Part shown: positions 1 through 64,000 of the stretch, in pieces
Layout: each line of letters begins with the position of its first letter
Numbering within the stretch: position 1 is the first letter of the stretch
Source: Balaenoptera acutorostrata
Lineage: Eukaryota; Chordata; Mammalia; Artiodactyla; Balaenopteridae
Length of the DNA: 64,000 bases
Assembly (NCBI RefSeq): GCF_949987535.1
Contig: NW_026646042.1
Location: forward strand, 124,001 to 188,000
Direction of reading: 5' to 3'
Program-made: the position numbers and the translations under genes
Notes under the pieces: model-generated
What the model was told of the DNA's origin: nothing
The model's database searches: none
The model's input: the letters and a program-made list of their open reading frames with translations, nothing else

Positions 1-75
1 TTTCCGCATGGCCCTTTTGCCCGCTGGGAAGCGAGACTTCTTTGGAGCGCTGATTGGCCTTTCCAGGTTGCTTGG
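1..75 (+). repeat. Satellite monomer 0, right end only
   Basis: The last 75 bases of a monomer that starts outside the window. It ends with CCGCATGG, GAAGCGAG and TTGGAGCGCTG, so its tail is type A, C or D; the diagnostic T-run is off the edge. Confidence 0.95.
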
Positions 76-1833
76 TTGGCCAAAAAGGGCGTATGCGTTT
101 TTTCCTGAATATATTCAGGAAAAAACGCATACGCCCTTTTTGGCCAAGGGCATCATTGTCCACGTTTTGCCGCTTTTCATGTGCTTTCAAGGCGATTCGA
201 ATCTACCTCCTGAAATCTGTTTCCTGCAATTCTGCCTTGCTTTCAAAGCCTCTTCGTTGCCTTCCCTTAATATATTTGTGGACGAGAGGTATCATTTAAA
301 ACTCTGCAGGTTTGTCAATTGCAGTGTCCCTGAGCTCCATTTTTCAACTCGCTTTTTTGGGAGCTGCCCGCAAAAGCGCAGGATTGCTTCAGGCCCTCTT
401 CTTGTTCTGGGGGGCAGGCTGAGCTTGTGCTTAATTCTTCTTCCTGATGGGAAAATAGAGTGACCTGTGCCTGTCCCAACACCTAGAGCTAGTCTCTCAT
501 TGGTTCCCCGTCTTCCCGTTCATCCTCAGGACAAATTGCAACCTGTACGGAACAGGAGGTTAAAGGTGCTGATTCTCCAAGGAGGGAGATGGCTAGTAAA
601 TCGGCTGGAATGGCGAACCCGAGCAAAGGAGATGAGAAATGAGGTGCGTTTTAGAAACCTTTCCCGATCACACGGTGTACCATCTTCTGGGTTTCTCATG
701 CCTGTTTTCGACGTAGGAAGATGCCCTTGAACCTGGAGATTTGGGACCCATGGGATGGGTACCATGCAGTATTACTTGAAAGGGTCTGCGTTGGCTCACC
801 CAACCTCACCGAACCTCTCAGCCCCAAGAGTGTCCACCCTTATGTCTCAATCAGCTGTGGGTCTAGATATGGTCAATCCAGGTTGCATCACAGCCCCTGA
901 ACGAATTTTGTAAGAATTTCTCTCTCTTTCACTGTCTTTGTTTCACGGGTTTTGAAAAGTAATTTATTTTTATAATGGGGTTTAGCTGCTTTTCACGGCT
1001 GTGTTTATGCCGCTTTACACCCCCTTGACTCACTTACAGAGAGATATCAATACATAGGTTTGAAGATTCTTACTAGTCAGATATATTCTTGTGCGGTGAA
1101 TAGGGGGTGTTGAGTCCAGTTCACTGAAAAAGGAATAGGTCTTGTCTCTTACATATTGGGTTTATGGAACGGTATCTGAGCTAATTTGAAACCCTTGTTT
1201 TATGCATCACCCCACCTCACCTTTCCCGTTCAGCAGCCATAGTGTGTTTCCTAAACGTGGGACTCTGTTCTGTTTTGTAATTCAGTTCAAGTGTAGCGGT
1301 TTTACATTCCCTCTCTAAGTGATATCTTATGATAAGTGTCTTTTTCTGTGTGACTTATTTCACTTAGAATCGTCGTACCTAAATCCACTCATCGTGCTGC
1401 TACTAGCCTTATGACGTTGATTTCATGGCTGAGTGATATTCCATTGTACATGAGGACCCCAACTTCTTTATCCATTTTTCTCTTTCCTAGGATATTTAAG
1501 GTGTAATGAAGTGGGGGTTCTTGTCCACAGAGCAGCCCTAAACTTTGGGGTGCCTGTGTCTTGCTGATTTTTAGTTTTCCCAATTTATACGCCCATGAGT
1601 GGAAGTGCCCTATGCTCTCCAAGCTGTGTTTTTTAGATGTTTCAGAACACACCGTACACTTCTCCAGAGTGGCTGTTGGCAATTTACATCCCAACCATCA
1701 GCGTAGCAAGGCTCCCATTTCTCCATGGCCGGTCCTGCATTTCTGGTTTGGACACTTTTTTCCGCATGGCCCTTTTGCCCGCTGGGAAGCGAGACTTCTT
1801 TGGAGCGCTGATTGGCCTTTCCAGGTTGCTTGG
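76..1833 (+). repeat. Satellite monomer 1 (1,758 bp)
   Basis: Head near type 4 but with private changes (GTTTGTCAATTGC, AGTGTCCCTG, AGCTGCCCGCAAAAG, CTTCTTGTTCTGG); tail A. It is one base short because the run in GCGGTTTTACATT near 1300 has four T instead of five, followed by CTCTCTAAG instead of CTCTAGAAG. It also has CCAACCATC near 1690 where other copies have CCACCCATC. Confidence 0.95.
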
Positions 1834-2705
1834 TTGGCCAAAAAGGGCGTATGCGTTTTTTCCTGAATATATTCAGGAAAAAACGCATACGCCCTTTTTG
1901 GCCAAGGGCATCATTGTCCACGTTTTGCCGCTTTTCATGTGCTTTCAAGGCGATTCGAATCTACCTCCTGAAATCTGTTTCCTGCAATTCTGCCTTGCTT
2001 TCAAAGCCTCTTCGTTGCCTTCCCTTAATATATTTGTGGACGAGAGGTATCATTTAAAACTCTGCAGGTTTGCGAATTGCAGTGCCCCTGAGCTCCATTT
2101 TTCAACTCGCTTTTTTGGGAGCTGGCCACCAAAGCGCCGGATTGCTTCAGGCCCTCTTCTGGTTCTGGGGGGCAGGCTGAGCTTGTGCTTAATTCTTCTT
2201 CCTGATGGGAAAATAGAGTGACCTGTGCCTGTCCCAACACCTAGAGCTAGTCTCTCATTGGTTCCCCCTCTTCCCCTTCATCCTCAGGACAAATTGCAAC
2301 CTGTACGGAACAGGAGGTTAAAGGTGCTGATTCTCCAAGGAGGGAGATGGCTAGTAAATTAGCTGGAATGGCGAACCCGAGCAAAGGAGATGAGAAATGA
2401 GGTGCGTTTAAGAAACCTTTCCTGATCACACGGTGTACCATCTTCTGGGTTTCTCATGCCTGTTTTCGACGTAGGAAGATGCCCTTGAACCTGGAGATTT
2501 GGGACCCATGGGATGGGTACCATGCAGTATTACTTGAAAGGGTCTGCGTTGGCTCACCCAACCTCACCGAACCTCTCAGCCCCAAGAGTGTCCACCCTTA
2601 TGTCTCAATCAGCTGTGGGTCTAGATATGGTCAATCCAGGTTGCATCACAGCCCCTGAACGAATTTTGTAAGAATTTCTCTCTCTTTCACTGTCTTTGTT
2701 TCACG

Positions 2706-3060
2706 GGTTTTGAAAAGTAATTTATTTTTATAATGGGGTTTAGCTGCTTTTCACGGCTGTGTTTATGCCGCTTTACACCCCCTTGACTCACTTACAGAGA
2801 GATATCAATACATAGGTTTGAAGATTCTTACTAGTCAGATATATTCTTGTGCGGTGAATAGGGGGTGTTGAGTCCAGTTCACTGAAAAAGGAATAGGTCT
2901 TGTCTCTTACATATTGGGTTTATGGAACGGTATCGGAGCTAATTTGAAACCCTTGTTTTATGCATCACCCCACCTCACCTTTCCCGTTCAGCAGCCATAG
3001 TGTGTTTCCTAAACGTGGGACTCTGTTCTGTTTTGCAATTCAGTTCAAGGGTAGCGGTTT
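2706..3060 (-). mobile_element. LINE-1 3' UTR remnant, antisense (representative copy)
   Basis: Plus-strand order follows the antisense 3' UTR of cetartiodactyl LINE-1 as I recall it: an AT-rich start (TAATTTATTTTTATAATGGG), then TGTGTTTATGCCGCTTTACA, GAAGATTCTTAC, GGAATAGGTC, CACCTTTCCCGTTCAG and ACTCTGTTCTGTTTTG, joining the ORF2 remnant at 3061. Similarity is patchy, with small indels, and the left boundary near 2706 is an estimate. No poly-T (antisense poly-A) tract survives at that edge. Confidence 0.75.
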
Positions 3061-3592
3061 TTACATTCCCTCTAGAAGTGATATCTTATGATAAGTGTCT
3101 TTTTCTGTGTGACTTATTTCACTTAGAATCGTCGTACCTAAATCCACTCATCGTGCTGCTACTAGCCTTATGACGTTGATTTCATGGCTGAGTGATATTC
3201 CATTGTACATGAGGACCACAACTTCTTTATCCATTTTTCTCTTTCCTAGGATATTTAAGGTGTAATGAAGTGGGGGTTCTTGTCCACAGAGCAGCCCTAA
3301 ACTTTGGGGTGCCTGTGTCTTGCTGATTTTTAGTTTTCCCAATTTATACGCCCATGAGTGGAAGTGCCCTATGCTCTCCAAGCTGTGTTTTTTAGATGTT
3401 TCAGAACACACCGTACACTTCTCCAGAGTGGCTGTTGGCAATTTACATCCCACCCATCAGCGTAGCAAGGCTCCCATTTCTCCATGGCCGGTCCTGCATT
3501 TCTGGTTTGGACACTTTTTTCCGCATGGCCCTTTTGCCCGCTGGGAAGCGAGACTTCTTTGGAGCGCTGATTGGCCTTTCCAGGTTGCTTGG
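3061..3592 (-). mobile_element. LINE-1 ORF2 C-terminal remnant, antisense (representative copy)
   Basis: Read on the minus strand, this resembles the 3' end of mammalian LINE-1 ORF2, the retrotransposon's endonuclease and reverse transcriptase gene. The clearest support is a C-terminal peptide ending at the TTA complement at 3061-3063. In the sister copy at 4820-5212 it reads WVDLGTTILSEISHTEKDT, and LINE-1 proteins have a W-DL-x-x-x-ILSE-x-S-x-TEKD pattern there. Upstream, AATGGAATAT with CTCAGCCATGAAA matches the LINE-1 MEYYSAIKK codons, one base out of frame. On the plus strand, CTGAGTGATATTCCATTGTA and CTTCTTTATCCATTTTTCTC are the familiar antisense LINE-1 words. Frameshifts and stops make it non-coding. 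The equivalent stretch is in every monomer. Confidence 0.9.
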
Positions 3593-3664
3593 TTGGCCAA
3601 AAAGGGCGTATGCGTTTTTTCCTGAATATATTCAGGAAAAAACGCATACGCCCTTTTTGGCCAA
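3593..3664. repeat. Perfect 72-bp palindrome, 36-bp arms, no spacer (representative copy; one per monomer)
   Basis: The left arm runs from TTGGCCAAAAAGGGCG to CCTGAATA, and the right arm is its exact reverse complement, meeting at AATATATT with no loop bases. The same element occurs at every start listed for the array. By eye 27 of 37 copies are perfect. The exceptions each carry one change: A to C in the right arm (copies at 12386, 14144, 19421, 21180, 22939), A to G at the centre (28214, 29972), G to T in the left arm (42284, 45801) and a one-base deletion (58110). The flanks (GCTTGG before, GGGCATC after) show no target-site duplication. It could extrude as a cruciform in DNA or fold as a hairpin if transcribed; neither is shown. 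Confidence 0.98.
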
Positions 3665-3885
3665 GGGCATCATTGTCCACGTTTTGCCGCTTTTCATGTG
3701 CTTTCAAGGCGATTCGAATCTACCTCCTGACATCTGTTTCCTGCAATTCTGCCTTGCTTTCAAAGCCTCTTCGTTGCCTTCCCTTAATATATTTGTGGAC
3801 GAGAGGTATCATTTAAAACTCTGCAGGTTTGTGAATTGCAGTGCCCCTGAGCTACATTTTTCAACTCGCTTTTTTGGGAGCTGGC
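3665..3885 (-). mobile_element. LINE-1 ORF2 remnant beyond the palindrome, antisense (representative copy)
   Basis: Directly after the palindrome the plus strand reads GCCGCTTTTCATGTGCTTTC and then GGCGATTCGAATCTACCTCC and AATTCTGCC. This follows, in order, the antisense LINE-1 ORF2 stretch that contains CATCTTTTCATGTGCTTG, GGCCATCTGTATG and CTTCTGCCCA. The match is clear to about 3765. Beyond that (GGTTTGTGAATTGC, CTCCATTTTTCAACTCGC) it is weaker and could be chance. The LINE-1 alignment therefore continues on both sides of the palindrome, which places the palindrome inside the LINE-1 remnant. Confidence 0.7.
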
Positions 3886-4464
3886 CGCCAAAGCGCAGGA
3901 TTGCTTCAGGCCCTCTTCTGGTTCTGGGGGGCAGGCTGAGCTTGTGCTTAATTCTTCTTCCTGATGGGAAAATAGAGTGACCTGTGCCTGTCCCAACACC
4001 TAGAGCTAGTCTCTCATTGGTTCCCCCTCTTCCCCTTCATCCTCAGGACAAATTGCAACCTGTACGGAACAGGAGGTTAAAGGTGCTGATTCTCCAAGGA
4101 GGGAGATGGCTAGTAAATCGGCTGGAATGGCGAACCCGAGCAAAGGAGATGAGAAATGAGGTGCGTTTTAGAAACCTTTCCCGATCACACGGTGTACCAT
4201 CTTCTGGGTTTCTCATGCCTGTTTTCGACGTAGGAAGATGCCCTTGAACCTGGAGATTTGGGACCCATGGGATGGGTACCATGCAGTATTACTTGAAAGG
4301 GTCTGCGTTGGCTCACCCAACCTCACCGAACCTCTCAGCCCCAAGAGTGTCCACCCTTATGTCTCAATCAGCTGTGGGTCTAGATATGGTCAATCCAGGT
4401 TGCATCACAGCCCCTGAACGAATTTTGTAAGAATTTCTCTCTCTTTCACTGTCTTTGTTTCACG
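3886..4464. repeat. Unassigned segment of the satellite monomer (representative copy)
   Basis: About 580 bp between the two LINE-1-derived parts, seen in every monomer. I cannot match it to LINE-1 or another named repeat by eye. It contains a purine-rich stretch near 4074-4160 (GGAGGTTAAAGG, AAGGAGGGAGATGG, AAAGGAGATGAGAAATGAGG), a KpnI-type GGTACC at 4275-4280 and the small hairpin at 4263-4277. No reading frame here looks protein-like. It could be an older, more diverged part of LINE-1 ORF2, another transposon, or the ancestral host sequence. Confidence 0.6.
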
Positions 4465-4610
4465 GGTTTTGAAAAGTAATTTATTTTTATAATGGGGTTT
4501 AGCTGCTTTTCACGGCTGTGTTTATGCCGCTTTACACCCCCTTGACTCACTTACAGAGAGATATCAATACATAGGTTTGAAGATTCTTACTAGTCAGATA
4601 TATTCTTGTG
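4187..4610. other. Low-variation block within the monomer (representative copy)
   Basis: From ACACGGTGTACC to ATATTCTTGTG the copies are almost identical. Scanning all 36 copies I noted only about a dozen differences, five of them in the single copy around 18535-18660; others lie near 9640, 9851, 14755, 23676, 37753, 53571 and 57053. Flanking parts of the monomer carry most of the type markers. The block covers the end of the unassigned segment and the start of the LINE-1 3' UTR remnant. Whether this reflects function or recent homogenisation cannot be told from the sequence. Confidence 0.65.
4263..4277. repeat. Small inverted repeat ACCCAT-GGG-ATGGGT
   Basis: Six-base arms around a three-base loop, inside the low-variation block and present in every copy I read, for example at 746-760. 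It is followed directly by ACC, giving a GGTACC site. The arm length is short enough to be chance. Confidence 0.5.
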
Positions 4611-5351
4611 CGGTGAATAGGGGGTGTTGAGTCCAGTTCACTGAGCAAGGAATAGGTCTTGTCTCTTACATATTGGGTTTATGGAACGGTATCTGAGCTA
4701 ATTTGAAACCCTTGTTTTATGCATCACCCCACCTCACCTTTCCCGTTCAGCAGCCATAGTGTGTTTCCTAAACGTGGGACTCTGTTCTGTTTTGCAATTC
4801 AGTTCAAGTGTAGCGGTTTTTACATTCCCTCTAGAAGTGATATCTTATGATAAGTGTCTTTTTCTGTGTGACTTATTTCACTTAGAATCGTCGTACCTAA
4901 ATCCACCCATCGTGCTGCTACTAGCCTTATGACGTTGATTTCATGGCTGAGTGATATTCCATTGTACATGAGGACCCCAACTTCTTTATCCATTTTTCTC
5001 TTTCCTAGGATATTTAAGGTGTAATGAAGTGGGGGTTCTTGTCCACAGAGCAGCCCTAAACTTTGGGGTGCCTGTGTCTTGCTGATTTTTAGTTTTCCCA
5101 ATTTATACGGCCATGAGTGGAAGTGCCCTATGCTCTCCAAGCTGTGTTTTTTAGATGTTTCAGAACACACCGTACACTTCTCCAGAGTGGCTGTTGGCAA
5201 TTTACATCCCACCCATCAGCGTAGCAAGGCTCCCATTTCTCCATGGCCGGTCCTGCATTTCTGGTTTGGACACTTTTTTCCGCATGGCCCTTTTGCCCGC
5301 TGGGAAGCGAGACTTCTTTGGAGCGCTGATTGGCCTTTCCAGGTTGCTTGG

Positions 5352-7110
5352 TTGGCCAAAAAGGGCGTATGCGTTTTTTCCTGAATATATTCAGGAAAAA
5401 ACGCATACGCCCTTTTTGGCCAAGGGCATCATTGTCCACGTTTTGCCGCTTTTCATGTGCTTTCAAGGCGATTCGAATCTACCTCCTGACATCTGTTTCC
5501 TGCAATTCTGCCTTGCTTTCAAAGCCTCTTCGTTGCCTTCCCTTAATATATTTGTGGACGAGAGGTATCATTTAAAACTCTGCAGGTTTGTGAATTGCAG
5601 TGCCCCTGAGCTCCATTTTTCAACTCGCTTTTTTGGGAGCTGGCCGCAAAAGCGCAGGATTGCTTCAGGCCCTCTTCTGGTTCTGGGGGGCAGGCTGAGC
5701 TTGTGCTTAATTCTTCTTCCTGATGGGAAAATAGAGTGACCTGTGCCTGTCCCAACACCTAGAGCTAGTCTCTCATTGGTTCCCCCTCTTCCCCTTCATC
5801 CTCAGGACAAATTGCAACCTGTACGGAACAGGAGGTTAAAGGTGCTGATTCTCCAAGGAGGGAGATGGCTAGTAAATCGGCTGGAATGGCGAACCCGAGC
5901 AAAGGAGATGAGAAATGAGGTGCGTTTTAGAAACCTTTCCCGATCACACGGTGTACCATCTTCTGGGTTTCTCATGCCTGTTTTCGACGTAGGAAGATGC
6001 CCTTGAACCTGGAGATTTGGGACCCATGGGATGGGTACCATGCAGTATTACTTGAAAGGGTCTGCGTTGGCTCACCCAACCTCACCGAACCTCTCAGCCC
6101 CAAGAGTGTCCACCCTTATGTCTCAATCAGCTGTGGGTCTAGATATGGTCAATCCAGGTTGCATCACAGCCCCTGAACGAATTTTGTAAGAATTTCTCTC
6201 TCTTTCACTGTCTTTGTTTCACGGGTTTTGAAAAGTAATTTATTTTTATAATGGGGTTTAGCTGCTTTTCACGGCTGTGTTTATGCCGCTTTACACCCCC
6301 TTGACTCACTTACAGAGAGATATCAATACATAGGTTTGAAGATTCTTACTAGTCAGATATATTCTTGTGCGGTGAATAGGGGGTGTTGCGTCCAGTTCAC
6401 TGAAAAAGGAATAGGTCTTGTCTCTTACATATTGGGTTTATGGAACGGTATCTGAGCTAATTTGAAACCCTTGTTTTATGCATCACCCCACCTCACCTTT
6501 CCCGTTCAGCAGCCATAGTGTGTTTCCTAAACGTGTGACTCTGTTCTGTTTTGCAATTCAGTTCAAGTGTAGCGGTTTTTACATTCCCTCTAGAAGTGAT
6601 ATCTTATGATAAGTGTCTTTTTCTGTGTGACTTATTTCACTTAGAATCGTCGTACCTAAATCCACTCATCGTGCTGCTACTAGCCTTATGACGTGGATTT
6701 CATGGCTGAGTGATATTCCATTGTACATGAGGATCACAACTTCTTTATCCATTTTTCTCTTTCCTAGGATATTTAAGGTGTAATGAAGTGGGGGTTCTTG
6801 TCCACAGAGCAGCCCTAAACTTTGGGGTGCCTGTGTCTTGCTGATGTTTAATTTTCCCAATTTATACGCCCATGAGTGGAAGTGCCCTATGCTCTCCAAG
6901 CTGTGTTTTTTAGATGTTTCAGGACACACCGTACACTTCTCCAGAGTGGCTGTTGGCAATTTACATCCCACCCATCAGCGTAGCAAGGCTCCCATTTCTC
7001 CATGGCCGGTCCTGCATTTCTGGTTTGGACACTTTTTTCCGCATGGCCCTTTTGCCCGCTGGGAAGCGAGACTTCTTTGGAGCGCTGATTGGCCTTTCCA
7101 GGTTGCTTGG
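5352..7110 (+). repeat. Satellite monomer 4 (1,759 bp)
   Basis: Head 4 (CTCCTGACATC, CCGCAAAAGC); tail D, the first of this type in the window. Extra marks are GTTGCGTCC, CGTGTGACTC, GACGTGGATTT and GTTTAATTTTCCC. Confidence 0.95.
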
Positions 7111-8868
7111 TTGGCCAAAAAGGGCGTATGCGTTTTTTCCTGAATATATTCAGGAAAAAACGCATACGCCCTTTTTGGCCAAGGGCATCATTGTCCACGT
7201 TTTGCCGCTTTTCATGTGCTTTCAAGGCGATTTGAATCTACCTCCTGAAATCTGTTTCCTGCAATTCTGCCTTGCTTTCAAAGCCTCTTCGTTGCCTTCC
7301 CTTAATATATTTGTGGACGAGAGGTATCATTTAAAACTCTGCAGGTTTGTGAATTGCAGTGCCCCTGAGCTCCATTTTTCAACTCGCTTTTTTGGGAGCT
7401 GGCCGCCAAAGCGCAGGATTGCTTCAGGCCCTCTTCTGGTTCTGGGGGGCAGGCTGAGCTTGTGCTTAATTCTTCTTCCTGATGGGAAAATAGAGTGACC
7501 TGTGCCTGTCCCAACACCTAGAGCTAGTCTCTCATTGGTTCCCCCTCTTCCCCTTCATCCTCAGGACAAATTGCAACCTGTACGGAACAGGAGGTTAAAG
7601 GTGCTGATTCTCCAAGGAGGGAGATGGCTAGTAAATCGGCTGGAATGGCGAACCCGAGCAAAGGAGATGAGAAATGAGGTGCGTTTTAGAATCCTATCCC
7701 GATCACACGGTGTACCATCTTCTGGGTTTCTCATGCCTGTTTTCGACGTAGGAAGATGCCCTTGAACCTGGAGATTTGGGACCCATGGGATGGGTACCAT
7801 GCAGTATTACTTGAAAGGGTCTGCGTTGGCTCACCCAACCTCACCGAACCTCTCAGCCCCAAGAGTGTCCACCCTTATGTCTCAATCAGCTGTGGGTCTA
7901 GATATGGTCAATCCAGGTTGCATCACAGCCCCTGAACGAATTTTGTAAGAATTTCTCTCTCTTTCACTGTCTTTGTTTCACGGGTTTTGAAAAGTAATTT
8001 ATTTTTATAATGGGGTTTAGCTGCTTTTCACGGCTGTGTTTATGCCGCTTTACACCCCCTTGACTCACTTACAGAGAGATATCAATACATAGGTTTGAAG
8101 ATTCTTACTAGTCAGATATATTCTTGTGCGGTGAATAGGGGGTGTTGAGTCCAGTTCACTGAAAAAGGAATAGGTCTTGTCTCTTACATATTGGGTTTAT
8201 GGAACGGTATCTGAGCTAATTTGAAACCCTTGTTTTATGCATCACCCCACCTCACCTTTCCCGTTCAGCAGCCATAGTGTGTTTCCTAAACGTGGGACTC
8301 TGTTCTGTTTTGCAATTCAGTTCAAGTGTAGCGGTTTTTACATTCCCTCTAGAAGTGATATCTTATGATAAGTGTCTTTTTCTGTGTGACTTATTTCACT
8401 TAGAATCGTCGTACCTAAATCCACTCATCGTGCTGCTACGAGCCTTATGACGTTGATTTCATGGCTGAGTGATATTCCATTGTACATGAGGACCACAACT
8501 TCTTTATCCATTTTTCTCTTTCCTAGGATATTTAAGGTGTAATGAAGTGGGGGTTCTTGTCCACAGAGCAGCCCTAAACTTTGGGGTGCCTGTGTCTTGC
8601 TGATTTTTAGTTTTCCCAATTTATACGCCCATGAGTGGAAGTGCCCTATGCTCTCCAAGCTGTGTTTTTAGATGTTTCAGAACACAACGTACACTTCTCC
8701 GGAGTGCCTGTTGGCAATTTACATCCCACCCATCAGCGTAGCAAGGCTCCCATTTCTCCATGGCCGGTCCTGCATTTCTGGTTTGGACACTTTTTTCCCC
8801 ATGGCCCTTTTGCCCGCTGGGAAGTGAGACTTCTTTGGAGCGCTGATTGGCCTTTCCAGGTTGCTTGG
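7111..8868 (+). repeat. Satellite monomer 5 (1,758 bp)
   Basis: Head 1 with private GATTTGAATC and AGAATCCTATCCC; tail B with TACGAGCC. The five-T run at the tail accounts for the shorter length. Confidence 0.95.
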
Positions 8869-10626
8869 TTGGCCAAAAAGGGCGTATGCGTTTTTTCCTG
8901 AATATATTCAGGAAAAAACGCATACGCCCTTTTTGGCCAAGGGCATCATTGTCCACGTTTTGCCGCTTTTCATGTGCTTTCAAGGCGATTCGAATCTACC
9001 TCCTGAAATCTGTTTCCTGCAATTCTGCCTTGCTTTCAAAGCCTCTTCGTTGCCTTCCCTTAATATATTTGTGGACGAGAGGTATCATTTAAAACTCTGC
9101 AGGTCTGTGAATTGCAGTGCCCCTGAGCTCCATTTTTCAACTCGCTTTTTTGTGAGCTGGCCGCCAAAGCGCAGGATTGCTTCAGGCCCTCTTCTGGTTC
9201 TGTGGGGCAGGCTGAGCTTGTGCTTAATTCTTCTTCCTGATGGGAAAATAGAGTGACCTGTGCCTGTCCCAATACCTAGAGCTAGTCTCTCATTGGTTCC
9301 CCCTCTTCCCCTTCATCCTCAGGACAAATTGCAACCTGTACGGAACAGGAGGTTAAAGGTGCTGATTCTCCAAGGAGGGAGATGGCTAGTAAATCGGCTG
9401 GAATGGCGAACCCGAGCAAAGGAGATGAGAAATGAGGTGCGTTTTAGAAACCTTTCCCGATCACACGGTGTACCATCTTCTGGGTTTCTCATGCCTGTTT
9501 TCGACGTAGGAAGATGCCCTTGAACCTGGAGATTTGGGACCCATGGGATGGGTACCATGCAGTATTACTTGAAAGGGTCTGCGTTGGCTCACCCAACCTC
9601 ACCGAACCTCTCAGCCCCAAGAGTGTCCACCCTTATGTCACAATCAGCTGTGGGTCTAGATATGGTCAATCCAGGTTGCATCACAGCCCCTGAACGAATT
9701 TTGTAAGAATTTCTCTCTCTTTCACTGTCTTTGTTTCACGGGTTTTGAAAAGTAATTTATTTTTATAATGGGGTTTAGCTGCTTTTCACGGCTGTGTTTA
9801 TGCCGCTTTACACCCCCTTGACTCACTTACAGAGAGATATCAATACATAGCTTTGAAGATTCTTACTAGTCAGATATATTCTTGTGTGGTGAATAGGGGG
9901 TGTTGAGTCCAGTTCACTGAAAAAGGAATAGGTCTTGTCTCTTACATATTGGGTTTATGGAACGGTATCTGAGCTAATTTGAAACCCTTGTTTTATGCAT
10001 CACCCCACCTCACCTTTCCCGTTCAGCAGCCATAGTGTGTTTCCTAAACGTGGGACTCTGTTCTGTTTTGCAATTCAGTTCAAGTGTAGCGGTTTTTACA
10101 TTCCCTCTAGAAGTGATATCTTATGATAAGTGTCTTTTTCTGTGTGACTTATTTCACTTAGAATCGTCGTACCTAAATCCACTCATCGTGCTGCTACGAG
10201 CCTTATGACGTTGATTTCATGGCTGAGTGATATTCCATTGTACATGAGGACCACAACTTCTTTATCCATTTTTCTCTTTCCTAGGATATTTAAATTGTAA
10301 TGAAGTGGGGGTTCTTGTCCACAGAGCAGCCCTAAACTTTGGGGTGCCTGTGTCTTGCTGATTTTTAGTTTTCCCAATTTATACGCCCATGAGTGGAAGT
10401 GCCCTATGCTCTCCAAGCTGTGTTTTTAGATGTTTCAGAACACAACGTACACTTCTCCGGAGTGCCTGTTGGCAATTTACATCCCACCCATCAGCGTAGC
10501 AAGGCTCCCATTTCTCCATGGCCGGTCCTGCATTTCTGGTTTGGACACTTTTTTCCCCATGGCCCTTTTGCCCGCTGGGAAGTGAGACTTCTTTGGAGCG
10601 CTGATTGGCCTTTCCAGGTTGCTTGG
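8869..10626 (+). repeat. Satellite monomer 6 (1,758 bp)
   Basis: Mixed head (GTCTGTG of type 2 with GGCCGCC of type 1); private TTTTGTGAGCTGG, CTGTGGGGC, CCAATACC, TGTCACAATC, ATAGCTTTG and TTTAAATTG. Tail B. Confidence 0.95.
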
Positions 10627-12385
10627 TTGGCCAAAAAGGGCGTATGCGTTTTTTCCTGAATATATTCAGGAAAAAACGCATACGCCCTTTTTGGCCAAGG
10701 GCATCATTGTCCACGTTTTGCCGCTTTTCATGTGCTTTCAAGGCGATTCGAATCTACCTCCTGAAATCTGTTTCCTGCAATTCTGCCTTGCTTTCAAAGC
10801 CTCTTCGTTGCCTTCCCTTAATATATTTGTGGACGAGAGGTATCATTTAAAACTCTGCAGGTTTGTGAATTGCAGTGCCCCTGAGCTCCATTTTTCAACT
10901 CGCTTTTTTGGGAGCTGGCCGCCAAAGCGCAGGATTGCTTCAGGCCCTCTTCTGGTTCTGGGGGGCAGGCTGAGCTTGTGCTTAATTCTTCTTCCTGATG
11001 GGAAAATAGAGTGACCTGTGCCTGTCCCAACACCTAGAGCTAGTCTCTCATTGGTTCCCCCTCTTCCCCTTCATCCTCAGGACAAATTGCAACCTGTACG
11101 GAACAGGAGGTTAAAGGTGCTGATTCTCCAAGGAGGGAGATGGCTAGTAAATCGGCTGGAATGGCGAACCCGAGCAAAGGAGATGAGAAATGAGGTGCGT
11201 TTTAGAAACCTTTCCCGATCACACGGTGTACCATCTTCTGGGTTTCTCATGCCTGTTTTCGACGTAGGAAGATGCCCTTGAACCTGGAGATTTGGGACCC
11301 ATGGGATGGGTACCATGCAGTATTACTTGAAAGGGTCTGCGTTGGCTCACCCAACCTCACCGAACCTCTCAGCCCCAAGAGTGTCCACCCTTATGTCTCA
11401 ATCAGCTGTGGGTCTAGATATGGTCAATCCAGGTTGCATCACAGCCCCTGAACGAATTTTGTAAGAATTTCTCTCTCTTTCACTGTCTTTGTTTCACGGG
11501 TTTTGAAAAGTAATTTATTTTTATAATGGGGTTTAGCTGCTTTTCACGGCTGTGTTTATGCCGCTTTACACCCCCTTGACTCACTTACAGAGAGATATCA
11601 ATACATAGGTTTGAAGATTCTTACTAGTCAGATATATTCTTGTGCGGTGAATAGGGGGTGTTGAGTCCAGTTCACTGAAAAAGGAATAGGTCTTGTCTCT
11701 TACATATTGGGTTTATGGAACGGTATCTGAGCTAATTTGAAACCCTTGTTTTATGCATCACCCCACCTCACCTTTCCCGTTCAGCAGCCATAGTGTGTTT
11801 CCTAAACGTGGGACTCTGTTCTGTTTTGCAATTCAGTTCAAGGGTAGCGGTTTTTACATTCCCTCTAGAAGTGATATCTTATGATAAGTGTCTTTTTCTG
11901 TGTGACTTATTTCACTTAGAATCGTCGTACCTAAATCCACTCATCGTGCTGCTACTAGCCTTATGACGTTGATTTCATGGCTGAGTGATATTCCATTGTA
12001 CATGAGGACCACAACTTCTTTATCCATTTTTCTCTTTCCTAGGATATTTAAGGTGTAATGAAGTGGGGGTTCTTGTCCACAGAGCAGCCCTAAACTTTGG
12101 GGTGCCTGTGTCTTGCTGATTTTTAGTTTTCCCAATTTATACGCCCATGAGTGGAAGTGCCCTATGCTCTCCAAGCTGTGTTTTTTAGATGTTTCAGAAC
12201 ACACCGTACACTTCTCCAGAGTGGCTGTTGGCAATTTACATCCCACCCATCAGCGTAGCAAGGCTCCCATTTCTCCATGGCCAGTCCTGCATTTCTGGTT
12301 TGGACACTTTTTTCCGCATGGCCCTTTTGCCCGCTGGGAAGCGAGACTTCTTTGTAGCGCTGATTGGCCTTTCCAGGTTGCTTGG
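10627..12385 (+). repeat. Satellite monomer 7 (1,759 bp)
   Basis: Head 1; tail E with private GGCCAGTCC near 12280. Confidence 0.95.
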
Positions 12386-14143
12386 TTGGCCAAAAAGGGC
12401 GTATGCGTTTTTTCCTGAATATATTCAGGAAAAACCGCATACGCCCTTTTTGGCCAAGGGCATCATTGTCAACGTTTTGCCGCTTTTCATGTGCTTTCAA
12501 GGCGATTCGAATCTACCTCCTGAAATCTGTTTCCTGCAATTCTGCCTTGCTTTCAAAGCCTCTTCGTTGCCTTCCCTTAATATATTTGTGGACGAGAGGT
12601 ATCATTTAAAACTCTGCAGGTTTGCGAATTGCAGTGCCCCTGAGCTCCATTTTTCAACTCGCTTTTTTGGGAGCTGGCCACCAAAGCGCAGGATTGCTTC
12701 AGGCCCTCTTCTGGTTCTGGGGGGCAGGCTGAGCTTGTGCTTAATTCTTCTTCCTGATGGGAAAATAGAGTGACCTGTGCCTGTCCCAACACCTAGAGCT
12801 AGTCTCTCATTCGTTCCCCCTCTTCCCGTTCATCCTCAGGACAAATTGCAACCTGTACGGAAAAGGAGGTTAAAGGTGCTGATTCTCCAAGGAGGGAGAT
12901 GGCTAGCAAATCGGCTGGAATGGCGAACCCGAGCAAAGGAGATGAGAAATGAGGTGCGTTTTAGAAACCTTTCCCGATCACACGGTGTACCATCTTCTGG
13001 GTTTCTCATGCCTGTTTTCGACGTAGGAAGATGCCCTTGAACCTGGAGATTTGGGACCCATGGGATGGGTACCATGCAGTATTACTTGAAAGGGTCTGCG
13101 TTGGCTCACCCAACCTCACCGAACCTCTCAGCCCCAAGAGTGTCCACCCTTATGTCTCAATCAGCTGTGGGTCTAGATATGGTCAATCCAGGTTGCATCA
13201 CAGCCCCTGAACGAATTTTGTAAGAATTTCTCTCTCTTTCACTGTCTTTGTTTCACGGGTTTTGAAAAGTAATTTATTTTTATAATGGGGTTTAGCTGCT
13301 TTTCACGGCTGTGTTTATGCCGCTTTACACCCCCTTGACTCACTTACAGAGAGATATCAATACATAGGTTTGAAGATTCTTACTAGTCAGATATATTCTT
13401 GTGCGGTGAATAGGGGGTGTTGAGTCCAGTTCACTGAAAAAGGAATAGGTCTTGTCTCTTACATATTGGGTTTATGGAACGGTATCTGAGCTAATTTGAA
13501 ACCCTTGTTTTATGCATCACCCCACCTCACCTTTCCCGTTCAGCAGCCATAGTGTGTTTCCTAAACGTGGGACTCTGTTCTGTTTTGCAATTCAGTTCAA
13601 GTGTAGCGGTTTTTACATTCCCTCTAGAAGTGATATCTTATGATAAGTGTCTTTTTCTGTGTGACTTATTTCACTTAGAATCGTCGTACCTAAATCCACT
13701 CATCGTGCTGCTACTAGCCTTATGACGTTGATTTCATGGCTGAGTGATATTCCATTGTACATGAGGACCACAACTTCTTTATCCATTTTTCTCTTTCCTA
13801 GGATATTTAAGGTGTAATGAAGTGGGGGTTCTTGTCCACAGAGCAGCCCTAAACTTTGGGGTGCCTGTGTCTTGCTGATTTTTAGTTTTCCCAATTTATA
13901 CGCCCATGAGTGGAAGTGCCCTATGCTCTCCAAGCTGTGTTTTTAGATGTTTCAGAACACACCGTACACTTCTCCGGAGTGCCTGTTGGCAATTTACATC
14001 CCACCCATCAGCATAGCAAGGCTCCCATTTCTCCATGGCCGGTCCTGCATTTGTGGTTTGGACACTTTTTTCCGCATGGCCCTTTTGCCCGCTGGGAAGC
14101 GAGACTTCTTTGGAGCGCTGATTGGCCTTTCCAGGTTGCTTGG
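12386..14143 (+). repeat. Satellite monomer 8 (1,758 bp)
   Basis: Head 3 complete; the palindrome has the A to C change at 12435. Private GTCAACGTTTT and CATTCGTTCCC. Tail C with private TTTGTGGTTTGG. Confidence 0.95.
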
Positions 14144-15902
14144 TTGGCCAAAAAGGGCGTATGCGTTTTTTCCTGAATATATTCAGGAAAAACCGCATAC
14201 GCCCTTTTTGGCCAAGGGCATCATTGTCCACGTTTTGCCGCTTTTCATGTGCTTTCAAGGCGATTCGAATCTACCTCCTGAAATCTGTTTCCTGCAATTC
14301 TGCCTTGCTTTCAAAGCCTCTTCGTTGCCTTCCCTTAATATATTTGTGGACGAGAGGTATCATTTAAAACTCTGCAGGTTTGTGAATTGCAGTGCCCCTG
14401 AGCTCCATTTTTCAACTCGCTTTTTTGGGAGCTGGCCGCCAAAGCGCAGGATTGCTTCAGGCCCTCTTCTGGTTCTGGGGGGCAGGCTGAGCTTGTGCTT
14501 AATTCTTCTTCCTGATGGGAAAATAGAGTGACCTGTGCCTGTCCCAACACCTAGAGCTAGTCTCTCATTGGTTCCCCCTCTTCCCCTTCATCCTCAGGAC
14601 AAATTGCAACCTGTACGGAACAGGAGGTTAAAGGTGCTGATTCTCCAAGGAGGGAGATGGCTAGTAAATCGGCTGGAATGGCGAACCCGAGCAAAGGAGA
14701 TGAGAAATGAGGTGCGTTTTAGAAACCTTTCCCGATCACACGGTGTACCATCTTTTGGGTTTCTCATGCCTGTTTTCGACGTAGGAAGATGCCCTTGAAC
14801 CTGGAGATTTGGGACCCATGGGATGGGTACCATGCAGTATTACTTGAAAGGGTCTGCGTTGGCTCACCCAACCTCACCGAACCTCTCAGCCCCAAGAGTG
14901 TCCACCCTTATGTCTCAATCAGCTGTGGGTCTAGATATGGTCAATCCAGGTTGCATCACAGCCCCTGAACGAATTTTGTAAGAATTTCTCTCTCTTTCAC
15001 TGTCTTTGTTTCACGGGTTTTGAAAAGTAATTTATTTTTATAATGGGGTTTAGCTGCTTTTCACGGCTGTGTTTATGCCGCTTTACACCCCCTTGACTCA
15101 CTTACAGAGAGATATCAATACATAGGTTTGAAGATTCTTACTAGTCAGATATATTCTTGTGCGGTGAATAGGGGGTGTTGAGTCCAGTTCACTGAAAAAG
15201 GAATAGGTCTTGTCTCTTACATATTGGGTTTATGGAACGGTATCTGAGCTAATTTGAAACCCTTGTTTTATGCATCACCCCACCTCACCTTTCCCGTTCA
15301 GCAGCCATAGTGTGTTTCCTAAACGTGGGACTCTGTTCTGTTTTGCAATTCAGTTCAAGTGTAGCGGTTTTTACATTCCCTCTAGAAGTGATATCTTATC
15401 ATAAGTGTCTTTTTCTGTGTGACTTATTTCACTTAGAATCGTCGTACCTAAATCCACTCATCGTGCTGCTACTAGCCTTATGACGTTGATTTCATGGCTG
15501 AGTGATATTCCATTGTACATGAGGACCACAACTTCTTTATCCATTTTTCTCTTTCCTAGGATATTTAAGGTGTAATGAAGTGGGGGTTCTTGTCCACAGA
15601 GCAGCCCTAAACTTTGGGGTGCCTGTGTCTTGCTGATTTTTAGTTTTCCCAATTTATACGCCCATGAGTGGAAGTGCCCTATGCTCTCCAAGCTGTGTTT
15701 TTTAGATGTTTCAGAACACACCGTACACTTCTCCAGAGTGGCTGTTGGCAATTTACATCCCACCCATCAGTGTAGCAAGGCTCCCATTTCTCCATGGCCG
15801 GTCCTGCATTTCTGGTTTGGACACTTTTTTCCCCATGGCCCTTTTGCCCGCTGGGAAGTGAGACTTCTTTGGAGCGCTGATTGGCCTTTCCAGGTTGCTT
15901 GG
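14144..15902 (+). repeat. Satellite monomer 9 (1,759 bp), mosaic tail
   Basis: Head 1 with the palindrome A to C change at 14193; private CATCTTTTGGG. The tail is type A up to about 15770 (six-T run, CCAGAGTGGCTG) and type B from about 15833 (CCCCATGG, GAAGTGAG). Confidence 0.95.
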
Positions 15903-17661
15903 TTGGCCAAAAAGGGCGTATGCGTTTTTTCCTGAATATATTCAGGAAAAAACGCATACGCCCTTTTTGGCCAAGGGCATCATTGTCCACGTTTTGCCGC
16001 TTTTCATGTGCTTTCAAGGCGATTCGAATCTACCTCCTGAAATCTGTTTCCTGCAATTCTGCCTTGCTTTCAAAGCCTCTTCGTTGCCTTCCCTTAATAT
16101 ATTTGTGGACGAGAGGTATCATTTAAAACTCTGCAGGTCTGTGAATTGCAGTGCCCCTGAGCTCCATTTTTCAACTCGCTTTTTTGGGAGCTGGCCGCAA
16201 AAGCGCAGGATTGCTTCAGGCCCTCTTCTGGTTCTGGGGGGCCGGCTGAGCTTGTGCTTAATTCTTCTTCCTGATGGGAAAATAGAGTGACCTGTGCCTG
16301 TCCCAACACCTAGAACTAGTCTCTCATTGGTTCCCCCTCTTCCCCTTCATCCTCAGGACAAATTGCAACCTGTACGGAACAGGAGGTTAAAGGTGCTGAT
16401 TCTCCAAGGAGGGAGATGGCTAGTAAATCGGCTGGAATGGCAAACCCGAGCAAAGGAGATGAGAAATGAGGTGCGTTTTAGAAACCTTTCCCGATCACAC
16501 GGTGTACCATCTTCTGGGTTTCTCATGCCTGTTTTCGACGTAGGAAGATGCCCTTGAACCTGGAGATTTGGGACCCATGGGATGGGTACCATGCAGTATT
16601 ACTTGAAAGGGTCTGCGTTGGCTCACCCAACCTCACCGAACCTCTCAGCCCCAAGAGTGTCCACCCTTATGTCTCAATCAGCTGTGGGTCTAGATATGGT
16701 CAATCCAGGTTGCATCACAGCCCCTGAACGAATTTTGTAAGAATTTCTCTCTCTTTCACTGTCTTTGTTTCACGGGTTTTGAAAAGTAATTTATTTTTAT
16801 AATGGGGTTTAGCTGCTTTTCACGGCTGTGTTTATGCCGCTTTACACCCCCTTGACTCACTTACAGAGAGATATCAATACATAGGTTTGAAGATTCTTAC
16901 TAGTCAGATATATTCTTGTGTGGTGAATAGGGGGTGTTGAGTCCAGTTCACTGAAAAAGGAATAGGTCTTGTCTCTTACATATTGGGTTTATGGAACGGT
17001 ATCTGAGCTAATTTGAAACCCTTGTTTTATGCATCACCCCACCTCACCTTTCCCGTTCAGCAGCCATAGTGTGTTTCCTAAACGTGGGACTCTGTTCTGT
17101 TTTGCAATTCAGTTCAAGGGTAGCGGTTTTTACATTCCCTCTAGAAGTGATATCTTATGATAAGTGTCTTTTTCTGTGTGACTTATTTCACTTAGAATCG
17201 TCGTACCTAAATCCACTCATCGTGCTGCTACTAGCCTTATGACGTTGATTTCATGGCTGAGTGATATTCCATTGTACATGAGGACCACAACTTCTTTATC
17301 CATTTTTCTCTTTCCTAGGATATTTAAGGTGTAATGAAGTGGGGGTTCTTGTCCACAGAGCAGCCCTAAACTTTGGGGTGCCTGTGTCTTGCTGATGTTT
17401 AGTTTTCCCAATTTATACGCCCATGAGTGGAAGTGCCCTATGCTCTCCAAGCTGTGTTTTTTAGATGTTTCAGAACACACCGTACACTTCTCCAGAGTGG
17501 CTGTTGGCAATTTACATCCCACCCATCAGCGTAGCAAGGCTCCCATTTCTCCATGGCCGGTCCTGCATTTCTGGTTTGGACACTTTTTTCCGCATGGCCC
17601 TTTTGCCCGCTGGGAAGCGAGACTTCTTTGGAGCGCTAATTGGCCTTTCCAGGTTGCTTGG
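15903..17661 (+). repeat. Satellite monomer 10 (1,759 bp)
   Basis: Head 2, continuing the type-B switch before it; private CTAGAACTAG and GGCAAACCCG. Tail A with GATGTTTAG and GCGCTAATTGG, the latter shared with the copy ending at 54592. Confidence 0.95.
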
Positions 17662-19420
17662 TTGGCCAAAAAGGGCGTATGCGTTTTTTCCTGAATATAT
17701 TCAGGAAAAAACGCATACGCCCTTTTTGGCCAAGGGCATCATTGTCCACGTTTTGCCGCTTTTCATCTGCTTTCAAGGCGATTCGAATCTACCTCCTGAA
17801 ATCTGTTTCCTGCAATTCTGCCTTGCTTTCAAAGCCTCTTCGTTGCCTTCCCTTAATATATTTGTGGACGAGAGGTATCATTTAAAACTCTGCAGGTTTG
17901 TGAATTGCAGTGCCCCTGAGCTCCATTTTTCAACTCCCTTTTTTGGGAGCTGCCCGCAAAACCGCAGGATTGCTTCAGGCCCTCTTCTGGTTCTGGGGGG
18001 CAGGCTGAGCTTGTGCTTAATTCTTCTTCCCGATGGGAAAATAGAGTGACCTGTGCCTGTCCCAACACCTAGAGCTAGTCTCTCATTGGTTCCCCCTCTT
18101 CCCCTTCATCCTCAGGACAAATTGCAACCTGTACGGAACAGGAGGTTAAAGGTGCTGATTCTCCAAGGAGGGAGATGGCTAGTAAATCAGCTGGAATGGC
18201 GAACCCGAGCAAAGGAGATGAGAAATGAGGTGCGTTTTAGAAACCTTTCCTGATCACACGGTGTACCATCTTCTGGGTTTCTCATGCCTGTTTTCGACGT
18301 AGGAAGATGCCCTTGAACCTGGAGATTTGGGACCCATGGGATGGGTACCATGCAGTATTACTTGAAAGGGTCTGCGTTGGCTCACCCAACCTCACCGAAC
18401 CTCTCAGCCCCAAGAGTGTCCACCCTTATGTCTCAATCAGCTGTGGGTCTAGATATGGTCAATCCAGGTTGCATCACAGCCCCTGAACGAATTTTGTAAG
18501 AATTTCTCTCTCTTTCACTGTCTTTGTTTCACGGATTTTGAAATGTAATTTATTTTTATAATGGGGTTTACCTGCTTTTCACGGCTGTGTTTATGCCGCT
18601 TTACACCCCCTTGACTCACTTACAGAGAGATATCAATACATAGGTTTGAAGATTCTTCCTAGTCAGATATATTCTTGTGCGGTGAATAGGGGGTGTTGAG
18701 TCCAGTTCACTGAAAAAGGAATAGGTCTTGTCTCTTACATATTGGGTTTATGGAACGGTATCTGAGCTAATTTGAAACCCTTGTTTTATGCATCACCCCA
18801 CCTCACCTTTCCCGTTCAGCAGCTGTAGTGTGTTTCCTAAACGTGGGACTCTGTTCTGTTTTGCAATTGAGTTCAAGGGTAGCGGTTTTTACATTCCCTC
18901 TAGAAGTGATATCTTATGATAAGTGTCTTTTTCTGTGTGACTTATTTCACTTAGAATCGTCGTACCTAAATCCACTCATCGTGCTGCTACTAGCCTTATG
19001 ACGTTGATTTCATGGCTGAGTGATATTCCATTGTACATGAGGACCACAACTTCTTTATCCATTTTTCTCTTTCCTAGGATATTTAAGGTGTAATGAAGTG
19101 GGGTTTATTGTCCACAGAGCAGCCCTAAACTTTGGGGTGCCTGTGTCTTGCTGATTTTTAGTTTTCCCAATTTATACGCCCATGAGTGGAAGTGCCCTAT
19201 GCTCTCCAAGCTGTGTTTTTTAGATGTTTCAGAACACACCGTACACTTCTCCAGAGTGGCTGTTGGCAATTTACATCCCACCCATCAGCGTAGCAAGGCT
19301 CCCATTTCTCCATGGCCGGTCCTGCATTTCTGGTTTGGACACTTTTTTCCGCATGGCCCTTTTGCCCGCTGGGAAGCGAGACTTCTTTGTAGCGCTGATT
19401 GGCCTTTCCAGGTTGCTTGG
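17662..19420 (+). repeat. Satellite monomer 11 (1,759 bp), most diverged copy
   Basis: Head 4 with CCGCAAAACCGC; many private changes: TTCATCTGC, AACTCCC, CTTCCCGATGG, G to A at 18535, T at 18544, C at 18571, C at 18658, AGCTGTAGTG, CAATTGAGTTC and GGGTTTATTG. Tail E. Confidence 0.95.
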
Positions 19421-21179
19421 TTGGCCAAAAAGGGCGTATGCGTTTTTTCCTGAATATATTCAGGAAAAACCGCATACGCCCTTTTTGGCCAAGGGCATCA
19501 TTGTCCACGTTTTGCCGCTTTTCATGTGCTTTCAAGGCGATTCGAATCTACCTCCTGAAATCTGTTTCCTGCAATTCTGCCTTGCTTTCAAAGCCTCTTC
19601 GTTGCCTTCCCTTAATATATTTGTGGACGAGAGGTATCATTTAAAACTCTGCAGGTTTGCGAATTGCAGTGCCCCTGAGCTCCATTTTTCAACTCGCTTT
19701 TTTGGGAGCTGGCCACCAAAGCGCAGGATTGCTTCAGGCCCTCTTCTGGTTCTGGGGGGCAGGCTGAGCTTGTGCTTAATTCTTCTTCCTGATGGGAAAA
19801 TAGAGTGACCTGTGCCTGTCCCAACACCTAGAGCTAGTCTCTCATTGGTTCCCCCTCTTCCCGTTCATCCTCAGGACAAATTGCAACCTGTACGGAAAAG
19901 GAGGTTAAAGGTGCTGATTCTCCAAGGAGGGAGATGGCTAGCAAATCGGCTGGAATGGCGAACCCGAGCAAAGGAGATGAGAAATGAGGTGCGTTTAAGA
20001 AACCTTTCCTGATCACACGGTGTACCATCTTCTGGGTTTCTCATGCCTGTTTTCGACGTAGGAAGATGCCCTTGAACCTGGAGATTTGGGACCCATGGGA
20101 TGGGTACCATGCAGTATTACTTGAAAGGGTCTGCGTTGGCTCACCCAACCTCACCGAACCTCTCAGCCCCAAGAGTGTCCACCCTTATGTCTCAATCAGC
20201 TGTGGGTCTAGATATGGTCAATCCAGGTTGCATCACAGCCCCTGAACGAATTTTGTAAGAATTTCTCTCTCTTTCACTGTCTTTGTTTCACGGGTTTTGA
20301 AAAGTAATTTATTTTTATAATGGGGTTTAGCTGCTTTTCACGGCTGTGTTTATGCCGCTTTACACCCCCTTGACTCACTTACAGAGAGATATCAATACAT
20401 AGGTTTGAAGATTCTTACTAGTCAGATATATTCTTGTGCGGTGAATAGGGGGTGTTGAGTCCAGTTCACTGAAAAAGGAATAGGTCTTGTCTCTTACATA
20501 TTGGGTTTATGGAACGGTATCTGAGCTAATTTGAAACCCTTGTTTTATGCATCACCCCACCTCACCTTTCCCGTTCAGCAGCCATAGTGTGTTTCCTAAA
20601 CGTGGGACTCTGTTCTGTTTTGCAATTCAGTTCAAGGGTAGCGGTTTTTACATTCCCTCTAGAAGTGATATCTTATGATAAGTGTCTTTTTCTGTGTGAC
20701 TTATTTCACTTAGAATCGTCGTACCTAAATCCACTCATCGTGCTGCTACTAGCCTTATGACGTTGATTTCATGGCTGAGTGATATTCCATTGTACATGAG
20801 GACCACAACTTCTTTATCCATTTTTCTCTTTCCTAGGATATTTAAGGTGTAATGAAGTGGGGGTTCTTGTCCACAGAGCAGCCCTAAACTTTGGGGTGCC
20901 TGTGTCTTGCTGATTTTTAGTTTTCCCAATTTATACGCCCATGAGTGGAAGTGCCCTATGCTCTCCAAGCTGTGTTTTTTAGATGTTTCAGAACACACCG
21001 TACACTTCTCCAGAGTGGCTGTTGGCAATTTACATCCCACCCATCAGCGTAGCAAGGCTCCCATTTCTCCATGGCCGGTCCTGCATTTCTGGTTTGGACA
21101 CTTTTTTCCGCATGGCCCTTTTGCCCGCTGGGAAGCGAGACTTCTTTGTAGCGCTGATTGGCCTTTCCAGGTTGCTTGG
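19421..21179 (+). repeat. Satellite monomer 12 (1,759 bp)
   Basis: Head 3, tail E. First of three near-identical copies sharing the palindrome A to C change and GTTTAAGAAACCTTTCCTG. Confidence 0.95.
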
Positions 21180-22938
21180 TTGGCCAAAAAGGGCGTATGC
21201 GTTTTTTCCTGAATATATTCAGGAAAAACCGCATACGCCCTTTTTGGCCAAGGGCATCATTGTCCACGTTTTGCCGCTTTTCATGTGCTTTCAAGGCGAT
21301 TCGAATCTACCTCCTGAAATCTGTTTCCTGCAATTCTGCCTTGCTTTCAAAGCCTCTTCGTTGCCTTCCCTTAATATATTTGTGGACGAGAGGTATCATT
21401 TAAAACTCTGCAGGTTTGCGAATTGCAGTGCCCCTGAGCTCCATTTTTCAACTCGCTTTTTTGGGAGCTGGCCACCAAAGCGCAGGATTGCTTCAGGCCC
21501 TCTTCTGGTTCTGGGGGGCAGGCTGAGCTTGTGCTTAATTCTTCTTCCTGATGGGAAAATAGAGTGACCTGTGCCTGTCCCAACACCTAGAGCTAGTCTC
21601 TCATTGGTTCCCCCTCTTCCCGTTCATCCTCAGGACAAATTGCAACCTGTACGGAAAAGGAGGTTAAAGGTGCTGATTCTCCAAGGAGGGAGATGGCTAG
21701 CAAATCGGCTGGAATGGCGAACCCGAGCAAAGGAGATGAGAAATGAGGTGCGTTTAAGAAACCTTTCCTGATCACACGGTGTACCATCTTCTGGGTTTCT
21801 CATGCCTGTTTTCGACGTAGGAAGATGCCCTTGAACCTGGAGATTTGGGACCCATGGGATGGGTACCATGCAGTATTACTTGAAAGGGTCTGCGTTGGCT
21901 CACCCAACCTCACCGAACCTCTCAGCCCCAAGAGTGTCCACCCTTATGTCTCAATCAGCTGTGGGTCTAGATATGGTCAATCCAGGTTGCATCACAGCCC
22001 CTGAACGAATTTTGTAAGAATTTCTCTCTCTTTCACTGTCTTTGTTTCACGGGTTTTGAAAAGTAATTTATTTTTATAATGGGGTTTAGCTGCTTTTCAC
22101 GGCTGTGTTTATGCCGCTTTACACCCCCTTGACTCACTTACAGAGAGATATCAATACATAGGTTTGAAGATTCTTACTAGTCAGATATATTCTTGTGCGG
22201 TGAATAGGGGGTGTTGAGTCCAGTTCACTGAAAAAGGAATAGGTCTTGTCTCTTACATATTGGGTTTATGGAACGGTATCTGAGCTAATTTGAAACCCTT
22301 GTTTTATGCATCACCCCACCTCACCTTTCCCGTTCAGCAGCCATAGTGTGTTTCCTAAACGTGGGACTCTGTTCTGTTTTGCAATTCAGTTCAAGGGTAG
22401 CGGTTTTTACATTCCCTCTAGAAGTGATATCTTATGATAAGTGTCTTTTTCTGTGTGACTTATTTCACTTAGAATCGTCGTACCTAAATCCACTCATCGT
22501 GCTGCTACTAGCCTTATGACGTTGATTTCATGGCTGAGTGATAGTCCATTGTACATGAGGACCACAACTTCTTTATCCATTTTTCTCTTTCCTAGGATAT
22601 TTAAGGTGTAATGAAGTGGGGGTTCTTGTCCACAGAGCAGCCCTAAACTTTGGGGTGCCTGTGTCTTGCTGATTTTTAGTTTTCCCAATTTATACGCCCA
22701 TGAGTGGAAGTGCCCTATGCTCTCCAAGCTGTGTTTTTTAGATGTTTCAGAACACACCGTACACTTCTCCAGAGTGGCTGTTGGCAATTTACATCCCACC
22801 CATCAGCGTAGCAAGGCTCCCATTTCTCCATGGCCGGTCCTGCATTTCTGGTTTGGACACTTTTTTCCGCATGGCCCTTCTGCCCGCTGGGAAGCGAGAC
22901 TTCTTTGTAGCGCTGATTGGCCTTTCCAGGTTGCTTGG
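21180..22938 (+). repeat. Satellite monomer 13 (1,759 bp)
   Basis: Head 3, tail E. Nearly identical to the copy before it; private GATAGTCCATT and CCCTTCTGCCC. Confidence 0.95.
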
Positions 22939-24696
22939 TTGGCCAAAAAGGGCGTATGCGTTTTTTCCTGAATATATTCAGGAAAAACCGCATACGCCCT
23001 TTTTGGCCAAGGGCATCATTGTCCACGTTTTGCCGCTTTTCATGTGCTTTCAAGGCGATTCGAATCTACCTCCTGAAATCTGTTTCCTGCAATTCTGCCT
23101 TGCTTTCAAAGCCTCTTCGTTGCCTTCCCTTAATATATTTGTGGACGAGAGGTATCATTTAAAACTCTGCAGGTTTGCGAATTGCAGTGCCCCTGAGCTC
23201 CATTTTTCAACTCGCTTTTTTGGGAGCTGGCCACCAAAGCGCAGGATTGCTTCAGGCCCTCTTCTGGTTCTGGGGGGCAGGCTGAGCTTGTGCTTAATTC
23301 TTCTTCCTGATGGGAAAATAGAGTGACCTGTGCCTGTCCCAACACCTAGAGCTAGTCTCTCATTGGTTCCCCCTCTTCCCGTTCATCCTCAGGACAAATT
23401 GCAACCTGTACGGAAAAGGAGGTTAAAGGTGCTGATTCTCCAAGGAGGGAGATGGCTAGCAAATCGGCTGGAATGGCGAACCCGAGCAAAGGAGATGAGA
23501 AATGAGGTGCGTTTAAGAAACCTTTCCTGATCACACGGTGTACCATCTTCTGGGTTTCTCATGCCTGTTTTCGACGTAGGAAGATGCCCTTGAACCTGGA
23601 GATTTGGGACCCATGGGATGGGTACCATGCAGTATTACTTGAAAGGGTCTGCGTTGGCTCACCCAACCTCACCGAATCTCTCAGCCCCAAGAGTGTCCAC
23701 CCTTATGTCTCAATCAGCTGTGGGTCTAGATATGGTCAATCCAGGTTGCATCACAGCCCCTGAACGAATTTTGTAAGAATTTCTCTCTCTTTCACTGTCT
23801 TTGTTTCACGGGTTTTGAAAAGTAATTTATTTTTATAATGGGGTTTAGCTGCTTTTCACGGCTGTGTTTATGCCGCTTTACACCCCCTTGACTCACTTAC
23901 AGAGAGATATCAATACATAGGTTTGAAGATTCTTACTAGTCAGATATATTCTTGTGCGGTGAATAGGGGGTGTTGAGTCCAGTTCACTGAAAAAGGAATA
24001 GGTCTTGTCTCTTACATATTGGGTTTATGGAACGGTATCTGAGCTAATTTGAAACCCTTGTTTTATGCATCACCCCACCTCACCTTTCCCGTTCAGCAGC
24101 CATAGTGTGTTTCCTAAACGTGGGACTCTGTTCTGTTTTGCAATTCAGTTCAAGTGTAGCGGTTTTTACATTCCCTCTAGAAGTGATATCTTATCATAAG
24201 TGTCTTTTTCTGTGTGACTTATTTCACTTAGAATCGTCGTACCTAAATCCACTCATCGTGCTGCTACTAGCCTTATGACGTTGATTTCATGGCTGAGTGA
24301 TATTCCATTGTACATGAGGACCACAACTTCTTTATCCATTTTTCTCTTTCCTAGGATATTTAAGGTGTAATGAAGTGGGGGTTCTTGTCCACAGAGCAGC
24401 CCTAAACTTTGGGGTGCCTGTGTCTTGCTGATTTTTAGTTTTCCCAATTTATACGCCCATGAGTGGAAGTGCCCTATGCTCTCCAAGCTGTGTTTTTAGA
24501 TGTTTCAGAACACACCGTACACTTCTCCGGAGTGCCTGTTGGCAATTTACATCCCACCCATCAGCATAGCAAGGCTCCCATTTCTCCATGGCCGGTCCTG
24601 CATTTCTGGTTTGGACACTTTTTTCCGCATGGCCCTTTTGCCCGCTGGGAAGCGAGACTTCTTTGGAGCGCTGATTGGCCTTTCCAGGTTGCTTGG
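22939..24696 (+). repeat. Satellite monomer 14 (1,758 bp)
   Basis: Head 3, like the two copies before it until about 24.1 kb, then tail C with CTTATCATAAG. Private CCGAATCTC. Confidence 0.95.
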
Positions 24697-26455
24697 TTGG
24701 CCAAAAAGGGCGTATGCGTTTTTTCCTGAATATATTCAGGAAAAAACGCATACGCCCTTTTTGGCCAAGGGCATCATTGTCCACGTTTTGCCGCTTTTCA
24801 TGTGCTTTCAAGGCGATTCGAATCTACCTCCTGAAATCTGTTTCCTGCAATTCTGCCTTGCTTTCAAAGCCTCTTCGTTGCCTTCCCTTAATATATTTGT
24901 GGACGAGAGGTATCATTTAAAACTCTGCAGGTTTGTGAATTGCAGTGCCCCTGAGCTCCATTTTTCAACTCGCTTTTTTGGGAGCTGGCCGCCAAAGCGC
25001 AGGATTGCTTCAGGCCCTCTTCTGGTTCTGGGGGGCAGGCTGAGCTTGTGCTTAATTCTTCTTCCTGATGGGAAAATAGAGTGACCTGTGCCTGTCCCAA
25101 CACCTAGAGCTAGTCTCTCATTGGTTCCCCCTCTTCCCCTTCATCCTCAGGACAAATTGCAACCTGTACGGAACAGGAGGTTAAAGGTGCTGATTCTCCA
25201 AGGAGGGAGATGGCTAGTAAATCGGCTGGAATGGCGAACCCGAGCAAAGGAGATGAGAAATGAGGTGCGTTTTAGAAACCTTTCCCGATCACACGGTGTA
25301 CCATCTTCTGGGTTTCTCATGCCTGTTTTCGACGTAGGAAGATGCCCTTGAACCTGGAGATTTGGGACCCATGGGATGGGTACCATGCAGTATTACTTGA
25401 AAGGGTCTGCGTTGGCTCACCCAACCTCACCGAACCTCTCAGCCCCAAGAGTGTCCACCCTTATGTCTCAATCAGCTGTGGGTCTAGATATGGTCAATCC
25501 AGGTTGCATCACAGCCCCTGAACGAATTTTGTAAGAATTTCTCTCTCTTTCACTGTCTTTGTTTCACGGGTTTTGAAAAGTAATTTATTTTTATAATGGG
25601 GTTTAGCTGCTTTTCACGGCTGTGTTTATGCCGCTTTACACCCCCTTGACTCACTTACAGAGAGATATCAATACATAGGTTTGAAGATTCTTACTAGTCA
25701 GATATATTCTTGTGCGGTGAATAGGGGGTGTTGAGTCCAGTTCACTGAAAAAGGAATAGGTCTTGTCTCTTACATATTGGGTTTATGGAACGGTATCTGA
25801 GCTAATTTGAAACCCTTGTTTTATGCATCACCCCACCTCACCTTTCCCGTTCAGCAGCCATAGTGTGTTTCCTAAACGTGGGACTCTGTTCTGTTTTGCA
25901 ATTCAGTTCAAGGGTAGCGGTTTTTACATTCCCTCTAGAAGTGATATCTTATGATAAGTGTCTTTTTCTGTGTGACTTATTTCACTTAGAATCGTCGTAC
26001 CTAAATCCACTCATCGTGCTGCTACTAGCCTTATGACGTTGATTTCATGGCTGAGTGATATTCCATTGTACATGAGGACCACAACTTCTTTATCCATTTT
26101 TCTCTTTCCTAGGATATTTAAGGTGTAATGAAGTGGGGGTTCTTGTCCACAGAGCAGCCCTAAACTTTGGGGTGCCTGTGTCTTGCTGATTTTTCGTTTT
26201 CCCAATTTATACGCCCATGAGTGGAAGTGCCCTATGCTCTCCAAGCTGTGTTTTTTAGATGTTTCAGAACACACCGTACACTTCTCCAGAGTGGCTGTTG
26301 GCAATTTACATCCCACCCATCAGCGTAGCAAGGCTCCCATTTCTCCATGACCGGTCCTGCATTTCTGGTTTGGACACTTTTTTCCGCATGGCCCTTTTGC
26401 CCGCTGGGAAGCGAGACTTCTTTGGAGCGCTGATTTGCCTTTCCAGGTTGCTTGG
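24697..26455 (+). repeat. Satellite monomer 15 (1,759 bp)
   Basis: Head 1, tail A. Private TTTTTCGTTTTCC, CCATGACCGG and GATTTGCCTTT. Confidence 0.95.
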
Positions 26456-28213
26456 TTGGCCAAAAAGGGCGTATGCGTTTTTTCCTGAATATATTCAGGA
26501 AAAAACGCATACGCCCTTTTTGGCCAAGGGCATCATTGTCCACGTTTTGCCGCTTTTCATGTGCTTTCAAGGCGATTCGAATCTACCTCCTGAAATCTGT
26601 TTCCTGCAATTCTGCCTTGCTTTCAAAGCCTCTTCGTTGCCTTCCCTTAATATATTTATGGACGAGAGGTATCATTTAAAACTCTGCAGGTTTGCGAATT
26701 GCAGTGCCCCTGAGCTCCATTTTTCAACTCGCTTTTTTGGGAGCTGGCCACCAAAGCGCAGGATTGCTTCAGGCCCTCTTCTGGTTCTGGGGGGCAGGCT
26801 GAGCTTGTGCTTAATTCTTCTTCCTGATGGGAAAATAGAGTGACCTGTGCCTGTCCCAACACCTAGAGCTAGTCTCTCATTGGTTCCCCCTCTTCCCGTT
26901 CATCCTCAGGACAAATTGCAACCTGTACGGAAAAGGAGGTTAAAGGTGCTGATTCTCCAAGGAGGGAGATGGCTAGCAAATCGGCTGGAATGGCGAACCC
27001 GAGCAAAGGAGATGAGAAATGAGGTGCGTTTTAGAAACCTTTCCCGATCACACGGTGTACCATCTTCTGGGTTTCTCATGCCTGTTTTCGACGTAGGAAG
27101 ATGCCCTTGAACCTGGAGATTTGGGACCCATGGGATGGGTACCATGCAGTATTACTTGAAAGGGTCTGCGTTGGCTCACCCAACCTCACCGAACCTCTCA
27201 GCCCCAAGAGTGTCCACCCTTATGTCTCAATCAGCTGTGGGTCTAGATATGGTCAATCCAGGTTGCATCACAGCCCCTGAACGAATTTTGTAAGAATTTC
27301 TCTCTCTTTCACTGTCTTTGTTTCACGGGTTTTGAAAAGTAATTTATTTTTATAATGGGGTTTAGCTGCTTTTCACGGCTGTGTTTATGCCGCTTTACAC
27401 CCCCTTGACTCACTTACAGAGAGATATCAATACATAGGTTTGAAGATTCTTACTAGTCAGATATATTCTTGTGCGGTGAATAGGGGGTGTTGAGTCCAGT
27501 TCACTGAAAAAGGAATAGGTCTTGTCTCTTACATATTGGGTTTATGGAACGGTATCTGAGCTAATTTGAAACCCTTGTTTTATGCATCACCCCACCTCAC
27601 CTTTCCCGTTCAGCAGCCATAGTGTGTTTCCTAAACGTGGGACTCTGTTCTGTTTTGCAATTCAGTTCAAGTGTAGCGGTTTTTACATTCCCTCTAGAAG
27701 TGATATCTTATCATAAGTGTCTTTTTCTGTGTGACTTATTTCACTTAGAATCGTCGTACCTAAATCCACTCATCGTGCTGCTACGAGCCTTATGACGTTG
27801 ATTTCATGGCTGAGTGATATTCCATTGTACATGAGGACCACAACTTCTTTATCCATTTTTCTCTTTCCTAGGATATTTAAGGTGTAATGAAGTGGGGGTT
27901 CTTGTCCACAGAGCAGCCCTAAACTTTGGGGTGCCTGTGTCTTGCTGATTTTTAGTTTTCCCAATTTATACGCCCATGAGTGGAAGTGCCCTATGCTCTC
28001 CAAGCTGTGTTTTTAGATGTTTCAGAACACACCGTACACTTCTCCGGAGTGCCTGTTGGCAATTTACATCCCACCCATCAGCATAGCAAGGCTCCCATTT
28101 CTCCATGGCCGGTCCTGCATTTCTGGTTTGGACACTTTTTTCCGCATGGCCCTTTTGCCCGCTGGGAAGCGAGACTTCTTTGGAGCGCTGATTGGCCTTT
28201 CCAGGTTGCTTGG
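26456..28213 (+). repeat. Satellite monomer 16 (1,758 bp)
   Basis: Head 3 with private TTTATGGACG; tail C with TACGAGCC and CTTATCATAAG. Confidence 0.95.
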
Positions 28214-29971
28214 TTGGCCAAAAAGGGCGTATGCGTTTTTTCCTGAGTATATTCAGGAAAAAACGCATACGCCCTTTTTGGCCAAGGGCATCATTGTCCA
28301 CGTTTTGCCGCTTTTCATGTGCTTTCAAGGCGATTCGAATCTACCTCCTGAAATCTGTTTCCTGCAATTCTGCCTTGCTTTCAAAGCCTCTTCGTTGCCT
28401 TCCCTTAATATATTTGTGGACGAGAGGTATCATTTAAAACTCTGCAGGTTTGTGAATTGCAGTGCCCCTGAGCTCCATTTTTCAACTCGCTTTTTTGGGA
28501 GCTGGCCGCCAAAGCGCAGGATTGCTTCAGGCCCTCTTCTGGTTCTGGGGGGCAGGCTGAGCTTGTGCTTAATTCTTCTTCCTGATGGGAAAATAGAGTG
28601 ACCTGTGCCTGTCCCAACACCTAGAGCTAGTCTCTCATTGGTTCCCCCTCTTCCCCTTCATCCTCAGGACAAATTGCAACCTGTACGGAACAGGAGGTTA
28701 AAGGTGCTGATTCTCCAAGGAGGGAGATGGCTAGTAAATCGGCTGGAATGGCGAACCCGAGCAAAGGAGATGAGAAATGAGGTGCGTTTTAGAAACCTTT
28801 CCCGATCACACGGTGTACCATCTTCTGGGTTTCTCATGCCTGTTTTCGACGTAGGAAGATGCCCTTGAACCTGGAGATTTGGGACCCATGGGATGGGTAC
28901 CATGCAGTATTACTTGAAAGGGTCTGCGTTGGCTCACCCAACCTCACCGAACCTCTCAGCCCCAAGAGTGTCCACCCTTATGTCTCAATCAGCTGTGGGT
29001 CTAGATATGGTCAATCCAGGTTGCATCACAGCCCCTGAACGAATTTTGTAAGAATTTCTCTCTCTTTCACTGTCTTTGTTTCACGGGTTTTGAAAAGTAA
29101 TTTATTTTTATAATGGGGTTTAGCTGCTTTTCACGGCTGTGTTTATGCCGCTTTACACCCCCTTGACTCACTTACAGAGAGATATCAATACATAGGTTTG
29201 AAGATTCTTACTAGTCAGATATATTCTTGTGCGGTGAATAGGGGGTGTTGAGTCCAGTTCACTGAAAAAGGAATAGGTCTTGTCTCTTACATATTGGGTT
29301 TATGGAACGGTATCTGAGCTAATTTGAAACCCTTGTTTTATGCATCACCCCACCTCACCTTTCCCGTTCAGCAGCCATAGTGTGTTTCCTAAACGTGGGA
29401 CTCTGTTCTGTTTTGCAATTCAGTTCAAGTGTAGCGGTTTTTACATTCCCTCTAGAAGTGATATCTTATCATAAGTGTCTTTTTCTGTGTGACTTATTTC
29501 ACTTAGAATCGTCGTACCTAAATCCACTCATCGTGCTGCTACTAGCCTTATGACGTTGATTTCATGGCTGAGTGATATTCCATTGTACATGAGGACCACA
29601 ACTTCTTTATCCATTTTTCTCTTTCCTAGGATATTTAAGGTGTAATGAAGTGGGGGTTCTTGTCCACAGAGCAGCCCTAAACTTTGGGGTGCCTGTGTCT
29701 TGCTGATTTTTAGTTTTCCCAATTTATACGCCCATGAGTGGAAGTGCCCTATGCTCTCCAAGCTGTGTTTTTAGATGTTTCAGAACACACCGTACACTTC
29801 TCCGGAGTGCCTGTTGGCAATTTACATCCCACCCATCAGCATAGCAAGGCTCCCATTTCTCCATGGCCGGTCCTGCATTTCTGGTTTGGACACTTTTTTC
29901 CGCATGGCCCTTTTGCCCGCTGGGAAGCGAGACTTCTTTGGAGCGCTGATTGGCCTTTCCAGGTTGCTTGG
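28214..29971 (+). repeat. Satellite monomer 17 (1,758 bp)
   Basis: Head 1 with the palindrome-centre change CCTGAGTATATTC; tail C. Confidence 0.95.
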
Positions 29972-31730
29972 TTGGCCAAAAAGGGCGTATGCGTTTTTTC
30001 CTGAGTATATTCAGGAAAAAACGCATACGCCCTTTTTGGCCAAGGGCATCATTGTCCACGTTTTGCCGCTTTTCATGTGCTTTCAAGGCGATTCGAATCT
30101 ACCTCCTGAAATCTGTTTCCTGCAATTCTGCCTTGCTTTCAAAGCCTCTTCGTTGCCTTCCCTTAATATATTTGTGGACGAGAGGTATCATTTAAAACTC
30201 TGCAGGTTTGTGAATTGCAGTGCCCCTGAGCTCCATTTTTCAACTCGCTTTTTTGGGAGCTGGCCGCCAAAGCGCAGGATTGCTTCAGGCCCTCTTCTGG
30301 TTCTGGGGGGCAGGCTGAGCTTGTGCTTAATTCTTCTTCCTGATGGGAAAATAGAGTGACCTGTGCCTGTCCCAACACCTAGAGCTAGTCTCTCATTGGT
30401 TCCCCCTCTTCCCGTTCATCCTCAGGACAAATTGCAACCTGTACGGAAAAGGAGGTTAAAGGTGCTGATTCTCCAAGGAGGGAGATGGCTAGCAAATCGG
30501 CTGGAATGGCGAACCCGAGCAAAGGAGATGAGAAATGAGGTGCGTTTTAGAAACCTTTCCCGATCACACGGTGTACCATCTTCTGGGTTTCTCATGCCTG
30601 TTTTCGACGTAGGAAGATGCCCTTGAACCTGGAGATTTGGGACCCATGGGATGGGTACCATGCAGTATTACTTGAAAGGGTCTGCGTTGGCTCACCCAAC
30701 CTCACCGAACCTCTCAGCCCCAAGAGTGTCCACCCTTATGTCTCAATCAGCTGTGGGTCTAGATATGGTCAATCCAGGTTGCATCACAGCCCCTGAACGA
30801 ATTTTGTAAGAATTTCTCTCTCTTTCACTGTCTTTGTTTCACGGGTTTTGAAAAGTAATTTATTTTTATAATGGGGTTTAGCTGCTTTTCACGGCTGTGT
30901 TTATGCCGCTTTACACCCCCTTGACTCACTTACAGAGAGATATCAATACATAGGTTTGAAGATTCTTACTAGTCAGATATATTCTTGTGCGGTGAATAGG
31001 GGGTGTTGAGTCCAGTTCACTGAAAAAGGAATAGGTCTTGTCTCTTACATATTGGGTTTATGGAACGGTATCTGAGCTAATTTGAAACCCTTGTTTTATG
31101 CATCACCCCACCTCACCTTTCCCGTTCAGCAGCCATAGTGTGTTTCCTAAACGTGGGACTCTGTTCTGTTTTGCAATTCAGTTCAAGGGTAGCGGTTTTT
31201 ACATTCCCTCTAGAAGTGATATCTTATGATAAGTGTCTTTTTCTGTGTGACTTATTTCACTTAGAATCGTCGTACCTAAATCCACTCATCGTGCTGCTAC
31301 TAGCCTTATGACGTTGATTTCATGGCTGAGTGATATTCCATTGTACATGAGGACCACAACTTCTTTATCCATTTTTCTCTTTCCTAGGATATTTAAGGTG
31401 TAATGAAGTGGGGTTTCTTGTCCACAGAGCAGCCCTAAACTTTGGGGTGCCTGTGTCTTGCTGATTTTTAGTTTTCCCAATTTATACGCCCATGAGTGGA
31501 AGTGCCCTATGCTCTCCAAGCTGTGTTTTTTAGATGTTTCAGAACACACCGTACACTTCTCCAGAGTGGCTGTTGGCAATTTACATCCCACCCATCAGCG
31601 TAGCAAGGCTCCCATTTCTCCATGGCCCGTCCTGCATTTCTGGTTTGGACACTTTTTTCCGCATGGCCCTTTTGCCCGCTGGGAAGCGAGACTTCTTTGG
31701 AGCGCTGATTGGCCTTTCCAGGTTGCTTGG
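29972..31730 (+). repeat. Satellite monomer 18 (1,759 bp), mosaic head
   Basis: Shares the palindrome-centre change with the copy before it and starts as head 1. It switches to head 3 markers (CCCGTTC, GGAAAAGG, GCTAGCAAAT) from about 30413. Tail A with GGCCCGTCC. Confidence 0.95.
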
Positions 31731-33489
31731 TTGGCCAAAAAGGGCGTATGCGTTTTTTCCTGAATATATTCAGGAAAAAACGCATACGCCCTTTTTGGCC
31801 AAGGGCATCATTGTCCACGTTTTGCCGCTTTTCATGTGCTTTCAAGGCGATTCGAATCTACCTCCTGAAATCTGTTTCCTGCAATTCTGCCTTGCTTTCA
31901 AAGCCTCTTCGTTGCCTTCCCTTAATATATTTGTGGACGAGAGGTATCATTTAAAACTCTGCAGGTTTGTGAATTGCAGTGCCCCTGAGCTCCATTTTTC
32001 AACTCGCTTTTTTGGGAGCTGGCCGCAAAACCGCAGGATTGCTTCAGGCCCTCTTCTGGTTCTGGGGGGCAGGCTGAGCTTGTGCTTAATTCTTCTTCCT
32101 GATGGGAAAATAGAGTGACCTGTGCCTGTCCCAACACCTAGAGCTAGTCTCTCATTGGTTCCCCCTCTTCCCCTTCATCCTCAGGACAAATTGCAACCTG
32201 TACGGAACAGGAGGTTAAAGGTGCTGATTCTCCAAGGAGGGAGATGGCTAGTAAATCAGCTGGAATGGCGAACCCGAGCAAAGGAGATGAGAAATGAGGT
32301 GCGTTTTAGAAACCTTTCCTGATCACACGGTGTACCATCTTCTGGGTTTCTCATGCCTGTTTTCGACGTAGGAAGATGCCCTTGAACCTGGAGATTTGGG
32401 ACCCATGGGATGGGTACCATGCAGTATTACTTGAAAGGGTCTGCGTTGGCTCACCCAACCTCACCGAACCTCTCAGCCCCAAGAGTGTCCACCCTTATGT
32501 CTCAATCAGCTGTGGGTCTAGATATGGTCAATCCAGGTTGCATCACAGCCCCTGAACGAATTTTGTAAGAATTTCTCTCTCTTTCACTGTCTTTGTTTCA
32601 CGGGTTTTGAAAAGTAATTTATTTTTATAATGGGGTTTAGCTGCTTTTCACGGCTGTGTTTATGCCGCTTTACACCCCCTTGACTCACTTACAGAGAGAT
32701 ATCAATACATAGGTTTGAAGATTCTTACTAGTCAGATATATTCTTGTGCGGTGAATAGGGGGTGTTGAGTCCAGTTCACTGAAAAAGGAATAGGTCTTGT
32801 CTCTTACATATTGGGTTTATGGAACGGTATCTGAGCTAATTTGAAACCCTTGTTTTATGCATCACCCCACCTCACCTTTCCCGTTCAGCAGCCATAGTGT
32901 GTTTCCTAAACGTGGGACTCTGTTCTGTTTTGCAATTCAGTTCAAGGGTAGCGGTTTTTACATTCCCTCTAGAAGTGATATCTTATGATAAGTGTCTTTT
33001 TCTGTGTGACTTATTTCACTTAGAATCGTCGTACCTAAATCCACTCATCGTGCTGCTACTAGCCTTATGACGTTGATTTCATGGCTGAGTGATATTCCAT
33101 TGTACATGAGGACCACAACTTCTTTATCCATTTTTCTCTTTCCTAGGATATTTAAGGTGTAATGAAGTGGGGGTTCTTGTCCACAGAGCAGCCCTAAACT
33201 TTGGGGTGCCTGTGTCTTGCTGATTTTTAGTTTTCCCAATTTATACGCCCATGAGTGGAAGTGCCCTATGCTCTCCAAGCTGTGTTTTTTAGATGTTTCA
33301 GAACACACCGTACACTTCTCCAGAGTGGCTGTTGGCAATTTACATCCCACCCATCAGCGTAGCAAGGCTCCCATTTCTCCATGGCCCGTCCTGCATTTCT
33401 GGTTTGGACACTTTTTTCCGCATGGCCCTTTTGCCCGCTGGGAAGCGAGACTTCTTTGGAGCGCTGATTGGCCTTTCCAGGTTGCTTGG
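31731..33489 (+). repeat. Satellite monomer 19 (1,759 bp)
   Basis: Head 4 with CCGCAAAACCGC, AAATCAGCTGG and TTTCCTGATC, similar to the copy at 17662. Tail A with GGCCCGTCC, shared with the copy before. Confidence 0.95.
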
Positions 33490-35248
33490 TTGGCCAAAAA
33501 GGGCGTATGCGTTTTTTCCTGAATATATTCAGGAAAAAACGCATACGCCCTTTTTGGCCAAGGGCATCATTGTCCACGTTTTGCCGCTTTTCATGTGCTT
33601 TCAAGGCGATTCGAATCTACCTCCTGACATCTGTTTCCTGCAATTCTGCCTTGCTTTCAAAGCCTCTTCGTTGCCTTCCCTTAATATATTTGTGGACGAG
33701 AGGTATCATTTAAAACTCTGCAGGTTTGTGAATTGCAGTGCCCCTGAGCTCTATTTTTCAACTCGCTTTTTTGGGAGCTGGCCGCAAAAGCGCAGGATTG
33801 CTTCAGGCCCTCTTCTGGTTCTGGGGGGCAGGCTGAGCTTGTGCTTAATTCTTCTTCCTGATGGGAAAATAGAGTGACCTGTGCCTGTCCCAACACCTAG
33901 AGCTAGTCTCTCATTGGTTCCCCCTCTTCCCCTTCATCCTCAGGACAAATTGCAACCTGTACGGAACAGGAGGTTAAAGGTGCTGATTCTCCAAGGAGGG
34001 AGGTGGCTAGTAAATCGGCTGGAATGGCGAACCCGAGCAAAGGAGATGAGAAATGAGGTGCGTTTTAGAAACCTTTCCCGATCACACGGTGTACCATCTT
34101 CTGGGTTTCTCATGCCTGTTTTCGACGTAGGAAGATGCCCTTGAACCTGGAGATTTGGGACCCATGGGATGGGTACCATGCAGTATTACTTGAAAGGGTC
34201 TGCGTTGGCTCACCCAACCTCACCGAACCTCTCAGCCCCAAGAGTGTCCACCCTTATGTCTCAATCAGCTGTGGGTCTAGATATGGTCAATCCAGGTTGC
34301 ATCACAGCCCCTGAACGAATTTTGTAAGAATTTCTCTCTCTTTCACTGTCTTTGTTTCACGGGTTTTGAAAAGTAATTTATTTTTATAATGGGGTTTAGC
34401 TGCTTTTCACGGCTGTGTTTATGCCGCTTTACACCCCCTTGACTCACTTACAGAGAGATATCAATACATAGGTTTGAAGATTCTTACTAGTCAGATATAT
34501 TCTTGTGCGTTGAATAGGGGGTGTTGCGTCCAGTTCACTGAGCAAGGAATAGGTCTTGTCTCTTACATATTGGGTTTATGGAACGGTATCTGAGCTAATT
34601 TGAAACCCTTGTTTTATGCATCACCCCACCTCACCTTTCCCGTTCAGCAGCCATAGTGTGTTTCCTAAACGTGTGACTCTGTTCTGTTTTGCAATTCAGT
34701 TCAAGTGTAGCGGTTTTTACATTCCCTCTAGAAGTGATATCTTATCATAAGTGTCTTTTTCTGTGTGACTTATTTCACTTAGAATCGTCGTACCTAAATC
34801 CACTCATCGTGCTGCTACTAGCCTTATGACGTTGATTTCATGGCTGAGTGATATTCCATTGTACATGAGGATCACAACTTCTTTATCCATTTTTCTCTTT
34901 CCTAGGATATTTAAGGTGTAATGAAGTGGGGGTTCTTGTCCACAGAGCAGCCCTAAACTTTGGGGTGCCTGTTTCTTGCTGATGTTTAGTTTTCCAAATT
35001 TATACGCCCATGAGTGGAAGTGCCCTATGCTCTCCAAGCTGTGTTTTTTAGATGTTTCAGGACACACCGTACACTTCTCCAGAGTGGCTGTTGGCAATTT
35101 ACATCCCACCCATCAGCGTAGCAAGGCTCCCATTTCTCCATGGCCGGTCCTGCATTTCTGGTTTGGACACTTTTTTCCGCATGGCCCTTTTGCCCGCTGG
35201 GAAGCGAAACTTCTTTGGAGCGCTGATTGGCCTTTCCAGGTTGCTTGG
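33490..35248 (+). repeat. Satellite monomer 20 (1,759 bp)
   Basis: Head 4 with CTCCTGACATC; private GAGCTCTATTT and GGGAGGTGG. Tail D with GCGTTGAAT, GTTGCGTCC and TTTTCCAAATTT; private GAAGCGAAAC. Confidence 0.95.
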
Positions 35249-37006
35249 TTGGCCAAAAAGGGCGTATGCGTTTTTTCCTGAATATATTCAGGAAAAAACG
35301 CATACGCCCTTTTTGGCCAAGGGCATCATTGTCCAAGTTTTGCCGCTTTTCATGTGCTTTCAAGGCGATTCGAATCTACCTCCTGAAATCTGTTTCCTGC
35401 AATTCTGCCTTGCTTTCAAAGCCTCTTCGTTGCCTTCCCTTAATATATTTGTGGACGAGAGGTATCATTTAAAACTCTGCAGGTTTGTGAATTGCAGTGC
35501 CCCTGAGCTCCATTTTTCAACTCGCTTTTTTGGGAGCTGGCCGCCAAAGCGCAGGATTGCTTCAGGCCCTCTTCTGGTTCTGGGGGGCAGGCTGAGCTTG
35601 TGCTTAATTCTTCTTCCTAATGGGAAAATAGAGTGACCTGTGCCTGTCCCAACACCTAGAGCTAGTCTCTCATTGGTTCCCCCTCTTCCCCTTCATCCTC
35701 AGGACAAATTGCAACCTGTACGGAACAGGAGGTTAAAGGTGCTGATTCTCCAAGGAGGGAGATGGCTAGTAAATCGGCTGGAATGGCGAACCCGAGCAAA
35801 GGAGATGAGAAATGAGGTGCGTTTTAGAAACCTATCCCGATCACACGGTGTACCATCTTCTGGGTTTCTCATGCCTGTTTTCGACGTAGGAAGATGCCCT
35901 TGAACCTGGAGATTTGGGACCCATGGGATGGGTACCATGCAGTATTACTTGAAAGGGTCTGCGTTGGCTCACCCAACCTCACCGAACCTCTCAGCCCCAA
36001 GAGTGTCCACCCTTATGTCTCAATCAGCTGTGGGTCTAGATATGGTCAATCCAGGTTGCATCACAGCCCCTGAACGAATTTTGTAAGAATTTCTCTCTCT
36101 TTCACTGTCTTTGTTTCACGGGTTTTGAAAAGTAATTTATTTTTATAATGGGGTTTAGCTGCTTTTCACGGCTGTGTTTATGCCGCTTTACACCCCCTTG
36201 ACTCACTTACAGAGAGATATCAATACATAGGTTTGAAGATTCTTACTAGTCAGATATATTCTTGTGCGGTGAATAGGGGGTGTTGAGTCCAGTTCACTGA
36301 GCAAGGAATAGGTCTTGTCTCTTACATATTGGGTTTATGGAACGGTATCTGAGCTAATTTGAAACCCTTGTTTTATGCATCACCCCACCTCACCTTTCCC
36401 GTTCAGCAGCCATAGTGTGTTTCCTAAACGTGGGACTCTGTTCTGTTTTGCAATTCAGTTCAAGTGTAGCGGTTTTTACATTCCCTCTAGAAGTGATATC
36501 TTATGATAAGTGTCTTTTTCTGTGTGACTTATTTCACTTAGAATCGTCGTACCTAAATCCACTCATCGTGCTGCTACGAGCCTTATGACGTTGATTTCAT
36601 GGCTGAGTGATATTCCATTGTACATGAGGACCACAACTTCTTTATCCATTTTTCTCTTTCCTAGGATATTTAAGGTGTAATGAAGTGGGGGTTCTTGTCC
36701 ACAGAGGAGCCCTAAACTTTGGGGTGCCTGTGTCTTGCTGATTTTTAGTTTTCCCAATTTATACGCCCATGAGTGGAAGTGCCCTATGCTCTCCAAGCTG
36801 TGTTTTTAGATGTTTCAGAACACAACGTACACTTCTCCGGAGTGCCTGTTGGCAATTTACATCCCACCCATCAACGTAGCAAGGCTCCCATTTCTCCATG
36901 GCCGGTCCTGCATTTCTGGTTTGGACACTTTTTTCCCCATGGCCCTTTTGCCTGCTGGGAAGTGAGACTTCTTTGGAGCGCTGATTGGCCTTTCCAGGTT
37001 GCTTGG
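35249..37006 (+). repeat. Satellite monomer 21 (1,758 bp)
   Basis: Head 1 with CCTATCCCG; private GTCCAAGTTTT, TTCCTAATGG, CAGAGGAGCC, CATCAACG and GCCTGCTGG. Tail B. Confidence 0.95.
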
Positions 37007-38765
37007 TTGGCCAAAAAGGGCGTATGCGTTTTTTCCTGAATATATTCAGGAAAAAACGCATACGCCCTTTTTGGCCAAGGGCATCATTGTCCACGTTTTG
37101 CCGCTTTTCATGTGCTTTCAAGGCGATTCGAATCTACCTCCTGAAATCTGTTTCCTGCAATTCTGCCTTGCTTTCAAAGCCTCTTCGTTGCCTTCCCTTA
37201 ATATATTTGTGGACGAGAGGTATCATTTAAAACTCTGCAGGTCTGTGAATTGCAGTGCCCCTGAGCTCCATTTTTCAACTCGCTTTTTTGGGAGCTGGCC
37301 GCAAAAGCGCAGGATTGCTTCAGGCCCTCTTCTGGTTCTGGGGGGCCGGCTGAGCTTGTGCTTAATTCTTCTTCCTGATGGGAAAATAGAGTGACCTGTG
37401 CCTGTCCCAACACCTAGAGCTAGTCTCTCATTGGTTCCCCCTCTTCCCCTTCATCCTCAGGACAAATTGCAACCTGTACGGAACAGGAGGTTAAAGGTGC
37501 TGATTCTCCAAGGAGGGAGATGGCTAGTAAATCGGCTGGAATGGCGAACCCGAGCAAAGGAGATGAGAAATGAGGTGCGTTTTAGAAACCTTTCCCGATC
37601 ACACGGTGTACCATCTTCTGGGTTTCTCATGCCTGTTTTCGACGTAGGAAGATGCCCTTGAACCTGGAGATTTGGGACCCATGGGATGGGTACCATGCAG
37701 TATTACTTGAAAGGGTCTGCGTTGGCTCACCCAACCTCACCGAACCTCTCAGACCCAAGAGTGTCCACCCTTATGTCTCAATCAGCTGTGGGTCTAGATA
37801 TGGTCAATCCAGGTTGCATCACAGCCCCTGAACGAATTTTGTAAGAATTTCTCTCTCTTTCACTGTCTTTGTTTCACGGGTTTTGAAAAGTAATTTATTT
37901 TTATAATGGGGTTTAGCTGCTTTTCACGGCTGTGTTTATGCCGCTTTACACCCCCTTGACTCACTTACAGAGAGATATCAATACATAGGTTTGAAGATTC
38001 TTACTAGTCAGATATATTCTTGTGCGTTGAATAGGGGGTGTTGCGTCCAGTTCACTGAGCAAGGAATAGGTCTTGTCTCTTACATATTGGGTTTATGGAA
38101 CGGTATCTGAGCTAATTTGAAACCCTTGTTTTATGCATCACCCCACCTCACCTTTCCCGTTCAGCAGCCATAGTGTGTTTCCTAAACGTGTGACTCTGTT
38201 CTGTTTTGCAATTCAGTTCAAGTGTAGCGGTTTTTACATTCCCTCTAGAAGTGATATCTTATCATAAGTGTCTTTTTCTGTGTGACTTATTTCACTTAGA
38301 ATCGTCGTACCTAAATCCACTCATCGTGCTGCTACTAGCCTTATGACGTTGATTTCATGGCTGAGTGATATTCCATTGTACATGAGGATCACAACTTCTT
38401 TATCCATTTTTCTCTTTCCTAGGATATTTAAGGTGTAATGAAGTGGGGGTTCTTGTCCACAGAGCAGCCCTAAAGTTTGGGGTGCCTGTTTCTTGCTGAT
38501 GTTTAGTTTTCCAAATTTATACGCCCATGAGTGGAAGTGCCCTATGCTCTCCAAGCTGTGTTTTTTAGATGTTTCAGGACACACCGTACACTTCTCCAGA
38601 GTGGCTGTTGGCAATTTACATCCCACCCATCAGCGTAGCAAGGCTCCCATTTCTCCATGGCCGGTCCTGCATTTCTGGTTTGGACACTTTTTTCCGCATG
38701 GCCCTTTTGCCCGCTGGGAAGCGAGACTTCTTTGGAGCGCTGATTGGCCTTTCCAGGTTGCTTGG
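37007..38765 (+). repeat. Satellite monomer 22 (1,759 bp)
   Basis: Head 2, tail D. Private CTCAGACCC and TAAAGTTTGG. Confidence 0.95.
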
Positions 38766-40524
38766 TTGGCCAAAAAGGGCGTATGCGTTTTTTCCTGAAT
38801 ATATTCAGGAAAAAACGCATACGCCCTTTTTGGCCAAGGGCATCATTGTCCACGTTTTGCCGCTTTTCATGTGCTTTCAAGGCGATTCGAATCTACCTCC
38901 TGAAATCTGTTTCCTGCAATTCTGCCTTGCTTTCAAAGCCTCTTCGTTGCCTTCCCTTAATATATTTGTGGACGAGAGGTATCATTTAAAACTCTGCAGG
39001 TCTGTGAATTGCAGTGCCCCTGAGCTCCATTTTTCAACTCGCTTTTTTGGGAGCTGGCCGCAAAAGCGCAGGATTGCTTCAGGCCCTCTTCTGGTTCTGG
39101 GGGGCCGGCTGAGCTTGTGCTTAATTCTTCTTCCTGATGGGAAAATAGAGTGACCTGTGCCTGTCCCAACACCTAGAGCTAGTCTCTCATTGGTTCCCCC
39201 TCTTCCCCTTCATCCTCAGGACAAATTGCAACCTGTACGGAACAGGAGGTTAAAGGTGCTGATTCTCCAAGGAGGGAGATGGCTAGTAAATCGGCTGGAA
39301 TGGCGAACCCGAGCAAAGGAGATGAGAAATGAGGTGCGTTTTAGAAACCTTTCCCGATCACACGGTGTACCATCTTCTGGGTTTCTCATGCCTGTTTTCG
39401 ACGTAGGAAGATGCCCTTGAACCTGGAGATTTGGGACCCATGGGATGGGTACCATGCAGTATTACTTGAAAGGGTCTGCGTTGGCTCACCCAACCTCACC
39501 GAACCTCTCAGCCCCAAGAGTGTCCACCCTTATGTCTCAATCAGCTGTGGGTCTAGATATGGTCAATCCAGGTTGCATCACAGCCCCTGAACGAATTTTG
39601 TAAGAATTTCTCTCTCTTTCACTGTCTTTGTTTCACGGGTTTTGAAAAGTAATTTATTTTTATAATGGGGTTTAGCTGCTTTTCACGGCTGTGTTTATGC
39701 CGCTTTACACCCCCTTGACTCACTTACAGAGAGATATCAATACATAGGTTTGAAGATTCTTACTAGTCAGATATATTCTTGTGCGTTGAATAGGGGGTGT
39801 TGCGTCCAGTTCACTGAGCAAGGAATAGGTCTTGTCTCTTACATATTGGGTTTATGGAACGGTATCTGAGCTAATTTGAAACCCTTGTTTTATGCATCAC
39901 CCCACCTCACCTTTCCCGTTCAGCAGCCATAGTGTGTTTCCTAAACGTGTGACTCTGTTCTGTTTTGCAATTCAGTTCAAGTGTAGCGGTTTTTACATTC
40001 CCTCTAGAAGTGATATCTTATCATAAGTGTCTTTTTCTGTGTGACTTATTTCACTTAGAATCGTCGTACCTAAATCCACTCATCGTGCTGCTACTAGCCT
40101 TATGACGTTGATTTCATGGCTGAGTGATATTCCATTGTACATGAGGATCACAACTTCTTTATCCATTTTTCTCTTTCCTAGGATATTTAAGGTGTAATGA
40201 AGTGGGGGTTCTTGTCCACAGAGCAGCCCTAAACTTTGGGGTGCCTGTTTCTTGCTGATGTTTAGTTTTCCAAATTTATACGCCCATGAGTGGAAGTGCC
40301 CTATGCTCTCCAAGCTGTGTTTTTTAGATGTTTCAGGACACACCGTACACTTCTCCAGAGTGGCTGTTGGCAATTTACATCCCACCCATCAGCGTAGCAA
40401 GGCTCCCATTTCTCCATGGCCGGTCCTGCATTTCTGGTTTGGACACTTTTTTCCGCATGCCCCTTTTGCCCGCTGGGAAGCGAGACTTCTTTGGAGCGCT
40501 GATTGGCCTTTCCAGGTTGCTTGG
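38766..40524 (+). repeat. Satellite monomer 23 (1,759 bp)
   Basis: Head 2, tail D, with GCATGCCCC near 40457, shared with the next copy and the copy ending at 45800. Confidence 0.95.
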
Positions 40525-42283
40525 TTGGCCAAAAAGGGCGTATGCGTTTTTTCCTGAATATATTCAGGAAAAAACGCATACGCCCTTTTTGGCCAAGGGC
40601 ATCATTGTCCACGTTTTGCCGCTTTTCATGTGCTTTCAAGGCGATTCGAATCTACCTCCTGAAATCTGTTTCCTGCAATTCTGCCTTGCTTTCAAAGCCT
40701 CTTCGTTGCCTTCCCTTAATATATTTGTGGACGAGAGGTATCATTTAAAACTCTGCAGGTTTGTGAATTGCAGTGCCCCTGAGCTCCATTTTTCAACTCG
40801 CTTTTTTGGGAGCTGGCCGCCAAAGCGCAGGATTGCTTCAGGCCCTCTTCTGGTTCTGGGGGGCAGGCTGAGCTTGTGCTTAATTCTTCTTCCTGATGGG
40901 AAAATAGAGTGACCTGTGCCTGTCCCAACACCTAGAGCTAGTCTCTCATTGGTTCCCCCTCTTCCCCTTCATCCTCAGGACAAATTGCAACCTGTACGGA
41001 ACAGGAGGTTAAAGGTGCTGATTCTCCAAGGAGGGAGATGGCTAGTAAATCGGCTGGAATGGCGAACCCGAGCAAAGGAGATGAGAAATGAGGTGCGTTT
41101 TAGAAACCTATCCCGATCACACGGTGTACCATCTTCTGGGTTTCTCATGCCTGTTTTCGACGTAGGAAGATGCCCTTGAACCTGGAGATTTGGGACCCAT
41201 GGGATGGGTACCATGCAGTATTACTTGAAAGGGTCTGCGTTGGCTCACCCAACCTCACCGAACCTCTCAGCCCCAAGAGTGTCCACCCTTATGTCTCAAT
41301 CAGCTGTGGGTCTAGATATGGTCAATCCAGGTTGCATCACAGCCCCTGAACGAATTTTGTAAGAATTTCTCTCTCTTTCACTGTCTTTGTTTCACGGGTT
41401 TTGAAAAGTAATTTATTTTTATAATGGGGTTTAGCTGCTTTTCACGGCTGTGTTTATGCCGCTTTACACCCCCTTGACTCACTTACAGAGAGATATCAAT
41501 ACATAGGTTTGAAGATTCTTACTAGTCAGATATATTCTTGTGCGTTGAATAGGGGGTGTTGCGTCCAGTTCACTGAGCAAGGAATAGGTCTTGTCTCTTA
41601 CATATTGGGTTTATGGAACGGTATCTGAGCTAATTTGAAACCCTTGTTTTATGCATCACCCCACCTCACCTTTCCCGTTCAGCAGCCATAGTGTGTTTCC
41701 TAAACGTGTGACTCTGTTCTGTTTTGCAATTCAGTTCAAGTGTAGCGGTTTTTACATTCCCTCTAGAAGTGATATCTTATCATAAGTGTCTTTTTCTGTG
41801 TGACTTATTTCACTTAGAATCGTCGTACCTAAATCCACTCATCGTGCTGCTACTAGCCTTATGACGTTGATTTCATGGCTGAGTGATATTCCATTGTACA
41901 TGAGGATCACAACTTCTTTATCCATTTTTCTCTTTCCTAGGATATTTAAGGTGTAATGAAGTGGGGGTTCTTGTCCACAGAGCAGCCCTAAACTTTGGGG
42001 TGCCTGTTTCTTGCTGATGTTTAGTTTTCCAAATTTATACGCCCATGAGTGGAAGTGCCCTATGCTCTCCAAGCTGTGTTTTTTAGATGTTTCAGGACAC
42101 ACCGTACACTTCTCCAGAGTGGCTGTTGGCAATTTACATCCCACCCATCAGCGTAGCAAGGCTCCCATTTCTCCATGGCCGGTCCTGCATTTCTGGTTTG
42201 GACACTTTTTTCCGCATGCCCCTTTTGCCCGCTGGGAAGCGAGACTTCTTTGGAGCGCTGATTGGCTTTTCCAGGTTGCTTGG
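40525..42283 (+). repeat. Satellite monomer 24 (1,759 bp)
   Basis: Head 1 with CCTATCCCG; tail D with GCATGCCCC and ATTGGCTTTTCC. First half of a 3,517-bp two-monomer unit. Confidence 0.95.
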
Positions 42284-44041
42284 TTGGCCAAAAAGTGCGT
42301 ATGCGTTTTTTCCTGAATATATTCAGGAAAAAACGCATACGCCCTTTTTGGCCAAGGGCATCATTGTCCACGTTTTGCCGCTTTTCATGTGCTTTCAAGG
42401 CGATTCGAATCTACCTCCTGAAATCTGTTTCCTGCAATTCTGCCTTGCTTTCAAAGCCTCTTCGTTGCCTTCCCTTAATATATTTGTGGACGAGAGGTAT
42501 CATTTAAAACTCTGCAGGTTTGTGAATTGCAGTGCCCCTGAGCTCCATTTTTCAACTCGCTTTTTTGGGAGCTGGCCGCCAAAGCGCAGGATTGCTTCAG
42601 GCCCTCTTCTGGTTCTGGGGGGCAGGCTGAGCTTGTGCTTAATTCTTCTTCCTGATGGGAAAATAGAGTGACCTGTGCCTGTCCCAACACCTAGAGCTAG
42701 TCTCTCATTGGTTCCCCCTCTTCCCCTTCATCCTCAGGACAAATTGCAACCTGTACGGAACAGGAGGTTAAAGGTGCTGATTCTCCAAGGAGGGAGATGG
42801 CTAGTAAATCGGCTGGAATGGCGAACCCGAGCAAAGGAGATGAGAAATGAGGTGCGTTTTAGAAACCTATCCCGATCACACGGTGTACCATCTTCTGGGT
42901 TTCTCATGCCTGTTTTCGACGTAGGAAGATGCCCTTGAACCTGGAGATTTGGGACCCATGGGATGGGTACCATGCAGTATTACTTGAAAGGGTCTGCGTT
43001 GGCTCACCCAACCTCACCGAACCTCTCAGCCCCAAGAGTGTCCACCCTTATGTCTCAATCAGCTGTGGGTCTAGATATGGTCAATCCAGGTTGCATCACA
43101 GCCCCTGAACGAATTTTGTAAGAATTTCTCTCTCTTTCACTGTCTTTGTTTCACGGGTTTTGAAAAGTAATTTATTTTTATAATGGGGTTTAGCTGCTTT
43201 TCACGGCTGTGTTTATGCCGCTTTACACCCCCTTGACTCACTTACAGAGAGATATCAATACATAGGTTTGAAGATTCTTACTAGTCAGATATATTCTTGT
43301 GCGGTGAATAGGGGGTGTTGAGTCCAGTTCACTGAGCAAGGAATAGGTCTTGTCTCTTACATATTGGGTTTATGGAACGGTATCTGAGCTAATTTGAAAC
43401 CCTTGTTTTATGCATCACCCCACCTCACCTTTCCCGTTCAGCAGCCATAGTGTGTTTCCTAAACGTGGGACTCTGTTCTGTTTTGCAATTCAGTTCAAGT
43501 GTAGCGGTTTTTACATTCCCTCTAGAAGTGATATCTTATGATAAGTGTCTTTTTCTGTGTGACTTATTTCACTTAGAATCGTCGTACCTAAATCCACTCA
43601 TCGTGCTGCTACGAGCCTTATGACGTTGATTTCATGGCTGAGTGATATTCCATTGTACATGAGGACCACAACTTCTTTATCCATTTTTCTCTTTCCTAGG
43701 ATATTTAAGGTGTAATGAAGTGGGGGTTCTTGTCCACAGAGCAGCCCTAAACTTTGGGGTGCCTGTGTCTTGCTGATTTTTAGTTTTCCCAATTTATACG
43801 CCCATGAGTGGAAGTGCCCTATGCTCTCCAAGCTGTGTTTTTAGATGTTTCAGAACACAACGTACACTTCTCCGGAGTGCCTGTTGGCAATTTACATCCC
43901 GCCCATCAGCGTAGCAAGGCTCCCATTTCTCCATGGCCGGTCCTGCATTTCTGGTTTGGACACTTTTTTCCCCATGGCCCTTTTGCCCGCTGGGAAGTGA
44001 GACTTCTTTGGAGCGCTGATTGGCCTTTCCAGGTTGCTTGG
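42284..44041 (+). repeat. Satellite monomer 25 (1,758 bp)
   Basis: Head 1 with the palindrome change AAGTGCG; tail B with CATCCCGCCC. Second half of the first two-monomer unit. Confidence 0.95.
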
Positions 44042-45800
44042 TTGGCCAAAAAGGGCGTATGCGTTTTTTCCTGAATATATTCAGGAAAAAACGCATACGC
44101 CCTTTTTGGCCAAGGGCATCATTGTCCACGTTTTGCCGCTTTTCATGTGCTTTCAAGGCGATTCGAATCTACCTCCTGAAATCTGTTTCCTGCAATTCTG
44201 CCTTGCTTTCAAAGCCTCTTCGTTGCCTTCCCTTAATATATTTGTGGACGAGAGGTATCATTTAAAACTCTGCAGGTTTGTGAATTGCAGTGCCCCTGAG
44301 CTCCATTTTTCAACTCGCTTTTTTGGGAGCTGGCCGCCAAAGCGCAGGATTGCTTCAGGCCCTCTTCTGGTTCTGGGGGGCAGGCTGAGCTTGTGCTTAA
44401 TTCTTCTTCCTGATGGGAAAATAGAGTGACCTGTGCCTGTCCCAACACCTAGAGCTAGTCTCTCATTGGTTCCCCCTCTTCCCCTTCATCCTCAGGACAA
44501 ATTGCAACCTGTACGGAACAGGAGGTTAAAGGTGCTGATTCTCCAAGGAGGGAGATGGCTAGTAAATCGGCTGGAATGGCGAACCCGAGCAAAGGAGATG
44601 AGAAATGAGGTGCGTTTTAGAAACCTATCCCGATCACACGGTGTACCATCTTCTGGGTTTCTCATGCCTGTTTTCGACGTAGGAAGATGCCCTTGAACCT
44701 GGAGATTTGGGACCCATGGGATGGGTACCATGCAGTATTACTTGAAAGGGTCTGCGTTGGCTCACCCAACCTCACCGAACCTCTCAGCCCCAAGAGTGTC
44801 CACCCTTATGTCTCAATCAGCTGTGGGTCTAGATATGGTCAATCCAGGTTGCATCACAGCCCCTGAACGAATTTTGTAAGAATTTCTCTCTCTTTCACTG
44901 TCTTTGTTTCACGGGTTTTGAAAAGTAATTTATTTTTATAATGGGGTTTAGCTGCTTTTCACGGCTGTGTTTATGCCGCTTTACACCCCCTTGACTCACT
45001 TACAGAGAGATATCAATACATAGGTTTGAAGATTCTTACTAGTCAGATATATTCTTGTGCGTTGAATAGGGGGTGTTGCGTCCAGTTCACTGAGCAAGGA
45101 ATAGGTCTTGTCTCTTACATATTGGGTTTATGGAACGGTATCTGAGCTAATTTGAAACCCTTGTTTTATGCATCACCCCACCTCACCTTTCCCGTTCAGC
45201 AGCCATAGTGTGTTTCCTAAACGTGTGACTCTGTTCTGTTTTGCAATTCAGTTCAAGTGTAGCGGTTTTTACATTCCCTCTAGAAGTGATATCTTATCAT
45301 AAGTGTCTTTTTCTGTGTGACTTATTTCACTTAGAATCGTCGTACCTAAATCCACTCATCGTGCTGCTACTAGCCTTATGACGTTGATTTCATGGCTGAG
45401 TGATATTCCATTGTACATGAGGATCACAACTTCTTTATCCATTTTTCTCTTTCCTAGGATATTTAAGGTGTAATGAAGTGGGGGTTCTTGTCCACAGAGC
45501 AGCCCTAAACTTTGGGGTGCCTGTTTCTTGCTGATGTTTAGTTTTCCAAATTTATACGCCCATGAGTGGAAGTGCCCTATGCTCTCCAAGCTGTGTTTTT
45601 TAGATGTTTCAGGACACACCGTACACTTCTCCAGAGTGGCTGTTGGCAATTTACATCCCACCCATCAGCGTAGCAAGGCTCCCATTTCTCCATGGCCGGT
45701 CCTGCATTTCTGGTTTGGACACTTTTTTCCGCATGCCCCTTTTGCCCGCTGGGAAGCGAGACTTCTTTGGAGCGCTGATTGGCTTTTCCAGGTTGCTTGG
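44042..45800 (+). repeat. Satellite monomer 26 (1,759 bp)
   Basis: Head 1, tail D, matching the copy at 40525 in every marker checked. Confidence 0.95.
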
Positions 45801-47558
45801 TTGGCCAAAAAGTGCGTATGCGTTTTTTCCTGAATATATTCAGGAAAAAACGCATACGCCCTTTTTGGCCAAGGGCATCATTGTCCACGTTTTGCCGCTT
45901 TTCATGTGCTTTCAAGGCGATTCGAATCTACCTCCTGAAATCTGTTTCCTGCAATTCTGCCTTGCTTTCAAAGCCTCTTCGTTGCCTTCCCTTAATATAT
46001 TTGTGGACGAGAGGTATCATTTAAAACTCTGCAGGTTTGTGAATTGCAGTGCCCCTGAGCTCCATTTTTCAACTCGCTTTTTTGGGAGCTGGCCGCCAAA
46101 GCGCAGGATTGCTTCAGGCCCTCTTCTGGTTCTGGGGGGCAGGCTGAGCTTGTGCTTAATTCTTCTTCCTGATGGGAAAATAGAGTGACCTGTGCCTGTC
46201 CCAACACCTAGAGCTAGTCTCTCATTGGTTCCCCCTCTTCCCCTTCATCCTCAGGACAAATTGCAACCTGTACGGAACAGGAGGTTAAAGGTGCTGATTC
46301 TCCAAGGAGGGAGATGGCTAGTAAATCGGCTGGAATGGCGAACCCGAGCAAAGGAGATGAGAAATGAGGTGCGTTTTAGAAACCTATCCCGATCACACGG
46401 TGTACCATCTTCTGGGTTTCTCATGCCTGTTTTCGACGTAGGAAGATGCCCTTGAACCTGGAGATTTGGGACCCATGGGATGGGTACCATGCAGTATTAC
46501 TTGAAAGGGTCTGCGTTGGCTCACCCAACCTCACCGAACCTCTCAGCCCCAAGAGTGTCCACCCTTATGTCTCAATCAGCTGTGGGTCTAGATATGGTCA
46601 ATCCAGGTTGCATCACAGCCCCTGAACGAATTTTGTAAGAATTTCTCTCTCTTTCACTGTCTTTGTTTCACGGGTTTTGAAAAGTAATTTATTTTTATAA
46701 TGGGGTTTAGCTGCTTTTCACGGCTGTGTTTATGCCGCTTTACACCCCCTTGACTCACTTACAGAGAGATATCAATACATAGGTTTGAAGATTCTTACTA
46801 GTCAGATATATTCTTGTGCGGTGAATAGGGGGTGTTGAGTCCAGTTCACTGAGCAAGGAATAGGTCTTGTCTCTTACATATTGGGTTTATGGAACGGTAT
46901 CTGAGCTAATTTGAAACCCTTGTTTTATGCATCACCCCACCTCACCTTTCCCGTTCAGCAGCCATAGTGTGTTTCCTAAACGTGGGACTCTGTTCTGTTT
47001 TGCAATTCAGTTCAAGTGTAGCGGTTTTTACATTCCCTCTAGAAGTGATATCTTATGATAAGTGTCTTTTTCTGTGTGACTTATTTCACTTAGAATCGTC
47101 GTACCTAAATCCACTCATCGTGCTGCTACGAGCCTTATGACGTTGATTTCATGGCTGAGTGATATTCCATTGTACATGAGGACCACAACTTCTTTATCCA
47201 TTTTTCTCTTTCCTAGGATATTTAAGGTGTAATGAAGTGGGGGTTCTTGTCCACAGAGCAGCCCTAAACTTTGGGGTGCCTGTGTCTTGCTGATTTTTAG
47301 TTTTCCCAATTTATACGCCCATGAGTGGAAGTGCCCTATGCTCTCCAAGCTGTGTTTTTAGATGTTTCAGAACACAACGTACACTTCTCCGGAGTGCCTG
47401 TTGGCAATTTACATCCCGCCCATCAGCGTAGCAAGGCTCCCATTTCTCCATGGCCGGTCCTGCATTTCTGGTTTGGACACTTTTTTCCCCATGGCCCTTT
47501 TGCCCGCTGGGAAGTGAGACTTCTTTGGAGCGCTGATTGGCCTTTCCAGGTTGCTTGG
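45801..47558 (+). repeat. Satellite monomer 27 (1,758 bp)
   Basis: Head 1 with AAGTGCG, tail B with CATCCCGCCC, matching the copy at 42284 in every marker checked. Confidence 0.95.
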
Positions 47559-49317
47559 TTGGCCAAAAAGGGCGTATGCGTTTTTTCCTGAATATATTCA
47601 GGAAAAAACGCATACGCCCTTTTTGGCCAAGGGCATCATTGTCCACGTTTTGCCGCTTTTCATGTGCTTTCAAGGCGATTCGAATCTACCTCCTGAAATC
47701 TGTTTCCTGCAATTCTGCCTTGCTTTCAAAGCCTCTTCGTTGCCTTCCCTTAATATATTTGTGGACGAGAGGTATCATTTAAAACTCTGCAGGTCTGTGA
47801 ATTGCAGTGCCCCTGAGCTCCATTTTTCAACTCGCTTTTTTGGGGAGCTGGCCGCAAAAGCGCAGGATTGCTTCAGGCCCTCTTCTGGTTCTGGGGGGCC
47901 GGCTGAGCTTGTGCTTAATTCTTCTTCCTGATGGGAAAATAGAGTGACCTGTGCCTGTCCCAACACCTAGAGCTAGTCTCTCATTGGTTCCCCCTCTTCC
48001 CCTTCATCCTCAGGACAAATTGCAACCTGTACGGAACAGGAGGTTAAAGGTGCTGATTCTCCAAGGAGGGAGATGGCTAGTAAATCGGCTGGAATGGCGA
48101 ACCCGAGCAAAGGAGATGAGAAATGAGGTGCGTTTTAGAAACCTTTCCCGATCACACGGTGTACCATCTTCTGGGTTTCTCATGCCTGTTTTCGACGTAG
48201 GAAGATGCCCTTGAACCTGGAGATTTGGGACCCATGGGATGGGTACCATGCAGTATTACTTGAAAGGGTCTGCGTTGGCTCACCCAACCTCACCGAACCT
48301 CTCAGCCCCAAGAGTGTCCACCCTTATGTCTCAATCAGCTGTGGGTCTAGATATGGTCAATCCAGGTTGCATCACAGCCCCTGAACGAATTTTGTAAGAA
48401 TTTCTCTCTCTTTCACTGTCTTTGTTTCACGGGTTTTGAAAAGTAATTTATTTTTATAATGGGGTTTAGCTGCTTTTCACGGCTGTGTTTATGCCGCTTT
48501 ACACCCCCTTGACTCACTTACAGAGAGATATCAATACATAGGTTTGAAGATTCTTACTAGTCAGATATATTCTTGTGCGGTGAATAGGGGGTGTTGAGTC
48601 CAGTTCACTGAGCAAGGAATAGGTCTTGTCTCTTACATATTGGGTTTATGGAACGGTATCTGAGCTAATTTGAAACCCTTGTTTTATGCATCACCCCACC
48701 TCACCTTTCCCGTTCAGCAGCCATAGTGTGTTTCCTAAACGTGGGACTCTGTTCTGTTTTGCAATTCAGTTCAAGTGTAGCGGTTTTTACATTCCCTCTA
48801 GAAGTGATATCTTATGATAAGTGTCTTTTTCTGTGTGACTTATTTCACTTAGAATCGTCGTACCTAAATCCACTCATCGTGCTGCTACGAGCCTTATGAC
48901 GTTGATTTCATGGCTGAGTGATATTCCATTGTACATGAGGACCACAACTTCTTTATCCATTTTTCTCTTTCCTAGGATATTTAAGGTGTAATGAAGTGGG
49001 GGTTCTTGTCCACAGAGCAGCCCTAAACTTTGGGGTGCCTGTGTCTTGCTGATTTTTAGTTTTCCCAATTTATACGCCCATGAGTGGAAGTGCCCTATGC
49101 TCTCCAAGCTGTGTTTTTAGATGTTTCAGAACACAACGTACACTTCTCCGGAGTGCCTGTTGGCAATTTACATCCCACCCATCAGCGTAGCAAGGCTCCC
49201 ATTTCTCCATGGCCGGTCCTGCATTTCTGGTTTGGACACTTTTTTCCCCATGGCCCTTTTGCCCGCTGGGAAGTGAGACTTCTTTGGAGCGCTGATTGGC
49301 CTTTCCAGGTTGCTTGG
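47559..49317 (+). repeat. Satellite monomer 28 (1,759 bp)
   Basis: Head 2, tail B. An extra G at 47841-47844 (TTTGGGGAGC) offsets the five-T run and restores 1,759 bp. Confidence 0.95.
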
Positions 49318-51075
49318 TTGGCCAAAAAGGGCGTATGCGTTTTTTCCTGAATATATTCAGGAAAAAACGCATACGCCCTTTTTGGCCAAGGGCATCATTG
49401 TCCACGTTTTGCCGCTTTTCATGTGCTTTCAAGGCGATTCGAATCTACCTCCTGAAATCTGTTTCCTGCAATTCTGCCTTGCTTTCAAAGCCTCTTCGTT
49501 GCCTTCCCTTAATATATTTGTGGACGAGAGGTATCATTTAAAACTCTGCAGGTCTGTGAATTGCAGTGCCCCTGAGCTCCATTTTTCAACTCGCTTTTTT
49601 GGGAGCTGGCCGCAAAAGCGCAGGATTGCTTCAGGCCCTCTTCTGGTTCTGGGGGGCCGGCTGAGCTTGTGCTTAATTCTTCTTCCTGATGGGAAAATAG
49701 AGTGACCTGTGCCTGTCCCAACACCTAGAGCTAGTCTCTCATTGGTTCCCCCTCTTCCCCTTCATCCTCAGGACAAATTGCAACCTGTACGGAACAGGAG
49801 GTTAAAGGTGCTGATTCTCCAAGGAGGGAGATGGCTAGTAAATCGGCTGGAATGGCGAACCCGAGCAAAGGAGATGAGAAATGAGGTGCGTTTTAGAAAC
49901 CTTTCCCGATCACACGGTGTACCATCTTCTGGGTTTCTCATGCCTGTTTTCGACGTAGGAAGATGCCCTTGAACCTGGAGATTTGGGACCCATGGGATGG
50001 GTACCATGCAGTATTACTTGAAAGGGTCTGCGTTGGCTCACCCAACCTCACCGAACCTCTCAGCCCCAAGAGTGTCCACCCTTATGTCTCAATCAGCTGT
50101 GGGTCTAGATATGGTCAATCCAGGTTGCATCACAGCCCCTGAACGAATTTTGTAAGAATTTCTCTCTCTTTCACTGTCTTTGTTTCACGGGTTTTGAAAA
50201 GTAATTTATTTTTATAATGGGGTTTAGCTGCTTTTCACGGCTGTGTTTATGCCGCTTTACACCCCCTTGACTCACTTACAGAGAGATATCAATACATAGG
50301 TTTGAAGATTCTTACTAGTCAGATATATTCTTGTGCGGTGAATAGGGGGTGTTGAGTCCAGTTCACTGAGCAAGGAATAGGTCTTGTCTCTTACATATTG
50401 GGTTTATGGAACGGTATCTGAGCTAATTTGAAACCCTTGTTTTATGCATCACCCCACCTCACCTTTCCCGTTCAGCAGCCATAGTGTGTTTCCTAAACGT
50501 GGGACTCTGTTCTGTTTTGCAATTCAGTTCAAGTGTAGCGGTTTTTACATTCCCTCTAGAAGTGATATCTTATGATAAGTGTCTTTTTCTGTGTGACTTA
50601 TTTCACTTAGAATCGTCGTACCTAAATCCACTCATCGTGCTGCTACGAGCCTTATGACGTTGATTTCATGGCTGAGTGATATTCCATTGTACATGAGGAC
50701 CACAACTTCTTTATCCATTTTTCTCTTTCCTAGGATATTTAAGGTGTAATGAAGTGGGGGTTCTTGTCCACAGAGCAGCCCTAAACTTTGGGGTGCCTGT
50801 GTCTTGCTGATTTTTAGTTTTCCCAATTTATACGCCCATGAGTGGAAGTGCCCTATGCTCTCCAAGCTGTGTTTTTAGATGTTTCAGAACACAACGTACA
50901 CTTCTCCGGAGTGCCTGTTGGCAATTTACATCCCACCCATCAGCGTAGCAAGGCTCCCATTTCTCCATGGCCGGTCCTGCATTTCTGGTTTGGACACTTT
51001 TTTCCCCATGGCCCTTTTGCCCGCTGGGAAGTGAGACTTCTTTGGAGCGCTGATTGGCCTTTCCAGGTTGCTTGG
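49318..51075 (+). repeat. Satellite monomer 29 (1,758 bp)
   Basis: Head 2, tail B; no private change noticed against the next copy. Confidence 0.95.
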
Positions 51076-52833
51076 TTGGCCAAAAAGGGCGTATGCGTTT
51101 TTTCCTGAATATATTCAGGAAAAAACGCATACGCCCTTTTTGGCCAAGGGCATCATTGTCCACGTTTTGCCGCTTTTCATGTGCTTTCAAGGCGATTCGA
51201 ATCTACCTCCTGAAATCTGTTTCCTGCAATTCTGCCTTGCTTTCAAAGCCTCTTCGTTGCCTTCCCTTAATATATTTGTGGACGAGAGGTATCATTTAAA
51301 ACTCTGCAGGTCTGTGAATTGCAGTGCCCCTGAGCTCCATTTTTCAACTCGCTTTTTTGGGAGCTGGCCGCAAAAGCGCAGGATTGCTTCAGGCCCTCTT
51401 CTGGTTCTGGGGGGCCGGCTGAGCTTGTGCTTAATTCTTCTTCCTGATGGGAAAATAGAGTGACCTGTGCCTGTCCCAACACCTAGAGCTAGTCTCTCAT
51501 TGGTTCCCCCTCTTCCCCTTCATCCTCAGGACAAATTGCAACCTGTACGGAACAGGAGGTTAAAGGTGCTGATTCTCCAAGGAGGGAGATGGCTAGTAAA
51601 TCGGCTGGAATGGCGAACCCGAGCAAAGGAGATGAGAAATGAGGTGCGTTTTAGAAACCTTTCCCGATCACACGGTGTACCATCTTCTGGGTTTCTCATG
51701 CCTGTTTTCGACGTAGGAAGATGCCCTTGAACCTGGAGATTTGGGACCCATGGGATGGGTACCATGCAGTATTACTTGAAAGGGTCTGCGTTGGCTCACC
51801 CAACCTCACCGAACCTCTCAGCCCCAAGAGTGTCCACCCTTATGTCTCAATCAGCTGTGGGTCTAGATATGGTCAATCCAGGTTGCATCACAGCCCCTGA
51901 ACGAATTTTGTAAGAATTTCTCTCTCTTTCACTGTCTTTGTTTCACGGGTTTTGAAAAGTAATTTATTTTTATAATGGGGTTTAGCTGCTTTTCACGGCT
52001 GTGTTTATGCCGCTTTACACCCCCTTGACTCACTTACAGAGAGATATCAATACATAGGTTTGAAGATTCTTACTAGTCAGATATATTCTTGTGCGGTGAA
52101 TAGGGGGTGTTGAGTCCAGTTCACTGAGCAAGGAATAGGTCTTGTCTCTTACATATTGGGTTTATGGAACGGTATCTGAGCTAATTTGAAACCCTTGTTT
52201 TATGCATCACCCCACCTCACCTTTCCCGTTCAGCAGCCATAGTGTGTTTCCTAAACGTGGGACTCTGTTCTGTTTTGCAATTCAGTTCAAGTGTAGCGGT
52301 TTTTACATTCCCTCTAGAAGTGATATCTTATGATAAGTGTCTTTTTCTGTGTGACTTATTTCACTTAGAATCGTCGTACCTAAATCCACTCATCGTGCTG
52401 CTACGAGCCTTATGACGTTGATTTCATGGCTGAGTGATATTCCATTGTACATGAGGACCACAACTTCTTTATCCATTTTTCTCTTTCCTAGGATATTTAA
52501 GGTGTAATGAAGTGGGGGTTCTTGTCCACAGAGCAGCCCTAAACTTTGGGGTGCCTGTGTCTTGCTGATTTTTAGTTTTCCCAATTTATACGCCCATGAG
52601 TGGAAGTGCCCTATGCTCTCCAAGCTGTGTTTTTAGATGTTTCAGAACACAACGTACACTTCTCCGGAGTGCCTGTTGGCAATTTACATCCCACCCATCA
52701 GCGTAGCAAGGCTCCCATTTCTCCATGGCCGGTCCTGCATTTCTGGTTTGGACACTTTTTTCCCCATGGCCCTTTTGCCCGCTGGGAAGTGAGACTTCTT
52801 TGGAGCGCTGATTGGCCTTTCCAGGTTGCTTGG
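51076..52833 (+). repeat. Satellite monomer 30 (1,758 bp)
   Basis: Head 2, tail B; looks identical to the copy before it by eye. Confidence 0.95.
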
Positions 52834-54592
52834 TTGGCCAAAAAGGGCGTATGCGTTTTTTCCTGAATATATTCAGGAAAAAACGCATACGCCCTTTTTG
52901 GCCAAGGGCATCATTGTCCACGTTTTGCCGCTTTTCATGTGCTTTCAAGGCGATTCGAATCTACCTCCTGAAATCTGTTTCCTGCAATTCTGCCTTGCTT
53001 TCAAAGCCTCTTCGTTGCCTTCCCTTAATATATTTGTGGACGAGAGGTATCATTTAAAACTCTGCAGGTCTGTGAGTTGCAGTGCCCCTGAGCTCCATTT
53101 TTCAACTCGCTTTTTTGGGAGCTGGCCGCAAAAGCGCAGGATTGCTTCAGGCCCTCTTCTGGTTCTGGGGGGCCGGCTGAGCTTGTGCTTAATTCTTCTT
53201 CCTGATGGGAAAATAGAGTGACCTGTGCCTGTCCCAACACCTAGAGCTAGTCTCTCATTGGTTCCCCCTCTTCCCCTTCATCCTCAGGACAAATTGCAAC
53301 CTGTACGGAACAGGAGGTTAAAGGTGCTGATTCTCCAAGGAGGGAGATGGCTAGTAAATCGGCTGGAATGGCGAACCCGAGCAAAGGAGATGAGAAATGA
53401 GGTGCGTTTTAGAAACCTTTCCCGATCACACGGTGTACCATCTTCTGGGTTTCTCATGCCTGTTTTCGACGTAGGAAGATGCCCTTGAACCTGGAGATTT
53501 GGGACCCATGGGATGGGTACCATGCAGTATTACTTGAAAGGGTCTGCGTTGGCTCACCCAACCTCACCGAAACTCTCAGCCCCAAGAGTGTCCACCCTTA
53601 TGTCTCAATCAGCTGTGGGTCTAGATATGGTCAATCCAGGTTGCATCACAGCCCCTGAACGAATTTTGTAAGAATTTCTCTCTCTTTCACTGTCTTTGTT
53701 TCACGGGTTTTGAAAAGTAATTTATTTTTATAATGGGGTTTAGCTGCTTTTCACGGCTGTGTTTATGCCGCTTTACACCCCCTTGACTCACTTACAGAGA
53801 GATATCAATACATAGGTTTGAAGATTCTTACTAGTCAGATATATTCTTGTGCGGTGAATAGGGGGTGTTGAGTCCAGTTCACTGAGCAAGGAATAGGTCT
53901 TGTCTCTTACATATTGGGTTTATGGAACGGTATCTGAGCTAATTTGAAACCCTTGTTTTATGCATCACCCCACCTCACCTTTCCCGTTCAGCAGCCATAG
54001 TGTGTTTCCTAAACGTGGGACTCTGTTCTGTTTTGCAATTCAGTTCAAGTGTAGCGGTTTTTACATTCCCTCTAGAAGTGATATCTTATGATAAGTGTCT
54101 TTTTCTGTGTGACTTATTTCACTTAGAATCGTCGTACCTAAATCCACTCATCGTGCTGCTACTAGCCTTATGACGTTGATTTCATGGCTGAGTGATATTC
54201 CATTGTACATGAGGACCACAACTTCTTTATCCATTTTTCTCTTTCCTAGGATATTTAAGGTGTAATGAAGTGGGGGTTCTTGTCCACAGAGCAGCCCTAA
54301 ACTTTGGGGTGCCTGTGTCTTGCTGATTTTTAGTTTTCCCAATTTATACGCCCATGAGTGGAAGTGCCCTATGCTCTCCAAGCTGTGTTTTTTAGATGTT
54401 TCAGAACACACCGTACACTTCTCCAGAGTGGCTGTTGGCAATTTACATCCCACCCATCAGCGTAGCAAGGCTCCCATTTCTCCATGGCCGGTCCTGCATT
54501 TCTGGTTTGGACACTTTTTTCCGCATGGCCCTTTTGCCCGCTGGGAAGCGAGACTTCTTTGGAGCGCTAATTGGCCTTTCCAGGTTGCTTGG
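52834..54592 (+). repeat. Satellite monomer 31 (1,759 bp)
   Basis: Head 2 with private GTGAGTTGC and CCGAAACTC; tail A with GCGCTAATTGG, so the type-B run ends within this copy. Confidence 0.95.
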
Positions 54593-56350
54593 TTGGCCAA
54601 AAAGGGCGTATGCGTTTTTTCCTGAATATATTCAGGAAAAAACGCATACGCCCTTTTTGGCCAAGGGCATCATTGTCCACGTTTTGCCGCTTTTCATGTG
54701 CTTTCAAGGCGATTCGAATCTACCTCCTGAAATCTGTTTCCTGCAATTCTGCCTTGCTTTCAAAGCCTCTTCGTTGCCTTCCCTTAATATATTTGTGGAC
54801 TAGAGGTATCATTTAAAACTCTGCAGGTTTGTGAATTGCAGTGCCCCTGAGCTCCATTTTTCAACTCGCTTTTTTGGGAGCTGGCCGCCAAAGCGCAGGA
54901 TTGCTTCAGGCCCTCTTCTGGTTCTGGGGGGCAGGCTGAGCTTGTGCTTAATTCTTCTTCCTGATGGGAAAATAGAGTGACCTGTGCCTGTCCCAACACC
55001 TAGAGCTAGTCTCTCATTGGTTCCCCCTCTTCCCGTTCATCCTCAGGACAAATTGCAACCTGTACGGAAAAGGAGGTTAAAGGTGCTGATTCTCCAAGGA
55101 GGGAGATGGCTAGCAAATCGGCTGGAATGGCGAACCCGAGCAAAGGAGATGAGAAATGAGGTGCGTTTTAGAAACCTTTCCCGATCACACGGTGTACCAT
55201 CTTCTGGGTTTCTCATGCCTGTTTTCGACGTAGGAAGATGCCCTTGAACCTGGAGATTTGGGACCCATGGGATGGGTACCATGCAGTATTACTTGAAAGG
55301 GTCTGCGTTGGCTCACCCAACCTCACCGAACCTCTCAGCCCCAAGAGTGTCCACCCTTATGTCTCAATCAGCTGTGGGTCTAGATATGGTCAATCCAGGT
55401 TGCATCACAGCCCCTGAACGAATTTTGTAAGAATTTCTCTCTCTTTCACTGTCTTTGTTTCACGGGTTTTGAAAAGTAATTTATTTTTATAATGGGGTTT
55501 AGCTGCTTTTCACGGCTGTGTTTATGCCGCTTTACACCCCCTTGACTCACTTACAGAGAGATATCAATACATAGGTTTGAAGATTCTTACTAGTCAGATA
55601 TATTCTTGTGCGGTGAATAGGGGGTGTTGAGTCCAGTTCACTGAGCAAGGAATAGGTCTTGTCTCTTACATATTGGGTTTATGGAACGGTATCTGAGCTA
55701 ATTTGAAACCCTTGTTTTATGCATCACCCCACCTCACCTTTCCCGTTCAGCAGCCATAGTGTGTTTCCTAAACGTGGGACTCTGTTCTGTTTTGCAATTC
55801 AGTTCAAGTGTAGAGGTTTTTACATTACCTCTAGAAGTGATATCTTATGATAAGTGTCTTTTTCTGTGTGACTTATTTCACTTAGAATCGTCGTACCTAA
55901 ATCCACTCATCGTGCTGCTACTAGCCTTATGACGTTTATTTCATGGCTGAGTGATATTCCATTGTACATGAGGACCACAACTTCTTTATCCATTTTTCTC
56001 TTTCCTAGGATATTTAAGGTGTAATGAAGTGGGGGTTCTTGTCCACAGAGCAGCCCTAAACTTTGGGGTGCCTGTGTCTTGCTGATTTTTAGTTTTCCCA
56101 ATTTATACGCCCATGAGTGGAAGTGCCCTATGCTCTCCAAGCTGTGTTTTTAGATGTTTCAGAACACACCGTACACTTCTCCGCAGTGCCTGTTGGCAAT
56201 TTACATCCCACCCATCAGCATAGCAAGGCTCCCATTTCTCCATGGCCGGTCCTGCATTTCTGGTTTGGACACTTTTTTCCCCATGGCCCTTTTGCCCGCT
56301 GGGAAGCGAGACTTCTTTGGAGCGCTGATTGGCCTTTCCAGGTTGCTTGG
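54593..56350 (+). repeat. Satellite monomer 32 (1,758 bp), mosaic head
   Basis: Head 1 switching to head 3 markers by 55034, like the copy at 29972. Private GTGGACTAGAGG, TAGAGGTTTTTACATTACC, GACGTTTATTT and CCGCAGTGCC. Tail C with CCCCATGG. Confidence 0.95.
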
Positions 56351-58109
56351 TTGGCCAAAAAGGGCGTATGCGTTTTTTCCTGAATATATTCAGGAAAAAA
56401 CGCATACGCCCTTTTTGGCCAAGGGCATCATTGTCCACGTTTTGCCGCTTTTCATGTGCTTTCAAGGCGATTCGAATCTACCTCCTGAAATCTGTTTCCT
56501 GCAATTCTGCCTTGCTTTCAAAGCCTCTTCGTTGCCTTCCCTTAATATATTTGTGGACGAGAGGTATCATTTAAAACTCTGCAGGTTTGTGAATTGCAGT
56601 GCCCCTGAGCTCCATTTTTCAACTCGCTTTTTTGGGAGCTGGCCGCCAAAGCGCAGGATTGCTTCAGGCCCTCTTCTGGTTCTGGGGGGCAGGCTGAGCT
56701 TGTGCTTAATTCTTCTTCCTGATGGGAAAATAGAGTGACCTGTGCCTGTCCCAACACCTAGAGCTAGTCTCTCATTGGTTCCCCCTCTTCCCCTTCATCC
56801 TCAGGACAAATTGCAACCTGTACGGAACAGGAGGTTAAAGGTGCTGATTCTCCAAGGAGGGAGATGGCTAGCAAATCGGCTGGAATGGCGAACCCGAGCA
56901 AAGGAGATGAGAAATGAGGTGCGTTTTAGAAACCTTTCCCGATCACACGGTGTACCATCTTCTGGGTTTCTCATGCCTGTTTTCGACGTAGGAAGATGCC
57001 CTTGAACCTGGAGATTTGGGACCCATGGGATGGGTACCATGCAGTATTACTTAAAAGGGTCTGCGTTGGCTCACCCAACCTCACCGAACCTCTCAGCCCC
57101 AAGAGTGTCCACCCTTATGTCTCAATCAGCTGTGGGTCTAGATATGGTCAATCCAGGTTGCATCACAGCCCCTGAACGAATTTTGTAAGAATTTCTCTCT
57201 CTTTCACTGTCTTTGTTTCACGGGTTTTGAAAAGTAATTTATTTTTATAATGGGGTTTAGCTGCTTTTCACGGCTGTGTTTATGCCGCTTTACACCCCCT
57301 TGACTCACTTACAGAGAGATATCAATACATAGGTTTGAAGATTCTTACTAGTCAGATATATTCTTGTGTGGTGAATAGGGGGTGTTGAGTCCAGTTCACT
57401 GAAAAAGGAATAGGTCTTGTCTCTTACATATTGGGTTTATGGAACGGTATCGGAGCTAATTTGAAACCCTTGTTTTATGCATCACCCCACCTCACCTTTC
57501 CCGTTCAGCAGCCATAGTGTGTTTCCTAAACGTGAGACTCTGTTCTGTTTTGCAATTCAGTTCAAGTGTAGCGGTTTCTACATTCCCTCTAGAAGTGATA
57601 TCTTATCATAAGTGTCTTTTTCTGTGTGACTTATTTCACTTAGAATCGTCGTACCTAAATCCACTCATCGTGCTGCTACTAGCCTTATGACGTGGATTTC
57701 ATGGCTGAGTGATATTCCATTGTACATGAGGACCACAACTTCTTTATCCATTTTTCTCTTTCCTAGGATATTTAAGGTGTAATGAAGTGGGGGTTCTTGT
57801 CCACAGAGCAGCCCTAAACTTTGGGGTGCCTGTGTCTTGCTGATTTTTAGTTTTCCCAATTTATACGCCCATGAGTGGAAGTGCCCTATGATCTCCAAGC
57901 TGTGTTTTTTAGATGTTTCAGAACACACCGTACACTTCTCCGGAGTGCCTGTTGGCAATTTACATCCCACCCATCAGCGTAGCAAGGCTCCCATTTCTCC
58001 ATGGCCGGTCCTGCATTTCTGGTTTGGAAACTTTTTTCCCCATGGCCCTTTTGCCCGCTTGGAAGCGAGACATCTTTGGAGCGCTGATTGGCCTTTCCAG
58101 GTTGCTTGG
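56351..58109 (+). repeat. Satellite monomer 33 (1,759 bp), mosaic tail
   Basis: Head 1 with GCTAGCAAAT. The tail mixes types: a six-T run with CCGGAGTGCC and CCCCATGG. Private TTACTTAAAAG, CGTGAGACTC, GTTTCTACATT, CTATGATCTCC, TTTGGAAAC, GCTTGGAAG and GACATCTTTGG. Confidence 0.95.
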
Positions 58110-59867
58110 TTGGCCAAAAAGGGCGTATGCGTTTTTTCCTGAATATATTCAGGAAAAACGCATACGCCCTTTTTGGCCAAGGGCATCATTGTCCACGTTT
58201 TGCCGCTTTTCATGTGCTTTCAAGGCGATTCGAATCTACCTCCTGAAATCTGTTTCCTGCAATTCTGCCTTGCTTTCAAAGCCTCTTCGTTGCCTTCCCT
58301 TAATATATTTGTGGACGAGAGGTATCATTTAAAACTCTGCAGGTTTGTGAATTGCAGTGCCCCTGAGCTCCATTTTTCAACTCGCTTTTTTGGGAGCTGG
58401 CCGCAAAACCGCAGGATTGCTTCAGGCCCTCTTCTGGTTCTGGGGGGCAGGCTGAGCTTGTGCTTAATTCTTCTTCCTGATGGGAAAATAGAGTGACCTG
58501 TGCCTGTCCCAACACCTAGAGCTAGTCTCTCATTGGTTCCCCCTCTTCCCCTTCATCCTCAGGACAAATTGCAACCTGTACGGAACAGGAGGTTAAAGGT
58601 GCTGATTCTCCAAGGAGGGAGATGGCTAGTAAATCGGCTGGAATGGCGAACCCCAGCAAAGGAGATGAGAAATGAGGTACGTTTTAGAAACCTTTCCCAA
58701 TCACACGGTGTACCATCTTCTGGGTTTCTCATGCCTGTTTTCGACGTAGGAAGATGCCCTTGAACCTGGAGATTTGGGACCCATGGGATGGGTACCATGC
58801 AGTATTACTTGAAAGGGTCTGCGTTGGCTCACCCAACCTCACCGAACCTCTCAGCCCCAAGAGTGTCCACCCTTATGTCTCAATCAGCTGTGGGTCTAGA
58901 TATGGTCAATCCAGGTTGCATCACAGCCCCTGAACGAATTTTGTAAGAATTTCTCTCTCTTTCACTGTCTTTGTTTCACGGGTTTTGAAAAGTAATTTAT
59001 TTTTATAATGGGGTTTAGCTGCTTTTCACGGCTGTGTTTATGCCGCTTTACACCCCCTTGACTCACTTACAGAGAGATATCAATACATAGGTTTGAAGAT
59101 TCTTACTAGTCAGATATATTCTTGTGCGGTGAATAGGGGGTGTTGAGTCCAGTTCACTGAAAAAGGAATAGGTCTTGTCTCTTACATATTGGGTTTATGG
59201 AACGGTATCGGAGCTAATTTGAAACCCTTGTTTTATGCATCACCCCACCTCACCTTTCCCGTTCAGCAGCCATAGTGTGTTTCCTAAACGTGGGACTCTG
59301 TTCTGTTTTGCAATTCAGTTCAAGGGTAGCGGTTTTTACATTCCCTCTAGAAGTGATATCTTATGATAAGTGTCTTTTTCTGTGTGACTTATTTCACTTA
59401 GAATCGTCGTACCTAAATCCACTCATCGTGCTGCTACTAGCCTTATGACGTTGATTTCATGGCTGAGTGATATTCCATTGTACATGAGGACCACAACTTC
59501 TTTATCCATTTTTCTCTTTCCTAGGATATTTAAGGTGTAATGAAGTGGGGGTTCTTGTCCACAGAGCAGCCCTAAACTTTGGGGTGCCTGTGTCTTGCTG
59601 ATTTTTAGTTTTCCCAATTTATACGCCCATGAGTGGAAGTGCCCTATGCTCTCCAAGCTGTGTTTTTTAGATGTTTCAGAACACACCGTACACTTCTCCA
59701 GAGTGGCTGTTGGCAATTTACATCCCACCCATCAGCGTAGCAAGGCTCCCATTTCTCCATGGCCGGTCCTGCATTTCTGGTTTGGACACTTTTTTCCGCA
59801 TGGCCCTTTTGCCCGCTGGGAAGCGAGACTTCTTTGTAGCGCTGATTGGCCTTTCCAGGTTGCTTGG
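58110..59867 (+). repeat. Satellite monomer 34 (1,758 bp)
   Basis: The palindrome lacks one A in its right arm (CAGGAAAAACGC near 58150), which shortens the copy. Head 4 with CCGCAAAACCGC; private ACCCCAGC, GAGGTACG and TTCCCAATC. Tail E. Confidence 0.95.
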
Positions 59868-61625
59868 TTGGCCAAAAAGGGCGTATGCGTTTTTTCCTGA
59901 ATATATTCAGGAAAAAACGCATACGCCCTTTTTGGCCAAGGGCATCATTGTCCACGTTTTGCCGCTTTTCATGTGCTTTCAAGGCGATTCGAATCTACCT
60001 CCTGAAATCTGTTTCCTGCAATTCTGCCTTGCTTTCAAAGCCTCTTCGTTGCCTTCCCTTAATATATTTGTGGACGAGAGGTATCATTTAAAACTCTGCA
60101 GGTTTGCGAATTGCAGTGCCCCTGAGCTCCATTTTTCAACTCGCTTTTTTGGGAGCTGGCCACCAAAGCGCAGGATTGCTTCAGGCCCTCTTCTGGTTCT
60201 GGGGGGCAGGCTGAGCTTGTGCTTAATTCTTCTTCCTGATGGGAAAATAGAGTGACCTGTGCCTGTCCCAACACCTAGAGCTAGTCTCTCATTGGTTCCC
60301 CCTCTTCCCGTTCATCCTCAGGACAAATTGCAACCTGTACGGAAAAGGAGGTTAAAGGTGCTGATTCTCCAAGGAGGGAGATGGCTAGCAAATCGGCTGG
60401 AATGGCGAACCCGAGCAAAGGAGATGAGAAATGAGGTGCGTTTTAGAAACCTTTCCCGATCACACGGTGTACCATCTTCTGGGTTTCTCATGCCTGTTTT
60501 CGACGTAGGAAGATGCCCTTGAACCTGGAGATTTGGGACCCATGGGATGGGTACCATGCAGTATTACTTGAAAGGGTCTGCGTTGGCTCACCCAACCTCA
60601 CCGAACCTCTCAGCCCCAAGAGTGTCCACCCTTATGTCTCAATCAGCTGTGGGTCTAGATATGGTCAATCCAGGTTGCATCACAGCCCCTGAACGAATTT
60701 TGTAAGAATTTCTCTCTCTTTCACTGTCTTTGTTTCACGGGTTTTGAAAAGTAATTTATTTTTATAATGGGGTTTAGCTGCTTTTCACGGCTGTGTTTAT
60801 GCCGCTTTACACCCCCTTGACTCACTTACAGAGAGATATCAATACATAGGTTTGAAGATTCTTACTAGTCAGATATATTCTTGTGCGGTGAATAGGGGGT
60901 GTTGAGTCCAGTTCACTGAAAAAGGAATAGGTCTTGTCTCTTACATATTGGGTTTATGGAACGGTATCGGAGCTAATTTGAAACCCTTGTTTTATGCATC
61001 ACCCCACCTCACCTTTCCCGTTCAGCAGCCATAGTGTGTTTCCTAAACGTGGGACTCTGTTCTGTTTTGCAATTCAGTTCAAGTGTAGCGGTTTTTACAT
61101 TCCCTCTAGAAGTGATATCTTATGATAAGTGTCTTTTTCTGTGTGACTTATTTCACTTAGAATCGTCGTACCTAAATCCACTCATCGTGCTGCTACTAGC
61201 CTTATGACGTTGATTTCATGGCTGAGTGATATTCCATTGTACATGAGGACCACAACTTCTTTATCCATTTTTCTCTTTCCTAGGATATTTAAGGTGTAAT
61301 GAAGTGGGGGTTCTTGTCCACAGAGCAGCCCTAAACTTTGGGGTGCCTGTGTCTTGCTGATTTTTAGTTTTCCCAATTTATACGCCCATGAGTGGAAGTG
61401 CCCTATGCTCTCCAAGCTGTGTTTTTAGATGTTTCAGAACACACCGTACACTTCTCCGGAGTGCCTGTTGGCAATTTACATCCCACCCATCAGCATAGCA
61501 AGGCTCCCATTTCTCCATGGCCGGTCCTGCATTTCTGGTTTGGACACTTTTTTCCCCATGGCCCTTTTGCCCGCTGGGAAGCGAGACTTCTTTGGAGCGC
61601 TGATTGGCCTTTCCAGGTTGCTTGG
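59868..61625 (+). repeat. Satellite monomer 35 (1,758 bp)
   Basis: Head 3 with a perfect palindrome; GTATCGGAGC; tail C with CCCCATGG. Confidence 0.95.
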
Positions 61626-63384
61626 TTGGCCAAAAAGGGCGTATGCGTTTTTTCCTGAATATATTCAGGAAAAAACGCATACGCCCTTTTTGGCCAAGGG
61701 CATCATTGTCCACGTTTTGCCGCTTTTCATGTGCTTTCAAGGCGATTCGAATCTACCTCCTGAAATCTGTTTCCTGCAATTCTGCCTTGCTTTCAAAGCC
61801 TCTTCGTTGCCTTCCCTTAATATATTTGTGGGCGAGAGGTATCATTTAAAACTCTGCAGGTTTGTGAATTGCAGTGCCCCTGAGCTCCATTTTTCAACTC
61901 GCTTTTTTGGGAGCTGGCCGCCAAAGCGCAGGATTGCTTCAGGCCCTCTTCTGGTTCTGGGGGGCAGGCTGAGCTTGTGCTTAATTCTTCTTCCTGATGG
62001 GAAAATAGAGTGACCTGTGCCTGTCCCAACACCTAGAGCTAGTCTCTCATTGGTTCCCCCTCTTCCCCTTCATCCTCAGGACAAATTGCAACCTGTACGG
62101 AACAGGAGGTTAAAGGTGCTGATTCTCCAAGGAGGGAGATGGCTAGCAAATCTGCTGGAATGGCGAACCCGAGCAAAGGAGATGAGAAATGAGGTGCGTT
62201 TTAGAAACCTTTCCCGATCACACGGTGTACCATCTTCTGGGTTTCTCATGCCTGTTTTCGACGTAGGAAGATGCCCTTGAACCTGGAGATTTGGGACCCA
62301 TGGGATGGGTACCATGCAGTATTACTTGAAAGGGTCTGCGTTGGCTCACCCAACCTCACCGAACCTCTCAGCCCCAAGAGTGTCCACCCTTATGTCTCAA
62401 TCAGCTGTGGGTCTAGATATGGTCAATCCAGGTTGCATCACAGCCCCTGAACGAATTTTGTAAGAATTTCTCTCTCTTTCACTGTCTTTGTTTCACGGGT
62501 TTTGAAAAGTAATTTATTTTTATAATGGGGTTTAGCTGCTTTTCACGGCTGTGTTTATGCCGCTTTACACCCCCTTGACTCACTTACAGAGAGATATCAA
62601 TACATAGGTTTGAAGATTCTTACTAGTCAGATATATTCTTGTGCGGTGAATAGGGGGTGTTGAGTCCAGTTCACTGAAAAAGGAATAGGTCTTGTCTCTT
62701 ACATATTGGGTTTATGGAACGGTATCGGAGCTAATTTGAAACCCTTGTTTTATGCATCACCCCACCTCACCTTTCCCGTTCAGCAGCCATAGTGTGTTTC
62801 CTAAACGTGGGACTCTGTTCTGTTTTGCAATTCAGTTCAAGGGTAGCGGTTTTTACATTCCCTCTAGAAGTGATATCTTATGATAAGTGTCTTTTTCTGT
62901 GTGACTTATTTCACTTAGAATCGTCGTACCTAAATCCACTCATCGTGCTGCTACTAGCCTTATGACGTTGATTTCATGGCTGAGTGATATTCCATTGTAC
63001 ATGAGGACCACAACTTCTTTATCCATTTTTCTCTTTCCTAGGATATTTAAGGTGTAATGAAGTGGGGGTTCTTGTCCACAGAGCAGCCCTAAACTTTGGG
63101 GTGCCTGTGTCTTGCTGATTTTTAGTTTTCCCAATTTATACGCCCATGAGTGGAAGTGCCCTATGCTCTCCAAGCTGTGTTTTTTAGATGTTTCAGAACA
63201 CACCGTACACTTCTCCAGAGTGGCTGTTGGCAATTTACATCCCACCCATCAGCGTAGCAAGGCTCCCATTTCTCCATGGCCGGTCCTGCATTTCTGGTTT
63301 GGACACTTTTTTCCGCATGGCCCTTTTGCCCGCTGGGAAGCGAGACTTCTTTGTAGCGCTGATTGGCCTTTCCAGGTTGCTTGG
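61626..63384 (+). repeat. Satellite monomer 36 (1,759 bp)
   Basis: Head 1 with GCTAGCAAATC followed by private TGCTGG; private GTGGGCGAG. GTATCGGAGC; tail E. Confidence 0.95.
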
Positions 63385-64000
63385 TTGGCCAAAAAGGGCG
63401 TATGCGTTTTTTCCTGAATATATTCAGGAAAAAACGCATACGCCCTTTTTGGCCAAGGGCATCATTGTCCACGTTTTGCCGCTTTTCATGTGCTTTCAAG
63501 GCGATTCGAATCTACCTCCTGAAATCTGTTTCCTGCAATTCTGCCTTGCTTTCAAAGCCTCTTCGTTGCCTTCCCTTAATATATTTGTGGACGAGAGGTA
63601 TCATTTAAAACTCTGCAGGTTTGCGAATTGCAGTGCCCCTGAGCTCCATTTTTCAACTCGCTTTTTTGGGAGCTGGCCACCAAAGCGCAGGATTGCTTCA
63701 GGCCCTCTTCTGGTTCTGGGGGGCAGGCTGAGTTTGTGCTTAATTCTTCTTCCTGATGGGAAAATAGAGTGACCTGTGCCTGTCCCAACACCTAGAGCTA
63801 GTCTCTCATTGGTTCCCCCTCTTCCCGTTCATCCTCAGGACAAATTGCAACCTGTACGGAAAAGGAGGTTAAAGGTGCTGATTCTCCAAGGAGGGAGATG
63901 GCTAGCAAATCGGCTGGAATGGCGAACCCGAGCAAAGGAGATGAGAAATGAGGTGCGTTTTAGAAACTTTTCCCGATCACACGGTGTACCATCTTCTGGG
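63385..64000 (+). repeat. Satellite monomer 37, left end only
   Basis: The first 616 bases of a monomer cut by the window end. Head 3 with a perfect palindrome; private GCTGAGTTTGTG and GAAACTTTTCCC. Confidence 0.95.

Follow-up and report, generated by a model that had tools for sequence, protein, structure and literature searches.

The perfect palindrome of an abundant cetacean satellite looks like a fossil mariner-type MITE within a LINE-1 fragment

The window, a stretch of 64,000 nucleotides that forms part of contig C576 of the Balaenoptera acutorostrata assembly (genome G000, 2.77 Gb in total), is a tandem array over its whole length (1..64000, plus strand) with 37 monomers, the first and the last of them partial. 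Between the 36 internal monomer starts lie 35 distances, 21 of 1759 bp and 14 of 1758 bp, in agreement with the period of about 1,759 bp that had been read from the letters alone. Each monomer carries a palindrome at its positions 193-264, and the copy at 3593..3664 consists of 72 bases that equal their own reverse complement with the spacer absent, exactly as that sequence-only reading had described it. Its counts also stood: a monomer-by-monomer comparison found the element in 37 of 37 monomers, and the exact 72-mer occurs 27 times in the window. By chance, about 7e-18 perfect palindromes with 36-bp arms are expected in 64 kb of random sequence of the window's composition. A scan for spacerless palindromes that required perfect central arms of at least 9 bp reported 35 sites in the window, every one of them the satellite palindrome; two further copies fell below this cut-off because their A34G change adjoins the centre. 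Tandem Repeats Finder came out blank, as its longest period is 500.

The ten imperfect copies have one change each. Five carry A50C (12386..12457, 14144-14215, 19421-19492, 21180-21251 and 22939-23010), two A34G, beside the centre (28214..28285 and 29972-30043), two G13T (42284..42355 and 45801-45872), and one a deletion of A45, a single base in one arm (58110..58180). Equal changes sit in adjacent or nearby monomers (centres 12421 and 14179; 19456, 21215 and 22974; 28250 and 30008; 42319 and 45836), which fits the prediction of satellite homogenisation. The other monomers are 98.5-99.3% identical to the monomer at 3401-5159, and within the window array the diversity is 0.0063 in the palindrome versus 0.0100 in the whole monomer, at the 41st percentile of 72-bp windows. 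It is well supported that the present copies are kept alike through ordinary satellite turnover, with variants spreading to neighbours. The earlier claim that the persistence of the palindrome needs a special explanation does not hold within the array, where tandem homogenisation makes it vary like any 72-bp stretch; what survives of the claim is a comparison between arrays, discussed below, in which none of 101 fixed differences fell inside it (P=0.013).

The minus strand of the monomer corresponds to L1 ORF2. A Pfam search with two broken reading frames of the window and a PDB search with one of them gave no L1 match, and therefore we used a frameshift-tolerant alignment, with the ORF2p residues printed for PDB chains as L1 reference. 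This alignment scored 195.7, compared with maxima of 55 in 200 sequences simulated with matching dinucleotide content and 53 in 200 shuffled proteins, and covered about 150 residues of the C-terminal part, crossing the monomer boundary. In the window the ORF2-like stretch lies at 3067..3519 on the minus strand (converted from consensus positions 1426-1759 and 1-119), spans the boundary 3400/3401 and corresponds to about residues 1122-1273 of ORF2p in the numbering of PDB chain 9k6g_A. Overlapping it, the flank that reaches the palindrome (3473..3592, minus strand) scored 39.4 versus a null mean of 24.3 (sd 4.0, maximum 35.4 in 60 simulations). The other flank (3665..3804, minus strand), expected to be L1 ORF2 further upstream, was not significant in the consensus (37.1 versus a null mean of 31.0 and a maximum of 38.6) and is supported through an old, diverged monomer, L051. 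The antisense ORF2 of the monomer agrees with a passage of PMC9659126, in which the common cetacean satellite is likened to the 3′ part of L1 (citing Kapitonov et al. 1998). About 47 residues of another PDB chain, 9d2f_J, named CFAP61, also match L1 ORF2p and are perhaps an L1-derived exon.

Relatives of the palindrome are dispersed in the same genome. Exact matches to the sequence GCCAAAAAGTTCGTTYGGGTTTTTC number 291 forward and 282 reverse, while the reversed pattern used as control has 0 and 0. We fetched the first 30 listed loci, which represent 28 distinct places (L023 and L024 are the same place, as are L045 and L046), and a second inverted end, recognised by a hand-made list of end variants, lay at most 110 bp away in 26 of the 30 rows (24 of the 28 places), which delimits elements of about 80 bp. 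TA immediately flanks the left end in 21 of these 26 rows, the right end in 18 and both ends in 14. The majority core of the elements is nearly palindromic, with 68 of 70 positions self-complementary, and they look like mariner-type MITEs. All six loci submitted to Rfam out of the 30 fetched matched mir-548, with 54-70 bits, under the gathering score of 90. Presumably Mariner1_BT carries the terminal inverted repeat (TIR) of these dispersed elements, and we likewise assume that the bovine miR-2284/2285 family derives from it. Inside the dispersed elements lie the 21 letters AAAAGTTCGTTCGGGTTTTTC, which PMC6203363 gives for bovine miR-2284w and -2284y-4. The likeness of miR-2284/2285 to the palindrome arm itself, with letters taken from passages of PMC6203363 and PMC2761914, is modest (P 0.0003 for the merged arm, 0.0016-0.12 for six single arms). 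Three further loci (L080, L089 and L091) have mariner-type ends and share sequence beyond the inverted repeat; these are probably longer elements rather than MITEs.

To compare the palindrome with these elements we used a profile with no base pairs, R1, made of 41 dispersed copies, namely 24 of the 26 above (two repeated places omitted) and 17 of 20 later ones. With default filters R1 matched all 37 palindromes of the window on both strands (74 rows, 42.6-48.1 bits, E 6.5e-14 to 3.4e-12), and no other match was listed in the window up to E=10. At 3593..3664 it matched 3591-3664 on the plus strand (43.6 bits) and 3590-3664 on the minus strand (43.4 bits). Diverged full palindromes elsewhere obtained 33.3-43.6 bits and half palindromes less; the best rows for three phage loci (L001, L003 and L007), weak negative controls picked by the arm motif, reached 12.6-19.6 bits. 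Aligned to the MITE core, the palindrome scored 69, whereas 20,000 perfect palindromes simulated with a comparable composition reached 49 at most. All 37 palindromes thus have the features of a MITE, a short gene-less element with inverted repeats of the family sequence. The core is identical to the MITE majority at only 55 of 73 aligned positions, which leaves room for a distinct but related mariner family whose arms read GGGCG, and mir-548, the best Rfam family for the dispersed MITEs, was absent from the list in a scan of one monomer. Nine matches to the TIR pattern in viral contigs, among them the three control loci, were rejected as relatives, as the second arm was absent in the surrounding 200 bases. 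Taking the evidence as a whole, the best explanation, and in our judgement a very probable one, is that the palindrome is a fossil mariner-type MITE. Its source seems to be a tiny transposon that inserted into an old piece of LINE-1 and was then multiplied together with it.

Such a history implies that a palindromic MITE of about 80 bp inserted into a fragment of L1 ORF2 and that the composite became the satellite monomer, steps that we regard as well supported. The clearest case is L051, an old monomer 77-78% identical to the satellite, whose flanks we aligned to L1 copies from the same genome. With the palindrome excised, the joined flanks scored 52.0 versus a null mean of 23.9 and a maximum of 37.0 in 300 simulations, and the alignment passed through the join colinearly and without loss of L1, which argues that the MITE interrupts L1. 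The downstream flank of L051 was significant on its own (37.0, null maximum 26.0), and the upstream flank alone was not (24.5, null maximum 27.5), so that the insertion into older host sequence is seen in the joined alignment. Another old copy, L010, behaved similarly (joined 43.5, null maximum 38.5; upstream alone 21.0, null maximum 23.5). The consensus offered no clear test at the DNA level, because its flanks are too worn: upstream 23.0 (null maximum 28.0), downstream 20.5 (26.5), and joined 31.0, barely above 30.0. The TA duplication is not kept in the satellite consensus. Extra bases next to the palindrome of L051 may represent transposon ends, bordered by TA on one side and by CA on the opposite one, a reading that leans on an L1 variant that we assume.

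The satellite is abundant and of mixed age. Exact matches to the 22-base arm numbered 71,240 forward and 71,151 reverse in the genome, and the reversed control had none; one monomer per forward match would, by our arithmetic, give about 125 Mb, or 4.5% of the 2.77-Gb assembly. We took 10 kb from each of 14 contigs chosen by their number; seven were satellite at about 98-99.7% identity and seven showed none. Diverged satellite comprises 94% identical arrays on contigs C1 and C2 (L048 and L050), copies at 87-91% (L010, L012, L013 and part of L014) and copies at 75-78% (another part of L014, L049 and L051-L053). Near the start of the chromosome-size contig C2 the arm matches (4651, 10295, 15949 and 21593) are spaced by about 5,644-5,654 bp. 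The part of L049 that was read (G000:C2:1-10000) holds a satellite fragment of about 1.03 kb, 77% identical, that ends just beyond the palindrome centre, and the fragment and its junction are also found at C2:1966474 and C2:90220110. A junction between consensus positions 232 and 1079 recurs at three places on C1 (about 125.6-126.8 Mb), perhaps by segmental duplication. Searches of viral contigs, genome contigs and plasmids for L1 and for the arm returned no cetacean sequence.

How the palindrome became perfect is a separate question. As we read the alignments, four substitutions and one inserted T separate the satellite arm from that of the MITE, and these changes are mirrored in the other arm because the whole palindrome is symmetric. 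Two routes could lead there: the founder may have come from a subfamily that has been lost or has escaped notice, or one arm may have served as the template for its partner once the element had inserted, in the manner of quasipalindrome correction. The first option, in which the founder was already perfect with GGGCGTATGCG arms, came from a different, related mariner MITE subfamily and needed no arm correction, is a real possibility, though not the one we would back. It draws on the near-palindromic core of the dispersed MITEs themselves, and on the only two places in the genome that match a pattern with TGCG in both exact 12-base arms (G000:C28:127485404-127485460 and C27:14425343-14425388), which could be small subfamilies; the centre of the copy on C27 is spacerless. 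It also draws on a single dispersed mariner-type end with the GG pair. What weighs against it is that an exact dispersed end of the form TATTGGN...GGGCG was absent from the 2.77 Gb in one pattern search, in which a family with other ends would escape because the pattern required TATTGG. Allowing one mismatch gave 26 matches in 25 distinct places (16 GTCG, 8 TGCG, 1 GCCG and 1 GGGCC), and the 24 with GTCG or TGCG are single-step variants of the common TTCG arm. The GGGCC match (L091, C1:90470447) has both T-to-G changes and shows that the GG pair does occur outside the satellite. Its next letters, TTCGG, are unlike the satellite arm, the rest of which is missing there, and the match is one end of a longer element whose interior is common to L080 and L089.

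Past correction of one arm by the other is plausible on the sequence comparisons. The MITE would have been nearly palindromic on arrival, like its dispersed relatives; one or more hairpin-templated (template-switch) events after insertion would then have rewritten one arm from the other, so that the loop was lost and the substitutions became mirrored, and the resulting spacerless perfect form would have been amplified. In a small, selected sample of dispersed copies, two (L082 and L090) have a shortened, nearly spacerless centre with mirrored changes, which fits hairpin templating, and a third (L073) is shortened without mirrored changes. Of 20 fetched dispersed copies 17 have two arms, and in these we counted 8 symmetric changes versus a permuted mean of 4.3 (P=0.023, a weak value since 3 of the 8 fall at position 34, on the edge of the loop, and an arm change was what the copies had been chosen for). 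In the satellite itself, 62 of 94 palindrome copies anchored by their flanks (37 in the window, 57 elsewhere) are fully self-complementary, and a mirrored substitution pair occurs in one of the 94, in L050, adjoining a monomer with one half of the pair. Correction is therefore not frequent now, and symmetry is not policed in the living arrays. There is no need to assume a present function for the palindrome.

Comparison between arrays gave clues to slower change in the palindrome. The C1 and C2 arrays have 101 fixed differences from the window consensus, and none lies in the palindrome, where 4.1 are expected (P=0.013; P=0.036 and 0.039 for each array alone), with the reservation that the two arrays are not independent, because both were picked from among the listed arm matches and have 53 of the 101 in common. 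The longest run without a fixed difference, positions 174-277 (104 bp), includes the palindrome, and the next longest is 91 bp. In ten C1 and C2 monomers the divergence is 1.5% in the palindrome, 5.7% overall and 7.5-8.8% in the adjacent 60 bp; the centre, which lies outside the arm search, has changed no more than the arms have (5 changes in 336 versus 8 in 528). In seven other contigs the palindrome is at least as divergent as 11.6% of windows. In a further comparison within arrays, 12.6% of 294 positions are at least as often exact. Pure neutrality does not predict the lack of fixed differences in the palindrome, yet slower evolution through function or through mutual repair is suggested by these comparisons and no more than that. 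In a stronger version, which we doubt, the palindrome would be a self-correcting module whose arms template each other's repair via a hairpin, so that it remains symmetric and changes at a several-fold lower rate than the surrounding L1, with its tip as a breakage point that aids satellite rearrangement. If this were true, a transposon fossil would have given an abundant satellite its recombination motor.

An active recombination element, in which extrusion of a hairpin or cruciform and cutting of its tip would make breaks that drive unequal exchange and the spread of the satellite, seems unlikely to us. As DNA, one strand of the palindrome folds into a predicted 34-pair hairpin (-43.1 kcal/mol), and old copies have two different junctions within 10 bp of the centre: consensus 232 is joined to consensus 1079 in L012 and L014 and also in L017, and satellite homology stops at consensus 238 in L049, L052 and L053. 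There are also two different central deletions among old copies, one in L010, L013 and L016 and one in L051. All these loci were found through the arm, however, so that junctions elsewhere in the monomer were not visible and no enrichment can be claimed, and none of the palindromes in the window's 37 monomers has a structural junction.

We think it improbable, too, that binding of a dimeric protein, such as a domesticated transposase or a centromere protein, keeps the palindrome. The missing fixed differences, the long invariant run around the palindrome and the low divergence in the ten C1 and C2 monomers would suit such a role. Against this stand the dependence of the two arrays, the nearly as long second invariant run, and the unremarkable standing of the palindrome within arrays (41st percentile in the window, 11.6% of windows in seven other contigs, 12.6% of 294 positions). 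The CENP-B box core, TTCGNNNNANNCGGG, has no match in the window, where 0.19 are expected by chance. A role of the transcribed satellite as a source of hairpin RNA for Dicer, giving microRNAs or siRNAs as MADE1 gives mir-548, is very improbable. The predicted RNA hairpin has -73.6 kcal/mol over 122 nt (z -12), the related dispersed MITEs match mir-548 below gathering, and bovine miR-2284/2285 have a similar arm in the passages cited above. However, models of this kind will probably give a score to every long perfect hairpin, and none of 29 Rfam matches of one monomer up to E=10 reached gathering, the best being mir-3167 with 40.3 bits, where gathering is 86. Palindromes are a classical source of artefacts, but a fold-back in assembly or sequencing can practically be dismissed, since the element is common to arrays on several contigs and to copies about 6 to 25% diverged, with differing flanks and centre variants, and its sequence is that of a known transposon type.

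A fossil mariner-type MITE accounts for where a striking feature of this abundant satellite came from. The monomer would be a stratified fossil, L1 first and MITE second, that can help to date the satellite and to predict which whales carry it, and the genome offers tens of thousands of natural replicates of the palindrome, of varied ages, from which one can measure directly how fast arms are corrected, loops are lost and centres break. The open-access literature, as represented by titles, openings of abstracts and passages, with the key older papers represented by citations, has nothing on a palindrome or a mariner element in a cetacean satellite, and the MITE origin is likely to be new.

Compared by description only, the array resembles the common cetacean satellite, being an L1-derived tandem monomer with a period of 1758/1759, and we take about 1.76 kb to be the length of that satellite in baleen and sperm whales. 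The passages on the common cetacean satellite, in which Kapitonov, Holmquist and Jurka 1998 and Arnason et al. 1992 are cited, make no mention of a MITE component. Mariner1_BT has been reported from ruminants, toothed whales and leaf-nosed bats, by a criterion of >80% identity over about 1,280 bp (PMC3517439); the relatives of the palindrome are known here from short elements, and the satellite arm departs from the bovine-type arm by the substitutions and the inserted T given above. Associations of MITEs or mariner elements with satellites are described for Messor ants, Xenopus and bivalves (passages of PMC12628747, PMC9659126 and PMC5139131), and as in those cases a class II element is associated with, or was taken into, satellite DNA; unlike them, the MITE here sits within a piece of a LINE, and the monomer greatly exceeds it in length. 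Quasipalindrome correction by template switching predicts identical arms (excerpts of PMC3820800 and PMC8604942), and arm copying in the satellite would be a counterpart that we infer from sequence. A palindrome of 72 bp is not extraordinary for such an element, for its human analogue MADE1, a MITE of Hsmar1 with 7,850 annotated copies, is a near-perfect palindrome of 80 bp, from which mir-548 derives (part of PMC1784062). The match of the dispersed relatives to mir-548, although below the gathering score, recalls MADE1 and hsa-mir-548; unlike MADE1, the whale element has a different TIR sequence and resides as one copy within a satellite monomer, where it has been tandemly multiplied and has lost its loop.
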